Source: a virus. Taken from it: 58,885 nt of DNA. The stretch's first letter is position 1. Every line of letters begins with the position of its first letter. The notes beneath the pieces are model-generated. The model was not told where the DNA came from, did no database searches, and saw only the letters and a program-made list of their open reading frames with translations. Where the stretch lies: positions 1 to 58,885 of IMG/VR virus record IMGVR_UViG_3300020123_000348; one strand, written 5' to 3'. Positions 1 to 58,885 of this stretch are shown here, one piece after another. The position numbers were made by a program, and so were the translations under genes.

Positions 1-1
1 A

Positions 2-463
2 GAAAAGCAACAAAAGCATTTTACAACAATTGTCGCATGTTTTAAGAAAGACAACTGCCTATACATTTTAGATGTTGTTTTATATAAGAAAGAATTTTAT
101 CAGTCATGTGAATTCATAAGGGATTATGTTTATAAGATGAGATATACATCTTTAAGCAAAGTAAAAGTTGAACCAAAATCATCTGGTAAGTCAATAGTAA
201 GTCAATTGAAAGCGACAACTAAATTGAATGTACAAGAATTGAAACCGCCAACTGATGATAAATTAACGAGAGTAAAAGCAATTCAACCAGCATGTGAAAC
301 CAGAAGAATAATATTGGTTGAAGGGGCATATACAGAGAAGTTTTTAGATTCTTTATGTACGTTTCCATTAGCGGCTCATGATGATGATGTAGATGCATTT
401 GTTCACGCTGTTACAGATAATCTTTTAGATGATGGTTTTGATTTTGGATTTGTTGATTTATAA
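2..463 (+). CDS. terL: Terminase large subunit, C-terminal part (5' end outside window)
   Basis: The frame is open from base 2 with no stop, so this is the C-terminal end of a longer gene; the ATG at 137 is internal. The visible 153 residues match the nuclease end of phage large terminases: a strand reading YILDVVLYKKEF, a central KVEPKSSGKS stretch, a RVKAIQPACETRRIILVEG segment, and the closing HDDDVDAFVHA, in which the acidic cluster corresponds to the metal-binding HDD.VDA motif of the RNase H-like fold. In this family the protein drives ATP-dependent DNA packaging through the portal and cuts the concatemer; the ATPase half is not in the window. The next gene starts two bases after the stop, as in a packaging operon. 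Confidence 0.88.
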   Translation, partial: EKQQKHFTTIVACFKKDNCLYILDVVLYKKEFYQSCEFIRDYVYKMRYTSLSKVKVEPKSSGKSIVSQLKATTKLNVQELKPPTDDKLTRVKAIQPACETRRIILVEGAYTEKFLDSLCTFPLAAHDDDVDAFVHAVTDNLLDDGFDFGFVDL

Positions 464-465
464 TT

Positions 466-1272
466 ATGGCAAAGAGAAATATAGTAAAGAAAAAGGTTAT
501 AAAAAAACCAATTGAAAAAAGAAAAAACATTGTTCTTAAAGATGGAGAACGTGATAATATTACTAATAAAATAATCTCTATTTATAAAGATGGTGGAAAT
601 ACTGAAGACATTGAAGAATATCTTAAAAGCATTGGTAGAGAAAAACAAATGCGTCAAGATATTTTTAATGCAAATTTGGTTGTGAAAAGAAGATCAAAAG
701 AAGAGAGAGAGTCATTAATAAATACGCATGTTAAAAGATATGAAAAACTATATAGAGATAATAAAAATAAAACAGTAAAAGATTTTCCAGGTTTACCAGG
801 TCATATAGCTAAATATTTAGTAATAGATTCATTAGTAATTTCATTAGATGCCCTTGTTGCTAAAGAAAGAGTAATGGGTTTGCATACTAAGAGATTCAGA
901 GTTCAGTTGAATAGTTTTTTTAAGAAGAAAATAGTTAAAAGTTATAATTTTAATTCTCATGATTTAGATGATTTGATACGGCTTAAACAATTACTTGAAA
1001 AGATGAGAAAAAATAAACCAGATGAAACACAGCAAATAGAAGAATTAGCTGATGTAAAAGCTGAATTGAAAACCATTGATGTTGATTATGTTGAAGTAAA
1101 TACTGAAGTTAGTGATAAGATTAAAGAGACTGTTGAAATTAAAAAAGAAACTATAGAAAGACAAGAAGGAGAAGTACTTGAAAATCTTACTCAAAATATC
1201 TTAAAGAAAGATTTAGAAAAAACAAATACGAAAAAGAAAAGTCTTTTGAGTAAGATTAATAAAATGAAGTAA
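466..1272 (+). CDS. Probable terminase small subunit
   Basis: 268 residues, starting two bases after the large terminase. The N-terminus is strongly basic. A helical region (about residues 30-75) could be a helix-turn-helix. The segment around residues 85-150 (THVKRYEKLYRDN, then ALVAKERVMGLHTKRF) resembles the core of many small terminases, which recognise DNA and have a KE.LLGLH-like helix. The C-terminal third is charged and probably coiled or disordered. The role is inferred from position and this weak similarity. It could also be another DNA-binding packaging factor. Confidence 0.5.
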   Translation: MAKRNIVKKKVIKKPIEKRKNIVLKDGERDNITNKIISIYKDGGNTEDIEEYLKSIGREKQMRQDIFNANLVVKRRSKEERESLINTHVKRYEKLYRDNKNKTVKDFPGLPGHIAKYLVIDSLVISLDALVAKERVMGLHTKRFRVQLNSFFKKKIVKSYNFNSHDLDDLIRLKQLLEKMRKNKPDETQQIEELADVKAELKTIDVDYVEVNTEVSDKIKETVEIKKETIERQEGEVLENLTQNILKKDLEKTNTKKKSLLSKINKMK

Positions 1273-1273
1273 T

Positions 1274-1345
1274 ATGGAAAATAAAATTGAAACTTTTTCT
1301 AAAAAAAAGATAAAAATTTATGAAAAATTTGAACAATATAAATAA
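1274..1345 (+). CDS. Tiny ORF, 23 residues
   Basis: ATG directly after the previous stop, ending in TAA whose last A is the first base of the next ATG (TAATG). The product is lysine-rich with no recognised domain. Only the tight coupling to both neighbours supports it; it may simply be a translational link between genes. Confidence 0.3.
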   Translation: MENKIETFSKKKIKIYEKFEQYK

Positions 1346-1527
1346 TGGAAGAAATAACAATATATAAATTTCAATTAGAAACTATTTTAGAAGCATTAAG
1401 AATAACTTCAAATATTCATAATAGTAGTGAAGGTAAAACATGTCATGATAGAAAAGTAAAACAAGCTTATGAATATGCTAAAAACGCTTTGAATAAAGAA
1501 AAAGATAAAACTGTTAAATATGGATAA
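1345..1527 (+). CDS. Small hypothetical protein, 60 residues
   Basis: Starts in a TAATG overlap and overlaps the next gene by 8 bases. The protein is a predicted amphipathic helix (YKFQLETILEALRI) followed by a basic, polar tail with one His-Asp-Arg-Lys cluster. No family recognised. Confidence 0.5.
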   Translation: MEEITIYKFQLETILEALRITSNIHNSSEGKTCHDRKVKQAYEYAKNALNKEKDKTVKYG

Positions 1528-2050
1528 ACAAAAATGTAATGGTTGTGGAGATCCAAAATATATTGTCAATAAGAAATACGGTTTTTGTGATGAGTGCAAT
1601 TTTAAAAGATTACATAAAGGACAATCAAAATTTGAATATAATAAAACTAAGAAAAAATCAATTGAAAATAAACCTAAAAAAAGAAAAGCAAAAGTTCTTA
1701 CTAAGACTCAAGAATTCAGATTTGAATTAAAAGAAGAGTATAAAAAAGTTTGTGATAAGATTGATAATGAAAGAGACCATTTATGTACAGGTTGTGGAAC
1801 ACATGAAGCATTAAGTCATTCACATATTATATCAAGAAAAGATTGTGCAGCTATTAATAGATTAGATTTGATAGTTGATGAGAAGAATATTACTTTTCAC
1901 TGTATTGATAGAGGACACTTAAAAGGTTGTCATCAAAAATGGGAAAGTAAGAATGAAGAAATCATGAAAACACTTTTAGATTATGAAGATAATATGAACT
2001 ATGTAAAATCAATAGATGAAAAATTATATAACAGATTAAAAAATAAGTAA
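1520..2050 (+). CDS. HNH / NinG-like zinc-binding nuclease
   Basis: 176 residues. An N-terminal four-cysteine knuckle (CNGCGDPKY then CDEC, about residues 6-27) is followed by a basic linker and a C-terminal HNH-like core: CTGCGTHEALSHSHIISRK, then NITFHC, then GHLKGCHQKWES. This C..C / H / NI..C / GCH..W arrangement matches the compact zinc-bound beta-beta-alpha nucleases of the NinG/HNH type found in phage recombination and packaging regions. Its place beside the terminase fits the known habit of HNH proteins assisting terminase cutting, but a recombination role is equally possible. Product class is fairly sure; substrate is unknown. Confidence 0.65.
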   Translation: MDKQKCNGCGDPKYIVNKKYGFCDECNFKRLHKGQSKFEYNKTKKKSIENKPKKRKAKVLTKTQEFRFELKEEYKKVCDKIDNERDHLCTGCGTHEALSHSHIISRKDCAAINRLDLIVDEKNITFHCIDRGHLKGCHQKWESKNEEIMKTLLDYEDNMNYVKSIDEKLYNRLKNK

Positions 2051-2061
2051 AAATATTTTTG

Positions 2062-2099
2062 ATAAAAGTAATTTATTTAAAATAAATTTTGTATATTTG
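2062..2099 (+). promoter_or_regulatory. Bacteroidetes-type promoter, extended class
   Basis: The -7 box TATATTTG lies at 2092-2099, followed by CAT. Upstream is the recurring ATTTAAAATAAATTTTG block shared with other promoters of the window. It drives the acidic ORF and tRNA region. Confidence 0.75.
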
Positions 2100-2134
2100 C
2101 ATTATATTAAGATAAACAATTAAAAAAAATTAAA

Positions 2135-2305
2135 ATGGGAGAAGATCAAGATGAAAACGCCAAAGGTGTTGAAAGTACAGACTCAGAAGAAACTACTGAA
2201 AATGAAGTAGCAGAGTCAACCGAAGAAGGAGCTTCAGAAGAAGGTTCTGAAAATGAAACTAAAGAATCTGATGAAACAGATTCTGAAGGCGAAAATCAAG
2301 ATTAA
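2135..2305 (+). CDS. Highly acidic small protein, 56 residues
   Basis: Starts 36 bases downstream of a good promoter. Composition is almost only Glu, Asp, Ser, Thr, Asn and Gly, with repeats of the type ESTEEGASEEGSENE. It has no hydrophobic core and is probably disordered. Such acidic phage proteins can act as DNA mimics or binding baits, but nothing here shows that. The tRNA begins 12 bases after its stop. Confidence 0.6.
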   Translation: MGEDQDENAKGVESTDSEETTENEVAESTEEGASEEGSENETKESDETDSEGENQD

Positions 2306-2316
2306 TTTCTTGTGTT

Positions 2317-2391
2317 GAGATTTTAGCTCAGTTGGATTAGAGCATATCACTTTTAATGATAGGGTCATTGGTTCGATTCCAATAAATCTCA
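2317..2391 (+). tRNA. tRNA-Lys (anticodon TTT)
   Basis: Full cloverleaf. The acceptor stem GAGATTT (2317-2323) pairs with AAATCTC (2384-2390). The D-stem is GCTC/GAGC. The anticodon stem TATCA/TGATA encloses loop CTTTTAA, giving anticodon TTT at 2352-2354. The T-stem ATTGG/CCAAT holds loop TTCGATT. The discriminator is A at 2391; CCA is not encoded (ACA follows). A lysine AAA/AAG tRNA fits the lysine-rich, A-rich coding of this phage. Confidence 0.93.
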
Positions 2392-2426
2392 CAATAAAAA
2401 ATAACAGTGAAAATAAAAAGTTTTAA

Positions 2427-2660
2427 ATGAAATTAGGAGACAGTGAGTATACTATACAATCTTTGATCATTTTTCTAAATGAGAAGTTTGGAAGTAAAAA
2501 GTCAGGAAAGCCATTCAATAATTCAGATATAGCTCAATATGAAAGAAGAGGTTATCTTCCATATCGTTATGGAGGAGATAAAATTATTGCTACTGATTCA
2601 ATGGGTGTTAAATTATTGAAACTTAAAGAAGATGAAAATCTTAAAAATAAAGTAAAGTAA
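2427..2660 (+). CDS. Small putative DNA-binding protein, 77 residues
   Basis: Starts after the tRNA and ends in a TAATG overlap with the exonuclease gene. The central part (KPFNNSDIAQYERRGYLPYR) has the look of a winged-helix or MerR-like recognition segment: a helix with DIAQYERRG followed by a short turn. No firm family assignment. Coupling to the exonuclease suggests a shared DNA-metabolism role. Confidence 0.5.
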   Translation: MKLGDSEYTIQSLIIFLNEKFGSKKSGKPFNNSDIAQYERRGYLPYRYGGDKIIATDSMGVKLLKLKEDENLKNKVK

Positions 2661-3406
2661 TGGCAAAACAAAAGGCTCATAATATTCCAGTTTTTGATTG
2701 TGAAACTGGAGGCATTGATAGAAAAGATAATTTACATGCGATAAAATATCCAATGACTCAAATAGCCTTTGTTATTTTAGATGGATTTTCATTAAAAGAA
2801 TTTGGAAGATATTCATCGTATGTGAAAGGAAAAAAAGAGCCAATGTTTGAAAGTAATGATCCTGGAATTGTAAGTGGCTATGTTGGATATGGTTTAAATC
2901 AAGTTTATCAATATGAAGCTTTAGATATTACAGGAACGACTATTGAAAAACTTGAAAAATCAGGACAAGATATAAAAGTTGTAGTCAATCAAATTATTGA
3001 ATTATTTGAAGAAACAAAAAGTGGAAGTTCATTTCATAAATTCATATTAGCTGGTCATAATGTTGTTTATGACATACCATTCTTACAATATGCTTTTAAG
3101 TTATGTAAGAAAGATTTGTCAAAATGGATTCAAGGTTATTATGATGCTTATGGAAACTATCAATTTGTTTTTATTGATTCACAATTTTTATCAAGATTAA
3201 AGTCAGTTGATGAAGATGAAAAACATAAGTTAGAAATAGTAGCTAACAGAGAAGGCTTTGAAATCAATGATGCACATGATGCTTTGAATGACACACTTGT
3301 TACAGCTGAAATCATAAAGAAATATATTTTAGCTTTAAGAAATACTGGTGAAGGAGAAGTAATTGCATCTGGAAGATATAGAGATGATTTTAAATTTGAA
3401 TATTAG
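2660..3406 (+). CDS. DnaQ-like 3'-5' exonuclease (DEDD family)
   Basis: 248 residues. Exo I is the D-x-E of NIPVFDCETGGIDR (about residue 13); Exo II is AGHNVVYDIPFL (N-x-x-x-D, near residue 135); Exo III is DAHDALNDTLVTAEI (H-x4-D, near residue 210). These four acidic residues with the His are the two-metal active site of DEDDh exonucleases such as the proofreading subunit of DNA polymerase III. No polymerase is visible in this window, so it could proofread, trim ends or degrade host nucleic acid. It starts by TAATG overlap and is followed after 3 bases by the DHFR gene. Confidence 0.82.
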   Translation: MAKQKAHNIPVFDCETGGIDRKDNLHAIKYPMTQIAFVILDGFSLKEFGRYSSYVKGKKEPMFESNDPGIVSGYVGYGLNQVYQYEALDITGTTIEKLEKSGQDIKVVVNQIIELFEETKSGSSFHKFILAGHNVVYDIPFLQYAFKLCKKDLSKWIQGYYDAYGNYQFVFIDSQFLSRLKSVDEDEKHKLEIVANREGFEINDAHDALNDTLVTAEIIKKYILALRNTGEGEVIASGRYRDDFKFEY

Positions 3407-3409
3407 AAT

Positions 3410-3793
3410 ATGAAAGCAATAATAGCAGTAAACAATTTGGGTTTTATTGGATTGAACAATAAAATTCCTTGGAGAAGTAGTGAAGACTTTAAGCACTTTA
3501 AACAATTGACAATTCAAGGTGGAAGTTTATTAGTTGGATATAATGCCGAACAAGATCTACCAGAGTTAAAAGGCAGATTGATATTTGTTGATGATAGAGA
3601 ATGTTTTGATGCAGAATATGATTGGCTTATTGGTGGTAAAAAAACTTATGAAAAATATGCGCCTTATATTACAGAGCTTCATGTTTCTCATATCAATGAT
3701 AATACAATTGGAGATTGTTTGTTTCCAGATTTGAGTAAATTGAATCCAAATTGTAAGATTTTTAATTATAATTTTGAAGTAAACAAACAATGA
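3410..3793 (+). CDS. Dihydrofolate reductase-like protein, short form
   Basis: 127 residues against about 160 for typical DHFR. It shows the N-terminal strand and loop (AIIAVNNLGFIGLNNKIPW), the acidic substrate-binding position in RSSEDFKHFK, the central WLIGGKKTYEKYAPYITELHVSHI strand-helix-strand with the NADPH-binding GG, and DCLFPDL. The usual GR(K/H)T cofactor loop is replaced by LLVGYNAEQDL, and the C-terminal hairpin seems shortened. In phages DHFR supports thymidylate supply or is a virion part. Assignment is good; activity is uncertain because of the altered cofactor loop. Confidence 0.78.
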   Translation: MKAIIAVNNLGFIGLNNKIPWRSSEDFKHFKQLTIQGGSLLVGYNAEQDLPELKGRLIFVDDRECFDAEYDWLIGGKKTYEKYAPYITELHVSHINDNTIGDCLFPDLSKLNPNCKIFNYNFEVNKQ

Positions 3794-4194
3794 ATATAGT
3801 TAAAGAACAAGAAGACATTTCAGAAGAAGAAAAGATTCAAATCTTTTTATCAGATTCAAAAAATAAAGAGATGGCTTTAGAATCAGCTAATGTCATTAAG
3901 AATGGACTTGGTGAATTAGGAAACAACTGGTTTAAAGCTATGGATGTCAGGAATCATTTAAAAATGGATTTGAATGAAGTCTTTACAAGTTTACAATTAT
4001 TAATCCTATTTGGATTTTGTTATTCAAGATTTGATGCTCAAAAAGAACAAGAATACATTATCATATTTTCAGACGAAGAAAGACTTATAATTGTCAATCA
4101 AGATATAGCTTTTTATAATGAGAAAATAATCAATCTCAAAAAAGAAGCTGCTAAATTAAAGTCGCAAATAAAAGTAAAAATTAAAAGTTTATAA
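3790..4194 (+). CDS. Hypothetical protein, 134 residues, possible winged helix plus coiled coil
   Basis: Overlaps the DHFR stop by ATGA. The middle (NWFKAMDVRNHLKMDLNEVFTSLQLLILFGF) resembles a winged-helix fold in which a small helical pair precedes a beta-wing (YSRFDAQKEQEYIIIF). The C-terminus (residues 100-134) is a Lys/Glu-rich coiled coil. No family recognised. Confidence 0.5.
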   Translation: MNIVKEQEDISEEEKIQIFLSDSKNKEMALESANVIKNGLGELGNNWFKAMDVRNHLKMDLNEVFTSLQLLILFGFCYSRFDAQKEQEYIIIFSDEERLIIVNQDIAFYNEKIINLKKEAAKLKSQIKVKIKSL

Positions 4195-4210
4195 ATTTTT
4201 AGTAATTTTG
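4193..4210 (+). promoter_or_regulatory. Bacteroidetes-type promoter, short class
   Basis: TAATTTTG at 4203-4210 followed by CAT, preceded by AATTTTTAG, the form shared with the promoters at 8724, 37629 and 48080. It serves the gene at 4240 and probably the portal. Confidence 0.75.
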
Positions 4211-4239
4211 CATAATTAATAACTAAAATTTTTATTCAA

Positions 4240-4797
4240 ATGAGTAATCAATCAGTTCTCGCAGACCACGTAAAAAGTGAAAGAAAAAGGATTTCAGATA
4301 ACATTTTGAAATCATATTCAAATATTGGAGACGTTACAACACCAACTATTGATATTGAAAAATTCAATGAACAATATTTTGAAAAATCAGAACAATTCTC
4401 TGTTATCTCAGATGTTGTGATGAAATCTTATGTTAGTGAATTGATTGAGACAATCAATGAAACTGAAGGACAAGAAGCAAAGATTGAATTGCTTGAAAAA
4501 GCAAAAATAGACATTCAATTATATAGAAAATTCAACGTACAACCAGAAAAAGGTGATGCAATTGTTTTTTATGTGAAAGATAAGATAGAGAAAGGAGAAG
4601 ATTATTCAAAATGGACTGCTAAACAACATGAAGATAGAGCTAAAGAATATGAAAAACTTGGCGATAAAGATTTTTCAAAAACTTCTTTTAACGGTAATAA
4701 TCAAAGATATAAAAAATGGAGAGCATCTAATAAAAATTATATTGAGATGAACAAACATAAAGATTTAGCAAAACAAAAATCTCAAAAACAAGACTAA
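4240..4797 (+). CDS. Head-region protein, probably packaged, 185 residues
   Basis: Unknown function. Mostly helical and charged. It carries three copies of the candidate protease-site motif: FEKS at 47-50, LEKA at 85-88 and IEKG at 116-119. After the last one comes a histidine-bearing helix (WTAKQHEDRAKEYEKL, later NKHKDLAKQKS) similar in style to the His-rich helix of the gene at 23828. Its place directly before the portal and the motif density suggest an internal head protein that is processed in the procapsid; this is inference. Confidence 0.6.
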   Translation: MSNQSVLADHVKSERKRISDNILKSYSNIGDVTTPTIDIEKFNEQYFEKSEQFSVISDVVMKSYVSELIETINETEGQEAKIELLEKAKIDIQLYRKFNVQPEKGDAIVFYVKDKIEKGEDYSKWTAKQHEDRAKEYEKLGDKDFSKTSFNGNNQRYKKWRASNKNYIEMNKHKDLAKQKSQKQD

Positions 4798-4832
4798 TAA
4801 TTCATTCATAATTTTATAAAAAGAAAAGATGA

Positions 4833-6548
4833 ATGGCCAAAAAGACCAAAAAACAAATCGAAAAATCTCATCAAGAACTTGATGTAATAAATACATTAGG
4901 AACTTACGATGAATTCATAGCAAAAGCAAACATTGAAAAATCACTAATCTTACAAAATGCACTAAGAGGAAACGACATAGATGCAATTTATAAGGCACAA
5001 CAATACTTAAACAAAAACAAAAGTTCGAATCAACGAACTGATGATGACAGAATAAAAACAATGTTCGTAGATCCAATGTCTACGAATGTTGGTTTAGGCT
5101 ATCAAGACAAGCAGATGAAAATCTCATTTGCTATGTTACGGCAAATGGGAAGAGTACCGGTGATTAAGTCAATTATTGGATTGAGGATTAATCAGATTAC
5201 GAAGTTTGCACAACCTCAGACTGATAAGTATAGCACTGGATTCATCATACGACCAAAAAAGAAAGTGATTGGAGGTGATGGTGAATATAAATTGAGTAAA
5301 GAACAGGAATCTAAAATTAATGACATTACTGAATTCATTCTTAATTGTGGAGTAAATGAAGTTGATCCTTATGCGCACGATGGATTCGAGACTTTTTTAA
5401 CTAAGATAGTGAAGGATAGTTTGGAATTGGATCAGGGATGTTTTCAATTAACTCAAAACATTGCTGGCGATCTGTTCTCATTTGAAGCAGTTGATGGAGC
5501 TACGATAAGAATAGCTGATACATATTTTAAACAATTTGATAATGATTACAAGGAAAAAAATCAACATGAATTAATTGATGACTATTTGCCGTTTTATGTT
5601 CAGATTTATATGAACAAAATTATCAATGAATATCGGCCGTGGGATTTAGCTTTTAATGTTAGAAATCCTCAGACTGATATTTATAAAAATGGATATGGAA
5701 TTTCAGAGTTGGAAGACCTTGTGAGCATTATTACAAACATTTTAAATGCTGATTCATATAATGCTAATTTTTTTAAAATTGGATCTGCACCTAAAGGAAT
5801 TATAAGAGTTAGTGGTAATTTTAATGCTTCAAGACTTGAAGAGTTTAAAAATCAATGGCAGGCGAACATAGCGGGCGTAAGGAATGCTCATCGCACGCCC
5901 GTGATAGAAGCAGAAAAAATGGATTTTATTCAAACAGGTTCTACAAATAGAGACATGGAATATTCGAGATGGTATGAGTTTTTACTAAAGTTAGCTTCAG
6001 CAGTATATGCTTGTGATCCAGCAGAAATAAATTTTCCATTGGGTGGTAGTTCAGAACAAAAAGCCATGTTTGATAGTTCACAAGAATCTAAAATAAAGAA
6101 TAGTAAAGATAAAGGATTAAAACCGTTACTTTCACATATTTCGAGATGGATAAATAAACATATTGTTCAAAAATTAGATAAAGATTTCGAATTTGTTTTT
6201 TGTGGACTTGAATCTGAAGATGCTCAAGCAGAACTTAATGATAATATTATGAAGCTTCAAAACTTCATGAGTTTAAATGAAATTAGGGCTAAATATAAGT
6301 TGAAAGAATTAAGTGAAGAAGATGGTGGTAATATGATTTTGAATCCTTTGCTTTTTCAAATGAAAATGCAAGATAAAATGATGTCTCAACAAAATCCAAA
6401 TGGTCAACAAGAAGAGGATGAAAATCAAGAAGGATATGAAGATGAGAATTACGATCGAAATGATAGAAAGAAAAATCCGTTTGAAAAAGGATTAAAAGTT
6501 GATGAAAAACTTTCTGAAGAAATAAGTAGAATACTTTGTGAAGATTAA
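4833..6548 (+). CDS. Portal protein
   Basis: 571 residues. The core matches phage portal proteins of the HK97/Phage_portal type: an N-terminal wing with FAMLRQMGRVPVIKSIIGLR; the strand-rich DLFSFEAVDGATIRIAD; the clip and stem region GYGISELEDLVSIITNILNAD; the diagnostic NANFFKIGSAPKGIIRVSG; and a helix with EFKNQWQANIAGVRNAHRTP. Portals form the dodecameric ring through which DNA enters and to which the neck binds. Candidate protease motifs lie at both ends (IEKS at 9-12 and 34-37; FEKG at 550-553), with an acidic, Gln-rich tail between residues 505 and 545. The stop overlaps the homing endonuclease start (TAATG). Confidence 0.9.
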   Translation: MAKKTKKQIEKSHQELDVINTLGTYDEFIAKANIEKSLILQNALRGNDIDAIYKAQQYLNKNKSSNQRTDDDRIKTMFVDPMSTNVGLGYQDKQMKISFAMLRQMGRVPVIKSIIGLRINQITKFAQPQTDKYSTGFIIRPKKKVIGGDGEYKLSKEQESKINDITEFILNCGVNEVDPYAHDGFETFLTKIVKDSLELDQGCFQLTQNIAGDLFSFEAVDGATIRIADTYFKQFDNDYKEKNQHELIDDYLPFYVQIYMNKIINEYRPWDLAFNVRNPQTDIYKNGYGISELEDLVSIITNILNADSYNANFFKIGSAPKGIIRVSGNFNASRLEEFKNQWQANIAGVRNAHRTPVIEAEKMDFIQTGSTNRDMEYSRWYEFLLKLASAVYACDPAEINFPLGGSSEQKAMFDSSQESKIKNSKDKGLKPLLSHISRWINKHIVQKLDKDFEFVFCGLESEDAQAELNDNIMKLQNFMSLNEIRAKYKLKELSEEDGGNMILNPLLFQMKMQDKMMSQQNPNGQQEEDENQEGYEDENYDRNDRKKNPFEKGLKVDEKLSEEISRILCED

Positions 6549-7510
6549 TGGAAGAAATTCGTGAACAATATGGATATGTCTATTTAACAATATGTTTAAG
6601 TAATTTAAAGATTTATATAGGACAAGCTAAAAGAAAAGAATTTGATAAAAAATATTTAGGTTCAGGTAAGTATTTAAAAAGAGCTATTGAAAAACATGAA
6701 AGAGAAAATTTTGAATGTAAACAAATAAATATTGCTTTTTCAAGAGAAGAACTTTGTGAACAAGAAAAATTTTGGATTAAATATTTTAGAGATCTTGGTT
6801 ATATTATGTATAATATAACTTCAGGAGGCGAATTTGGAGATGCGATGACATATAATCCAAATAGAAAAGAAATTGGAAGAAAAATAAGTAAAGGCCAATT
6901 AAATTCAGAAGAATTTCAAAAAGCAACAAGATCAAAAGAACGTGGTGATAAAATAAGTAAATCAAGATTAGCTTCTAAGAAAGCTAAAGATTCATATTCT
7001 TCAAAAGAAAGAAATGATAAAATAAGTAAAAAACATAAAGGAACAAAATCAAAAAGAGATATTTCTCCTCATTGTTTAGAAAGTCATGCTTTAAATATTT
7101 TAAAACAGTTTCATAATGATAAATGTTGGAAAAATCCTAATTATACTTATGAAGAACAAAAAGAAAGACGTAAAATAAATATTTCAAATAGAGTTGGTAA
7201 AAAAAGAGAAAAGTATAAAAAAAGTAAAAAAAAAAGAAAAATTAGAACAAAAGAACATTCTGAAAATATTAGTAAAAGTAAAATAAAAGCTAATAAAAAA
7301 CGTAAAGAACTTGGAATTAATCTTCTTAAAAGAAAAAAATTTAAACAAAAAAGAGGAACTTGCCAAAATTGTTTAGAAGAATTTGCTTTAAATATTTTAA
7401 CGAAATATCATGGAGATAGATGTTTTAAAAATCCTAATATAGACATCGAAGCAGAAATTTTAAGACGGAAAAAAGGTAAATATAAACCTAAATCCAATGA
7501 AACCTCTTAA
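6548..7510 (+). CDS. GIY-YIG homing endonuclease with zinc-knuckle repeats
   Basis: 320 residues. The GIY-YIG nuclease domain is N-terminal (GYVYLTI then KIYIGQ, the KKYLGSGKYLKRAIEKH helix with the catalytic Arg/Lys pattern, and the E of CEQEKFWI). It is followed by NUMOD3-like modules (KISKGQLNSEEF; DKISKSRL; DKISKKHKG) and two copies of a CxxC-helix-H-x4-C knuckle: SPHCLESHALNILKQFHNDKC, lacking the first Cys, and GTCQNCLEEFALNILTKYHGDRC. Such free-standing enzymes cut a homing site and spread themselves. It sits exactly on the portal stop codon and its end overlaps the next gene. A paralogue lies at 46582. Confidence 0.88.
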   Translation: MEEIREQYGYVYLTICLSNLKIYIGQAKRKEFDKKYLGSGKYLKRAIEKHERENFECKQINIAFSREELCEQEKFWIKYFRDLGYIMYNITSGGEFGDAMTYNPNRKEIGRKISKGQLNSEEFQKATRSKERGDKISKSRLASKKAKDSYSSKERNDKISKKHKGTKSKRDISPHCLESHALNILKQFHNDKCWKNPNYTYEEQKERRKINISNRVGKKREKYKKSKKKRKIRTKEHSENISKSKIKANKKRKELGINLLKRKKFKQKRGTCQNCLEEFALNILTKYHGDRCFKNPNIDIEAEILRRKKGKYKPKSNETS

Positions 7511-7742
7511 AATCTTCGATAACAAATTTACAGTTGAGAAAGATGAAAAAGGGCTTTTAAAATATACTGCGAATATTGATGCGATATTTAAGGCTTATAT
7601 AAGAAAGCCATTAACTAAGAAAGAACATCAAAAACCCGCGTTTCAAGTCATAATCGAAATAGAATCTAATGCTAAAAAGAGTGCTTCTGAATACTTTGAA
7701 AATCTTACATTAGATTTAGTAAAAACTCTCAAAAACTTATAA
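7497..7742 (+). CDS. Small hypothetical head-region protein, 81 residues
   Basis: Overlaps the end of the endonuclease by 14 bases and ends 2 bases before the MuF-like gene. Alternating beta strands (KPLKIFDNKFTV; FQVIIEIES) and a C-terminal helix. No family recognised. Before the endonuclease arrived it was probably the direct neighbour of the portal gene. Confidence 0.5.
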   Translation: MKPLKIFDNKFTVEKDEKGLLKYTANIDAIFKAYIRKPLTKKEHQKPAFQVIIEIESNAKKSASEYFENLTLDLVKTLKNL

Positions 7743-7744
7743 GG

Positions 7745-8683
7745 ATGTTATTCTCCCAAAAACAGATTGAAGAGTTATTAAAGGTGATTGAAAAAAACAC
7801 TAACATCTTTATAGCAAAGCATATTGGTTCTGAGTATTTGACTCAGGATGAAAAGAAATCTTTAGAAAGTATTGGAATCAATCCAAACAAACTTTATTCA
7901 TTAGAGAGTGATTTGGTAACACAGAGCTTCAATTTTGGGATTTTATCAGATGCTATTGGAAACATCGATTCCAAGAAACTCACATTCGATAATCTTTTGG
8001 ATTATTTCAAACATCAAAAACATATACCACTTTCAGAAATCGACAAAGCTACGATTGAATCAATTAAGCACCAAAGTTTAAGTGACATTCGTGCGAATAA
8101 GGGAAGGATCTTCAACGATGTGAATAATGTGATTTCAAAAGTTGATAAGAATAATCGAGTTGCGTACGAAAAAATAATACGAGATAGAATATTAGAAGGA
8201 ACTTTGAAAAAAGAGTCTGTTGGAACTATTTCTCGTGAACTCGGAATTTTGACAGGAGATTGGAGTAGAAATTTCACAAAATCCATAGAATTCATTTCTC
8301 ATTTAGCGCTTTCAGAAGGACGTCTTTCAATAATTGAGAAACAAAATCCAAATTCCAAAATTTGGATGAGCGTATATGACAAAGCTTGTCCTTCGTGTAT
8401 TAAATTATATTTGACTAAAGGAATCGGTTCAGAGCCCAAATTATTTACGATAAATGAGTTGAAAAATGCTGGCTCAAACATAGGTAGAAAAGTTTCAGAG
8501 TGGAAACCTGTCATACCGCCGTGCCATGTCTATTGTCGTTGTATGATAAACAAATTTCAAATCGGAAGTCAATGGGATCCAAAATTGAAGAGATTCGAAC
8601 TTATCAAACAAGAGAAGCCAAATCGGCCGCTTATACATTTTAGTGTTAAAATAGGAAGTGAACAAAAAGAATATTATGTTTAG
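7745..8683 (+). CDS. MuF-like minor head / head morphogenesis protein
   Basis: 312 residues, two genes after the portal, the standard position. The N-terminal 220 residues are helical. The C-terminal part has the MuF signature: a YDKACPSCIKLYLT segment with paired Cys, then FTINELKNAGSNIGRK, W-KPVIPPCHVYCRC with the closing C-H-C-C set, and a basic tail. The four Cys and one His probably hold a metal. In Mu, SPP1 and relatives this protein (gp30/gp7) binds the portal and helps head assembly or DNA ejection. No toxin domain follows the MuF core. Confidence 0.75.
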   Translation: MLFSQKQIEELLKVIEKNTNIFIAKHIGSEYLTQDEKKSLESIGINPNKLYSLESDLVTQSFNFGILSDAIGNIDSKKLTFDNLLDYFKHQKHIPLSEIDKATIESIKHQSLSDIRANKGRIFNDVNNVISKVDKNNRVAYEKIIRDRILEGTLKKESVGTISRELGILTGDWSRNFTKSIEFISHLALSEGRLSIIEKQNPNSKIWMSVYDKACPSCIKLYLTKGIGSEPKLFTINELKNAGSNIGRKVSEWKPVIPPCHVYCRCMINKFQIGSQWDPKLKRFELIKQEKPNRPLIHFSVKIGSEQKEYYV

Positions 8684-8712
8684 AAAATAAATAGCTATTA
8701 TGTTTAGTAAAT

Positions 8713-8731
8713 AAAAATTTTAGTATTTTTG
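8713..8731 (+). promoter_or_regulatory. Bacteroidetes-type promoter, short class
   Basis: TATTTTTG at 8724-8731, followed by CAA and preceded by AAATTTTAG. The start codon follows 32 bases later. Confidence 0.75.
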
Positions 8732-8763
8732 CAATATTAATAATAAACTTAAAAAGAAATAAA

Positions 8764-9138
8764 ATGAAAAATTTCATATTTACCGGAACATTAAGAAGCA
8801 GAATTGCTAATCCTGGAGTTAGCTTTCCAGTTAATATTACTTTTAAAACTGATTTGATTTCAGATGGAAATGATCAAGAGGATTTCAATATTCTTAGTAT
8901 TCATACTTTAGATTCAGATTACGCTGGTTCTCCACAAACATCATCTTCAACAAATGTAAAACAGCATGCTGAATTCTTCGGGACTATGTTTTTGAATGTG
9001 AAATATTCGGTTAAAGATTTCATTGATAAAGCCGTTGGATTGAATTTGGTATTGAAAGTTGTTGATACTAATGGAAGCAATTCAATAACTATTAATGATG
9101 ATATTTCAGCATCTGGTTCATATAGTTATGAACACTAA
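8764..9138 (+). CDS. Hypothetical beta-rich protein, 124 residues
   Basis: Own promoter. The sequence alternates short strands and turns (FIFTGTLRSRI; FPVNITFKTDLI; GLNLVLKVVDTNG; SITINDDISASGSYSYEH), as in small beta-barrel capsid decoration or fibre-base proteins. No family recognised; the decoration role is only a guess from fold style and position beside head genes. Confidence 0.5.
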   Translation: MKNFIFTGTLRSRIANPGVSFPVNITFKTDLISDGNDQEDFNILSIHTLDSDYAGSPQTSSSTNVKQHAEFFGTMFLNVKYSVKDFIDKAVGLNLVLKVVDTNGSNSITINDDISASGSYSYEH

Positions 9139-9202
9139 ATAAAGGCATCGGATTAAGTTTCGATAAATAAAGAGAGTTTGGTTGATAGCAATATTAATTA
9201 AG

Positions 9203-9237
9203 CTTTTTTTATTTTAAATAAATTTTTTGTATTTTTG
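9203..9237 (+). promoter_or_regulatory. Strong Bacteroidetes-type promoter of the sugar cassette
   Basis: The -7 box TATTTTTG lies at 9230-9237 with CAT after it, preceded by TTTTATTTTAAATAAATTT. The ATG at 9245 lies 7 bases beyond the box, so the message is expected to be leaderless or nearly so. Confidence 0.8.
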
Positions 9238-9244
9238 CATCATA

Positions 9245-9895
9245 ATGAAAAACATAATTTATACAGCAATAATTGGAAGCTACGATGAGCTTAAAGAGCC
9301 GCTTATAATTACTAAAGATGTTGATTATTTTTGTTTCACTGATGATGAAAATCTTGTAAGTGATAATTGGAAAGTTGTTGTCATTAAGAATAAAAGAAAC
9401 CTAACACAAGCTCAATTAGCAAGAGATGTGAAGATAAACATACATAGATATATGTTAGAATTCAATAAAGCATTATGGATTGACGCTAATCAACAAATCA
9501 ATGCAAATTTGATGTTTTTATTTGAATCTAATATAGAATATGATTTTACGCTTTTAATGCATCCAGATCGTAACTGTATTTATGATGAAGCTCTTAAATG
9601 TATTCAGTTAGAAAAAGATTCTCAAGATGTCATTAATAATCAAATGAAAAAGTATTTTGATGATTCTTATCCAAGAGATAATTCTTTAGCTGCAACAGGT
9701 TTAATGATTCGTAATAATAAAGAAGAAACAAATAAGTTTTGTGAATTTTGGTTTAATGAGATTTTACACGGAAGTCATAGAGATCAACTTTCTTTTAATT
9801 ATTCTTTAGTAAGTTTTAATCCAAAAATATCATTCAAATTTTTAGAATTCAAAGTTCTTTTAGATAATTTTATACGATGCAAACACAAGAAATAA
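9245..9895 (+). CDS. DUF616/TOD1-like glycosyltransferase 1
   Basis: The start at 9245 is chosen over an upstream in-frame ATG (9227) because the latter lies inside the promoter. 216 residues. The opening IIYTAIIGSYDELKEP and VDYFCFTDDE is the hallmark of the DUF616 (TOD1/MUCI70) glycosyltransferase-like family, followed by a KINIHRYMLEFNKALWIDANQQI segment with the conserved W-D of a nucleotide-sugar site and MHPDRNCIYDEA. First gene of a six-gene overlapping operon. The acceptor is unknown: host surface glycan, virion protein or DNA are all possible. Confidence 0.75.
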   Translation: MKNIIYTAIIGSYDELKEPLIITKDVDYFCFTDDENLVSDNWKVVVIKNKRNLTQAQLARDVKINIHRYMLEFNKALWIDANQQINANLMFLFESNIEYDFTLLMHPDRNCIYDEALKCIQLEKDSQDVINNQMKKYFDDSYPRDNSLAATGLMIRNNKEETNKFCEFWFNEILHGSHRDQLSFNYSLVSFNPKISFKFLEFKVLLDNFIRCKHKK

Positions 9896-10416
9896 TTTGG
9901 CGCAATGATGATATTGCTTTCAACCATATAGCTCATAATGGTGAGAAAGTGATGGATGAGGATTTTCTTTTTAATAGGTTTGTTGAAGTTGATAAATTAT
10001 TTATTAAATATGGAGTAAAACATACTATTGCAGTTATTTGTCATGACTTTTATAAAGCTGAAAAAATGATAGCTTATATAAAAGCTCATTCACATATTGA
10101 TGTTCAGTTGCATTGTTACAGACATGAAGACTATACATTGTTAGATTCTATGACTATTGAAGAAGAGTTGATAAAAGCTAAATTTATTCTTTTCAATATT
10201 TTTAAAAAAATGCCAACTATTTTTTATCCACCATTCAATAAAGTAGAAGATCTACTGATAAAAGCTGTTAAACATATTAATCTTGAAACTTCATTTGAAA
10301 AGATGAGTTTAAATGGTTATTTGAAAGGACAAACAAAGAATGTCATTAACTTTCATTCATGGGCTGATGAGTGTGTTGATTTAGAAGTAGCGTTGATTAA
10401 ATATACTACGAAATGA
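9877..10416 (+). CDS. Polysaccharide deacetylase-like (NodB/CE4) protein
   Basis: 179 residues, overlapping the preceding gene by 19 bases. It shows degenerate CE4 motifs in order: motif 1 with two Asp (IIWRNDDIAF), motif 2 with the two metal-binding His (VQLHCYRHEDY), motif 3 (IFYPPFNK) and a late INFHSWADE that supplies a catalytic-type His. Family members remove acetyl groups from N-acetyl sugars. Among glycosyltransferases it probably trims the same glycan. It lacks a signal peptide, so it acts in the cytoplasm. Confidence 0.7.
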   Translation: MQTQEIIWRNDDIAFNHIAHNGEKVMDEDFLFNRFVEVDKLFIKYGVKHTIAVICHDFYKAEKMIAYIKAHSHIDVQLHCYRHEDYTLLDSMTIEEELIKAKFILFNIFKKMPTIFYPPFNKVEDLLIKAVKHINLETSFEKMSLNGYLKGQTKNVINFHSWADECVDLEVALIKYTTK

Positions 10417-11078
10417 AAGTTGCTTTAATAACAGCTAATTTAGGTAATATAGATGAAGACATTCATTTAGATCAGATAGTAAAACAAGATTATGAATTTT
10501 CATTTTTCAATTTTCATTTAAATAGTTTGCCGTTTCCACTGCCAAACTTAGATAATAGGACAAAAGCAAGATATTTAAAAATCATGACTCATCGTTTTTT
10601 ACCTGAATACGATGTTTATGTTTGGATTGATGGAAGAATTAAAATAATTTCAGAACTATTTATTTCAACTTTTGTAAAACATTTAGAAAATAAAAAAGAA
10701 TTTGTTGTTATAACTCATCCAAAACGAAAAAGTATTTATGAAGAAATTGAATTCATATTGCACCAAATGAATAGTGGCGAACATTATTTAATAGGCCGTT
10801 ATGGTCATCAAGAATTAAGAAAAGAATTAGAGTTTTATAAAAGTGAATTATATCCAAATGAAAATGTTCCATTATTTTCATCAGGTGTTTTAGGAAGATT
10901 GAATAATGAAAAAGTAAATAAAGCTTGTGATGAATGGTTTTTAAGAAGTATTGAATTCTCTAATTTTGACCAAGCAATGTTATCATATATAATTTGGAAA
11001 CATGAATTGACTTCAAAACATTTATTATATGAAAACTGGTTGTTTGCAGTTATGGAACATAATAAGATAATTTACTAA
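10413..11078 (+). CDS. DUF616/TOD1-like glycosyltransferase 2
   Basis: 221 residues, ATGA overlap with the deacetylase. It shares the layout of the enzyme at 9245: N-terminal VALITANLGNIDE, a FFNF strand, YLKIMTHRFLPEYDVYVWIDGRIKI with the W-I-D signature, and ITHPKRKSIYEEIE corresponding to MHPDRNCIYDEA. A late SSGVLGRLNNEKVNKACDEW parallels the AATGLMIRNNKEE segment of the paralogue. The pair probably arose by duplication and may add different sugars. Confidence 0.72.
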   Translation: MKVALITANLGNIDEDIHLDQIVKQDYEFSFFNFHLNSLPFPLPNLDNRTKARYLKIMTHRFLPEYDVYVWIDGRIKIISELFISTFVKHLENKKEFVVITHPKRKSIYEEIEFILHQMNSGEHYLIGRYGHQELRKELEFYKSELYPNENVPLFSSGVLGRLNNEKVNKACDEWFLRSIEFSNFDQAMLSYIIWKHELTSKHLLYENWLFAVMEHNKIIY

Positions 11079-11584
11079 TGAAAAACATTGATTTTGGTTA
11101 TAGAGTTGCTCCAACTGATATTCATTTAGTTGGAAATAATTTAATCGGGGTTGAAGTTGGAGTTGATGTTGGAGCTCATGCAGAAGCATTATTGACTTTT
11201 TGTAGAATTGAAAAACTTTCATTAGTTGATATTTGGGACAATCCTCAACAATATGGTTATTGTTTAGGAAGACTTGAAACTAAATTTAAAAGAGGAAGTT
11301 TTGAAATGATACCAACTACATCTATAAAAGCAAGAGAATTGTTTGAAAATAATTCTTTAGATTTTATTTATTTTGATCACTTACATGATTATGATTCTGT
11401 AAAAAATGATTTGAATTTTTGGTTAATAAAATTGAAAAGAAAAGCTATAATAGGTTATCGTCATTATATGAAATATCCAGGACTTACAAAAGCAATTGAT
11501 GATTTTTTAAAAATGACTAATTTTAAATTTATTGTTGATAATGAAGAAATTATAATTTTTAATAATATAAGTAAAGATGAATAG
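11078..11584 (+). CDS. Class I SAM-dependent methyltransferase
   Basis: 168 residues, starting in the TAATG of the previous gene. Motif I is IGVEVGVDVGAHAEALL; the acidic ribose-binding end of strand 2 is SLVDIWDN; the motif II/IV region is NSLDFIYFDHLHDYDSVKNDL; and AIIGYRHYMKYPGLTKAIDDF is a lid-type segment common in the Methyltransf_24 group that works on sugars or antibiotics. Likely methylates the glycan made by the cassette. Confidence 0.72.
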   Translation: MKNIDFGYRVAPTDIHLVGNNLIGVEVGVDVGAHAEALLTFCRIEKLSLVDIWDNPQQYGYCLGRLETKFKRGSFEMIPTTSIKARELFENNSLDFIYFDHLHDYDSVKNDLNFWLIKLKRKAIIGYRHYMKYPGLTKAIDDFLKMTNFKFIVDNEEIIIFNNISKDE

Positions 11585-12149
11585 AATTGAAATCATCCAA
11601 CATTACATTGATAAGATTAAAGCTATTTCATATCTTGAAATTGGAGTTCAAGATGGTCAGAATTTTAATAAGATTGTTTGTGCTAAAAAGGTTGGAGTTG
11701 ATCCTGATAAAAATTCTAAAGCAACTGTAAATTTAACAAGTGATGAATATTTTGATACTCATACAATAGAAAAATTCGATGTCATATTTTTAGATGGTTT
11801 ACATCATTCAATGCAGTTATTAAAAGACATTAATAATGCTCTTAATTGCTTAGCAGATGGTGGCTATATTATATGCCATGACATAAATCCAAAAGGAGAG
11901 AAAGAACAATTAGTACCAAGAGAAACAAGACATTGGAATGGAGATTGTTGGTTAGCATGGACTATATTAAGAGCGACAAGAAGTGACTTAAAAATGTTTG
12001 TTGTAAATACAGATGAAGGTTGTGGAATTATAAGAAAAGGAAAACAAGAAACAATAAATATTGATTGTAATTTGACTTATGAAAGATTTAGAAATAAAAA
12101 AGTTTATTGGTTAAATTTAGTTGATGTTTCTCAATTTAAACATTTATGA
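11577..12149 (+). CDS. Class I methyltransferase (Methyltransf_24 type)
   Basis: 190 residues, overlapping the previous gene by 8 bases. Motif I SYLEIGVQDGQNFNKI is followed by VGVDPD (acidic residue for the SAM ribose), FDVIFLDGLHHSMQLLKDI, and LADGGYIICHDINPKG with the HD pair typical of this group. A later WNGDCWLAWTILRA helix and MFVVNTDEGCGII strand complete the fold. The gene at 12843 is a decayed relative of this one. Confidence 0.75.
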   Translation: MNRIEIIQHYIDKIKAISYLEIGVQDGQNFNKIVCAKKVGVDPDKNSKATVNLTSDEYFDTHTIEKFDVIFLDGLHHSMQLLKDINNALNCLADGGYIICHDINPKGEKEQLVPRETRHWNGDCWLAWTILRATRSDLKMFVVNTDEGCGIIRKGKQETINIDCNLTYERFRNKKVYWLNLVDVSQFKHL

Positions 12150-12727
12150 AAATCTGGTATTTCACTCCTTATGCTTTAGATGGTAATCTTGGAAAAGCTT
12201 ATAATGAATATTGTGAGTTAGTTAAAAATGAGAATGATTGGATTTGTTTTATTGATGGCGATGTTGCTTTTTTAAATTCATATTGGGGAAAACATTTTGA
12301 AGATCTTATTAAAAAATATCCTAACGCTGGAATCATAACAGCATATACTAATAGGGTTGGTTGTTTAGAGCAATGTTTGAATGGAATGATTTCAGATGAG
12401 AGTGATATAAAAATCCATAAACAAATAGCTTATAAATGTTCAGCAGAACACTATTTAGAAGTAAAAGAAATCAATCATGTCATATCAGGTCATATAATGT
12501 TATTTAAAAAGAAAACTTGGATTGATGCTAAAGGATTTCCAGAAACGTTGAGAGATAAGGATTTGAACAAATATAGTAAGAATATGGCAACCGTTGATAA
12601 TCGCTTTTCAAGAAGAGTTTTGAATTTAGGAAAGAAAATCTTACTTGCGAAAGGAATGTATGTTTTTCATTACTATAGATTGAAAGAAGGTATTCATTCA
12701 AAAGAACATTTAGGGTTATTAACATAA
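12146..12727 (+). CDS. GT-A fold glycosyltransferase
   Basis: 193 residues, last gene of the cassette operon (ATGA overlap). It has an N-terminal NLGKAYNEYCELVKNENDWICFIDGDVAFL with a DxD-type metal site (DGDV), a segment AGIITAYTNRVGCLEQC, and GHIMLFKKKTWIDAKGFPE, a pattern seen in GT2-like enzymes where the G-F positions shape the acceptor site. The C-terminus ends MYVFHYYRLKEG. It transfers a sugar from a nucleotide donor; acceptor unknown. Confidence 0.75.
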   Translation: MKIWYFTPYALDGNLGKAYNEYCELVKNENDWICFIDGDVAFLNSYWGKHFEDLIKKYPNAGIITAYTNRVGCLEQCLNGMISDESDIKIHKQIAYKCSAEHYLEVKEINHVISGHIMLFKKKTWIDAKGFPETLRDKDLNKYSKNMATVDNRFSRRVLNLGKKILLAKGMYVFHYYRLKEGIHSKEHLGLLT

Positions 12728-12745
12728 CAATGTTCAAAACTTTTT

Positions 12746-12806
12746 CATTTTATTTTAAGTAAAATTTTTTTATCTCAAATAAAAGTTATAATTTTGCATC
12801 GTCAAA
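12746..12806 (+). repeat. 61-bp repeat containing an extended promoter, copy 1
   Basis: Identical to 54858-54918 except at one base (G at 12796, A at 54908). The repeat contains the TTTTATTTTAAGTAAAA block, a TTATCTCAAATAAAAG element and the -7 box TAATTTTG at 12789-12796. It drives the gene at 12843. Confidence 0.85.
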
Positions 12807-12842
12807 TTTAAAACTAATGTTTCAAACTAAAAACTTATCGCA

Positions 12843-13469
12843 ATGGAAAATGATAAAATCATCAATGCTCTGATTAATCACTTTGACTACAAAATCTATC
12901 TTGAAATAGGCACTGTATATAAAGATGATTGTTTTGATTATGTTACTTGTAATAATAAATCAAACGTAAGTCTTGAGTATAAAAGTCAAACAGATCACTT
13001 TTGTGATACTGACTATTATTTTAATTTCTTTGGAAAAGAGCAAAGAAAAGATATTATATTTATAGATAATCCTAAAAGTTGTGAACAACTATTAAGAGAT
13101 TTGGATCATTCTCTTTATAACTTAAATGATAATGGAGTTATACTTATAAATAAATGTTTACCAAAGTTAAAGTTTAAAAGAGATGTTAATAATAAACTTT
13201 ATGTTGATTGCGATTGCGATTTTTATAAAGCTTGGTTATATCTTAGAAAAACTCAAGATGAATTAGAAATGTTTGTCATTGATAATCTTGATATGGAAGA
13301 TAATACAAGTTGTGGTGTTCATAATCATGGAGTAGGTGTAATATTTAAAGGCAAACAAAAGCTTTTGAATATAGAATCAATTGATATTTCTTATAAAGAT
13401 TTTATTGAACATAGAAAAAAACTAATGAATACAATTACAGTTGATGAATTTGAAAGTAAATTTATTTAA
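12843..13469 (+). CDS. Degenerate methyltransferase-like protein
   Basis: 208 residues. It aligns by eye along its length with the methyltransferase at 11577: IYLEIGTVYKDDCFDYV against SYLEIGVQDGQNFNKI, SLEYKSQTDHFCDTDYYF against VDPDKNSKATVN..DEYF, IIFIDNPKSCEQLLRDLDHSL against VIFLDGLHHSMQLLKDINNAL, and NDNGVILINKCLP against ADGGYIICHDINP. The glycine-rich SAM loop and the catalytic HD/GLHH residues are lost. It may be a non-catalytic partner or a drifting duplicate. It has its own strong promoter, which argues against simple decay. Confidence 0.6.
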   Translation: MENDKIINALINHFDYKIYLEIGTVYKDDCFDYVTCNNKSNVSLEYKSQTDHFCDTDYYFNFFGKEQRKDIIFIDNPKSCEQLLRDLDHSLYNLNDNGVILINKCLPKLKFKRDVNNKLYVDCDCDFYKAWLYLRKTQDELEMFVIDNLDMEDNTSCGVHNHGVGVIFKGKQKLLNIESIDISYKDFIEHRKKLMNTITVDEFESKFI

Positions 13470-13478
13470 AGTAAAATG

Positions 13479-13508
13479 TTTTTATCTCAAATAAATTTTA
13501 TATATTTG
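13479..13508 (+). promoter_or_regulatory. Bacteroidetes-type promoter, extended class
   Basis: TATATTTG at 13501-13508 followed by CAT; upstream TTTTTATCTCAAATAAATTTT is shared with the 61-bp repeat family. Drives the gene at 13537. Confidence 0.78.
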
Positions 13509-13536
13509 CATTATCAAACAAAAAATAGTAAAGAAA

Positions 13537-13761
13537 TTGAAAACACAAATTGAACTTACAAAAACTGAAAGGCAACAGAAAGTTGAGAAAGACTATCCAA
13601 AAGGAACTCAACTTCGATCAATAAGAAATTCGCGAATAATTTATAAATCATCTGGTGTTTTTATTGAATCAGATTTTGATGAATCAATATTAGATCAAGA
13701 AACTAATGCAGTTATTTGGTCAAGTGAAAGTAAAAAGTTTGCAGAAATAGTTAAAAATTAA
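13537..13761 (+). CDS. Small hypothetical protein, 74 residues (TTG start)
   Basis: No ATG is available; the frame opens at TTG 13537, 28 bases after the promoter box, so the start is uncertain. The protein has a basic N-terminal helix (LTKTERQQKVEKDYPKG) and a beta-hairpin-like region (RIIYKSSGVFIESDFDES). No family recognised. Confidence 0.5.
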   Translation: MKTQIELTKTERQQKVEKDYPKGTQLRSIRNSRIIYKSSGVFIESDFDESILDQETNAVIWSSESKKFAEIVKN

Positions 13762-13765
13762 TCCG

Positions 13766-13783
13766 AAAATTTTTGTAAATTTA
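13766..13783 (+). promoter_or_regulatory. Weak promoter-like site
   Basis: TAAATTTA at 13776-13783 preceded by AATTTTTG, with the ATG at 13788 only 4 bases on. The final A instead of G makes it a weaker match, but the spacing is the same as at the leaderless genes. Confidence 0.45.
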
Positions 13784-13787
13784 AAGC

Positions 13788-14462
13788 ATGAAAGAAATAG
13801 TTTATATATCAGAAAATTTAAAATATGTTCTTGAGAATTGTAATGAACAAGAAAAATTTGTAATATTTAAAAATCTTGAACATTTTGAAAATGAATATGA
13901 ACAAGCTTTAAAAAAATATGATGCTTTAAGTTGTGCAGTAACTTTTCAAGAATTCATTCAAGAAATAATTGATGAGAATCTTAAAAAATTTAAAAAAGAA
14001 ACTAATAAAGAAATTTTATGTAAAAAAGGTTGTGGATTTTGTTGTCACTTGCATACAGACATTACTAAAGAGGAAGCTAAACTATTAGTTGAATATTGTG
14101 AAAGTAGTTTAATTGAAATTAATTGGGATAGATTAAAAATACAATCTGAAAAATCACAAGAAACTTGGAAAGAATTAAATCCAAAAGATAAAAGATGTGT
14201 ATTTTTAAATGATGAAATAATGTCGTGTAAAGTTTATCGATATAGACCAATTAGTTGTAGGAAACATCTTGTAATATCTGAACCTAAATTATGTGATATT
14301 GAAAATAATACAACTGAACAGATTTTGAAAGTAAATACAATAATGGCTGAAATAGTTGCGACGGCTATTTATTCAATTACAGAAACAAATTCAATGAGTA
14401 AACAGTTGATGAAATTTTATGTTGAAGATGATCCAATAAACCAAAATCAAGTATTCATATAA
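13788..14462 (+). CDS. YkgJ-type cysteine-cluster protein
   Basis: 224 residues. The CxxxCxxCC cluster is CKKGCGFCCH (about residues 78-87); a second group is RCVFLNDEIMSCKVYRYRPISCRKH. This matches the zinc/iron-chelating YkgJ family, whose members bind metal through eight or so Cys. N-terminal helices (residues 1-70) and a helical C-terminus flank the core. Function of the family is poorly known. It is common in bacteria and occasionally carried by phages. Confidence 0.75.
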   Translation: MKEIVYISENLKYVLENCNEQEKFVIFKNLEHFENEYEQALKKYDALSCAVTFQEFIQEIIDENLKKFKKETNKEILCKKGCGFCCHLHTDITKEEAKLLVEYCESSLIEINWDRLKIQSEKSQETWKELNPKDKRCVFLNDEIMSCKVYRYRPISCRKHLVISEPKLCDIENNTTEQILKVNTIMAEIVATAIYSITETNSMSKQLMKFYVEDDPINQNQVFI

Positions 14463-14463
14463 A

Positions 14464-14712
14464 ATGCAAGTAGATACATTTGTAAATTCAGATGGTGAAG
14501 TATCAATGTTGATTTCAGCAGATACGCCTTTAGATGAAGAGATATTGAAAAAAGTTGCTAAACAAGTAACAACTGGATCCTCAATAATGATTGAAGTCAC
14601 ATCAGCAATAACTATTTTCAATAAGAATTCAAAAGGTTTATTAATTGGTAAAAAGAATGGAAATGGAGTAATTGGAAAACAAGAAGATAATAATAAAGAA
14701 GAAAAGAAATGA
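14464..14712 (+). CDS. Small hypothetical protein, 82 residues
   Basis: Starts one base after the previous stop and overlaps the next gene by ATGA. N-terminal beta/alpha unit (VSMLISADTPLDEEILKKVAKQV), a middle IMIEVTSAITIF strand and a Gly/Asn/Lys-rich disordered tail. No family recognised. Confidence 0.5.
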   Translation: MQVDTFVNSDGEVSMLISADTPLDEEILKKVAKQVTTGSSIMIEVTSAITIFNKNSKGLLIGKKNGNGVIGKQEDNNKEEKK

Positions 14713-14870
14713 AAATAACTAAAATTATAATTATAATATTGATAATTACTTTATTTGCTCTTTATGTAGGTAAAACATCTATAATAGATGGTAAAATTCA
14801 TATTGAGAGACCGGTTACATTAATATGTTTTATAGTTACAGTAATTGTATCACAATTAGAAGATAATTAA
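14709..14870 (+). CDS. Small membrane protein, 53 residues
   Basis: ATGA overlap with the previous gene. Two hydrophobic stretches (IIIIILIITLFALYVG at residues 6-21 and TLICFIVTVIV near 37-47) with a short polar loop between them suggest a two-helix inner membrane hairpin. Function unknown. Confidence 0.5.
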   Translation: MKITKIIIIILIITLFALYVGKTSIIDGKIHIERPVTLICFIVTVIVSQLEDN

Positions 14871-14871
14871 A

Positions 14872-15081
14872 ATGAAAAAACAAAAAGCTAAATTACTTCA
14901 TATATTACATGGATTGTATTGGACTGTATTTACAACAACTATGGTTCCAGGAAGTAAAGAACATATCTTAATAACTGAAATAAGAGAATATCACTTTTTA
15001 GGAATTACATATTATAGAAAAGTGACATATTTAGGTTGTAGTTGTGGAAGAAATTTTTATAGTAAAAGTTTAATTAAATAA
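14872..15081 (+). CDS. Small hypothetical protein, 69 residues
   Basis: Basic N-terminus, aromatic-rich HILHGLYWTVFTTTM, then a strand-rich HFLGITYYRKVTYLGCSCGRNFYSK with a C-x-C pair that could bind metal together with upstream His. Only one base from the preceding gene. No family recognised. Confidence 0.45.
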   Translation: MKKQKAKLLHILHGLYWTVFTTTMVPGSKEHILITEIREYHFLGITYYRKVTYLGCSCGRNFYSKSLIK

Positions 15082-15087
15082 ATAATT

Positions 15088-15465
15088 ATGACAACTAAAA
15101 AAGAAAATAAGAAATTAAATGATTTGAAACTACTTACTTCAATTGTGTGTAATAAGCTACAAATAGATCCTCATTTAGTAATGGAGACAGAAAAGCGAGA
15201 ATACATTTTTGCTAAAATGGTCATAGCTTATTTAGCTGAAATAGATACACTTAATATAGCAACGTGGTCAGAAATAGCAAAATATCTTGGCTATAAAAAT
15301 CATGGTTCAATTGGTAATTGCAAAACAACTATAAAGAATTTAATAGATGTTTATAAAGACAAAAGAGAAATTATTGAATATCTTAAAGAAAGATGTAAAG
15401 ATCTTAATATGTATAAAAGTAAGCATTTTGTTACATCATCTTATTTTTTAATACCTGGAATATGA
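15088..15465 (+). CDS. DnaA C-terminal-domain-like DNA-binding protein
   Basis: 125 residues. The pattern VCNKLQIDPHLVMETEKREYIFAKMVIAYLA, then TWSEIAKYLGYKNHGSIGNCKTTIKNLID, follows domain IV of DnaA: a first helix with the LxS..R-like region, an R-x-A-x-Y-L helix, and a helix-turn-helix in which (G)xxDHSTV is replaced by YKNHGSIGNC. DnaA domain IV reads DnaA boxes at origins and promoters. No AAA domain is attached, so this is a free DNA-binding module, perhaps an origin decoy or regulator. Confidence 0.65.
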   Translation: MTTKKENKKLNDLKLLTSIVCNKLQIDPHLVMETEKREYIFAKMVIAYLAEIDTLNIATWSEIAKYLGYKNHGSIGNCKTTIKNLIDVYKDKREIIEYLKERCKDLNMYKSKHFVTSSYFLIPGI

Positions 15466-15839
15466 ACAATCTGTTTTTATATATTTTTATCTTAGTTTAT
15501 ATTTTAATGTCAAGTATGATATTAGGATTGACCTGGTACATTCTCTTTTGCACCAGAGTGCAAATAAATATAAAAGTAATAGAAACCATTAAAGAGATAG
15601 AAATCGTTAAATCTGAGCGATTTTATGAAATTGGGAAAATTTCTTATGAAGAATTGATAAAAAATTATCAAGAAAGACAAAAAGATGAAAAGTTAGTTAC
15701 AATAAGAGATTGGGCAGATTTAATGAGATATTGTAAGAATATTATTACAAAAAACCTGCAACATGAATATCCATTCGTCTTCAATAGAGAAACAAATGAG
15801 ATAGTTAAAATAAGTAAGTTTGACAAATTAGGATTTTAA
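15462..15839 (+). CDS. Membrane-anchored hypothetical protein, 125 residues
   Basis: ATGA overlap with the DnaA-like gene. The N-terminus is one transmembrane helix (LFLYIFILVYILMSSMILGLTW), followed by a polar, helical cytoplasmic or periplasmic part rich in Lys/Glu. No domain recognised. Confidence 0.5.
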   Translation: MNNLFLYIFILVYILMSSMILGLTWYILFCTRVQINIKVIETIKEIEIVKSERFYEIGKISYEELIKNYQERQKDEKLVTIRDWADLMRYCKNIITKNLQHEYPFVFNRETNEIVKISKFDKLGF

Positions 15840-15840
15840 T

Positions 15841-16014
15841 ATGAAAAGTAAATTGATAGAATTGTGGAATAAATTTGATGAATTTTTAGGAAAATTAGCT
15901 ACATTAATAGTTATAGTTTTACTATTTTATTGGTTTATAAATATGTGGTATCAACAAAGAGTTGATATTGTGAAAGAAGGTTTAAAACAATATAACCAAG
16001 AACAAAGTAAATGA
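15841..16014 (+). CDS. Small single-pass membrane protein, 57 residues
   Basis: Starts one base after the previous stop and overlaps the next gene by ATGA. One hydrophobic helix ([18 protein letters not shown], about residues 19-36) between a basic N-terminus and a polar C-terminal helix. Function unknown. Confidence 0.5.
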   Translation: MKSKLIELWNKFDEFLGKLATLIVIVLLFYWFINMWYQQRVDIVKEGLKQYNQEQSK

Positions 16015-16376
16015 AAGAAGTAAAAGTTAAAATCTTACAACAAGTTCAGTTAGAATATGTAACTGAAAGATTCAAAGCAAATAACTTCAATAGAGAAGAT
16101 ACTTGCAAAGAATTAGCTATTTCAATAAGAACATTAGGAAGAATCTTAATGAATTTCAATGTTCCAAGACCAAAAAGAGCAGCGAATAAAATAACAGATA
16201 AAATAAGTGATGATATAATATTTTTCATAATATTAGAAATAGGAGGAAAATATGCAGTAAAAACAGCATCAAAGTTTTCTAATAAACAAACAACCGGAAT
16301 TTTAAGATATAAAATACGAGAACTTGCTCAACAAAAAGCTGATGAATTAAATAATCAACCAATTAATAAAAAATAA
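16011..16376 (+). CDS. Fis-type helix-turn-helix protein
   Basis: 121 residues. The segment LEYVTERFKANNFNREDTCKELAISIRTLGRIL (residues 12-45) is a Fis/NtrC-type helix-turn-helix in which CKELAISIRTLGRIL is the turn and recognition helix. The rest is basic and helical. Probably a phage transcription regulator; its position before an untranslated stretch and a promoter fits, but targets are unknown. Confidence 0.6.
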   Translation: MKEVKVKILQQVQLEYVTERFKANNFNREDTCKELAISIRTLGRILMNFNVPRPKRAANKITDKISDDIIFFIILEIGGKYAVKTASKFSNKQTTGILRYKIRELAQQKADELNNQPINKK

Positions 16377-16377
16377 A

Positions 16378-16512
16378 ATGAATAATTATTTAGTAAAATT
16401 TAAAAACAATGATAATGAAATTCATATCATTACAGTTAATAGAGACAATAAACAACAAGCATTAGAAACACTTATTGATTGTAAAGAAATCATTTTGAGT
16501 CATAAAGTATAA
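16378..16512 (+). CDS. Small hypothetical protein, 44 residues
   Basis: Starts one base after the previous stop. A beta-beta-alpha pattern (YLVKFKNNDNEIHIITVN then a QALETLIDCKEII helix), like small phage proteins that keep a compact fold. No family recognised. Confidence 0.45.
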   Translation: MNNYLVKFKNNDNEIHIITVNRDNKQQALETLIDCKEIILSHKV

Positions 16513-16540
16513 ATAAAAATAATGAAATTAAAACTAATAA

Positions 16541-16701
16541 GCTATGGCATCATGAGTTAGCGATTTCTTGCTAAGAGTTAGGTATATCTCCATTCATCAA
16601 AAATGGCAAATAGGAGCCATAGAACCTCTAAAGTAGGTCATTTGTAGAAACCTATAAGATATATCAAGAATGACTTTTCCAGAGTTCAAAGTAAACTGGA
16701 A
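16541..16701 (+). ncRNA. Candidate structured RNA
   Basis: The 271-base gap between 16512 and 16784 has no convincing ORF but has dense pairing potential. CTATGGC (16542-16548) pairs with GCCATAG (16616-16622). Inside are hairpins TTAGC/GCTAA (16557-16561/16570-16574) and CCATT/AATGG (16590-16594/16602-16606). Downstream TAGGT/ACCTA (16634-16638/16650-16654) has a loop CATT that can pair with AATG at 16669-16672 as a pseudoknot. TTCCAG/CTGGAA (16677-16682/16696-16701) closes the set. No known riboswitch, tmRNA or intron signature recognised. A 12-codon ORF (16522-16560) runs into its 5' edge. Confidence 0.5.
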
Positions 16702-16742
16702 TTTGAGAGAAAAGAAGTTTAAGTAAATGATTGATAATTAAA

Positions 16743-16759
16743 TAAAAATGATAATTTTG
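16743..16759 (+). promoter_or_regulatory. Bacteroidetes-type promoter
   Basis: TAATTTTG at 16752-16759, 24 bases before the ATG at 16784. A four-codon ORF (ATG at 16764) lies between. Confidence 0.65.
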
Positions 16760-16783
16760 TAACATGAAAAAAAGTTAAATAAT

Positions 16784-17185
16784 ATGAGAATAATACTTGA
16801 AATATATTTTGGATTGAATTGTATATTATGCGGATTAATGTTTGGTATTTATTGGAAAGAGGCTTCTTATAGAAATGAAAAGATAAATGTGATATTATTT
16901 TCAATAATAGCTTTATTGTTCGGAATTATTATTGTGATGTTGTTAGTTATTTTTAAACCTATTCAATTGTTTTTCAATTATTTAGATGGAATTTGGCAAA
17001 TACGTTTTTTCTTTTGTTATTATGTGTTGAGAAGGCCTTATAAAAATAGAAGTATTGAAGTATTAGAAAGAGTTAATAATCAACTGAAACTTCAAGATGA
17101 AAAATCAATTAAATATAAGATGATGAAGATAGTAGTTGAGAAAGTCAATAAAATAAACAATTACATACCAGAAGGAACAAAATGA
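16784..17185 (+). CDS. Membrane protein, 133 residues
   Basis: Two to three hydrophobic helices: residues 3-23 (IILEIYFGLNCILCGLMFGI) and 36-60 (VILFSIIALLFGIIIVMLLVIF), with an aromatic FFFCYYVLRRP stretch near 74-84. The C-terminal half is charged and helical. No family recognised. It overlaps the next gene by ATGA. Confidence 0.55.
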   Translation: MRIILEIYFGLNCILCGLMFGIYWKEASYRNEKINVILFSIIALLFGIIIVMLLVIFKPIQLFFNYLDGIWQIRFFFCYYVLRRPYKNRSIEVLERVNNQLKLQDEKSIKYKMMKIVVEKVNKINNYIPEGTK

Positions 17186-17667
17186 AAAAAGTCATAATAT
17201 GTTGTGATAATTGCGATCAACCAATGAGGTTCATAAAAGATCTTCAAAGTAAAAGCAAGTTTCAAATGAAACGCTATCATTGTGATATATGTGACATTGA
17301 CAAAACAGTTTCAGGAACTGGAATTTATGATGAAGAGATAATTCCGGAAGTTACAGTCAAAAAAGTTGAAAACATTGATGGAGAACAAAATGTAGATATT
17401 GTGTTAGACAATATGGAAAACAATGCTAATTTCAAAAAAGAGAAGAAAAGAATAAAAAGCTTTGATGAGAAATTTGTTGTTTACATTCATTCAGAATCTG
17501 ATTGTGTTGGAATAATGAAAGCAAAAGAATATAAGAAAGCTGTTAAATTAAATGGAGAATTAATAGTTTCAAGAAGATTTGTAAAAATAGAAGCAGCAAT
17601 AACACACGCTCAAACAATAGCTAAAAAGAATAATTTAAGTTTTGAATATGAAACAGTTAATATATAA
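17182..17667 (+). CDS. Zinc-ribbon hypothetical protein, 161 residues
   Basis: The N-terminus has a treble pair of CxxC knuckles (CCDNCDQPM at residues 7-15 and YHCDICDID near 32-40), typical of a zinc ribbon. A charged linker follows, then an alpha/beta C-terminal domain (FVVYIHSESDCVGIMKAKEY; ITHAQTIAKKNN). Function unknown. Confidence 0.55.
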   Translation: MKKVIICCDNCDQPMRFIKDLQSKSKFQMKRYHCDICDIDKTVSGTGIYDEEIIPEVTVKKVENIDGEQNVDIVLDNMENNANFKKEKKRIKSFDEKFVVYIHSESDCVGIMKAKEYKKAVKLNGELIVSRRFVKIEAAITHAQTIAKKNNLSFEYETVNI

Positions 17668-17917
17668 ATATCTAAAAATTGAAGTTTATAAAAGATATAA
17701 ACTTATAATTTATAAAAATAAAAAGAGACTTGAAAGACTTATTGATGCTAAAAATTATATTAATGATAATTCAGATATTCCTTTAAGTTGGTTATTTGAT
17801 AGATTTTGTCAAAAATTAGAGATTCAAATGGATGATGCTTCATTTAAGTTTCTAACAAGAATAGCAATGAACAATAATCTTAATTTAATAGAAGAAATTA
17901 AAAAATTGCCGTTATGA
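17648..17917 (+). CDS. Small hypothetical protein, 89 residues
   Basis: The ATG at 17648 is preferred over an in-frame TTG at 17642. It overlaps the previous gene by 20 bases and the next by 4 (ATGA). Very basic N-terminal half (YKRYKLIIYKNKKRLERL) and a helical C-terminus with IPLSWLFDRFCQKLE. No family recognised. Confidence 0.5.
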   Translation: MKQLIYKYLKIEVYKRYKLIIYKNKKRLERLIDAKNYINDNSDIPLSWLFDRFCQKLEIQMDDASFKFLTRIAMNNNLNLIEEIKKLPL

Positions 17918-19725
17918 AAGTTGATTTAGTATACAAAATAGGCAAAAGAGACAACGATACAAACTTCGAGTTAAGACACTCAATAAGAAGTGCTGTAGAG
18001 AACTTCGTGGATCTTGGTAAAATTTATATTGTGGGACATAAACCAGATTGGGCTATAAATGTCATTCATATTCCAATAGGAGATCCATATAAAAACAATA
18101 AGGATGCTAATCTCATAAATAAGCTATTAAGAGCTTGTCAAGAAGAAAGTCTTAGTCAAGAATTCTTAAATATGAGTGATGATTACTTTTTCTTAGAAAA
18201 GATTGGTAAAGATTATTTTGATACATCAATCTATGATAATGAGATAATCAGTAAAATCACTCCAGAAAGCAAATATTCAAAATGGGACAGAAGACTATTA
18301 TCAACATTACAAATCCTAAAAGAAAAAGGATATGAACAAAATATCTATGATTTACACATGCCAGTATTGATTGACAAAACTAAATACAAGGAAGTCATGC
18401 TGAATTATGATTATGGTTGGGATAACGGATATTGTGGTAATACATTGTATTTCAATACAATAAAAAAGAAAGGAAGAGAAGTTGTGAAGAATAAGAGCAA
18501 AGAACAATTGATTGAAAACAAAAGACAAAACGATTTTGTAAATTCAATGGCTAATTTAGCTAAAAATATTGATGATGAAACTGATAAGCAAAATTTTCAT
18601 ATAGAACCAGGATTTGATAGTGAAGGAAAACTAATTGAAGTTTCTATTTGTAAGAATAAAAATGATAATAGATTTCCAGTTCAATTAGGTTATGAACAAA
18701 AAGATATTCAATATGAAAATGAAGTTTCAAAGGTTATTGATGATAAAATTGAAGAATGGCATAATAGTAATTCAGATAAAACATTACAAGAATATTTAGG
18801 TTTAAGTAAAGAAGACTATAAATCATTTGTTGAGAACAATAGTTTCGATGAAATCATATTAGAACAAGAAGCAAATCAATTATATGACATCAATGAAAAG
18901 ATCAAACAATTAGAAGAAGAAAGAACTAATTTATGGAATAATGCCCCAACTTTAAGAAGTGGTGAAAAATGGGAAAAAATAGATCAAAGAACAAGTGAAA
19001 TAGGGCATCAATTAGTTGATTTATATGAACAAAAAAGAAATCTCGAAATAAGAGAAGAAATTGAATGTAAAGCAGATGGAAGTATAAATACATTAGAGAG
19101 TGAAGAAGAGTTTCTTGATTTTACTAAATGGAAATGCCAAAAAAGAGTTATACTATTATATGAAGATTATGATATTGAAGAATTATATTCAGAATATCTT
19201 AAAGAAAAAAGTGAAGCTGAAAGAATAGATAATAAAAATAGTAAATTGAGCAATAATGAAACAGAAGCTCAAAGATTTGAAGTTCCGATTAATGTGAATA
19301 ATGAAACAAAAATGAAATTGTTTCAAAATATAACAGCTAAGCGAATATATGTTGAAGGCGAGAATATTGGATCCGAGGATTTAAGAGCTCCAATTAGAGC
19401 TATTGAATTTACTTTATTGAATGATGAAGGACAAGAAGTAAAAGTTATAAAGACTTTACAAGAGTTAGGAGAAGTTGATAAATATATGATAACCCATAGC
19501 GAAGAGAAGTTTCGTAATTGGCTATTAAATAATAAAGAAAGTGTTGATTATCAATCATTCAATGATATTTGTAGACTTTATAAACAATCAAAATCAGTAG
19601 AAGAGATTCAAATCTTTACAACTCAAAATCTTATAGTAAATTATTCAGCTATTGCATTTAATAAATCTATGGAAAAATTTTTAGCATTGAGATTCAATAA
19701 GTTATGCATTTATGAAAGTAAATAA
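17914..19725 (+). CDS. Stealth-like sugar-phosphate transferase domain with a long C-terminal extension
   Basis: 603 residues. The first ~190 follow the Stealth family: VDLVYKIGKRDND (conserved region 1-like), NFELRHSIRSAVENFVDLGKIYIVGHKPDW (region 2, the RYSLRSI..W..KIYIVT pattern), LSQEFLNMSDDYFFLEKIG (the nDDyFf box) and DRRLLSTLQIL. Stealth enzymes transfer hexose-1-phosphate in capsule synthesis. The remaining 400 residues are Glu/Lys-rich with a coiled coil (INEKIKQLEEERTNLW, about 325-345) and no known domain. Related in theme to the sugar cassette at 9245. Confidence 0.68.
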   Translation: MKVDLVYKIGKRDNDTNFELRHSIRSAVENFVDLGKIYIVGHKPDWAINVIHIPIGDPYKNNKDANLINKLLRACQEESLSQEFLNMSDDYFFLEKIGKDYFDTSIYDNEIISKITPESKYSKWDRRLLSTLQILKEKGYEQNIYDLHMPVLIDKTKYKEVMLNYDYGWDNGYCGNTLYFNTIKKKGREVVKNKSKEQLIENKRQNDFVNSMANLAKNIDDETDKQNFHIEPGFDSEGKLIEVSICKNKNDNRFPVQLGYEQKDIQYENEVSKVIDDKIEEWHNSNSDKTLQEYLGLSKEDYKSFVENNSFDEIILEQEANQLYDINEKIKQLEEERTNLWNNAPTLRSGEKWEKIDQRTSEIGHQLVDLYEQKRNLEIREEIECKADGSINTLESEEEFLDFTKWKCQKRVILLYEDYDIEELYSEYLKEKSEAERIDNKNSKLSNNETEAQRFEVPINVNNETKMKLFQNITAKRIYVEGENIGSEDLRAPIRAIEFTLLNDEGQEVKVIKTLQELGEVDKYMITHSEEKFRNWLLNNKESVDYQSFNDICRLYKQSKSVEEIQIFTTQNLIVNYSAIAFNKSMEKFLALRFNKLCIYESK

Positions 19726-19726
19726 G

Positions 19727-19755
19727 TTTTATTTTAAATAAAATTTATAAATTTG
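19727..19755 (+). promoter_or_regulatory. Bacteroidetes-type promoter, extended class
   Basis: TAAATTTG at 19748-19755 followed by CAT; upstream TTTTATTTTAAATAAAATT. Drives the gene at 19786. Confidence 0.78.
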
Positions 19756-19785
19756 CATTATTAAATAAATTAAAATTTATAAAAA

Positions 19786-20136
19786 ATGGAAAATGAATTA
19801 GAAGTAAATGGTGTGAAATACATCAGAAAAGATTCAATAAAATTTAAAGAAAAAATAATTGAATTAGATGGAACTGAATCGTTGTGGGAAATTGATAAAA
19901 ATTATCTTATAAGAACAGTAACTATGATTCAATTGGGAAAACTTAAAAAAGTTACTGATAAAGAACTTTTATTATCAGAAGCTTGTTGGGTCGCTGATAC
20001 TGGCAGATTTAATGAATCACTTAAAAAAGGAACTCTTAAAGAAGTAGAAATGTTTCAAAGAGATGTTATTGTTTCAAGAGGAGGGATTATTGATGCTACA
20101 GAATGGCTTTTAGAATTACCTAAAGAATCAAAATAA
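19786..20136 (+). CDS. Hypothetical protein, 116 residues
   Basis: Acidic alpha/beta protein with its own promoter. Notable parts: VNGVKYIRKDSIKFKEKIIELDG, TESLWEIDKNYLIRTVTM, and a helix ending DVIVSRGGIIDATEWLLEL. No family recognised. The stop codon shares its last base with the ATG of the tiny ORF that follows. Confidence 0.55.
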   Translation: MENELEVNGVKYIRKDSIKFKEKIIELDGTESLWEIDKNYLIRTVTMIQLGKLKKVTDKELLLSEACWVADTGRFNESLKKGTLKEVEMFQRDVIVSRGGIIDATEWLLELPKESK

Positions 20137-20204
20137 TGACTCAAGTTATATTAAGAAGAGGTTTTGAAAATCTAAGGAGCGGGAGCAGGAGCGGGAGCAA
20201 TTAA
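20136..20204 (+). CDS. Tiny ORF, 22 residues, Ser-Gly-Arg-rich end
   Basis: Starts by TAATG overlap. The last third, LRSGSRSGSN, is encoded by a G-rich tandem repeat unlike the rest of the window. It may be a real peptide, or the frame may only be incidental to the repeat. Confidence 0.25.
   Translation: MTQVILRRGFENLRSGSRSGSN
20175..20198 (+). repeat. Two tandem copies of AGGAGCGGGAGC
   Basis: Two perfect 12-base units (20175-20186 and 20187-20198), each made of two near-identical 6-mers. Four G-runs (GG, GGG, GG, GGG) lie within 22 bases, in a region that is otherwise very A+T-rich. Confidence 0.8.
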
Positions 20205-20216
20205 ACAAATACTAAA

Positions 20217-20489
20217 ATGGCTTTCAAATATTTAATAGTAGATAATAAGTTGATAATAGGAAATGCCGACTATCATACTCAACTTGTTCGAAAAGATATT
20301 GAAAAGTCTCTTATCGCCAGCGAAGGGAGACTGGATTTGAATAAGACAGATAAAAAAGCTTACTTTTATGGAACTTCATTTGATTATGGTTCAGTTACAA
20401 AAGAACAATTCATAACTTCAATTAATAATTCATTAATAAGTCAATCATTATTAGAATATGAATGGACTTTCACAAATGATTTGAATTAG
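20217..20489 (+). CDS. Small hypothetical protein, 90 residues
   Basis: Begins 18 bases after the G-rich repeat. Strand-turn-strand N-terminus (FKYLIVDNKLIIGNADYH), a helix, then AYFYGTSFDYGSVTKEQFITSI. No family recognised. Confidence 0.5.
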   Translation: MAFKYLIVDNKLIIGNADYHTQLVRKDIEKSLIASEGRLDLNKTDKKAYFYGTSFDYGSVTKEQFITSINNSLISQSLLEYEWTFTNDLN

Positions 20490-20511
20490 AGTAGTAATAA
20501 TGAAATAGTAA

Positions 20512-20921
<410 letters not shown>

Positions 20922-20938
20922 ACTAAATTTGAAGTGAT

Positions 20939-21103
20939 ATGAAAGATTGTACTATCCATTCATTTAAAAGGTGGAATACTATTATTGACTATGAAAGTGA
21001 TGAAGGTTCTGTTGTTTTGATTAATAGTAAAGGCAAAAAAGTTGTTGAATTTGGTTATGTAAAATTCACAAAAAAAGATTTTGATAAATTTAAAAATAAT
21101 TAA
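20939..21103 (+). CDS. Small hypothetical protein, 54 residues
   Basis: Predicted beta-rich (TIIDYESDEGSVVLINSKGKKVVEFGYVKF) with a basic C-terminal helix. No family recognised. Another 13-codon frame (21105-21146) follows at one base but is overlapped by the gene at 21121. Confidence 0.45.
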   Translation: MKDCTIHSFKRWNTIIDYESDEGSVVLINSKGKKVVEFGYVKFTKKDFDKFKNN

Positions 21104-21120
21104 TATGGAATCAAATCAAA

Positions 21121-21309
21121 ATGTTGCAGAACAAAAAACTGAATAAATATTGGTTCATAATAGAATTTGAATCAGATAGCTCATTACCGACTTTCTTGAA
21201 TAAATTATCATCTTTTGAAATAGATTCATCAGAGATCAAATATTCACGCTATAGAAACACTCATACAGTTTGCTATCGGCATACAATTGAAATAACTAAT
21301 TTGAAATGA
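21121..21309 (+). CDS. Small hypothetical protein, 62 residues
   Basis: Alpha/beta pattern (KYWFIIEFESDSSLPTFLNKL, then YSRYRNTHTVCYRHTIEI). It overlaps the next gene by ATGA. No family recognised. Confidence 0.45.
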   Translation: MLQNKKLNKYWFIIEFESDSSLPTFLNKLSSFEIDSSEIKYSRYRNTHTVCYRHTIEITNLK

Positions 21310-21506
21310 TAATAGCTTTAAATATAATTTGGATATTTTATACAGCCTATATAGCAATTGGAATATTAGGCTGTATTATAAGCAGAGAAGTTCAACCAAT
21401 ATTCAAATGGCATGATTTATGGATTGGTTTCTTTTGGGATTCTAAAAAGAAGTGGTTGTATATATTTTTAATCCCATGTTTAGGTTTAATTTTTAAATTT
21501 GATTAA
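21306..21506 (+). CDS. Small membrane protein, 66 residues
   Basis: Two hydrophobic helices (residues 2-25, ALNIIWIFYTAYIAIGILGC; and 50-63, WLYIFLIPCLGLIF) joined by an aromatic loop with FKWHDLWIGFFW. Function unknown. Confidence 0.5.
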   Translation: MIIALNIIWIFYTAYIAIGILGCIISREVQPIFKWHDLWIGFFWDSKKKWLYIFLIPCLGLIFKFD

Positions 21507-21507
21507 A

Positions 21508-21672
21508 ATGATAAAATATCAGATAAGAAAAGTTCAATATCAAACAGCATTAGGTTGGCGCCCATATTTCAGTTATAGTTTTTATTTTTTGTTTATTTGG
21601 TTTGAAATTGCCTGGTCAATAGATGAATCTTTTCTTGAAACTAAATATTCGCACAATCTGATAAAGAAATGA
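21508..21672 (+). CDS. Small aromatic-rich hypothetical protein, 54 residues
   Basis: One base after the previous stop, ATGA overlap with the next. The core RPYFSYSFYFLFIWFEIAW could be a short membrane segment. No family recognised. Confidence 0.45.
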   Translation: MIKYQIRKVQYQTALGWRPYFSYSFYFLFIWFEIAWSIDESFLETKYSHNLIKK

Positions 21673-21965
21673 AAACAAAAAAGCCAGCCAAGATATTCAT
21701 AGATGATGTCAAATGTGAAGCAGAGTGGAAAAGTTTTACAAAAACTTATGATTCAAGAACAGATTTATATATTGGGAACATTTTCATCGCGAGTTATAAA
21801 TACAATAAACAAGCATTAGAAAAAAAATATCAATACATAGTTACATCAGAATTTAAAGGAGTTTCTTTATTAAAAGTTGGGCAAGAATATGCTTCAACAG
21901 TTTCAGAAGCTCAAGATAAATGTATTGAAATAGCTAAAGAATTTTGTAAGCAGCTTCAAAGCTAA
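21669..21965 (+). CDS. Small hypothetical protein, 98 residues
   Basis: Alpha/beta: a basic start, IGNIFIASYKYNKQALEKKYQYIV, then EYASTVSEAQDKCIEIAKEFCKQLQ helix. It resembles the small ssDNA- or lipid-binding folds only superficially; no family recognised. Confidence 0.45.
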   Translation: MKTKKPAKIFIDDVKCEAEWKSFTKTYDSRTDLYIGNIFIASYKYNKQALEKKYQYIVTSEFKGVSLLKVGQEYASTVSEAQDKCIEIAKEFCKQLQS

Positions 21966-21971
21966 ATTTAT

Positions 21972-21997
21972 CTATTCATAGTAATTTTGTATTTTTG
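21972..21997 (+). promoter_or_regulatory. Bacteroidetes-type promoter
   Basis: TATTTTTG at 21990-21997 followed by CAA, preceded by AGTAATTTTG. The ATG of the next small gene is at 22013. Confidence 0.75.
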
Positions 21998-22012
21998 CAA
22001 ATCATAATAAAA

Positions 22013-22165
22013 ATGTATTGTCAAAAACATAAAGTATTTACTGAGAAAGATATTGAATATCTTTCAAATAATCAAATTGAAACCGGTGTTGTTTCAAATG
22101 AGCTTGTAAATTTGATGATAGTAAGTTCATTCTTTTCGTATGGTTTGTTTCCAATCAATCATTGA
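22013..22165 (+). CDS. Small hypothetical protein, 50 residues
   Basis: Good promoter. N-terminal Cys/His (MYCQKHKVFTEKD), a helix EYLSNNQIETGVVSNELVNLMIV and an aromatic C-terminus. Followed by 80 noncoding bases with only a weak promoter-like TATTTTG (22227-22233 region) before the AAA gene. Confidence 0.45.
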   Translation: MYCQKHKVFTEKDIEYLSNNQIETGVVSNELVNLMIVSSFFSYGLFPINH

Positions 22166-22245
22166 TCAGTAAAAGAAAGAGGAATCATAAAAAAAGAATT
22201 TGAGATAGATTTAAAAGTAAATTTGTTATTTTGCGATAATTAAAA

Positions 22246-23817
22246 ATGAAAGATAAGAAAGAACAAAAGAAAGAAAGCATTGAATATTTGAAGAAATCAT
22301 TTGAAGAATTAGGTGTTGATAAGTTCATCATCAAAAATGTTGTAGAAACTGATCTTCAAAAATCGCATAGAATTCTTAGTTTACGACAAAATGGTGAAGA
22401 TGAGATTGAGAAAGGAACTCCAATGGCTTCACATCCTGGATTAATAAAAAAGAAAGTCACTATTCGCATGGGTGGTAAAACGTTTGAAGGTTATCGTTAT
22501 GTGAAATCTGATACTGGAGCCGCTGCAAGTCATCCAAAAGCAAGCAAGGACGTTCAAGAGACAAATAAGAAACAATCAGAGAAAGTTGAAGCAAAAAAGA
22601 AAGTCAAAGATAATCTTGATGAGAATGGAAAACATGGTAACGAAGATGTAAATGATGAAGAAGATAATGAACAAACAAATCCCGAGTTAGTTAATCAGAT
22701 TATCAAGATAGCTCAAACAAAAGGAACTAATGCAAGCAAAGTAAGAGATTTTATTGGTCTTGGCATTTATGACGCTCAATTGATGTTAAGTTTATGTCCA
22801 CAATTAAAAATAGCAGACATTAATTGGTATGGTAAAGAAGCTGGTTTGGATATGAAAGAGTTTCAGAATAATGTTGTTGGTAAAGTGAATGGGTTTTTAG
22901 GAAACATTGGTTCAAATGATAAAAAAGAATCTGTTGAGGAATTGAGAAAAGTAATGAATGATAAGAATTTCCAAAAGCAATTAGAGCAATCTAAAGAAAA
23001 GCGATTGGAAGATCTTGGAATGTCTCCAGATGAGGTGATGAATATGAAATGGGATGCTTATGATTTGAAACTTAAACAACTTATTGTTAAAAGACAAATT
23101 CCATCATTATTAGTTTATGGAACTGGTGGTATTGGTAAAACATTTGGATTATTGAAATCTTTAGAAGCAGCTGGAAAAGTTGCTTGGGATCCAGAGCTTG
23201 ATTTGCAAGCAAATGAATATGATTATGTAAAAATCAATGGAAACACAAATGCTTCAAGTATGTATAATCTTCTTTATGAGAATCCAAATAAGTTGATTAT
23301 ATATGACGATTGTGATTCAATGTGGAATGATCCAGATTCACCAATGGCAAATATGCTAAAAACAGCTTTAGATGGAACTGGTGATAGGATGATAACGTAT
23401 GACAATCCAAAAAAATTAGAAGATGGAACTAAACCTCCAACTAAATTTAAGTTCCACGGTCAAGTGATATTCATAAGTAATTTACCACGAACGGCTTTTC
23501 CAAAACCAATCGTTGACTCAAGAGCATCAGCTTTAGATTTAACTATGACAATGGATCAAACATTAGCTAAATTAAATAAGATAAAGTATGATGTTGAATT
23601 TAAAGATGTTGATAGTAATGAAATAACTGTTGATAAAGAATCAAGAGATGACATTATGAAATTCTTAGAAGAATATAAAGGCGATTTAAGAGTTGAACAA
23701 GTAAATGGAAGAACATTAGCTAATTTAGCTAAAATGAAAGTTCAATTAGTTGAAGATGGAAAAATTTCTCATAAAGATTTTGTAAGACAGGCAATGATAG
23801 ATTTAGATTTAATTTAA
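22246..23817 (+). CDS. AAA-type ATPase with polyvalent-protein N-terminus
   Basis: 523 residues. Walker A is GTGGIGKT (292-299); Walker B is KLIIYDDCD (349-357); sensor 1 is VIFISNLPRTAF (407-418), followed by SRASALDL with a candidate arginine finger. The N-terminal 100 residues differ: LQKS (37-40) and IEKG (54-57) candidate protease motifs, then GTPMASHPGL and GGKTFEGYRYVKSD, a linker of the type found in phage polyvalent proteins. It lies among head genes, which is odd for an ATPase; packaging into the virion is inferred from the motifs and linker. Possible roles are remodelling of host DNA or proteins after entry. Confidence 0.75.
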   Translation: MKDKKEQKKESIEYLKKSFEELGVDKFIIKNVVETDLQKSHRILSLRQNGEDEIEKGTPMASHPGLIKKKVTIRMGGKTFEGYRYVKSDTGAAASHPKASKDVQETNKKQSEKVEAKKKVKDNLDENGKHGNEDVNDEEDNEQTNPELVNQIIKIAQTKGTNASKVRDFIGLGIYDAQLMLSLCPQLKIADINWYGKEAGLDMKEFQNNVVGKVNGFLGNIGSNDKKESVEELRKVMNDKNFQKQLEQSKEKRLEDLGMSPDEVMNMKWDAYDLKLKQLIVKRQIPSLLVYGTGGIGKTFGLLKSLEAAGKVAWDPELDLQANEYDYVKINGNTNASSMYNLLYENPNKLIIYDDCDSMWNDPDSPMANMLKTALDGTGDRMITYDNPKKLEDGTKPPTKFKFHGQVIFISNLPRTAFPKPIVDSRASALDLTMTMDQTLAKLNKIKYDVEFKDVDSNEITVDKESRDDIMKFLEEYKGDLRVEQVNGRTLANLAKMKVQLVEDGKISHKDFVRQAMIDLDLI

Positions 23818-23827
23818 AATTTTAAGA

Positions 23828-24346
23828 ATGGATAACTTAATTGATAAAAAGAAAATATCTGCAAAAGATCTTGAAGGAAATTTTGAAGAACATAAAACTC
23901 AACAGCTTGAAAATTTGCTTCAAGTTTTACTTTCAACAGAACATGATGATGATATAACTGTCAATCTCATTATAGCTGAATTATTGAATCGAGGAATCTC
24001 AAAAGATGAAATCAAAGAGAAATCAAAAGATAAGAAAGTCAAAGATAAAATTGAAAAAGCTTTTGACATTTTAGGAATTGATAAGATTCAAAAAGGAACT
24101 CTGCATAAGACTCATAAATATCTTAAGATAGTTAATGGTCATTATATTTACAAAGAAAATGAGATGACAAGCAAAGACCATTCAGAAGCCGCAAGTCATC
24201 ATAAAATGGAATTTGAAAAGTTGAATAAGACAAATAAAATTGATGAAAAGCATCGTAAGAAACTGAAATATCATCAAGATGTAGCTGACAGGCATGAGAA
24301 GTTGGCAAAAGATAAAATAAAAACAGAAAAACTTTCTAATAAGTAA
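23828..24346 (+). CDS. Small modular head-region protein with linker and His-rich helix
   Basis: 172 residues. Helical N-terminal part (residues 1-70) with a degradation-style LLQVLLSTEHDDDITVNLIIAEL, then motifs IEKA (75-78) and IQKG (87-90), then the linker GTLHKTHKYLKIVNGHYIYKENE, then paired His helices (DHSEAASHHKMEFEKLN and YHQDVADRHEKLAKDK). The linker and His helices recur in other phage head-associated proteins. It lies two bases from the next gene. Probably packaged and cleaved; function unknown. Confidence 0.6.
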   Translation: MDNLIDKKKISAKDLEGNFEEHKTQQLENLLQVLLSTEHDDDITVNLIIAELLNRGISKDEIKEKSKDKKVKDKIEKAFDILGIDKIQKGTLHKTHKYLKIVNGHYIYKENEMTSKDHSEAASHHKMEFEKLNKTNKIDEKHRKKLKYHQDVADRHEKLAKDKIKTEKLSNK

Positions 24347-24348
24347 AA

Positions 24349-27117
24349 ATGAAGCCATTCCCAGCGGGGACAATTCGTGATTGGGAAGGTGGAACTTTCA
24401 TTAAAGCTTGTGAGCCTTCAAAATACAACCATTCAGGTTGGATTCCATTACAAACAAGTCAAGCATTAGAATCAATAGGAAGAGAATGTGATTCATTAGC
24501 AAGTAGTTGTTTAAGTAAGAAAGAACCTATCGCTGGAGAAATCGCACTTGATCACGAAATTGATAACTTTGAAAAAGATGCTAATGGAGATCATCCATAT
24601 ACTGCAAATGACTTTAAGAAATATGAAGGTTTTTATGGTTCAGGAAGATACTCATTTCGTAATGAATTTTCACGAAGATTCATGGCTGAAAAACTTGCGT
24701 TGCAAGAAGCTATCAATAAAGCTTACGATGATGCGATGCCAAGTAATGCTATGAAAGGATTAGATGCAGCTACAAAAAAAGAAATAAGAAATGAAGTCAA
24801 AGCTAATTTCAATTATAATTACGAGCCATTCAAAACAACTCAAGCAAATGAACTGAAAGGAATCATTGAACGCACTAAAAAGCAATTGGATATTGGATTT
24901 AATTTTGAGGGTGAGCAGAAGAAAGTTTATGATGAGGCTTTAAGTGTTGTAAAATCTCTTCCATTAGAATATGATAGAATAGCTAAAAAGCGAAAACAAA
25001 AAGAAGATGCATTAAAAGCAATCAATGAGATTTTCAAAGATAACTGGGGAGCAAGAGAGGCAGTAAAGAAAAAATTAGATGATGCTTATGGAGAATATGT
25101 AAGGAAATTCTCAGATCAAATAAGAGAAGGCGAAGGCAAATCACAAGAAGAGACTTTTGGAGTTACAATTGATGAACCTTATGAAACATTTTATCCAAAG
25201 TTATTTGACAAGATTCAATTAGACAGAAATAAATTCAACAAATATAAAGTTGAAGACATTGAGTTAGATAAATATGAAGGAGAAGAGATTGCTTTAGAAG
25301 GAATTTCATTCATTTTGAAAAAAGATAAAAATGGACATTTATATTTAGTTAGATCTAATCAAATATCTGGAAATCCTAAATTTAATATAGATGCTATTAA
25401 AGACCATGAGCGATTATATCCACAAGGATATTTAGAAATTGATAATCGACTTGAATTACCAGTAAAACAAGGTTTAGTTGATAAGCTAAACATGTTTGAT
25501 TTATTGAGTCAGCATATTGGGGAAGAAATTGAAACTATTACGAATTCCCATTATGGTAAATCAAAAAATATTTATAAAATAAAAAAAGACAAAGAGAATA
25601 AAATTTATTTAGAAGATTTTGTTGGAAACAGAAAAAACTTTAATGAATATTCAAAAACATATAGTGTTGTAGCAGAACAATTACATAAACAATCCAAATC
25701 ATATCCTTTCAATGAACTTCTCTATTTACGTTTTGAAACTTTATATAGTAAACAATTTGATGGTGATTGGAATGAATCGATGTTACCAGTTATTTACAAT
25801 ATCGAAAAGTTATTGAATACATTACCACTAGGGCATGCTATCAATAATGGCGAATTGAATCAAATCACAAATAAAGAATATGGTGACAATAATGGTTATG
25901 CTTGGTATTCATCAAATGAAAGACGAATCAATTTCAGTGACAAAGCGGCGAATGCTTTTTCAATATGGGGAGATTTAAAAGGTTCACAAGAATTCAATTC
26001 AGTTGTTGCTCATGAAATTGGTCATGCTGTAAGTTATAAATTGGGAAGAAAACCTAATTTAAACTATCGTAAATTTGGAAAAGAATGCGGCTGGGATTGG
26101 TCATATTTGAGGCCGTTGGGAGACGATTATATAAAAACAGGAGATCAAAAAGGAGTTGAAAGAACTGGAAGTGAATCTCATCAACCATTATTGACTGCTT
26201 ATGCTGAGACAAGTCCTGAAGAAGCTTTTGCAGAATATTACTCAATCTATGTAAATAACAAAGAAGCCATTGATTCATATTTAGCAACTAACAACAAAGA
26301 ATTCTTATGTAAAGTGAGTAAAATAGTTGCTCAATCAAAACCAGATAGTGATTTGAAAAATGTGAAAGATTATAGTGGTTTTCAGAATAAAGATCAATAT
26401 AAACAAGATAAAGAATGGTTAGCTAATAGAGTAAATAAGAGAACTATTGAAATTCCAAAAGAAATCGAAAATCTTCATTTACAAGATAAGAAAAATTTTG
26501 ATGTTGAATTGATAAATCCTTGGATGGTAAAATTTGACAAAGGAATCAAAGAAGAAGCTGAATATATAAAAACAGGTTTATATAATGCTCGCATAAATGA
26601 ACCTCATCCAATAGTTGTAATTCAAAGCAAAACTAATATATATCATTGTTTGAGATATGAGAATTATTGTATGGCATTCAAGAGAACACATAAAATGGCT
26701 CCGGCATTGATTATAAGTGAAGAAGCGTATTCACAATTAAGTCAAAAATTCACTAAAGAAGAAATCATTGATTATGCTATATATTTTTTAAGAGATCGAA
26801 AAGTACCATTGCAAAATAATGTAGCTAAATTTAAAAAAGGATTAGAATATAGGAATGAAGTTTTAAGTGTTGAAGATCTGGTTCATAATAAAAACCGCTT
26901 TTTAGCAATGAAAAAAATATTTGATTCTCCTTCATTACAAAAAGCTTTAAAAGAATTATTTGGTTTGAATCATCTAAGAGATGTTTTTGCAATCAATCAA
27001 CCAATTCAAGATAATGCATTAGAATTACAGAAAAGTGAGTTGAATAGTATTCTATCGGAATTGGAAGAAAATGCATTAGAGCTTAATCTTGTAATGCGAG
27101 AAATAGATTCTAATTAA
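24349..27117 (+). CDS. Large virion-type metallopeptidase (HEIGH zincin)
   Basis: 922 residues. It opens with a polyvalent-type linker (AGTIRDWEGGTFIKA, ..SGWIPL) in residues 6-34. The zinc site is SVVAHEIGHAV (His555, Glu556, His559), with the third ligand probably in TSPEEAFAEYYSIY (Glu624-629), as in gluzincin-type phage and toxin peptidases. Helical spacers fill residues 80-300; a beta region lies near 310-370; a further unassigned domain (720-830) contains HPIVVIQSKTNIYHCLRY. Candidate protease motifs LQKA (863-866) and LQKS (893-896) are near the C-terminus. Substrate unknown; ejected or structural use is inferred. Confidence 0.72.
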   Translation: MKPFPAGTIRDWEGGTFIKACEPSKYNHSGWIPLQTSQALESIGRECDSLASSCLSKKEPIAGEIALDHEIDNFEKDANGDHPYTANDFKKYEGFYGSGRYSFRNEFSRRFMAEKLALQEAINKAYDDAMPSNAMKGLDAATKKEIRNEVKANFNYNYEPFKTTQANELKGIIERTKKQLDIGFNFEGEQKKVYDEALSVVKSLPLEYDRIAKKRKQKEDALKAINEIFKDNWGAREAVKKKLDDAYGEYVRKFSDQIREGEGKSQEETFGVTIDEPYETFYPKLFDKIQLDRNKFNKYKVEDIELDKYEGEEIALEGISFILKKDKNGHLYLVRSNQISGNPKFNIDAIKDHERLYPQGYLEIDNRLELPVKQGLVDKLNMFDLLSQHIGEEIETITNSHYGKSKNIYKIKKDKENKIYLEDFVGNRKNFNEYSKTYSVVAEQLHKQSKSYPFNELLYLRFETLYSKQFDGDWNESMLPVIYNIEKLLNTLPLGHAINNGELNQITNKEYGDNNGYAWYSSNERRINFSDKAANAFSIWGDLKGSQEFNSVVAHEIGHAVSYKLGRKPNLNYRKFGKECGWDWSYLRPLGDDYIKTGDQKGVERTGSESHQPLLTAYAETSPEEAFAEYYSIYVNNKEAIDSYLATNNKEFLCKVSKIVAQSKPDSDLKNVKDYSGFQNKDQYKQDKEWLANRVNKRTIEIPKEIENLHLQDKKNFDVELINPWMVKFDKGIKEEAEYIKTGLYNARINEPHPIVVIQSKTNIYHCLRYENYCMAFKRTHKMAPALIISEEAYSQLSQKFTKEEIIDYAIYFLRDRKVPLQNNVAKFKKGLEYRNEVLSVEDLVHNKNRFLAMKKIFDSPSLQKALKELFGLNHLRDVFAINQPIQDNALELQKSELNSILSELEENALELNLVMREIDSN

Positions 27118-27130
27118 TTTGTTAGTTTTG
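27114..27130 (+). promoter_or_regulatory. Promoter directly on the start of the 1419-residue gene
   Basis: TAGTTTTG at 27123-27130, then CATT and the ATG at 27135. Only four bases separate box and start, so the message should be leaderless. Confidence 0.7.
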
Positions 27131-27134
27131 CATT

Positions 27135-30100
27135 ATGAATGTACAAGAATCTTTAGAAGTAATTAATCAAGCTTTCAATCAAGGTTTAATAACTGGTGAG
27201 AAATACTTTGAGACTCTTGAAAAAGCTCGTGGTAAAGTAGCTTTTTTAGATGGAACGATTTCAAAGAATGGTTTATATAGAAAAGATTCATCAGCTAAAA
27301 GTGGTTGGACGAAGATTGAAAATAAAAGAAAGAAAAAAGTTGTTGAAGAGAAAAAAGAAAGTAATAGTGAAATATTTATTCCAGAAGGAAAATTTCAATT
27401 AAAAATTAAACCATTAAAGGAAGGAAAAGATCCACTAATAGTTGAAGCAATTTCAGATAATTATGGAAAAGGAATTACAGTTTATATGGATGGAAAAAAT
27501 TATTATTTAACTGGAAAACAAATTCAAAATTTCTTAAAAACAGGAGAATATGAAATTATAAAAAAAGAAATCTCAAAACCTATTCAAGCTAAAAAACTAA
27601 ATGAAGATGATGAAGATGAAAACTTCGACCAAAAAGAACAATTTGAAACTAAAGAGCAATTAAATGAATTTATAAAAAATGGAGACATTACAGAACAGCA
27701 AGTTGAAGAATTCGGACAAAGAACAGAAGAACAAATTACAGAGCTTGAACCAACTATTAAGACTCTTGAAAATGAGACAACTGATCTCACAAGAACGACT
27801 ACGGAGAAACTTAGTAGATTAGATGATCAAATTGATGAGCTTATAAATAGCTCACATAAAGCGACTCCATTATTAGATGCTTATGAAAAGCGATTTGATG
27901 AATTGGATATTGAGACGTCTCATAAAGATCCAGATAAAATTGAAATTGGAGATTATGTAACCACAAAACGAGCTTTCAAAAAAGAGCCAATGAATGGTTT
28001 TGTAACTAAAATAGAAACAAAATCAATTACCATAAAGCATCCAAAAGGTGGTTGGACAGGTGACGAGAATGACTTTAATTTTATTCAGGAACATAAAGTC
28101 TCGAAAACTGATGTTGAGAGTTATTATAAATTGAAGAAGAAAATAAATGTAAATTACAATGATAATATTAGTCTTAATGAAAGTGAAATATCCGAAGATT
28201 CAACTGAATATAAACGAAACAGTGGATCCAAAAGTGAAATACAAAACTTCGAAGAATTTGAAAAAGAGCAATTACCAAGATATGCTGAAAAAGTTAAATC
28301 ATTAATTGAAAAAGTAATTGCTAAAGAATATCTTTCGGATGAAGAAGTTTCAGATTTAGGTTTTAGTATTATTCAATTAAATAAATATCAATATCAAGAT
28401 ATTTCTCAAGATTTTATTTATATTGGAACTTATTTGTCTATTGGGCGAAACAAAATTTTATTCAATAATGAAAAAACAAAAGAAACATTTATAAATAAAG
28501 GAAAAGAGCTTTTAAAACAATATCAAGATAATAATATTCAAAAGTCTGAAGAATGGTTTTTCAATCTCTTAGAACGAAAGAAACAACTGCAAGAACAACT
28601 TATAAACATAGTTGATGCAAATCCAGAATTGATAGATGATGAGATAGTAAAATCTTCAACATTAGATACTTTAGTTCCAGGATTTACAGATAATCTAAAA
28701 GAAGTTCTTCATAAAAATAAAGTCAAAGGAAAACAACATTTCTCAGATGCAATTATCATGAATGACAAAGGAGAAATTCTTATGTTATTTAGAAACATTA
28801 ATAAGAATCCAGAATTATCACATAAATGGTCATTACCAGGAGGACATATTGACAAAGAAGAAAATGCACAAGAAGCATGTATTCGTGAAACTCTTGAAGA
28901 AACAAATTTAGTTGTTGATTCATGTCAATTGTTTTATGTTAAAGAATGTGATAAAGCTATAATTAACTTTTTCAAATGCGTTATTGACTTAAATCAATTA
29001 CCTATTTTAGATGCTATGGAACATTCAAATCTTAAATGGGTGAGCAAAACAGAACTTCAAGATTTAGATTGTATTTATGACTTAAAAGATACGTTGAATA
29101 AATTGGTATTTCCTGATTTAGGTGGATTAGATAAAATTGAAAAAGAAGTTGAAATTGAGGATGATATTGTTAATGAGATAACTAAAGCTCGAAAAGTTGG
29201 AAGTTTAAATAAAGTTCATAAATTTATTAGAAAAGAAAATGGTGAATATATTTATGAAGATAAATTAGAACCAAATGTTCATAATAAAATTGATTGTAAT
29301 GAAGTTTTTGAAAATAAAGTATTTCAAAAAAACATAACAGATTTAATTAAATGGTTTAAAAAAATATTTAATGTTAAAGAGCAACATAATATTCCACTTG
29401 ATAAAAGAAAAGATCTTTGGGATGAAAATAAATTTTGGCAAAAAGATAATTTTATAAATAAATCTTTTATTGAAAAAATAAAACTTGAAAATATTTTTCC
29501 ATCACAAGAATCAACATTTATAGAACCACTTTTAGATAAACTTAATGGTTCTAAAAGTCATAGTACAGATTTACCTTTAGGTTTATTAATTGGAGATACT
29601 GGAAAAGTTTTATTATTTGATGGACATCATAGAATAGTTACTGGAATCATTAAAGGAGAAAAAGAATTTGATATTAAATTAATAAAAGTTGGAACATATC
29701 ATTTTTTTAAATATTTTGATAAGTTTAAAAACGATATTGAAAAATCTGAAATAAGTATCATTTTAAAATCAGTTGATGCTTCAATTTCAATCATTCAAAA
29801 AGCATTTGATGCAGATCAGATTAGTGAAGAAGAATATTTTAATGCACTTAAAAAAGCTCGTCATGCACATCATAAATATTTGAGGATTGAAGGTAAGAAA
29901 TACATCTATAAAGAGAATGAAGGAAAGTTAAAAGTTGATTGGAACAAAGATCTCATAAGTGATGAACAATATTTTCAAGCATTAGAAAAAGCTAAACATA
30001 TTGAAAAACGAATTCATACATCTAAAAAGACTGGAAAAAAATGGTTGGAGAATCATGAGGTTGGAAGTGATGAAGAAGAGAAATTAATTCAAACAAATGG

Positions 30101-31394
30101 CGAACTTGATAATTATGTCGAAGAACTCACTAAAGATAATGTTGAATTAAAATTTGAAGCAGGAGAAAAATCATTGCATCTTAAAATCATTGATGTAAAT
30201 AAAAATAGAAACAAAGGTCTTGGTTCTCAAGTTATGAATAAAGTAATTGAATGGGCAGATAAGAATAAAATCGTTATAGATTTAGTTCCAGCTGGAAGTT
30301 ATATTAATTCAAGAACTTTTCTTATTAATTGGTATAAGAAATTTGGATTTATTGAAAATAGAAAAGAAAATTCAAATGATGATTTTCTTTATATGTATAG
30401 ATTACCAAAACAAAAAGAAGAACCTTCAACTCAACATCAATCATCTCAATTGATAACTTATTTAGAACAACTTTCAACTTTGATGAAAGATAATCCTCAA
30501 CAAAAAGCATTTTTTGATTGGGAGAAAAACAATGCTAAACAAGTGAAAATAGTCTCAACAGCAGAAATACGATTAAAATATCCTAAGATTGATGAATATT
30601 TAAAACAAGAATGGAATCAACCAGAAGTCAAACAATGTTATTCAAATGCAGCTAAATTAGCAACTAATATTGAGAGAGTAGAATATATTGAAGGCATGAT
30701 TTCAATGATGGGAATTCCTATTGATCACGCTTGGAACAAGGTTGGTGATGAATATTTTGACATAACTAAAGATATTGCTTTGAGTGATGCAACAATTTCT
30801 AATGATGAATATCTATCAATCATAGAGTTAGATACAGAAACTACATTAGAATATATGTTAGAAACTCAAGTTTATGGCGGTTATATTCAACAAAAATATA
30901 TGCGAGATAATGGATTAACAAAACCTAAAAGTAAAACATATAAAATAGAGAAAGCTGAAAAGAATAAAAAGATAGAACTTAATCAAAATGAAAAGAAAGA
31001 AAAGAAACTTCAACTTCATGAATATGAAGATGATGACTTAAAATTGCACGCAACAAGAACAAGTGAAAAGCATTTGAAACGAATTATAAGTGAATCATCA
31101 AATCCAAGATTAAGACAATTTGCTCAAGAAGAACTTGATAATCGCGATCCAAAGAAACAAAAAGAAGTAGAAAAAGAAGATAACTTATTTGATTTGATGA
31201 TTAGTGAAGAACCGGATATTAAAAGAGGTCGTAAACCAGAAAGTGAAACGATTCATTTTGAAAAAGAACCACCGAAAGATGTCATTGAAAAACTTCATGA
31301 ACATAGAATCAAATATATGATTGGAACAACAGAAATTGAGGATGAAGAAGAAAAGTTACAAAAAGCTTTAATGTTAGAAATGGAATTAATTTAG
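27135..31394 (+). CDS. Multi-domain polyvalent protein: Nudix, ParB/Srx-like, GNAT, papain/transglutaminase-like
   Basis: 1419 residues. In order: an AFxxGxIxxExYF..LEKAR unit (10-32) with linker; a beta domain (IEIGDYVTTKRAF, 270-320); a Nudix hydrolase with the box GHIDKEENAQEACIRETLEE (570-589, final Gly replaced); linker VHKFIRKENGEYIYEDK (694-710); a ParB/sulfiredoxin-like region with LLFDGHHRIVTG (827-837); two more linker units (HHKYLRIEGKKYIYKENE; RIHTSKKTGKKWLENHE); a GNAT acetyltransferase (NRNKGLGSQVM acetyl-CoA loop, 1024-1034; NWYKKFGF); and a Cys1168-His1198-Asp1209 triad region (QCYSNAAKLA, DHAWNKVGDEYFDIT). Seven candidate protease motifs lie mainly between domains (residues 31, 471, 871, 890, 953, 1274, 1411). 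Likely a packaged polyprotein of host-directed enzymes; this is inference. Confidence 0.75.
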   Translation: MNVQESLEVINQAFNQGLITGEKYFETLEKARGKVAFLDGTISKNGLYRKDSSAKSGWTKIENKRKKKVVEEKKESNSEIFIPEGKFQLKIKPLKEGKDPLIVEAISDNYGKGITVYMDGKNYYLTGKQIQNFLKTGEYEIIKKEISKPIQAKKLNEDDEDENFDQKEQFETKEQLNEFIKNGDITEQQVEEFGQRTEEQITELEPTIKTLENETTDLTRTTTEKLSRLDDQIDELINSSHKATPLLDAYEKRFDELDIETSHKDPDKIEIGDYVTTKRAFKKEPMNGFVTKIETKSITIKHPKGGWTGDENDFNFIQEHKVSKTDVESYYKLKKKINVNYNDNISLNESEISEDSTEYKRNSGSKSEIQNFEEFEKEQLPRYAEKVKSLIEKVIAKEYLSDEEVSDLGFSIIQLNKYQYQDISQDFIYIGTYLSIGRNKILFNNEKTKETFINKGKELLKQYQDNNIQKSEEWFFNLLERKKQLQEQLINIVDANPELIDDEIVKSSTLDTLVPGFTDNLKEVLHKNKVKGKQHFSDAIIMNDKGEILMLFRNINKNPELSHKWSLPGGHIDKEENAQEACIRETLEETNLVVDSCQLFYVKECDKAIINFFKCVIDLNQLPILDAMEHSNLKWVSKTELQDLDCIYDLKDTLNKLVFPDLGGLDKIEKEVEIEDDIVNEITKARKVGSLNKVHKFIRKENGEYIYEDKLEPNVHNKIDCNEVFENKVFQKNITDLIKWFKKIFNVKEQHNIPLDKRKDLWDENKFWQKDNFINKSFIEKIKLENIFPSQESTFIEPLLDKLNGSKSHSTDLPLGLLIGDTGKVLLFDGHHRIVTGIIKGEKEFDIKLIKVGTYHFFKYFDKFKNDIEKSEISIILKSVDASISIIQKAFDADQISEEEYFNALKKARHAHHKYLRIEGKKYIYKENEGKLKVDWNKDLISDEQYFQALEKAKHIEKRIHTSKKTGKKWLENHEVGSDEEEKLIQTNGELDNYVEELTKDNVELKFEAGEKSLHLKIIDVNKNRNKGLGSQVMNKVIEWADKNKIVIDLVPAGSYINSRTFLINWYKKFGFIENRKENSNDDFLYMYRLPKQKEEPSTQHQSSQLITYLEQLSTLMKDNPQQKAFFDWEKNNAKQVKIVSTAEIRLKYPKIDEYLKQEWNQPEVKQCYSNAAKLATNIERVEYIEGMISMMGIPIDHAWNKVGDEYFDITKDIALSDATISNDEYLSIIELDTETTLEYMLETQVYGGYIQQKYMRDNGLTKPKSKTYKIEKAEKNKKIELNQNEKKEKKLQLHEYEDDDLKLHATRTSEKHLKRIISESSNPRLRQFAQEELDNRDPKKQKEVEKEDNLFDLMISEEPDIKRGRKPESETIHFEKEPPKDVIEKLHEHRIKYMIGTTEIEDEEEKLQKALMLEMELI

Positions 31395-31402
31395 TATTTT
31401 TG
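31389..31402 (+). promoter_or_regulatory. Bacteroidetes-type promoter, short class
   Basis: TATTTTTG at 31395-31402 followed by CAA; it overlaps the stop codon of the preceding gene. The next ATG is at 31420. Confidence 0.75.
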
Positions 31403-31419
31403 CAATAAATAAAAAGAAA

Positions 31420-31686
31420 ATGGGGCAGATAATAATTTCAAGTTTAACGAAAGGCGTTGAAGTAATAAGAGAAGATGGCAGTGGTAAAATCTTTGCTAAA
31501 GATACCGTTGAAGCATCTTGGGACATAACTCAAACTATGGTTACTTTAACTAATAGATTTAATGGTAATGTTTTGTTGAAAGCGAATTATAAAAATATAA
31601 CTTTAGGAACCGATGAATCAGACCATGGAGTTTATGATAATGCTCAAGATTTATGTGAAGATCTTGATGCAATATTGAATAAGTAA
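31420..31686 (+). CDS. Small hypothetical protein, 88 residues
   Basis: Beta-rich N-terminal two thirds (IIISSLTKGVEVIREDG, MVTLTNRFNGNVLLKANYKNITLG) and a C-terminal helix DNAQDLCEDLDAILNK. Bracketed by its own promoter and a terminator, so it is a single-gene unit just before the capsid operon. No family recognised. Confidence 0.55.
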   Translation: MGQIIISSLTKGVEVIREDGSGKIFAKDTVEASWDITQTMVTLTNRFNGNVLLKANYKNITLGTDESDHGVYDNAQDLCEDLDAILNK

Positions 31687-31717
31687 GTGTTTAAAATTTA
31701 GTAATATTTATTTGAAG

Positions 31718-31748
31718 ATCCATCTGTGAAAGCAAGTGGATTTTTTTT
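31718..31748 (+). terminator. Rho-independent terminator
   Basis: ATCCAT pairs with GTGGAT (one wobble), loop about 12 bases, followed by eight T (31741-31748). It ends the unit starting at 31395. Confidence 0.7.
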
Positions 31749-31789
31749 ATTTAAAATAAAAGTTATTTATTTTTTTAAAAAAGTTGTTA

Positions 31790-31820
31790 CTTAAACTAAA
31801 ATAAGTAATAGTTATTTTTG
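31790..31820 (+). promoter_or_regulatory. Promoter of the protease-scaffold gene
   Basis: TATTTTTG at 31813-31820 followed by CAA, with the ATG at 31829 only 8 bases on. It probably drives the capsid protein as well, since no better site precedes the latter. Confidence 0.75.
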
Positions 31821-31828
31821 CAATTGTA

Positions 31829-33592
31829 ATGAGTGATAAAATAAGATTTGGCATACCAATTGACATTATTAAAAGCAAAAATGCTAAAGGTGATGATGTT
31901 TATAAATTTAAAGGATTAGCTTCAACTAATGATAAAGATAATCAAGGAGAAACCTTGTTAGCTAAACAATTTGATTTGAATGATTTTAAAAATGTCAATT
32001 ATAATCATCAAGGTGCAAAAGATGCGAACGCTGTTTTAGGAGAAATTACATCTCATAACTTTGATAGAGCTGGTTTGAATGTCGAAGGAGAATTGTGGGG
32101 AGATATGCCGATGACTCCTGCTGTTGTATCTTTGATGAAACGAAAAGCTAAACAAGGTAAGAAATTGCAACTTTCAGTTGAAGGTCAGGTTTTGCAACGA
32201 GGTGCAAACAAATGTTCAAAATGTGGTAATTCATTAGAAAAATCAAGTGTATGTACTAAATGCAAAGCAAACACTCAAGGATTTAATAAGATAGTGAAAG
32301 CTAAATTAACAGGTGTTGCAGTTACATTGAATCCAATCAATGGTAATACGTTTTGTGATTTGATTGAAAAAGGGATTACTAATAATGAGTGGCTTTATTC
32401 TGATGAAGATGAATTGTTGATGAAAGCCGTTGATACTAAAATGAAAAAAGGAAAATCAATCACTAATGAAAGTGATGATGATGGAGATGATGATATGCAA
32501 ATGAGTGAGAAAGATGATTTGGAGAAATCTAATTGTCCTAAATGTAAAACATTACTTCAAAAAGGACTTTGTTCAAAATGTGGTTATACAATAGAAAAAG
32601 CTATGTCAGCAGGTTCTGATACTGGAACTGATATTACAAATAAGCAATCAAATGGTTCTGCTTTAAAGAAAGAAGATGTTGAAAGTAAAAAGAATTTATC
32701 TAATACTTTAAGTAAGTCTGAAGCTTACTCTACTATCTTTGATTATTTTTACCCTACAATTGATTTTAAAAAAGCTGGTGAAATTTATAAATTAACAGAA
32801 AAAATAAGTAAAATGGAAAAGAAGCCAATTTCAAAGGAAACTTTAAGTAAAGCATTCGAAATAATCGAACTTGCCATTAAAGAAAATGAAAATTCAGAAG
32901 TCAATGAAGCTATTGATTTGATTAAATCAGATTTCAATGATTTAGAAAAATCAGAACAAGTTGAAGAGCTTATAAAAGCAGGATATGATGAAGAAGTAGC
33001 TAACAATGCTGCTGATAAGCATGAAGATGATGAGAAGGATAAGAAAAAGAAGAAGAAACATGTTGCAAAAAAGAAAGATGATGACAATGAAGAAGAGGAA
33101 GATGAAAACTTTGAAAAAGCTTTAGGAGCAATTGAAGAAATTTCAATCAATCAAGATATGAAATTCGGAGCTCTTGGAGTCATTATTAAATCTCAATCCG
33201 AAACAATTGAGAAAATTTCCACTCAATTAGAAGAAACTACTGATGCTTTGAATGAAGCAAAAGAAGTGATTCAAAAATCTTTTGATTTGATTGAGAAAAT
33301 TTCGAAAACTGCAGTTAAATTCAACCGTCCAATTGGTGGAGCAAACGGCGTTGAACGATTTAAAGAAAATAAAGAAAATGGAAACAAGGTTTATAATATC
33401 AATAACAGAATTCAAAAAGCTGAATTGATTCAGACTCTTGATAATTTAAGCAATCTTGGTGGAAAATTCAATGAAGATCTTTTGAAAGCAGCGAGTGATT
33501 TGGAAATCGCCGGTGTTTTTGGAGACAGGAGAATGATTCCATATTTGAAAGATGTTCACAATATTGAAGTTGTAACATCTGATGGTGAGTAA
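31829..33592 (+). CDS. Prohead protease fused to scaffold
   Basis: 587 residues. The first ~170 follow HK97-type (U35) prohead proteases: FKGLASTNDKDNQGETL, NVNYNHQ with catalytic His60, GLNVEGEL, the LQLSVEG strand with Ser116, and AKLTGVAVTLNPIN. A zinc knuckle (Cys129, 132, 142, 145) is inserted between the Ser strand and the next core strand; a second one lies at 236-252. The rest is Glu/Lys-rich coiled scaffold (300-500) with an acidic/basic block at 399-427. Nine candidate cleavage motifs fall in the protein (first at 136-139, last at 528-531), as expected for a scaffold destroyed by its own protease. Directly upstream of the capsid gene. Confidence 0.82.
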   Translation: MSDKIRFGIPIDIIKSKNAKGDDVYKFKGLASTNDKDNQGETLLAKQFDLNDFKNVNYNHQGAKDANAVLGEITSHNFDRAGLNVEGELWGDMPMTPAVVSLMKRKAKQGKKLQLSVEGQVLQRGANKCSKCGNSLEKSSVCTKCKANTQGFNKIVKAKLTGVAVTLNPINGNTFCDLIEKGITNNEWLYSDEDELLMKAVDTKMKKGKSITNESDDDGDDDMQMSEKDDLEKSNCPKCKTLLQKGLCSKCGYTIEKAMSAGSDTGTDITNKQSNGSALKKEDVESKKNLSNTLSKSEAYSTIFDYFYPTIDFKKAGEIYKLTEKISKMEKKPISKETLSKAFEIIELAIKENENSEVNEAIDLIKSDFNDLEKSEQVEELIKAGYDEEVANNAADKHEDDEKDKKKKKKHVAKKKDDDNEEEEDENFEKALGAIEEISINQDMKFGALGVIIKSQSETIEKISTQLEETTDALNEAKEVIQKSFDLIEKISKTAVKFNRPIGGANGVERFKENKENGNKVYNINNRIQKAELIQTLDNLSNLGGKFNEDLLKAASDLEIAGVFGDRRMIPYLKDVHNIEVVTSDGE

Positions 33593-33632
33593 TAATAAAA
33601 AATAGTGTATATTAAATTTATATTTAATTAAA

Positions 33633-35132
33633 ATGGGTTCAGAATTTACCTCTTTAGAGGATTACAACAATGGCTTCTCAGATGGGGAAGTTGGAAGCAC
33701 GGCAGAGCTTTTAAAAGCTATGCAAGCAGGACAAATCACAGGTCGTGATACTGCAAATTTAGATTTAACTATTGAGCCTTTGAAAGCTGAATCGTTAGAG
33801 AGAACACTGAAACTCTTAGATTTCAGGACAAAAGACATTCGCTTGTTAAATGCAATGCCTAAAATGACAGCTTACAATACTGTAGAAGAATTTTTGCAAT
33901 TGAAAAGCTATGGTACTGATCGTGGAGGTTTTTACAATGAAGGCGAACTTTCTGATGTTGAAGATTCAACATACGTAAGACGTTCTGAATTGATTAAATA
34001 CATTCAGGTTACAGGTGAAGTTACGTTGCAAGCTCAAATGGTTCATTCATTTATTGATGCTTACAAAAAAGAAGTTGAAAACAAGACAATGTGGGTAATG
34101 CGTAAAGCAAATTCCGCAATGACTAAAGGTGATGCTGATATTGTACCACAACAATTCAATGGTTTATTCAAACAACATGCAAATATCGGATCAGGTGGTG
34201 GTCTTGATTATTTGTATGCTGATTTGGAAACTTATATGACAAGTGATGTTGTCATTGACAAACGTGGAGAATCATTGACTCAGTTCGATATTGAGAATGC
34301 AGCTGTAATTGGCGATGGACATTATGCTACATTTACTGATTTATTTGCTCCAACAAGTGCTATTTCAGCTTTGATTCAAGATTATTTCAAGATTCAAAGA
34401 TTGATTAAAGGAACTAATAATGGAGCAGTTGGTGTTACGATTCCTTCAATTGATACATCGATGGGTAACATTAAATTGTCAAGTGATAAGTTCATGAAAG
34501 CTGATTCTTCAAGACTTTTGACTGATGGGGCAACATCTCCAAAAGCACCAACTATTCCAACAATTTCTTCTCAAGCTATTGAAATAGATTCTCACAGTAA
34601 AGTAACTGCTGCTGACGCAGGTTCTCGTTACTATGCTGTTGCGACTGTAAACCGTTATGGTGAATCTGCTCTTGTTCAAATGTCAGCTTCTGCATTAGCA
34701 ATGGTTGCTGGTTATTCTGCTCAATTAGGATTTGATTACACAAATCAAGTTGGTAGTCCAACTGGTTTCAGAGTATATTCAACAAAGGTTACGACTGCTG
34801 GAGCAAACACTGGATTGAAGTTTTATCCTTTGTTTTATGTTTCAACGGCTCAACGTGCCGCTGGATATGATGGCGCCGCTGCTAATTATGTTTGGGATCG
34901 CGCAAGATTCTTGCCGGGAATGGAACAAGCATTTATGACTCAAATGGATGAGGAAGTAATGTCATTCAAGCAATTAGCTCCAATTTCAAAATTGGATTTG
35001 GCTGTGATTTCGATGAGCAAGCGATTTATTGCATTTAATTTCTGTTGCCCTAATTTATATGCTCCACAAAAGATGGTGAGGTTTGTAAATTGTTCACCAA
35101 CATTGAATGTGTCAGATCCTGATCTTGCGTAA
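33633..35132 (+). CDS. Major capsid protein
   Basis: 499 residues, between scaffold and terminator, as usual. N-terminal arm (1-45) with ELLKAMQAGQ, a possible maturation site at 28/29. Then a long-helix region (ESLERTLKLLDFR), an E-loop-like NEGELSDVEDSTYVRRSELIKYIQVTGEVTLQAQM, and ENKTMWVMRKANSAMTKGD. An Ig/Fn3-like insertion spans about 310-410 (RYYAVATVNRYGESALV, GSPTGFRVYST). The last part, MDEEVMSFKQLAPISKLDLA, is typical of this capsid group. HK97-fold coat protein by context and pattern. The upstream promoter is weak (TATATTTA near 33618). Confidence 0.85.
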   Translation: MGSEFTSLEDYNNGFSDGEVGSTAELLKAMQAGQITGRDTANLDLTIEPLKAESLERTLKLLDFRTKDIRLLNAMPKMTAYNTVEEFLQLKSYGTDRGGFYNEGELSDVEDSTYVRRSELIKYIQVTGEVTLQAQMVHSFIDAYKKEVENKTMWVMRKANSAMTKGDADIVPQQFNGLFKQHANIGSGGGLDYLYADLETYMTSDVVIDKRGESLTQFDIENAAVIGDGHYATFTDLFAPTSAISALIQDYFKIQRLIKGTNNGAVGVTIPSIDTSMGNIKLSSDKFMKADSSRLLTDGATSPKAPTIPTISSQAIEIDSHSKVTAADAGSRYYAVATVNRYGESALVQMSASALAMVAGYSAQLGFDYTNQVGSPTGFRVYSTKVTTAGANTGLKFYPLFYVSTAQRAAGYDGAAANYVWDRARFLPGMEQAFMTQMDEEVMSFKQLAPISKLDLAVISMSKRFIAFNFCCPNLYAPQKMVRFVNCSPTLNVSDPDLA

Positions 35133-35157
35133 ATTGTAAAATCAATTTAACAATAAG

Positions 35158-35190
35158 AAAGAGTAAGTGTAAAAGCTTACTCTTTTTTTT
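35158..35190 (+). terminator. Strong rho-independent terminator after the capsid gene
   Basis: AAAGAGTAAG (35158-35167) pairs with CTTACTCTTT (35176-35185) around an 8-base loop, within a run of nine T. It ends the capsid operon. Confidence 0.88.
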
Positions 35191-35191
35191 T

Positions 35192-35221
35192 ATTTATCTT
35201 AAATAAATTTTGTTAATTTTG
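35192..35221 (+). promoter_or_regulatory. Bacteroidetes-type promoter, extended class
   Basis: TAATTTTG at 35214-35221 followed by CAT; upstream TTTATCTTAAATAAATTTTG. Drives the neck operon from 35249. Confidence 0.8.
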
Positions 35222-35248
35222 CATTATTAATAACTAATAAATTATAAA

Positions 35249-35812
35249 ATGAAAATTCAATCAAAAGTATTAAAAGGCCAGAGTACACATTTACCAATAG
35301 TTGGTGAAGTAAAATTTGACAACAATGGTCTTTGCAACAAAGAAGTATCACAAGTAGATGGTGAGAAACTGTGTGAATTGATTCCTCACTTAGAAGACGT
35401 TGCAAATCCAAAACAAGATGTAATTGTTACTTCTAAGAAAACAGTAAAGGAACCTGTTGATGAAGGTGATGCTATGAAAAGGCTTAATAAAAAAGCTGCT
35501 GAATTAATCAATAAGGAAAATCAGTTAGAAACTAAAGAAAATTTCTTGAATGAAAAGGAAGCATTGTTGTTAGGAAGAGAGATGGTAATTGAAGCTAAGG
35601 AAGCTGAATTAGGTATTGAGCATCCAGAAAAAGAAGTTGGAGGTGAAGAAAAAGATGAGGAAACTGATAAAACAGAAGCTATCAATAAAATCATGAAAAT
35701 GAATCGTAAGCAATTGATGGAATTGGCTGCTGAATATCCTGAAGAAGAAACTCTTGCTTTAACTTCAAATGCTGATTATAAGAATTTCTTAGTTAAGAAA
35801 ATAGAAGAGTAA
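35249..35812 (+). CDS. Hypothetical structural protein, 187 residues
   Basis: N-terminal beta part (SKVLKGQSTHLPIVGEVKFDNNG), central coiled coil (AMKRLNKKAAELINKENQLETKENFLNEKEALL, about 76-110), and a C-terminal helix-hairpin resembling a small LEM/SAP-like or head-tail adaptor helix set (INKIMKMNRKQLMELAAEYPEEE). Position after the capsid suggests a capsid-associated or fibre-base protein. No family recognised. Confidence 0.55.
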   Translation: MKIQSKVLKGQSTHLPIVGEVKFDNNGLCNKEVSQVDGEKLCELIPHLEDVANPKQDVIVTSKKTVKEPVDEGDAMKRLNKKAAELINKENQLETKENFLNEKEALLLGREMVIEAKEAELGIEHPEKEVGGEEKDEETDKTEAINKIMKMNRKQLMELAAEYPEEETLALTSNADYKNFLVKKIEE

Positions 35813-35819
35813 TAATCTT

Positions 35820-35880
35820 AAGAATCATTAATGTCAATACGTGAAGCTGAATCAATCTTCTTGAGATATTAATGGTTCTT
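35820..35880 (+). other. Long-stem hairpin between operon genes
   Basis: AAGAATCATTAAT (35820-35832) pairs with ATTAATGGTTCTT (35868-35880), 13 bp with one G-U pair; the 35-base loop contains a 13-codon ORF (35831-35872). It has no T-run, so it is not a classic terminator. Confidence 0.6.
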
Positions 35881-35895
35881 ATTTAATCATAAGTG

Positions 35896-36669
35896 ATGGG
35901 ACAAATAACTTTAAAAGTGAAATATGATATTCAATCTGACTTAGTTATAAGTGTGGATGAGTTGAAATCAATTTATTTGTTCGGACTTCCATTGAATAAT
36001 ACAAATGGAGTATCAATCTCAGATGACACTATTGCTTTTAATATTGCTTCAGCTCAAGAGCAAATGGAGAATTTTTTATGCGTTAAATTTAAAAAACAAA
36101 TTTATCAAGAAAAATTATCATTTGATGCTGCTGATTTTTATAATTGGTCATATCTTAAAGCTACATATATGATAGTAAAACCTTTATTATTAGAAGGTTA
36201 TTTAAACACTACGAAGCAAGTTTCATACCCAACTGATTGGCTTTCAGTTAAACAAAGTTCAGATGGAATATTGTTTCATCGTAACTTATACATTGTGCCA
36301 GCAGGAAATTCATCAGCTTTAACACAAGCACAACTATTTACCGGGATAATTCCTAATCTTACATATCTTGGTTTAGCGCGAATACCGAACTATTGGGATC
36401 TTACCTATTCAACAGGCTGGAATAAAGTTCCAAAAAATATTATTGATGCTGTAGGTAAACTTGCAGCTTTGTCAATCTATCGTATCTCTGGTGATTTAAT
36501 TGTAGCGCCAGGTATTGGATCTTTTTCTATGTCAATTGATGGTTTGAGTCAATCTAAGAGCATCAAATCCTTCGATCAAAGAATTCAAACTATGTTGCAA
36601 GATTTGACTCAACGGATTTTGCCTGAATTAAAGAATTATTATGTTGGTTTAACTTTTACGGTTTGTTAG
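35896..36669 (+). CDS. Head-tail adaptor (neck) protein
   Basis: 257 residues from ATG 35896 (an in-frame GTG precedes it). Early helix bundle (TIAFNIASAQEQMENFLCVKFKKQIYQEKLSF), then NYWDLTYSTGWNKVPKNIIDAVGKLAALSIYRISGD and GIGSFSMSIDGLSQSKSI, a pattern common to head-completion or connector proteins in phages with HK97-like capsids. Located third after the capsid gene. Assigned by context and pattern. Confidence 0.65.
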   Translation: MGQITLKVKYDIQSDLVISVDELKSIYLFGLPLNNTNGVSISDDTIAFNIASAQEQMENFLCVKFKKQIYQEKLSFDAADFYNWSYLKATYMIVKPLLLEGYLNTTKQVSYPTDWLSVKQSSDGILFHRNLYIVPAGNSSALTQAQLFTGIIPNLTYLGLARIPNYWDLTYSTGWNKVPKNIIDAVGKLAALSIYRISGDLIVAPGIGSFSMSIDGLSQSKSIKSFDQRIQTMLQDLTQRILPELKNYYVGLTFTVC

Positions 36670-36822
36670 ATGGGTCAATATTTACATTTAAGAAGTAAAA
36701 ATCCAAGATTGGAAAAAGTAAGATTGAAGTTATTGAAATTAGAAGTCAAAGATAGAAAAGAAAAAGAATTAAATGGTAATTTAAGAAACAATGAAAGTCG
36801 AAATTCAAAATCCTCCAGATAA
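36670..36822 (+). CDS. Small basic protein, 50 residues
   Basis: Begins on the base after the adaptor stop and overlaps the next gene by 32 bases. Very basic (RSKNPRLEKVRLKLLKLEVKDRKEKEL), probably helical. No family recognised. Confidence 0.45.
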   Translation: MGQYLHLRSKNPRLEKVRLKLLKLEVKDRKEKELNGNLRNNESRNSKSSR

Positions 36823-37621
36823 TCTTCAGCCAACCGATCCGGGCTTTGAAGAAGGAAGTTTTGATAAATTCATTTGGGATAAGGGTTATCGAGTTATCCA
36901 TGAGAAAGTTCTACAATGTCCTTGTAAATCAGTTCGAGTAAATCAAAAATCAAGTTGTAGAAATTGCGGAGGCTCTGGTTGGATTTTCATTAATCCCGTT
37001 GAAACGAGAATGAGCATCAATGGGATGAATAAGGATACGACTTTCAAAGAATGGTCTCAAGAAAACAGAGGTACTGCTGGAATAACTTGTATGACTGATA
37101 TGACTCTTTGTTTTATGGATAAGATTACAATCGTTGAAAGTGAAAATTTATTCAATGAGGTTCGTCATTTTGTAAAAAGTGAAGATGATAAATTGTTCAC
37201 TTATTGTTCATATTTGATTAAGACAATAGAATATATAGGTTTGTATGTAGATGATGACTCAGCGTTGCAGATCCTTATAAAGGATGTAGATTATACAACA
37301 GATGGTTATCGTATTTATTTAGATGATTCTTATTTAGAAGATTATGTTGATGACAATACATATTCTATAACTGTAAGATATTATCATCAACCTCAATATT
37401 TAATCATTGATGCTAATCGTTCGGTAATGAATTCAAGAATAAGTTATGAAAGAGTTGAGAAAGAATTCAAATTACCGTTACATTACATAGGACGATTAGC
37501 AGCTTTTGTTTTAGATATGCCTAATATAGCTAATGACAGATTAATCAATAATTCATATATAGATGACAAATGTTCAAAGACAATAGTTGATGTAGATAAC
37601 TTTGCTCAAATATGTTCATAA
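36791..37621 (+). CDS. Neck / head-closure-type structural protein with zinc knuckle
   Basis: 276 residues. An N-terminal CPCKSVRVNQKSSCRNCGGSGWIF (about residues 44-67) is a DnaJ-like CxC/CxxC zinc knuckle, followed by NPVETRMSINGMN and beta-rich modules (ITCMTDMTLCFMDKITIVES, DNTYSITVRYYHQPQYLIID). Proteins of this form sit between head and tail genes in Bacteroidetes phages. Head-closure role is inferred from position. Confidence 0.55.
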   Translation: MKVEIQNPPDNLQPTDPGFEEGSFDKFIWDKGYRVIHEKVLQCPCKSVRVNQKSSCRNCGGSGWIFINPVETRMSINGMNKDTTFKEWSQENRGTAGITCMTDMTLCFMDKITIVESENLFNEVRHFVKSEDDKLFTYCSYLIKTIEYIGLYVDDDSALQILIKDVDYTTDGYRIYLDDSYLEDYVDDNTYSITVRYYHQPQYLIIDANRSVMNSRISYERVEKEFKLPLHYIGRLAAFVLDMPNIANDRLINNSYIDDKCSKTIVDVDNFAQICS

Positions 37622-37636
37622 ATTTTAGTAATTTTG
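37620..37636 (+). promoter_or_regulatory. Bacteroidetes-type promoter, short class
   Basis: TAATTTTG at 37629-37636 followed by CAT, preceded by AATTTTAG. ATG at 37660. Confidence 0.75.
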
Positions 37637-37659
37637 CATAAACAATAAAATAAAAAACA

Positions 37660-38619
37660 ATGAGAAAAAATATAACTGACTATCCTGGCCTTGATGATTT
37701 TAAGGATTCAAACATTCAAAAATCTTATTCTACTCAAAGCATTGAAAAAGCTTCAAAAGGTTCTAAAAACAAAGAAGTAAATATTAAAGATATTTCTACA
37801 GCGGCTGAAGATATAAAATATAATGGTGATTATGGTCATCTTTTTTATCATCCAGAAAGAAAAGAAGTTTTTTGGAATGGAGCTGATGGAGATGATGAAA
37901 ATGAAGGATATTCTTCTTGTGATGAAATTAAAAAATTATTAAAAATAGAAGGAGTTAATAAAGTTCATATTGAATCAGAAGCAAATCCAAATTTAGAAGA
38001 TGGTTGGGAAAAAGTAGAGTTTGATAGAAATAAAAATAAAAAGTTTTTAAAAGATAAAAAAGAAAACTCAAACATCAAAAAATCTTCAATAACTGAAACC
38101 GAAGCTTTCAACATCCTCAACATAGATACTGTGAAGGGAGAGAAAGTTATTGTAAAAAAAAATAAAGTTGAAAATAAAGATGAAATTCAAAAATCAGAAA
38201 TCTTCTACGCCTTTAATAGTTCATTATCGGGATTAAAAGAATCAAATTCATCGGGAGCTTTATTATTCAAAAAAACAGGAAGTGAATTAAAGTCATTGGT
38301 GATTGCTAAAAGAGATTCTTTACAAAGTCAATGTAGTGAAATTCAAGAAAAAATCTTAACCGTAAAGACAAAGTTAGAAGAAGCCGGTGTTGAGTTTACA
38401 AAGAACTTCAATAAAATGGAAGCTACTGAAAAGCCAGTTTATTCTTATAATGACACTGATACGACAAAGATGAGTTTGATAAATGAATGGTCAGATTATA
38501 ACTATACTTGTCGCTCAAATAAAGAAGACATGAAGATCTTGAATGTCTTGATAAATAATTTAAGCGATAAAGAAAAATATACTTTGAATGCTCAACAACT
38601 TTCATTGTTAGAAGTTTAA
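37660..38619 (+). CDS. Head-associated modular protein, probably processed
   Basis: 319 residues with its own promoter. Three candidate protease motifs: IQKS (19-22), IEKA (28-31), IQKS (176-179). Residues 45-120 form a small alpha/beta domain (GDYGHLFYHPERKEVFWNGADGDDENEGYSS..IKKLL..GVNKVHIESE), a compact unit seen in several phage effectors. The C-terminal 140 residues are a long helical bundle (ELKSLVIAKRDSLQSQCSEI). Likely packaged with the head proteins at 22246-31394. Confidence 0.6.
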   Translation: MRKNITDYPGLDDFKDSNIQKSYSTQSIEKASKGSKNKEVNIKDISTAAEDIKYNGDYGHLFYHPERKEVFWNGADGDDENEGYSSCDEIKKLLKIEGVNKVHIESEANPNLEDGWEKVEFDRNKNKKFLKDKKENSNIKKSSITETEAFNILNIDTVKGEKVIVKKNKVENKDEIQKSEIFYAFNSSLSGLKESNSSGALLFKKTGSELKSLVIAKRDSLQSQCSEIQEKILTVKTKLEEAGVEFTKNFNKMEATEKPVYSYNDTDTTKMSLINEWSDYNYTCRSNKEDMKILNVLINNLSDKEKYTLNAQQLSLLEV

Positions 38620-38620
38620 T

Positions 38621-39433
38621 GTGGAAATTTTTATCGACACTCAGCAAGTACGAGATGCTTTCAATGTTTCAGAAGAGCAAGTTGGAAACATCATAGATGG
38701 TGTTATAAAAAATATCACCTTAAGTTATGCTGCAAGATTATCAAGATTAGCTGGTGAAGAATTAAAATCCACGAGAGGAAGATTTCAAAAAGCAATTCAA
38801 GTTTTAGACGAGGGAAGATTTAAAGGAGCAATTTTATTGTCTTACGAAGATCCAATGGTAAGAATGATTGAAGAAGGACAGCCGGCTTTTGATGAAAAAT
38901 ACTTTTTTGAAAATTCACATAAAAAACATTATAAAAAAGACGGTTTAGGTTGGTGGCTCACCATTCCAATGTCAAAAGGGACTCCAGATGCTGTAGGTGA
39001 ATCAGATCCATTTTCATCAATAATGCCAGATGAGGTTTATCAACAAGTAAAAAATAAGCCAACTGATATACCAACAACTACAGGAATGAGAAGCTCTGGA
39101 TTAGCTTTATCAGATATTCCAACTCCATTTGATATTCCAAAGACGAGAAAAGCAATTGAAGCGACACCAACAAATTCTCGTTATGGAGAATATGTAAATA
39201 AGACAAGTATTTATGCTGGAATAATAAAAGTACAAGATGCAGTAACTGGACAAAATACATATATCTCATTTAGAAGAGTAAGTGATAAATCAGATCCAAA
39301 TTCGTGGATATATCCGGGTATCGAAAAACATGATTTAACTGGAAAAGCAATGGTTGAGTTAGAAAGTCATTTAGAAGAAGAACTTCAATCAGCAACAAAT
39401 GAAATCTTAAATCAATTAGGAATAACAGAATAA
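38621..39433 (+). CDS. HK97 gp10-like neck / tail-completion protein
   Basis: 270 residues with a GTG start one base after the previous stop. N-terminal helices (ITLSYAARLSRLAGEELKSTRGRFQKA), a glycine-flanked WWLTIPMSKGTPDAVGE loop, and the signature YISFRRVSDKSDPNSWIYPGIEKHD, which matches the C-terminal RTVSDKS..SWxxPG pattern of tail-completion or minor neck proteins. It probably seals or joins the neck. Confidence 0.68.
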   Translation: MEIFIDTQQVRDAFNVSEEQVGNIIDGVIKNITLSYAARLSRLAGEELKSTRGRFQKAIQVLDEGRFKGAILLSYEDPMVRMIEEGQPAFDEKYFFENSHKKHYKKDGLGWWLTIPMSKGTPDAVGESDPFSSIMPDEVYQQVKNKPTDIPTTTGMRSSGLALSDIPTPFDIPKTRKAIEATPTNSRYGEYVNKTSIYAGIIKVQDAVTGQNTYISFRRVSDKSDPNSWIYPGIEKHDLTGKAMVELESHLEEELQSATNEILNQLGITE

Positions 39434-39439
39434 GAAACG

Positions 39440-40171
39440 ATGCCAGATACACAATATATACCGCCGTTGATAATACCTGAAGTAGTTTTCTTCAATCATC
39501 TTAAAACGATTCTAAAGATGATTAGGGATGATTATAACGACAACCTTAGTGATACTACTAAGACAATCTTATATAAGACATTCTATCAATCCGGTGCACT
39601 TGAAAAATTCTCGTTTTATGAGCAATTGGTGAAAATATTAATAACGAAAAAAGACAATCCTCGAACATTTGATTTTTCATTAGGATTCAATATGGAAAAA
39701 TCAACGATTCCTCATTTACATATAACGTTACCAAATGAAAACTCTAGTGGAAATGGAATTGGTTTAGATGAAGGGCAATATGATGAAATCTTTGATGATG
39801 AAGCTCAAGCTTACCATAAGATTTATACGAGACGATTCGATTCACAATATAACTTTACGATAACAAGCGATAATATGAATGAGGTAATTGTTCTCTATCA
39901 TTTTATGAGAACCATTTTCATTCAAATGATAGATTCAATGAATCAATTTGGAATTGAGAAAATTCAAATAAGTGGACGAGATATTCAATTAAATAGTTCA
40001 TTAGCTCCAAATGTGTTTACAAGAAACATTGCTTTATCATTTAGTTATGAAGTTTCTGTTCAAGATTTGCCAGCAATTGATTTTATTACAAAGTTGATAT
40101 TTGAAATGGATCCTCCAACGATAAGTGATAGTGAAGTAGATGAAAGTCAATCTCTTATTTTAGAAAGCTAA
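39440..40171 (+). CDS. Probable tail-terminator / neck structural protein
   Basis: 243 residues. Alpha/beta order of a tail-terminator fold: helix (VVFFNHLKTILKMIRDDYND), strand (PHLHITLPNEN), strands (YTRRFDSQYNFTITSDN), helix (NEVIVLYHFMRTIFIQMIDSM), closing strands (IQISGRDIQLNSSLAPNVFTRNIALSFSYEVSV). Six bases from its upstream neighbour and seven from the next. The assignment rests on fold order and position. Confidence 0.55.
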   Translation: MPDTQYIPPLIIPEVVFFNHLKTILKMIRDDYNDNLSDTTKTILYKTFYQSGALEKFSFYEQLVKILITKKDNPRTFDFSLGFNMEKSTIPHLHITLPNENSSGNGIGLDEGQYDEIFDDEAQAYHKIYTRRFDSQYNFTITSDNMNEVIVLYHFMRTIFIQMIDSMNQFGIEKIQISGRDIQLNSSLAPNVFTRNIALSFSYEVSVQDLPAIDFITKLIFEMDPPTISDSEVDESQSLILES

Positions 40172-40178
40172 TTTTACA

Positions 40179-40865
40179 ATGGGAAAGATAGTTACGAATA
40201 AATTTCCATTAAATAAGCTCATCAAAGAATTGACTTTGATGATAGAGAAAAATCCAGGTGGAGACAAAGGGATTCCATTTTTCACAAAAGAATTAGCAAA
40301 GATTCTTAAAAGTTATTTTCAAAATAAGCATTCATTAATAAGTTCAATTGTAGATCCACCTGATTATGAATTTGATGGAGAATTTGTTGGGCAGTTTTTA
40401 TTGAATGTTCATAACTATAATCTTTGGCAATATCAGACAAACAATAAAATTGATTCATGGATATTTATTTGCAACGTTAATAATTCAGGAGGAAGTACAA
40501 CAACTAACTATTTTGATTTAGTTTTTACAGCAAGTGAAGATATTTCTCAATATGATATAGTTACTCAAAATGGTTATATTGCAGATTCAACAAGTACAGA
40601 TCAAGAAAATATTATAGCAGGAATGAGTTTATATGACGTTGCAAGTGGTGATAAAGGAATAGTGAGAGTTTATGGCGAAATATCAGATTCATCTTGGTCA
40701 TGGGATATAACAAAACCAATATGGATAAATGGAACATCAATTTCTCAATTACCTCCAGATTTTGTGAATGATGATACACAAAAATGGATTAAGATAATAG
40801 CTAAAGTATATGAACCAACAAGGATTTGTATAGTTGATGGTGGAATAGTAGAAGTCAATAGGTAA
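40179..40865 (+). CDS. Structural protein with a fibre/cement-like domain
   Basis: 228 residues. N-terminal helical part (LNKLIKELTLMIEKNPGG..FFTKELAKILKSY), then a beta-rich half in which SEDISQYDIVTQNGYIADST, IIAGMSLYDVASGDKGIVRVYGEISDSSW and KPIWINGTSISQLPP resemble the small beta-barrels found in phage fibres and capsid cement proteins. It ends just before the collagen-like fibre gene and may anchor it. Confidence 0.55.
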   Translation: MGKIVTNKFPLNKLIKELTLMIEKNPGGDKGIPFFTKELAKILKSYFQNKHSLISSIVDPPDYEFDGEFVGQFLLNVHNYNLWQYQTNNKIDSWIFICNVNNSGGSTTTNYFDLVFTASEDISQYDIVTQNGYIADSTSTDQENIIAGMSLYDVASGDKGIVRVYGEISDSSWSWDITKPIWINGTSISQLPPDFVNDDTQKWIKIIAKVYEPTRICIVDGGIVEVNR

Positions 40866-40884
40866 AAGTAAATTTGTAAATTTG
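40866..40884 (+). promoter_or_regulatory. Promoter of the fibre gene
   Basis: TAAATTTG at 40877-40884, then CATTA and the ATG at 40890. Leaderless spacing. Confidence 0.75.
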
Positions 40885-40889
40885 CATTA

Positions 40890-43979
<3,090 letters not shown>

Positions 43980-43981
43980 CA

Positions 43982-44143
43982 ATGGAAGAAAAACAACAAT
44001 TACTAAACGAAAATGCCGCCATTGAAGTGGCGATTGAAATCTTGCAGAAACAAATCGCTGCGAACCTTACTAAAGTGGTGGCGATTGAAAAGCAACTGCC
44101 TGATGGGAAGTCAATAACTAATCCGCCAGCATCTATGACTTAA
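43982..44143 (+). CDS. Small helical protein after the fibre, 53 residues
   Basis: Starts 2 bases after the fibre stop. One long helix (MEEKQQLLNENAAIEVAIEILQKQIAANL) and a Pro-rich tail. Base composition matches the fibre rather than the surrounding genes. The position suggests a fibre assembly chaperone; unproven. Confidence 0.5.
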   Translation: MEEKQQLLNENAAIEVAIEILQKQIAANLTKVVAIEKQLPDGKSITNPPASMT

Positions 44144-44146
44144 TCT

Positions 44147-44154
44147 TATATTTG
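44147..44154 (+). promoter_or_regulatory. Promoter inside the fibre block
   Basis: TATATTTG at 44147-44154 followed by CGCC and the ATG at 44159. Leaderless spacing. Confidence 0.6.
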
Positions 44155-44158
44155 CGCC

Positions 44159-44302
44159 ATGAAAACAGGACAAAAGTATTTCAGAAAGTTCATGTACCAA
44201 GATTGTAATATATGGAAGGTGATTGACACCGAAACGGACAAGGAATTGTATAGCGGGACTTCAAAGGAGGATGCTATGAGTGAACTATTAAATATTCAAT
44301 AA
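44159..44302 (+). CDS. Small hypothetical protein, 47 residues
   Basis: Compact beta-beta-alpha style sequence (KYFRKFMYQDCNIWKVIDTETDKELYSG, then SKEDAMSELLNIQ). Its stop overlaps the next start (TAATG). Fibre-like base composition. No family recognised. Confidence 0.5.
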   Translation: MKTGQKYFRKFMYQDCNIWKVIDTETDKELYSGTSKEDAMSELLNIQ

Positions 44303-44442
44303 TGAAAAAGAGTAAATTTATAGGGGAGTATTTGGATCGCAAGATGAATAATCACGGATTACCTTACGTCATGGAATACTTGAATCTATTGTATAAAATG
44401 GAAGCTAAGGCGGAAAGAAAATGGTTAAAACTAACTAAATAA
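44302..44442 (+). CDS. Small hypothetical protein, 46 residues
   Basis: Basic, helical (IGEYLDRKMNNHGLPYVMEYLNLLYKMEAKAERKW). Coupled by TAATG to the previous ORF. No family recognised. Confidence 0.45.
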   Translation: MKKSKFIGEYLDRKMNNHGLPYVMEYLNLLYKMEAKAERKWLKLTK

Positions 44443-44461
44443 TAAATAACTAAAAAATATT

Positions 44462-44827
44462 ATGACTTTAGAAGACAAAGTAGATATTTGTTTACAACAA
44501 AATACAAAAATACTTTTAATAGTAGGTGGTGATTTAGAAACAAATTCTAAAGGTGTTGTACAAAGACTTGATGAACATGAAAATAAAGACGAACTTATAC
44601 ATAAAGAATTTTCTGAATTTAAAAGTGATGTAAAAAGTAATATGAACTTTATTAAAGGTGCATCTTGGATGATTGGTTTGTTATTTATAGCAAGTACAAC
44701 AATAATTACATTAAGATTCAATTCAATTAAAAATTCTCAAGAAGCTTTAATAAAGCAACATGATACCATTGTTGTTAAACAATATATTCCATTTGATTTT
44801 AGAAGAGCTACGGATGCAGAAGAATAA
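44462..44827 (+). CDS. Possible holin (coiled coil plus one membrane helix)
   Basis: 121 residues. The N-terminal two thirds are polar and helical (VVQRLDEHENKDELIHKEFSEFKSDVKSNMNFI). One transmembrane helix follows (GASWMIGLLFIASTTIITLRF, about 66-86), then a polar tail. The order coiled coil, then W-containing membrane helix resembles XhlA-type holins or lysis accessory proteins. No endolysin lies beside it, so the role is tentative. Confidence 0.45.
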   Translation: MTLEDKVDICLQQNTKILLIVGGDLETNSKGVVQRLDEHENKDELIHKEFSEFKSDVKSNMNFIKGASWMIGLLFIASTTIITLRFNSIKNSQEALIKQHDTIVVKQYIPFDFRRATDAEE

Positions 44828-44865
44828 TAAAAAGTTTTTATTTTTATTTAAAAGTTAAAAAACAT

Positions 44866-44891
44866 AAAAAAGTTTAAAATAAGTAATTTTG
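44866..44891 (+). promoter_or_regulatory. Promoter of the tail sheath gene
   Basis: TAATTTTG at 44884-44891 followed by CAA; ATG at 44921. Confidence 0.75.
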
Positions 44892-44920
44892 CAATATAAA
44901 ATAAGTAAAAAGAAATTAAA

Positions 44921-46582
44921 ATGGCAACACAACATATATTTGGTGGAAAAGTAATAACAATTCCAGATGTTTATTCTCAAATTTTAAGTGGTTTTAAAAA
45001 TCCCCCAAGCGATGTTGATTATGGACACGTACTTATTATTGATACAGGTTCGGGAGCAGGTGGTGGTGGAGGAGCGGGAATAGCTGGAACATTATCAAGC
45101 GGAACCGATGCTGTTTATGGTTTTGATAATATTGATGACTTTAAAAATTTTATTGAAAAAAATTTTTGGTACTTACTTGCAAAACCATTGTTTGAACCAT
45201 TAACAGAAAATCAAATCAAACAACCGGGAGTCTCTAAAATAACTTTTATAAAAGCAGCAACGACTGTGCCGGCATCAATGACATTTCATCCAACCGGTGA
45301 TTTTTCAGATTCAATGGGATATGCTGGAACTATTATTATCAAAGTAAGAAACGAAGGTTTAGTTGGAAATGGAGCTCTGAATACCAATTCAGAATTAAGC
45401 CGAGGTTATGCTTTTAAAGTAAAAGCTGGAATAGTTGATTCAACTAAATTCATCATGAATTTTTATCGTGGAACATTCAGAGGTTTAGATCAAAACAACA
45501 ATCCAATTGGAGGAATCGCAGAAGCAGATACAACAGCTCAATTACTTTGCCAGTCAGATGAATTTGCAACATTAGCAGAATTAGTAACCTGGATGGAATC
45601 ATCAACTGATTTCGGAACATATTTTTATTACGATTCTGCAAACAGTTCAGTTACTCACAGAGGTTATGTTGATGCAGATGTTTTGGTTGATTATCTGGAT
45701 TATACACTTGCATCAGGCGGAACTGAATCATACACCGCAGATGATTTAACTGCTGCTTTATTAGCTGTGAAAAAATTACCTTGTGATTTTATATTCTGTG
45801 ACAAATACGGTTCAAATTCATATCACGCTAATAACTTAGCAATTGTTGATGCTGCACAAAACGATATGAAATTTAAACCACAGGTTTATATTGCAAGTGG
45901 AAGCACAAAAGCACAGTTTACAGCCAATTCAATAGTTGATGCTCAAGCCTACGACAGTCAGCAAGTCACAATCTGTCACGGTGGATCGAGAATCTCAAAT
46001 AGAGCGAGTTCAATTGGATATTATCAATTCGATTCGTATTATACAGCAGCCATTGCTCTTGGCCGTGAAGCTGGATTATTTCCGTCAAAACCAATAACTT
46101 TTAAAAACATCTCAGTTAATGGATTACAACATGTATTAAACGAGACAGAAGAAAAACAAGCGTTAAAATATGGCGTATTAACAGTGCGTCCAGATGCAGG
46201 TGTTTTTGAATGTATTAAGGATGTAAATACACTTCAAAACAATCTTTATTTACAAAATTCTGATGGATCAACTGCAAATAAACAGTTATATCGTATTTGT
46301 GCTTATTTGAATAAGTTGATTATGATTCGCGCTAAAGCAGAACTTTTAAAAGATAAAAACGGAACAAATAGGAATACACTCTCTGAAAGTGACGTGAATC
46401 AGTGGCTTAAGAGACTATTAAAATCCGTTCAAGCAACTCCAACTCAAGATAATATTATTCTTAGTTTTGAAGATCCAATTACAACTCGAGAATCAGATGC
46501 TTATTTTTCTAATTACCGTTTCATTCCAAACACTGAAATAGCGTTCCTTTTCTTCACTGGTTCAACTATTGAGATTAATTAA
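44921..46582 (+). CDS. Contractile tail sheath protein
   Basis: 553 residues. N-terminal GGKVITIPDVYSQILSG is the start typical of sheath proteins, followed by a GSGAGGGGGAGIAG glycine loop. The middle contains AAVKKLPCDFIFCDK and DAAQNDMKFKPQVYIASG. The conserved C-terminal half includes SSIGYYQFDSYYTAAIALGREAGL, KQALKYGVLTVRPDAGVFECIKDVNTLQNN, DVNQWLKRLLKS and AFLFFTGSTIEIN. This order matches the sheath fold that polymerises around the tube and contracts at infection. It defines the phage as a myovirus. The stop overlaps the homing endonuclease start. Confidence 0.88.
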   Translation: MATQHIFGGKVITIPDVYSQILSGFKNPPSDVDYGHVLIIDTGSGAGGGGGAGIAGTLSSGTDAVYGFDNIDDFKNFIEKNFWYLLAKPLFEPLTENQIKQPGVSKITFIKAATTVPASMTFHPTGDFSDSMGYAGTIIIKVRNEGLVGNGALNTNSELSRGYAFKVKAGIVDSTKFIMNFYRGTFRGLDQNNNPIGGIAEADTTAQLLCQSDEFATLAELVTWMESSTDFGTYFYYDSANSSVTHRGYVDADVLVDYLDYTLASGGTESYTADDLTAALLAVKKLPCDFIFCDKYGSNSYHANNLAIVDAAQNDMKFKPQVYIASGSTKAQFTANSIVDAQAYDSQQVTICHGGSRISNRASSIGYYQFDSYYTAAIALGREAGLFPSKPITFKNISVNGLQHVLNETEEKQALKYGVLTVRPDAGVFECIKDVNTLQNNLYLQNSDGSTANKQLYRICAYLNKLIMIRAKAELLKDKNGTNRNTLSESDVNQWLKRLLKSVQATPTQDNIILSFEDPITTRESDAYFSNYRFIPNTEIAFLFFTGSTIEIN

Positions 46583-47436
46583 TGTATGGTTATATTTATA
46601 TAACGATTTGTATAGTTAATAAAACTATTTATATTGGTCAGCATAAAGCTAAACAATATAATCCTAAATATTTGGGATCTGGAACTATTTTATGGAATGC
46701 TATTAATAAACATGGATGTGAAAATTTTGAGAACACTCAAATTGATGTAGCTTCTTCTAAAGAAGAACTTAGTAAAAAAGAAATTTCTTGGATTTCATAT
46801 TTTCGTAATAATGGTTTTATAATGTATAATATCTCAACTGGAGGAGAATGGGGTGATAATTTTACAAATCATCCAAACAAAGAAATTTATAGAGAAAATA
46901 TTAGCAAAGGTTTAAAAGATTCTGAAGAATTTCAAACAACAGTTAGATCTCCGAAAAGAAGAAAAAATGTAAGTGATGGAATGAAAAATTCTGAAAAATG
47001 GAAACTTTCTCATAATACAAAAGAATATAAAGAAAAATCAAGTAAAGCTTTAACTGGAATTGAACGTAAAAAAGGAACCTGTATTTATTGTGGAAAAACA
47101 ATGCTAATGAGTTTATTAATTCAATTTCATAATGATCATTGTTATCACAATCCACTTATTAATATTGAAGCAGAAAGATTAAGACGTAAACCTAAAAAAG
47201 AAACTTTAGAAAAAAGAAGCAAATCTTTAAAATTAGTTAAAAGAACTAAAGAATGGAATGAAAAAATAGGTCTTGGTAATGTTGGAAAAAATCCTACAAT
47301 TGAAACAAGAAAGAAAATGTCAGAAAAAGCAAAATTAAGAAAAAGAAAACCTTTTACTAAAGAACATCTTAAAAACTTAAGTATTGCTGCAATTAAAAGA
47401 GAAAGAAAAAAGAAAGAACTAAAATTAGCATCTTAA
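46582..47436 (+). CDS. GIY-YIG homing endonuclease, second copy
   Basis: 284 residues, paralogue of the gene at 6548. It has GYIYITI and TIYIGQH, then NPKYLGSGTILWNAINKHG, KKEISWISYFRNNGFIMYNISTGGEWGD, NUMOD3-like modules (NISKGLKDSEEF, KKMSEKAKLRKRKPF) and one zinc knuckle GTCIYCGKTMLMSLLIQFHNDHC. It sits exactly on the sheath stop codon (TAATG) and before the tube gene. Here it carries one complete knuckle, whereas the first copy has two. Confidence 0.87.
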   Translation: MYGYIYITICIVNKTIYIGQHKAKQYNPKYLGSGTILWNAINKHGCENFENTQIDVASSKEELSKKEISWISYFRNNGFIMYNISTGGEWGDNFTNHPNKEIYRENISKGLKDSEEFQTTVRSPKRRKNVSDGMKNSEKWKLSHNTKEYKEKSSKALTGIERKKGTCIYCGKTMLMSLLIQFHNDHCYHNPLINIEAERLRRKPKKETLEKRSKSLKLVKRTKEWNEKIGLGNVGKNPTIETRKKMSEKAKLRKRKPFTKEHLKNLSIAAIKRERKKKELKLAS

Positions 47437-47451
47437 TAAAAATAAAATAAT

Positions 47452-47979
47452 ATGGCAGCTATAGATTTAAAAACATTCACGGGGGCACTTGGAATCATAA
47501 AAATTAATGGAGTTCCAGTAGGAAAATGTAGGGATTTGAGAATTTCAGAAAATTTTCAACGAGTTCCTGTAAGTAAAGGTATAGGGTCAATTTACAAAGA
47601 TGAAATTTGTGTAATTGGTTTTATGGGATCAGTGACTATGGATTTCATAGAAATATCTTTTGGAAAAAGCGGGGTGACCGATGCACTCAAGCGAGCATTA
47701 TTTACAGCTTCAAGTTTAGCATCGCAGGTTGCTACAGGTAATTTTGCATCTAATTTTGAAGATCAGTTACTTTTGGATGATGTGGGCGTAGCTTTAGACG
47801 TATATAAAAAAATCTCAGATGTGCAATATTCTGGGCAGGGTTTGATCATCCCTGATGCTGGAATTTATTGTTCAATAAGTAAATTGTTTATTGAAGGTGA
47901 TTCAGTAAATATAAGTGACGGTGGAGTGACGGGAAGAAATCAGACATTTCAATATTTAGATCCATTGGTCATTAAGTAA
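47452..47979 (+). CDS. Tail tube protein
   Basis: 175 residues, next structural gene after the sheath. Early NGVPVGKCRDLRISENFQRVPVSKGIGSIYKDEICVIGFMGSVTMDFIEI is the strand-loop-strand signature of contractile tube proteins. C-terminal IYCSISKLFIEGDSVNISDGGVTGRNQTFQYLDPLV completes the beta-barrel. Hexamers of it form the conduit inside the sheath. Confidence 0.82.
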   Translation: MAAIDLKTFTGALGIIKINGVPVGKCRDLRISENFQRVPVSKGIGSIYKDEICVIGFMGSVTMDFIEISFGKSGVTDALKRALFTASSLASQVATGNFASNFEDQLLLDDVGVALDVYKKISDVQYSGQGLIIPDAGIYCSISKLFIEGDSVNISDGGVTGRNQTFQYLDPLVIK

Positions 47980-48031
47980 AAAGTAAAAGCATTTCTTAAC
48001 TATATATTAATTTTCTAAACAAGGGTGGGAG

Positions 48032-48065
48032 AGCTTCAAGTCACATTGAAGCTTTTCTTTTTATA
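48032..48065 (+). terminator. Rho-independent terminator after the tube gene
   Basis: AGCTTCAA (48032-48039) pairs with TTGAAGCT (48046-48053) around a 6-base loop, followed by TTTCTTTTT. Confidence 0.85.
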
Positions 48066-48069
48066 TATG

Positions 48070-48087
48070 AAAATTTTAGTAATTTTA
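48070..48087 (+). promoter_or_regulatory. Promoter-like site, short class (A variant)
   Basis: TAATTTTA at 48080-48087 followed by CAT, preceded by AAATTTTAG; ATG at 48095, leaderless spacing. The last base is A instead of the usual G. Confidence 0.6.
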
Positions 48088-48094
48088 CATTATA

Positions 48095-48328
48095 ATGAAA
48101 TCGCATATCCCCATATCTACCAAGAACCTTGTTTTAGGTTTCATCTTATCTTTGTTAGCTCCATTCATAACAATAGAGATCAATCATTTCTCTCAGAAAG
48201 ACAATATCATACAATCTGAAAAAGAAGTGAAAGCTCATGGTGACACACTACATGCTGAACGCTATTATATGGAGAAAGATTTACAAGATTCATTGAATAC
48301 ATTATTAGAATTAATAAGAAGCAAGTAA
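48095..48328 (+). CDS. Small membrane-anchored protein, 77 residues
   Basis: The ATG at 48095 fits the promoter; an alternative frame at 48025 crosses the terminator and is rejected. One N-terminal membrane helix (LVLGFILSLLAPFITIEI, 12-29), then a charged helix to the end. Possibly a spanin- or lysis-type protein, but nothing specific is seen. Confidence 0.5.
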   Translation: MKSHIPISTKNLVLGFILSLLAPFITIEINHFSQKDNIIQSEKEVKAHGDTLHAERYYMEKDLQDSLNTLLELIRSK

Positions 48329-48456
48329 TGGAAAATTGCCAGCATGAATTTGTAGTCATATCAACTTTGCATAAGAAATGCAAATATTGTGGTCTGATAA
48401 AAGATAATCAAAGACATTTAGAAACATTATTTAGAAAATTAATAATTAAAAAATAA
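48328..48456 (+). CDS. Small zinc-finger-like protein, 42 residues
   Basis: TAATG overlap with the previous gene. MENCQHEFVVISTLHKKCKYCG puts two Cys/His near the N-terminus with a CxxC pair, a minimal treble-clef-like knuckle. No family recognised. Confidence 0.5.
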   Translation: MENCQHEFVVISTLHKKCKYCGLIKDNQRHLETLFRKLIIKK

Positions 48457-48462
48457 ATAGAA

Positions 48463-48867
48463 ATGCAAGAAGAAGTAAAAACAGAAAAGAAGATGCCATT
48501 GAGAAAAATGACATTCAAGATTGAACAAAACTCTTATGAAGTTGAGTTTCCAAACACCGGCGGTTTGATTGAGATTGAGGTATTGAAGGCTCAGTTAAGT
48601 AGAAACCAGTATCAAGCAATATCGCAATCAGGCTCAACAGGACTTTACAGCAAATTCATTATAGACATGATTGCTACATTTACAGTGTTGTTTCCTCAAT
48701 TAAAAAAGGACTTGAATGTAAAAACAATCAGTGAATTGCATCCATTAGAAACTAAGAAATTGTTGAAAATTTATTTGAATTCTGTACTTCCATGGCTTCA
48801 AGAATGGGAAGAGATTCTTAATTCAGATGATGAAGAAACAGAAAACAAAAAAGAAAGTAATTCATAA
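48463..48867 (+). CDS. Tail assembly chaperone-like protein, first part
   Basis: 134 residues, after the tube and before the tape measure, where tail assembly chaperones are coded. N-terminal beta part (MTFKIEQNSYEVEFPNTGGLIEIEVLK), then helices (SKFIIDMIATFTVLFPQLKKDL; HPLETKKLLKIYLNSVLPWLQEW) and an acidic tail. The next ORF continues in the same frame after a single TAA and one sense codon. Confidence 0.65.
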   Translation: MQEEVKTEKKMPLRKMTFKIEQNSYEVEFPNTGGLIEIEVLKAQLSRNQYQAISQSGSTGLYSKFIIDMIATFTVLFPQLKKDLNVKTISELHPLETKKLLKIYLNSVLPWLQEWEEILNSDDEETENKKESNS

Positions 48868-48870
48868 GAT

Positions 48871-49167
48871 GTGGAACTCAATACGCAAGAGAAGTTTCTT
48901 ATCGAGTGGAATAATCGTTTTCCTATGGACAGAGCATACCGCAAAAAACACGGTATCACATTTGGGAGCAAAGAGCACCGAGAGCTCAACCAAATTGATA
49001 TTTATTTAGATGCACTGGAAGACAGATTATTTGAAAAATTGATTTCTATATATCAGAATGAAAAAAATGATCAGGATGCATACAAGAATGATGGAATTTG
49101 GCTTAAGGAGAATAATGGTGTTGGTACCAAAGAGTTTGACCAATTATTTGATGATATAAAGTTCTAA
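48871..49167 (+). CDS. Tail assembly chaperone-like protein, second part (GTG start)
   Basis: 98 residues, read from GTG 48871, in the same frame as the previous gene, from which only TAA GAT separates it. Core motif PMDRAYRKKHGITFGSKEHRELNQIDIYLDALEDRLFEKL; C-terminal NGVGTKEFDQLFDDIKF. Chaperones of this kind are normally made as a short form and a frameshift-extended form. Here an in-frame stop takes the place of the frameshift, so it may be re-initiated, read through, or split. Its stop overlaps the tape measure start (TAATG). Confidence 0.6.
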   Translation: MELNTQEKFLIEWNNRFPMDRAYRKKHGITFGSKEHRELNQIDIYLDALEDRLFEKLISIYQNEKNDQDAYKNDGIWLKENNGVGTKEFDQLFDDIKF

Positions 49168-51266
49168 TGAGTGAAGGTAAGAAAATAGTTTTTGAAGGAG
49201 TTGATAATGTTTCGAAAGTTGCGAATACAATTACTTCATCTTTTGAAAAGCTCAATAAAGAGAGTTCAAAAGGAACTGAATCAACTTCACGTCTTATAAA
49301 AGAGCAAAATAAGGAGCATGAAAAGCTTATCTCATTGTTAGAGAAAGAAAAAGCTTTAATAAAAGACATTGCAAACTTAGGACACTCATCAGCTCAACGA
49401 AGTTCGACTAATCAGTTAGTCGATAGATTCTTCACAAATCCAGAATCAATTAATCCAGGACAAATAGGTAAATTCTCACATGTACTTCAAAATAATGTCG
49501 ATAAGAATTTAGATGTTAGTGGATTAAATTCTAAGATTATTGAAAAGCTTCAAGAGCTTATTGAATTACAGAAAAAAGATACTGAAGAGACTACGTCAAA
49601 TGATGATAAAAACACCGAACAAATAGTTAGTGAACAAAAAAGATTGTTTGACATTAGAGGAAATGAAGTAACTGGTCGTGGAATTTCAGAATCTAATGAA
49701 AGACGAGTTTATGATGAGAAAGGAAAGTTGGTGAAAGGATATAGATTTGATGAGGAGAAACAAAAACAAGAAAAAAATGGAGATGGTTTAATTAATTCTA
49801 TGCGATCAACTTTAAGTGGAGGCATAGAAGGTTTTTTGCATAATTTAAAAGAAAACTTTTCTGAATTGGGAGAAAAATCTGGAATTGGCGCTGGAGGTCT
49901 TGCTGCTGGATTTCTTGGTTTTGAGGCTATAAGTAAATTATTAGGAACTGTAAAAGAACAGAGAATTGGAGAAGTGAGAGAAAATACTTCAAATATTTCA
50001 GAAGAAGAAAGAGAAATTGAAAGAACAAAAAGACAAAAATATTTAGTTGGTGGCATTTTAGGAGATCCTGGTGGTAATGTTGAAATAGAATATCTGAAAG
50101 CTATGAAACATTATAGAGAAGAAGAAGCTATTAAGTCATCAAAAGCGTCTTTGTTCTCAGTTGCTGGAAGATCAAATTTAGTTGGTGAAAATGAATTTTT
50201 AGGAGAAGAAATGGGGGTTTCATTAGCTGAAACTTATAGTATGGGTGGAAACATAGCAAGAACTCGTGGAAGCAGTAAGAATCTTATGGATGAGATTTAT
50301 GGACAACTAAGAGCTTCTAAAGCTGGCGTTGGAAGTGGAGCTATTTCTGGACTTCAAAATCTTTCAAGATTTGCAACTGGTGACAGATCAACCGGAGAAT
50401 ATGTTGATAAGATGGCTGAAAATACATCTCGTGAAAAATTGAATGAGAATCTTGAATCACTTGTTTCAATAACAAGATCACAAATTGGTGCGATGGAGAA
50501 AGTAAATATTGGAGAAGGAATTGCTATGATAAAAAATTGGTCAAGTATCAATTCTCCATTATTTCAAAATGCTGAGACAAGAAATCAGATTATGAGTAAA
50601 GTTTCATCAAGTATGGCAAATCCACAAAATGATTTTCAAAAAGCAAGAATGTTTTCTATCTTGTCAAAACGTATGCCTGAAGCAAGTTATTCACAATTGA
50701 TGGAAGCTATGGAATCTCCTGAAAGTCAAAAAGGATTGTTTCAAGATGTTTTAGATACCAATCGTTCTCAGTTTGGAAACGGTAAAGAAGCAAGAATAGT
50801 TGCTTTACAAAAACAAACAGGTCTTAGTTTTGTCGCTGCAAGAAAGATAATTGAAGCAGAGGACTCAAATAGAGGTATGTTTAAGAATGATACTTTAGGT
50901 GGAGTTGAAAATTTTACAAAAGCAAGTGGAATTGATATTTCTGGCTCAACAATACAAGCTCAGAAAGATATTGCGAGATATAAAAATAAATGGATGCGAA
51001 GTGGAAATCCAGATTTGAGAAGTGCTGAAGATCTTGAGGCAGAAAAAACAAATTATCAAGATGCACAACATGCAGCTGGTCGTGATGGAGCTATTTTAAG
51101 TGACAGGGTTAAAAATAATTTCGATGCTGCTTCAACTTTAGCGAAAGATGCTGGAACATTGACAAAAGAAGCTGCTGACATTTGGAAAAAGAATGGGGAT
51201 GATTTGGGTAAGGTTTTGAAAAGTATGAAAGATACTTTACTTTCAATTATACCTTATAACAAATAA
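49167..51266 (+). CDS. Tape measure protein
   Basis: 699 residues. Position after the chaperones and composition fit: long helical stretches (FEKLNKESSKGTESTSRLIKEQ, QELIELQKKDTEETTS), a Gly/Ala-rich hydrophobic middle (GIGAGGLAAGFLGFEAISKLLG, about 233-255) that can cross the membrane during DNA entry, and a Gln/Asp/Ala-rich C-terminus ending DLGKVLKSMKDTLLSIIPYNK. It is short for a myovirus tape measure, implying a tail of about 100 nm if helix scaling holds. Confidence 0.75.
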   Translation: MSEGKKIVFEGVDNVSKVANTITSSFEKLNKESSKGTESTSRLIKEQNKEHEKLISLLEKEKALIKDIANLGHSSAQRSSTNQLVDRFFTNPESINPGQIGKFSHVLQNNVDKNLDVSGLNSKIIEKLQELIELQKKDTEETTSNDDKNTEQIVSEQKRLFDIRGNEVTGRGISESNERRVYDEKGKLVKGYRFDEEKQKQEKNGDGLINSMRSTLSGGIEGFLHNLKENFSELGEKSGIGAGGLAAGFLGFEAISKLLGTVKEQRIGEVRENTSNISEEEREIERTKRQKYLVGGILGDPGGNVEIEYLKAMKHYREEEAIKSSKASLFSVAGRSNLVGENEFLGEEMGVSLAETYSMGGNIARTRGSSKNLMDEIYGQLRASKAGVGSGAISGLQNLSRFATGDRSTGEYVDKMAENTSREKLNENLESLVSITRSQIGAMEKVNIGEGIAMIKNWSSINSPLFQNAETRNQIMSKVSSSMANPQNDFQKARMFSILSKRMPEASYSQLMEAMESPESQKGLFQDVLDTNRSQFGNGKEARIVALQKQTGLSFVAARKIIEAEDSNRGMFKNDTLGGVENFTKASGIDISGSTIQAQKDIARYKNKWMRSGNPDLRSAEDLEAEKTNYQDAQHAAGRDGAILSDRVKNNFDAASTLAKDAGTLTKEAADIWKKNGDDLGKVLKSMKDTLLSIIPYNK

Positions 51267-51288
51267 AAGAAATGTTAAAATTATAAAT

Positions 51289-51324
51289 AAAAATTTTTTA
51301 TTTCAAATAAAAGTTATATATTTG
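51289..51324 (+). promoter_or_regulatory. Bacteroidetes-type promoter, extended class
   Basis: TATATTTG at 51317-51324, then CACT and the ATG at 51329; upstream TTTTTTATTTCAAATAAAAG. It serves the lipoprotein alone or with the hub gene. Confidence 0.8.
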
Positions 51325-51328
51325 CACT

Positions 51329-51688
51329 ATGAAATTAATAAATAAATATAAAATGAAAAATTTAATTGTAGTTTTAATCATGTTTTTAACAGTAAGTTGC
51401 TCTAAAAACAATTCAAATGTTGTTGATCAGAATCAAATAATTTCTAATGAGGTTTTTATTGGCTCTTGGAATACAGTTGTTAATGGAGTAAATGTTTTGA
51501 TGACAATATCAAAAGTTAATGAAAATGTCTATAATATAGACGTTGAAGGTGGAAAAAATGAAACTTTTCAAAAAGAAAATGAAACAACGTTAAATTGTTC
51601 AAACATTTTATTCATCAACTATAATAAAAACAAATCAATAACTTTGAGTTCAAAAAATAGTGAAAATCCAATTAATTTCACTAAATAA
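51329..51688 (+). CDS. Small lipoprotein
   Basis: 119 residues. Signal peptide with basic N-region, hydrophobic MKNLIVVLIMFLTVS and lipobox LTVSC (Cys near residue 24), followed by SKNNSNV. The mature part is a small beta-rich domain (EVFIGSWNTVVNGVNVLMTISKVNENVYNIDVEGG), resembling lipocalin-like fragments of Bacteroidetes lipoproteins. It does not show the acidic surface-export signal next to the Cys, so it would stay facing the periplasm. Phage lipoproteins often block superinfection; that is a guess. It sits between tape measure and hub. Confidence 0.72.
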   Translation: MKLINKYKMKNLIVVLIMFLTVSCSKNNSNVVDQNQIISNEVFIGSWNTVVNGVNVLMTISKVNENVYNIDVEGGKNETFQKENETTLNCSNILFINYNKNKSITLSSKNSENPINFTK

Positions 51689-53998
51689 ATGCTCACATCA
51701 TCAAAAACCTACTTTTCTTACACTGTCCGTGATACTTCAGTTTCAAATGTAGAGAATTTACTTTTTGGAGAAAGTTCATTTTTTCAAGGTTTCAAAGGAA
51801 CTACTAAAAATGAACAAGCATATAATTTTCTCATTTATGTTGATGAGACTGGAAACTCAAATTATGATAAATTAAAAGAGCATTGGGATTTAGATCAAGA
51901 AGATAGTTTCAACATTGATTCTAATGAAAATTTTGGTTCATATCCAATAACTCAAGGAACAACAATTCTTATACCTTTTAGTGTAGTTTCAAGAGATGTC
52001 ATACCTATTTTAGGAGATGCAATAAGCAGTGTAGATCAACTAGCTTTTTTAGCTGATGCACTTAAGAGATTTTACGTTAATCCAAAAAATGTAAGAACTG
52101 CTGCATCTAAGGTTAGTGCACTCGGGAGTGTCAAAGATCGCTTTAACCATATATCTGTATGGGTATGGTCAAAATCATTAAATAGTGATGTTTCTGGCGT
52201 ACCTGGAAGTGAACAAATCAGTTATGATAAGACTCTTATTAATATTACCCCATTTATCATTAATATAAATACTCATGTTGGAGCAGATGGTGGAACATTT
52301 TCGTTTTCTTTAGATCCTATAGTTGGTAAAATTGGAGATAATGGAAAATGGGAAATTGATTGGCAACATATAAAATCAACTTTGAATGGAGAATATATTT
52401 CTCAAATTCCAATAAAAGACAGAGATAATTTGAAAAGCAATTTCTTTTTTAGTAATGTCTTATTCTCGAATGATTTAATTTTTATCAGATTTGAAACTTT
52501 AGAGAGTGAACAAGATAGATTTTATAACAATGGGGAAAATCCTGACTTAAATGTACCTAACAATTTTATATTTAGTGCAGATAATTTGAAAGATAAAATT
52601 TTTGATTTTATTGGATTGATTGATACAACTCATCTAACAGAAAATGCTGGAAATAGTGATATAAGTATTGATGTGACAGGAAGATGTCTCACAAAACTTC
52701 TTATAGAAGATGGTGTATATTTTTATCCTTCAGACTTTATTTCTGGAGGAATCTTCGCCAATATAAATGAAGACGATGAAGTATTACAGCGTTTTGATGG
52801 AAAGCTATTGGGAAGATTTCAAGTTGGTTTTAAAAAATTAGATTTTGTCTTACAGTTTATTTTCAATGCGCTTAGCAATATAGAAATATGTAGCGATACT
52901 TTATTTGAATCATATAAGCAAAATGGAGAACTCTTAAAAGCAGACAATAGCAATCACAACACTGCTGATTTAAGAACTCATAAATATAAATTGTTTGAAG
53001 ATCAAACTGGAGAACTTGTTTTAGCGAAGGGTATTTGGCAAATAGTTAAACTTGTCATCGACTCAACTGTTCAAAATAGATTGCTTGCGGATCAAAGTAT
53101 TGGCAACGAATTCGGTAGCTTATTGAATGCTGTGAGAAAAATATGTCAAGAACCTTTTGTAGAATTTTTTGGTGACGTATATGGTGATCAATATTATTTC
53201 ACTGTAAGAAAACAAATTTTTGATAAAGCTGGATTCTCTTCTATGATAAATGGAATTTCTAATAATGAAGCTGGAAAACCAGCATCTCACCCTGATATTA
53301 TTATTGATATAAATTCAGATGACATAACAGATTGCTCATTAGAATATGGAACTAATGATGCATTTTCGTGGTACAGAATAAATCCAGTAGGAAATACAAT
53401 GGGGGGAGATAATTCAATGGCTTTTGCATATTTGAAAGCTGTATTTTTCAAAGAGTATGCTTCAATCTTTGGTAGCAAACCTCTTGATATAAGCACAAAT
53501 TTTATTCCCATTTTTCCAATATTGTCTGGTGAAGATCAGTTTTTGTCAGAAGCATATATGCTTAAACAGGCTATTTATGATTTGAAATTTTTAATAGAGT
53601 CAAATCAATACTTACCTTTTTCAAAATCAGGAAGTATAACTATTCAAGGAGGAAACCGTCGCATTAAAAGAGGGATGTTTGTTCGTCTTGTTGATTCAAA
53701 AGAAATTGCCTACATTGAATCAATTAGTCATTTTGCTTCAATATCTATGAATCAGATCAATAGAACGACAGTCTTACAACTAAGTCATATATTAAAAGAA
53801 GAATACATTCGTGGAATCAATGTTGAAGGAATTGAAGATGTTGTAAGTTATTTTAATATTATCAACATAGAAATTCCAGAAAATTTTGTTACTAATGATA
53901 AAGCTTCATGGAGTAGTTGGAATTCTCAAGTAGTATCGAAGTGGAGAGTGAATGTTCCTGTCTTCAACTATTTTTTACAACAAAGACATCTTCAATAA
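51689..53998 (+). CDS. Baseplate hub protein (gp27/gpD-like)
   Basis: 769 residues, starting on the base after the lipoprotein stop. The later half shows hub features: NEFGSLLNAVRKICQEPFVEFFGDVYGDQYYFTVRKQ, a paired-barrel strand set around 490-620, and the C-terminal GSITIQGGNRRIKRGMFVRLVDSKEIAYIESISHFASI, a pattern characteristic of hub barrels that accept the spike. N-terminal 250 residues are beta-rich. The spike gene follows. Confidence 0.72.
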   Translation: MLTSSKTYFSYTVRDTSVSNVENLLFGESSFFQGFKGTTKNEQAYNFLIYVDETGNSNYDKLKEHWDLDQEDSFNIDSNENFGSYPITQGTTILIPFSVVSRDVIPILGDAISSVDQLAFLADALKRFYVNPKNVRTAASKVSALGSVKDRFNHISVWVWSKSLNSDVSGVPGSEQISYDKTLINITPFIININTHVGADGGTFSFSLDPIVGKIGDNGKWEIDWQHIKSTLNGEYISQIPIKDRDNLKSNFFFSNVLFSNDLIFIRFETLESEQDRFYNNGENPDLNVPNNFIFSADNLKDKIFDFIGLIDTTHLTENAGNSDISIDVTGRCLTKLLIEDGVYFYPSDFISGGIFANINEDDEVLQRFDGKLLGRFQVGFKKLDFVLQFIFNALSNIEICSDTLFESYKQNGELLKADNSNHNTADLRTHKYKLFEDQTGELVLAKGIWQIVKLVIDSTVQNRLLADQSIGNEFGSLLNAVRKICQEPFVEFFGDVYGDQYYFTVRKQIFDKAGFSSMINGISNNEAGKPASHPDIIIDINSDDITDCSLEYGTNDAFSWYRINPVGNTMGGDNSMAFAYLKAVFFKEYASIFGSKPLDISTNFIPIFPILSGEDQFLSEAYMLKQAIYDLKFLIESNQYLPFSKSGSITIQGGNRRIKRGMFVRLVDSKEIAYIESISHFASISMNQINRTTVLQLSHILKEEYIRGINVEGIEDVVSYFNIINIEIPENFVTNDKASWSSWNSQVVSKWRVNVPVFNYFLQQRHLQ

Positions 53999-53999
53999 A

Positions 54000-54785
54000 A
54001 TGAATAAGAAATATGTAAGTACTCGAGACACTGGTGTAAGAAATTCAAGTGGAATAGGTTATGTCATTTGTAAGGCAACTAATGATGCTGAAAGAAAATC
54101 TTACATTAAGAATTCAATTGCTAAAGGAACAATTACAATTTGTTTAGAAGATGGTGGATTCATAGAGAACGTAAGAGTAGGAAAATCTATATGGAATTTC
54201 ATAGAGTTTCCAAAACTTGGAACAGAATTGGGATCTTGCGTGTTATGGTTAAATATTCCGAAACGAAATGAAATTATTGTTACAGATGTTTTACCAAAAA
54301 CAGATGAATTGAACAATTGGTCGGAAGACTCATTCGTTTTAAGCCGCAAATTTTCAGATGGGAAGAAGATAAATAATTATATCGAAGTTAGCGGAAATGC
54401 AAAAGATGGTGTTATTAATATCTCAGTTAGTGGAAGTGAGAATCTTGGTAAACTCAAAATCAATATAGCTAATAAGAATAAAACAGCTTCATTAGATGTT
54501 AATGTCAAGGGTAAAATCAATTTAGTTGCAACCGACGATATTGAATTGCAGAACAATACTATTATATATTTATCTGCGAAGCAAAAGGTTGTTCTCGGAA
54601 AAGGTGAGAGTCCGATGATAATTGGAGACATTTTTAAAGCTTTACTTGATGATTTTATTGATGCTGTTAGTGATATAAAAACAAACACAGCTATTGGAAT
54701 ACAGCCAATCATCAATATAGCTCAAGTTAAGCTTTTGAAGACGAGAACGAAAGAGATTTTGAGCAAATATGGCTTTTTAAAGTAA
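54000..54785 (+). CDS. Baseplate spike protein (gp5/gpV-like)
   Basis: Start at ATG 54000 (261 residues); an upstream in-frame ATG lies inside the hub gene and is less likely. The N-terminal OB-fold runs through GTITICLEDGGFIENVRVGKSIW..FPKLGTELGSCVLWLNIPKRNEIIVTDVLP. A beta-helix stretch follows (GVINISVSGSENLGKLKINIANKNKTASLDVNVKGKINLVATDDIELQNNTIIYLSAKQKVVLG), then a C-terminal helical tail. This is the central puncturing spike; no His-x-His iron tip motif was seen. Confidence 0.75.
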   Translation: MNKKYVSTRDTGVRNSSGIGYVICKATNDAERKSYIKNSIAKGTITICLEDGGFIENVRVGKSIWNFIEFPKLGTELGSCVLWLNIPKRNEIIVTDVLPKTDELNNWSEDSFVLSRKFSDGKKINNYIEVSGNAKDGVINISVSGSENLGKLKINIANKNKTASLDVNVKGKINLVATDDIELQNNTIIYLSAKQKVVLGKGESPMIIGDIFKALLDDFIDAVSDIKTNTAIGIQPIINIAQVKLLKTRTKEILSKYGFLK

Positions 54786-54857
54786 GAAATGTTTGATCGC
54801 GGATTTGATTGTTATAACTTTTTCATATTGAAAATCAATACATTTTAGCTTTTTTAA

Positions 54858-54918
54858 CATTTTATTTTAAGTAAAATTTTTTTATCTCAAATAAAAGTTA
54901 TAATTTTACATCGTCAAA
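54858..54918 (+). repeat. 61-bp repeat containing an extended promoter, copy 2
   Basis: Matches 12746-12806 at 60 of 61 bases. The single change turns the -7 box from TAATTTTG into TAATTTTA (54901-54908). It lies 25 bases before the ATG at 54933. Confidence 0.82.
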
Positions 54919-54932
54919 CAAAATTAAAGCTT

Positions 54933-55073
54933 ATGAAAGATCAAGAAAAATTAGAATTTGAAATCATGAAGGAGATAAATGGAATTAAGAATTTTCCTAA
55001 TAATGATGATTATGTTTATGATATTTTAGGTTGTGTTGCAAGAAGAACAGAAAGAAAACCTTCAATTAGCTAA
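54933..55073 (+). CDS. Small hypothetical protein, 46 residues
   Basis: First gene after promoter copy 2. Acidic/basic helical sequence (KDQEKLEFEIMKEINGIKNFPNNDDYVYDILGCVARR). Another frame from GTG 55033 to 55128 overlaps its end and could be a separate peptide or the result of a frame change. Confidence 0.45.
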   Translation: MKDQEKLEFEIMKEINGIKNFPNNDDYVYDILGCVARRTERKPSIS

Positions 55074-55128
55074 AGATACTATAGCGAAATACTTTGCTAT
55101 TCAAAACAATATTGGAATATTAAATTAA
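55033..55128 (+). CDS. Tiny overlapping ORF, 31 residues (GTG start)
   Basis: Overlaps the end of the previous gene in another frame. The product LQEEQKENLQLAKDTIAKYFAIQNN reads as a regular amphipathic helix, which is why it is listed. It could be the original C-terminus of the upstream gene after a frameshift. Confidence 0.25.
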   Translation: MLQEEQKENLQLAKDTIAKYFAIQNNIGILN

Positions 55129-55149
55129 TCAAATTAAAAATAGTTAAAA

Positions 55150-55275
55150 ATGAAAAACAGTAAAGAAAAAGTAAACAAGTCTTCTTATAGAGTTAAGAAG
55201 CATGCGAAAGCAATTCGTGAAGAATTGAAGAATTCAAGAATTAAAGTTTCAGCAAAACAAATAACTAATCTTTAA
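55150..55275 (+). CDS. Small basic protein, 41 residues
   Basis: Strongly basic (NSKEKVNKSSYRVKKHAKAIREELKNSRIKVSAKQ). Probably helical and nucleic-acid binding; no family recognised. Confidence 0.4.
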   Translation: MKNSKEKVNKSSYRVKKHAKAIREELKNSRIKVSAKQITNL

Positions 55276-55279
55276 TATT

Positions 55280-55432
55280 ATGAAAACATTCATCGTCACC
55301 TTTAAGGATTTATTAGGCATCATCAAAAAGATTCCAGTTGATGCTTACAATAAGGTCAGAGCAGAGATCTTATTTGAACAAGAGTATGTTCATCAAGGAA
55401 TCATATCAATAACATTAAATGAAGAAGAATAA
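55280..55432 (+). CDS. Small hypothetical protein, 50 residues
   Basis: Short alpha/beta sequence (TFIVTFKDLLGIIKKIPVDAYNKVRAEILFEQ), ending ISITLNEEE. No family recognised. Ends 2 bases before the next gene. Confidence 0.45.
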   Translation: MKTFIVTFKDLLGIIKKIPVDAYNKVRAEILFEQEYVHQGIISITLNEEE

Positions 55433-55434
55433 TC

Positions 55435-55686
55435 ATGGAAGATAAATTAAAAAATATGAGCTTAAATGAAATAGCTCGTGAGATCCAATTTGATTGGAAA
55501 AAAGTAAACTATGCTGCAAAACCTTATCTTGAAGCAATGGGTTGTATCAAAGATATAAAAGACAAATATGGATTGGATTCAGGTTCATCAATTGTCAGTT
55601 ATTTCTTAACGAATGCTTCAACATGGAAAAGTGAAGTTGCGAAAGCAATTAAGAAAGAATTGAATTTAAGACTTAAAAAGAAATAA
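55435..55686 (+). CDS. Small hypothetical protein, 83 residues
   Basis: Helical. SLNEIAREIQFDWKKVNYAAKPYLEAM followed by YGLDSGSSIVSYFLTNASTWKSEVAKAIKKEL. This form (a YAAxPYLxAM helix and a SWKS..A..IKKEL helix) is a widespread phage small-protein type of unknown role, often near replication genes. Confidence 0.6.
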   Translation: MEDKLKNMSLNEIAREIQFDWKKVNYAAKPYLEAMGCIKDIKDKYGLDSGSSIVSYFLTNASTWKSEVAKAIKKELNLRLKKK

Positions 55687-55687
55687 G

Positions 55688-55864
55688 ATGAAAAAAAATA
55701 AAGTACTTCTTACAAATAGAGAAGAAAAAATTCTTAATTGTTTAGAATCAATGGTTTTACACTATGAAATATTTGTAGAAGGAGAGTATAATGAAAAACC
55801 AGAAGAGATTCAAAATTTTGATTATAAAAAAGCTAAGAAATTAATTAAAAATTTAAGAAATTAA
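55688..55864 (+). CDS. Small hypothetical protein, 58 residues
   Basis: One base after the previous stop. Two helices (LTNREEKILNCLESMVLHYEIF and NFDYKKAKKLIKNLRN), basic at both ends. No family recognised. Confidence 0.45.
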   Translation: MKKNKVLLTNREEKILNCLESMVLHYEIFVEGEYNEKPEEIQNFDYKKAKKLIKNLRN

Positions 55865-55866
55865 AA

Positions 55867-56118
55867 ATGGCACGTTATATCCATTGTCCTTTATGTAAGG
55901 ATCGAGTAGAAAAGAATGCTATCAAGTTTGGAGAACTTTATGAAAGCATTAAAGGTACTGCATTAAAATCTATGATTTGTGATGCTAATGGTGAACAAAT
56001 AAAATTTGGAGATGAATGTTATGCTGCAGTTTTATTGCTAAATAAGGAGCATAAGAACTATATCCATCAAAAGCCTGAAGTTTGGATGAATGAATTTATT
56101 AAAGTAGAAGAAGATTAA
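55867..56118 (+). CDS. Small zinc-finger protein, 83 residues
   Basis: IHCPLCKDRVEKNAIKFGELYESI and MICDANGEQIKFGDECYAAVLLLNKEHKNY give a Cys pair at each end of a short domain, consistent with a zinc-binding treble clef. Function unknown; one base from the next gene. Confidence 0.5.
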   Translation: MARYIHCPLCKDRVEKNAIKFGELYESIKGTALKSMICDANGEQIKFGDECYAAVLLLNKEHKNYIHQKPEVWMNEFIKVEED

Positions 56119-56119
56119 A

Positions 56120-56449
56120 ATGTTTGAAGCATTATTATCAGTAATTGAACCTCTTCATAAATTAAACAAAGGTAAAGGTTTATATAGAGATGAATATCCT
56201 GTATTTAATTCTGATTTATCAGTTAATGAACGGTGGGATAATTTAACTTATTGTGAAATGATAGATGTGGGTGCTCTTACATTACATTTTAGATATATGT
56301 CTCCGAATTATAAATGGCTTAGAATTGATCAAACTGAGAAATTTTCTGAATTAAGAAAACCAATGAGAAAGATAATTGAGAAATGTTATAAAAGAAGAAA
56401 TGAGAAATACTCAATGTTTGATTTAAAAGCTTTATTTCACTTACAGTAA
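56120..56449 (+). CDS. Hypothetical protein, 109 residues
   Basis: Alpha/beta with an aromatic middle (RWDNLTYCEMIDVGALTLHFRYMSPNYKWLRI) and basic C-terminal helix. No family recognised. Confidence 0.45.
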   Translation: MFEALLSVIEPLHKLNKGKGLYRDEYPVFNSDLSVNERWDNLTYCEMIDVGALTLHFRYMSPNYKWLRIDQTEKFSELRKPMRKIIEKCYKRRNEKYSMFDLKALFHLQ

Positions 56450-56458
56450 ATTTATAAA

Positions 56459-56629
56459 ATGAAAAAACTAAATAGCTTACAAGATCTTTTAAAGATCAGA
56501 AACCAATTTCCAGAAGGTGAAAAGCAATCTTCTGATGCTAAAACAATTAAGTTGAAAACAAAAGAGAAAGTCAGGATTGACAATGAATCTTTTGAAAAAG
56601 ATGGACGAACAATTAAATATAGAAGATAA
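56459..56629 (+). CDS. Small hypothetical protein, 56 residues
   Basis: Basic and polar with LNSLQDLLKIRNQFPEGEKQSS, likely a helix followed by disordered tail. TAATG overlap with the next gene. Confidence 0.4.
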   Translation: MKKLNSLQDLLKIRNQFPEGEKQSSDAKTIKLKTKEKVRIDNESFEKDGRTIKYRR

Positions 56630-56820
56630 TGATAAAAAAGTTATGGATTGGATTCCAAAATGGAATCATAGCGATGATTTTAATGTATATCTTTTCAGCA
56701 GTTTTAGTTGTTTGGTGTAACGGAGATAAATCTGCTTATTATGATATATTTATAGGTAAATATACGATTTATCTATGGTTAATTGTTTTATTTATATTCA
56801 CTATAAGAAAAGGAGAATAA
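56629..56820 (+). CDS. Small membrane protein, 63 residues
   Basis: Two hydrophobic helices (NGIIAMILMYIFSAVLVVWC, about 11-30; and YTIYLWLIVLFIFTI, about 45-59) with a short polar loop. It could be a holin or other membrane protein; there is no endolysin beside it. Confidence 0.5.
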   Translation: MIKKLWIGFQNGIIAMILMYIFSAVLVVWCNGDKSAYYDIFIGKYTIYLWLIVLFIFTIRKGE

Positions 56821-56824
56821 AACA

Positions 56825-57013
56825 ATGCCTAAAGTCATAATTCATTCTTTAGAAAATCATAAACATGAAACCATGAATCCTGATAAGAGATGTGATATTG
56901 ACGATTGTAATGAAAAACCTTATCGTGGAGGAAATTTATGTTATGAACATCATACAAAGAAAGCTTATCAAAAAAGAAAAGACAGAAAGAAAAATTTTAA
57001 TAATATATTTTAA
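56825..57013 (+). CDS. Small zinc-knuckle protein, 62 residues
   Basis: Core RCDIDDCNEKPYRGGNLCYEHHTKKAYQKRKDRKK: two Cys, then Cys and His about 12 residues later, then a basic helix. This is the C2CH-type knuckle of small phage proteins near HNH enzymes. Function unknown. Confidence 0.5.
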   Translation: MPKVIIHSLENHKHETMNPDKRCDIDDCNEKPYRGGNLCYEHHTKKAYQKRKDRKKNFNNIF

Positions 57014-57015
57014 AC

Positions 57016-57108
57016 ATGGAACCAACATTCACAAAAAAAGAAAAACTACTTTCAATTATAAGCTTAATAGTAGCAACTATTATGATGCTGATAGTTAAAG
57101 TTTTATAA
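57016..57108 (+). CDS. Tiny membrane peptide, 30 residues
   Basis: Two bases after the previous stop. A basic start (TKKEK) and one hydrophobic helix (LLSIISLIVATIMMLIVKVL) to the end. The stop overlaps the next promoter box. Confidence 0.35.
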   Translation: MEPTFTKKEKLLSIISLIVATIMMLIVKVL

Positions 57109-57117
57109 TTTTGCAAT

Positions 57118-57195
57118 TGATAATTTGATTTAGTAATATTTGTTTAGAAGTGAAAGGCTGCAAGTTTCTCTCAAGTTCTTGCAGTTTTTCTTTTT
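57118..57195 (+). ncRNA. Candidate short transcript A
   Basis: Promoter box TAATTTTG at 57106-57113, then no ORF, then a terminator hairpin at 57158-57195. Predicted RNA about 78 bases long. No known RNA family recognised. Confidence 0.45.
57158..57195 (+). terminator. Rho-independent terminator
   Basis: CTGCAAG (57158-57164) pairs with CTTGCAG (57178-57184), followed by TTTTTCTTTTT. Confidence 0.82.
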
Positions 57196-57206
57196 ATATC
57201 TAATTG

Positions 57207-57226
57207 AATAAATTTTTGTATTTTTG
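57207..57226 (+). promoter_or_regulatory. Bacteroidetes-type promoter
   Basis: TATTTTTG at 57219-57226, preceded by AATAAATTTTTG; no ATG follows before the next terminator. With that terminator it defines candidate short transcript B (about 57231-57303). Confidence 0.7.
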
Positions 57227-57263
57227 TTTTGATTTATTATTTATAAAATAGTGTTATAGGTTG

Positions 57264-57303
57264 AAAAGGCTTCAAGTTTTGATAATTCTTGGAGCTTTTT
57301 CTT
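57264..57303 (+). terminator. Rho-independent terminator
   Basis: GCTTCAAG (57269-57276) pairs with CTTGGAGC (57288-57295), one G-U pair, extended by AAAAG/TTTTT-type pairing and followed by TTTTTC. Sequence resembles the hairpin at 48032. Confidence 0.8.
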
Positions 57304-57317
57304 TTATCAATCACTTT

Positions 57318-57338
57318 CACTTAATTTTTGTATTTTTG
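57318..57338 (+). promoter_or_regulatory. Bacteroidetes-type promoter
   Basis: TATTTTTG at 57331-57338, then CAAC and the ATG at 57343, so leaderless spacing. Preceded by TTAATTTTTG. Confidence 0.78.
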
Positions 57339-57342
57339 CAAC

Positions 57343-58035
57343 ATGTCATTAGAAACAGGTAGAAATATAATTAAAACGCTTGGTAAAGGACTTTTGAGTT
57401 CATTATATCCAGACGACTTTGAATCATATATTTTCGCATTTGAACTTGTTGATAGTCAAGATCAAACTTGTGATTATTTTTTATTTCCGCTCAATCCGAA
57501 GTCAATTAATATTAGTGAGAATCAACTTATAAATATTAAAAAAACAGTTGGTGGTTTAAGTATGGTTTCGACTGACAGTTATATGCCTAAAGTCATTTCA
57601 ATTGAGGGAAATTTTGGTCGGCAATTAAAATTGCTTATAGGAAGAGAATTAATAAACTTTCTTGGATTTTTAAATCCATCACAAAAACAATTCAGTAGTT
57701 CACTCAAAACTGGGTTTGGCTGCTGTAAAATTCTTGAAAGAATGATACAAAATTCTAATCAACTTGATAGTCAAGGTAAACCTTATTTCCTTTATTTTTA
57801 CAATCTTAGCTTTGGTAAAAGTCACCTCGTTAAAGCTATATCATCAGTAACTTTTCACCAATCTTTAGAAACAAATATGGTGTGGTCATATTCATTAAAG
57901 CTACAAACTTTAGCTGACCTTGATATGCTTTCTAATACAGTTTCAAAATCAAACATTACAACTTTTGCTTTTTCACAGGTTCAAAAAAGTTTGAATGTGA
58001 TTTTAGGTAAAGTAGAAACTTCAATTGCTCAATAA
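57343..58035 (+). CDS. Baseplate / tail protein
   Basis: Start at ATG 57343 because the upstream in-frame ATG (57328) lies inside the promoter; 230 residues. FLFPLNPKSINISENQLINIKKTVGGLSMVS, then PKVISIEGNFGRQ, FGCCKILERMIQNSNQLDSQGKPYFLYFYNLSFGKSHLVKAISSVTFHQSLETNMVWSYSLKLQTLADL. This pattern, with FPLNP..I, a G-x-FG strand and a closing SY.L.L strand, matches baseplate proteins that link tube end and hub in contractile tails (sometimes LysM-bearing). Its stop overlaps the next start (TAATG). Confidence 0.65.
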   Translation: MSLETGRNIIKTLGKGLLSSLYPDDFESYIFAFELVDSQDQTCDYFLFPLNPKSINISENQLINIKKTVGGLSMVSTDSYMPKVISIEGNFGRQLKLLIGRELINFLGFLNPSQKQFSSSLKTGFGCCKILERMIQNSNQLDSQGKPYFLYFYNLSFGKSHLVKAISSVTFHQSLETNMVWSYSLKLQTLADLDMLSNTVSKSNITTFAFSQVQKSLNVILGKVETSIAQ

Positions 58036-58885
58036 TGGAATTAAGTGCTGACATATTATTAGATTTTCAAATAAAAACTGGATTTAATGCAAGTGAATAT
58101 TTCACTTCATTCAAAATTTTTATGAAGACTGATTATAATTACTTAGTTGATTATTATAATGGAAAGAATACGACTATAAGCAAATCAGCTTTCAAAAATT
58201 TACAAACTCTCTTAGACTCAAATGACGATGCTCTTTCATTCTTTTCTAATATCAAATATAATCTAAACAATACCTCATGGTGTGATTTGCTCGAATTATT
58301 TGAAGACACAAGTACTGCTTTGATGACTTGCAAAAATCTTAGTAAATGGCTTCGATCTCCAATTACATCAACTGGATTTGGATTGAATTCAGAGGTCACG
58401 ATCTCACTGAATCAATCACAGACATTAGAGTTATTCAATAAAGATATTCTAAATAACTCAGATGAAAATGCTTGGGTTGATACTGCGAAAAGAAATCAAT
58501 TGACTGAAGAAGATTATAATTATGATGGAGGCAATCCTTTAAAAGTTACCTCAACGAGAGGTGGACGATTGATGGTCAATGTTGTAGTTGACAATCTTTC
58601 AAATGAGAATATTTTAGGCATTGATTTAGATCAGATATTGACTTTTATTGACGATGATTTGAAAGCATTATCATACATTGATACTTTTACTCAGTCAGTG
58701 AATATTTTGGCAGGATTAAGAAAAGGAGATGATCCATATTTGCCAAACTTAGGAACTGATAGAAAACTTTTCATAGGTTCAAATGTCAACATTTTAAATA
58801 TCCCAATTCTTACACGTGGATTGAATACTGTTTTTGCAACAGATGATACTATCAAAGGCTTTACAATAACTAATGTTCATAGAGA
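58035..58885 (+). CDS. Baseplate-type structural protein, N-terminal part (cut by window end)
   Basis: The frame starts at ATG 58035 (TAATG) and is open to the end of the window: at least 283 residues without a stop. Mixed alpha/beta; notable VTSTRGGRLMVNVVVDNLSN, DLDQILTFIDDDLKALSYIDTFTQSVNILAGLRKGDDPYLPNLG. Position after the preceding baseplate gene suggests a baseplate or wedge protein. No family recognised. Confidence 0.6.
   Translation, partial: MELSADILLDFQIKTGFNASEYFTSFKIFMKTDYNYLVDYYNGKNTTISKSAFKNLQTLLDSNDDALSFFSNIKYNLNNTSWCDLLELFEDTSTALMTCKNLSKWLRSPITSTGFGLNSEVTISLNQSQTLELFNKDILNNSDENAWVDTAKRNQLTEEDYNYDGGNPLKVTSTRGGRLMVNVVVDNLSNENILGIDLDQILTFIDDDLKALSYIDTFTQSVNILAGLRKGDDPYLPNLGTDRKLFIGSNVNILNIPILTRGLNTVFATDDTIKGFTITNVHR

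Follow-up and report, generated by a model that had tools for sequence, protein, structure and literature searches.

A 1419-residue multi-enzyme protein encoded beside the capsid genes of an SPO1-like phage is a probable effector polyprotein with capsid-protease sites between its modules

Why should a phage encode, immediately 5' of its protease/scaffold and major capsid genes, a single protein that strings several unrelated enzymes together? The window, i.e. the whole 58,885-nucleotide stretch of DNA that was analysed, belongs to an SPO1-like myovirus of Bacteroidota-type bacteria. A sequence-only reading had proposed that this protein, P0001, is a polyprotein of Nudix, ParB/Srx-like, GNAT and papain/transglutaminase-like effectors that is cut apart in the procapsid. 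The genes concerned are listed below (↓ marks a cut throughout).

23828..24346, + strand: 172-aa protein, with IEKA/IQK↓G and the HKYLKIVNGHYIYKE module in common with P0001
24349..27117, + strand: adjacent 922-aa protein with a HEIGH zincin motif (homologue in relative L012 at 2.7e-139)
27135..31394, + strand: polyprotein P0001, a single uninterrupted ATG ORF of 1419 aa, directly upstream of the next two genes
31829..33592, + strand: head maturation protease/scaffold (phrog_1028, 8e-24), with conserved catalytic His (NHQ) and Ser (LSVEG)
33633..35132, + strand: major capsid protein (MCP; phrog_752, 4.8e-62), with a predicted cut ELLK↓AMQAG at residue 28

The reading frame is real, as had been reported. 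An assembly artefact was ruled out because the ORF is intact and relatives have equivalents of 800-1395 aa at the same locus; the head-cluster position of the gene is conserved in many relatives. A search of viral contigs with the whole protein returned zero relatives because the patterns used fell in its variable parts.

Four enzyme-like domains, the ParB-like one only weakly assigned, lie in P0001.

28728..29126, + strand: Nudix hydrolase domain, residues ~532-664 (Pfam 4.7e-14; PDB MutT/Nudix chains 1.9e-8)
29487..29720, + strand: candidate ParB-like domain with GHHRI at 830-834 (phage ParB-like proteins matched by tblastn at 2e-3 and 9e-3)
30156..30410, + strand: GNAT acetyltransferase domain with an RNKGLG loop at 1025-1030 (Pfam 0.004; PHROG 4.5e-10)
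30462..30902, + strand: C/H/D domain with Cys1168, His1198 and Asp1209 (conserved triad; AF2 pLDDT 89.9; solo gene in other phages)

The Nudix and GNAT identities are firm. The Nudix box GHIDKEENAQEACIRETLEETN spans residues 570-591 and has an intact catalytic RExxEE, with the final G replaced by N. In GNAT, the acetyl-CoA loop (R/Q-x-x-G-x-G/A) is invariant in homologues, the family profile matches PDB N-acetyltransferases at 1.5e-4, and the closest sequences are the GNATs of DarB-like/PLxRFG polyvalent proteins. All the landmark residues that the sequence-only reading had pointed out, including the GHHRI loop and the Cys-His-Asp positions, are where it placed them, whereas two of its names went further than the data. 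The ParB/Srx-like label is weakly suggested by the GHHR motif, the low-scoring tblastn matches and a ParBc_2 match in one of the phage relatives that they revealed; the AF2 model of this region has a pLDDT of only 39. A profile comparison of the ParB relatives with P0001 was circular because P0001 sat in the alignment, and it was excluded from the evidence. Searches with the ParB segment or the C/H/D segment as single sequences gave no matches; C/H/D relatives were recovered once an alignment was used as the query. Cys1168, His1198 and Asp1209 are invariant in six homologues and, in a 25-sequence alignment, the latter two are invariant and the Cys is kept in at least 90%. The triad has the order seen in papain/transglutaminase-like enzymes, but the C/H/D model (pLDDT 90) has no PDB match at E<0.001, giving that fold no support, and its significant matches in a viral library are uncharacterised phage proteins only. 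P0001 thus joins several unrelated enzymatic domains in one chain, as polyvalent proteins do.

The cut motif could be anchored on capsid proteins. In Listeria phage A511 the mature protein is annotated to begin at residue 24, directly behind DALK (ALK↓S), and the capsid protein of phage 812 begins with SFQTG in PDB chain 9row, after DVVK (VVK↓S), at the same point. In the window's family, K↓A are the residues aligned with this cut, and the K-A pair is present in essentially all of ~80 relatives. The strict motif was defined as [ILVMF][EQ]K↓[ASG] and a looser version as [ILVFM].K[ASG]. The specificity of the protease and the cleavage of P0001 we infer from this homology, whereas domains, sites, enrichment and placement are read from the sequence directly.

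P0001 has exactly seven strict sites, after residues 30, 470, 870, 889, 952, 1273 and 1410, the same cut points that the sequence-only reading had proposed. Those beyond the N terminus are located as follows.

28533..28547, + strand: predicted cut site IQK↓S (residue 470)
29733..29993, + strand: site cluster at 870, 878, 889, 907 and 952 (870, 889 and 952 being strict), which also holds hairpin copies 2 (882-908) and 3 (928-953)
30942..30956, + strand: predicted cut site IEK↓A (residue 1273), immediately after the C/H/D domain
31353..31367, + strand: predicted cut site LQK↓A (residue 1410)

None of the seven falls inside a recognised domain of P0001, and Nudix cores are avoided by strict sites (1 inside versus 54 outside, p=2e-4). 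The claim that sites lie between the domains nevertheless holds only in part: GNAT and C/H/D share one predicted fragment (953-1273) with no strict site between them, and the sole site at the Nudix/ParB-like boundary is the weaker ITK↓A at 684. Some of the predicted cuts could be cryptic.

By shuffling, 1.2 strict sites are expected in P0001 against the seven found (5.8-fold). Part of this enrichment is post hoc, since it was in this protein that the motif was first noticed. The looser motif occurs 14 times (6.4 expected), and control motifs compared with shuffling show no clear enrichment in P0001. The strict motif is found 340 times in 67 protease/scaffold proteins (28 expected, 12-fold) and 60 times in 25 Nudix proteins of relatives (12 expected, 5-fold); the relatives are not phylogenetically independent. 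The window's own protease/scaffold (31829..33592) has 20 broad sites versus 3.7 expected; the SPO1 scaffold has 11 versus 1.3, and the SPO1 tail sheath has 0. No enrichment is seen in 37 giant GNAT polyvalent proteins from other phage lineages (24 strict sites, 26.7 expected, ~1x) or in solo C/H/D proteins (2 versus 2.1, ~1x). Tail proteins are mildly enriched (1.6x), so the background of the motif is not zero, and the polyproteins of relatives L022, L028 and L012 have one strict site each. One MCP cut junction is found copied into the Nudix protein of relative L010 and into two protease/scaffold proteins. P0001 therefore resembles substrates of SPO1-type prohead proteases in being encoded beside a protease with conserved His and Ser, and in carrying an over-represented, lineage-specific motif that matches the known MCP cut.

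Non-enzymatic modules accompany the sites.

27147..27227, + strand: hairpin copy 1 (residues 5-31), ending in LEK↓A at 30 (7.8e-12 with the hairpin HMM, of which it is the seed)
29175..29258, + strand: site ITK↓A (684), then the post-site module HKFIRKENGEYIYE, found again at 913-927 and in ORF 23828-24346
31014..31160, + strand: helical signature module (residues 1294-1342), with 15 of 16 matches at E<0.01 in proteins upstream of the MCP

The repeats of the post-site module have shuffle p values of 0.002 to 0.0005. The hairpin and helical modules are almost restricted to this locus. Hairpin copy 1 is a candidate N-terminal propeptide or targeting signal, and the helical module a candidate packaging module. 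When a phage collection was searched with a consensus of the helical module written by hand, nothing matched. Separately, residues 390-430 resemble a MuF-like minor-head segment, suggestively at most (shuffle p=0.011, hhalign probability 43); the match was not reproduced with other MuF homologues.

Relatives shuffle the enzymes. The same locus encodes Zeta+Nudix+2H/Acb1-like+ART, Nudix+ART, zincin+Nudix, Nudix+GNAT or C/H/D+Zeta, the exchanged modules being Zeta toxin, ADP-ribosyltransferase (ART), Acb1-like 2H phosphoesterase, GNAT and zincin. L012, a close relative, has C/H/D and Nudix in reversed order. Chryseobacterium phage MA9V-3 and Bacteroides phage DAC19 each encode Nudix as a gene of its own, with one strict site.

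We consider it likely that P0001 is a capsid-packaged effector polyprotein, cut by the SPO1-type maturation protease, whose fragments are injected with the DNA. Cleavage in the procapsid, as predicted from sequence, is well supported because the A511/812 anchor, the lineage-specific enrichment with its negative controls, the avoidance of enzyme cores, the swapping of modules and the copied MCP junctions all argue for it; this part of the earlier proposal gains strong independent support, although strict sites leave some domains joined. P0001 would be expressed late, alongside the head genes, and recruited into the procapsid; the hairpin at its N terminus, the helical module close to its C terminus, or both may be responsible for this. 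There the protease, with a hydrophobic-x-K↓A/S/G specificity, would cut it together with scaffold and MCP. The strict sites predict a propeptide (1-30), 31-470, 471-870 (Nudix and ParB-like, or two fragments should the protease also cut at 684), short pieces of 871-952, 953-1273 (GNAT and C/H/D) and 1274-1410. Enzyme fragments would enter with the DNA and act early. Probable targets of the Nudix fragment are nucleotide signals, of the ADP-ribose/NAD type or other; just as well, it could protect the phage from ADP-ribose-type signals. A single gene would thus probably load several separate enzymes into the head for the next host.

The motif could instead go mostly unused, with P0001 an ordinary polyvalent protein that is delivered uncut or processed by the zincin encoded next to it (24349-27117). 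We hold this to be unlikely: the published model for polyvalent proteins invokes zincin autoprocessing (PMC5512222), and the zincin gene adjoins P0001 and is conserved in L012, but the motif fits the capsid protease rather than zincins, polyvalent proteins of other lineages lack the enrichment, and partner proteins contain copies of MCP cut junctions. Similarly improbable, and a little more so, is a core- or scaffold-like P0001 that is shredded at its sites and expelled from the prohead, like T4 core proteins or the long propeptides of giant phages, its domains mattering in assembly only. Scaffold proteins have the same sites, and the 870-952 cluster resembles the multiply cut propeptides described for SPN3US (PMC10052503). 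Yet site density in P0001 is about one-third of the scaffold's, enzyme cores are spared, active-site residues are conserved, and the enzymes exchanged in relatives include toxin types (Zeta, ART, 2H) that have no role in assembly. Least credible by far is an unpackaged, cytoplasmic late multifunctional enzyme placed in the head cluster by chance. Packaging of P0001 is a prediction, but head-cluster position, site enrichment and shared modules are all conserved in many relatives, and a survey of NAD/ADP-ribose functions (PMC9503650) has already argued for packaging of phage Nudix products whose genes lie close to head genes or are fused with them.

If the packaged polyprotein is real, a capsid maturation protease has a second role, that of splitting a single chain into several effectors for delivery. 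The cut motif and shared modules would then offer a way to find new injected effectors, any domain between such sites in these phages being a candidate host-takeover or anti-defence enzyme, and the old question of polyvalent-protein processing would become testable in isolated relatives such as DAC19 and MA9V-3. We give even chances to a broader idea, that Bacteroidota-type SPO1-like phages use a polyprotein in the style of eukaryotic viruses, in which one late gene with exchangeable enzyme modules between capsid-protease sites, and shared packaging modules, yields equal numbers of several injected effectors, such cut cassettes having allowed evolutionary exchange of toxin-type and anti-defence enzymes.

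Known systems share parts of this arrangement. In SPN3US/phiKZ, the prohead protease acts on ejected head proteins and cuts their propeptides at multiple points; as far as the consulted part of PMC10052503 goes, these propeptides are removed and cutting of effector from effector is not reported, unlike what we propose for P0001. T4 IPI-III and Alt are packed in the prohead core and lose short N-terminal targeting peptides to gp21, IPI being an injected anti-restriction inhibitor (PMC9958956); they represent one effector per gene with one N-terminal cut, whereas P0001 joins several putative effectors in a chain with internal sites, and the predicted protease specificity is K↓A/S/G. P1 Dar proteins are internal, co-ejected anti-defence proteins, the N terminus of DarA being removed by the prohead protease Pro (PMC12810830), but they are separate genes with a single N-terminal cut, in contrast to one chain with several predicted cuts. 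Closest are the polyvalent proteins (PMC5512222, Iyer et al. 2017; NAD/ADP-ribose survey, PMC9503650), large phage proteins that, like P0001, join unrelated enzymes (GNAT, ART, ParB, peptidases) in one chain and are proposed to be delivered with DNA. Their processing is ascribed to built-in zincins and occasionally a fused assemblin-like peptidase, whereas P0001 has capsid-protease sites between its modules and, unlike published polyvalent proteins, belongs to a locus in which Nudix recurs as the constant module.

P0001 is encoded by a single intact ORF (1419 aa) in a 58.9-kb virus record, in which genes were called as simple ORFs. Gene order is P0001, an 88-aa ORF, protease/scaffold and major capsid.

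Genes of the head cluster
27135-31394, + strand: P0001, intact ORF
between P0001 and the protease/scaffold gene: 88-aa ORF
31829-33592, + strand: head maturation protease/scaffold gene (phrog_1028, 8e-24)
33633-35132, + strand: major capsid gene (phrog_752, 4.8e-62)

The major capsid protein is SPO1-like. Its closest named relatives come from Chryseobacterium phage MA9V-3 (54%) and the DAC19 group of Bacteroides phages (37%), followed by Herelleviridae, so the host probably belongs to Bacteroidota. SPO1-like capsid genes (30-32%) also occur in contigs of a Myxococcales MAG (contig of 3.5 Mb) and a Planctomycetota MAG (L207, L208). Elsewhere in the window, a 185-aa protein preceding the portal gene (4240-4797) has five loose cut motifs (1.0 expected, p 0.005) and is a candidate head protein. 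Translations alone reveal two related GIY-YIG-like homing-endonuclease-type genes adjoining the portal and tail sheath genes (6548-7510 and 46582-47436), and a group of glycosyltransferase- and methyltransferase-like ORFs in the late region (9227-13469).

The protease cut point is fixed in relatives by two experimental records. Capsid proteins of the family share an invariant K-A near residue 28 (ELLK/AMQAG in the window, the slash marking the predicted cut). The mature A511 capsid protein is annotated from residue 24, after DALK, and the phage 812 capsid sequence in PDB 9row begins with SFQTG, which DVVK precedes in the longer 5lii sequence; both cut points align with the family K-A. The window protease retains the conserved His and Ser.

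P0001 contains seven strict motifs, [ILVMF][EQ]K/[ASG], vs 1.2 expected (after residues 30, 470, 870, 889, 952, 1273, and 1410, with a weaker ITK/A at 684), a partly post hoc count, since this protein is where the motif was first read. Weight attaches instead to results from scaffold proteins, relatives, and negative controls. Among non-redundant proteins of relatives, which are not independent samples, strict sites number 340 vs 28 expected in protease/scaffold proteins, 60 vs 12.2 in Nudix proteins, and 117 vs 72 in tail-side proteins. SPO1 has 11 sites in its scaffold (1.3 expected), 8 in its protease (1.6 expected), and none in its tail sheath. With the loose motif, [ILVFM].K[ASG], the window's protease/scaffold protein scores 20 vs 3.7 and P0001 14 vs 6.4, and reversed, shifted, and E-for-K variants show no enrichment in P0001 or other head proteins of the window. 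Two independent negative controls were flat, i.e. 37 large GNAT polyvalent proteins from other phages (24 vs 26.7 expected) and 24 solo proteins with the Cys/His/Asp domain of P0001 (2 vs 2.1). Because lineage proteins are enriched and both controls are flat, the sites belong to the window's protease lineage, rather than to these domains or to big lysine-rich proteins as a class.

The sequence-only reading placed the cut motifs mostly between effector domains, which agrees with their distribution: none of the seven strict sites in P0001 lies within an identified domain (p=0.07 on a small number of sites), and Nudix cores have 1 strict site inside and 54 outside (p=2e-4), or 6 and 139 loose sites (p=2e-7). 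The N-terminal 60 residues of head-cluster proteins are rich in sites, a pattern that removable targeting peptides like those of T4 internal proteins (PMC9958956) would produce. Of the proposed effectors, Nudix (residues ~532-664) is certain, its catalytic box (570-591) being intact save for the final glycine. GNAT, weak by Pfam, is clear by family comparison: its R-x-x-G-x-G acetyl-CoA loop is invariant with GNATs of giant DarB-like/PLxRFG polyvalent proteins, and the profile of that family matches N-acetyltransferases in PDB. The ParB-like assignment retains its GHHRI motif, but database matches are weak and the single-sequence structure model is poor (pLDDT 39). Similarly, Cys1168, His1198, and Asp1209 are kept in distant homologues, but the papain/transglutaminase name is not established because the confident model (pLDDT 89.9) matches nothing in PDB; significant E-values in a viral library were with uncharacterised phage proteins only. 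Elsewhere this domain is a stand-alone small phage gene, and viral contigs L098-L123 encode a family of such proteins (~160-190 aa) in which the Cys/His/Asp set is conserved and for which PDB offers no matching fold.

Alongside the sites, three elements recur. A helical hairpin, AFDxDxISxEEYFxALEK/A, occurs at residues 5-31, 882-908, and 928-953 of P0001; 19 of 20 search matches (E<0.5; nine had served as seeds) lie 5' of a capsid gene, the other being a Nudix protein. A post-site module, HKYIRxENGxYIYKE, has two copies in P0001 and one in the neighbouring ORF 23828-24346. A helical module of ~50 aa, LAxHAKxTSExxLKKxIxxSxDxxLRxAAxxELDRR (residues 1294-1342, window 31014-31160), recurs in head-cluster proteins of nine relatives (L012, L018, L020, L021, L025, L026, L027, L028, and L030). 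In a search seeded with four sequences, 15/16 matches were upstream of the capsid gene; the module has no Pfam match and is a candidate packaging signal. The hairpin resembles the capsid junction (IIQK/AFDADQIS vs LLK/AMQAGQITG), and a Nudix protein of L010 (438-1802, residues 333-368) carries a plain copy of the capsid N-arm, VKKAMQAGNTTGTDTTNQSLTIQPLK. Two protease/scaffold proteins also contain copies (L030:8206-9054, from residue 199; L082:4104-6446, from residue 222). We consider this natural evidence that these proteins share the capsid protein's processing signal.

Module swapping is evident in relatives, many of which have a Nudix gene just 5' of the protease and capsid genes. Nudix stands alone in MA9V-3 (235 aa) and DAC19 (226 aa), and in others is fused to varying partners.

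Domain combinations in relatives
L025:2818-6102: Zeta toxin, Nudix, 2H/Acb1-like phosphoesterase (anti-CBASS family match, 3e-4), and ADP-ribosyltransferase in one gene, cut sites flanking domains
L020: Nudix and ART-PolyVal
L005: zincin and Nudix; preceding gene, GNAT and ART
L027: Nudix and GNAT
L096: Cys/His/Asp domain and Zeta toxin

In L012, the Cys/His/Asp domain precedes Nudix, the reverse of P0001. Immediately 5' of P0001 lies a gene for a 922-aa protein with a HEIGH zincin motif (24349-27117), also kept in L012 (E=2.7e-139).

We propose that the P0001 chain would enter the procapsid and, as the anchored protease specificity suggests, be cut alongside the scaffold and capsid proteins. 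This would yield 1-30, 31-470, 471-870 (alternatively two fragments, 471-684 and 685-870), several small pieces of 871-952, then 953-1273, 1274-1410, and 1411-1419. Enzyme fragments may then be packaged, injected, and act on the host, by analogy with T4 Alt/IPs (PMC9958956), P1 Dar proteins (PMC12810830), SPN3US ejection proteins (PMC10052503), and the polyvalent protein concept (PMC5512222; PMC9503650). An Aravind-group survey describes Nudix domains as typically stand-alone except in eukaryotic RNA-virus polyproteins (PMC9503650). In the open-access literature searched, we found none describing a phage polyprotein whose several effectors are set apart by sites for the maturation protease. 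The components are each of a known kind: polyvalent proteins, Nudix enzymes that are packaged, and trimming of ejected proteins by a prohead protease.
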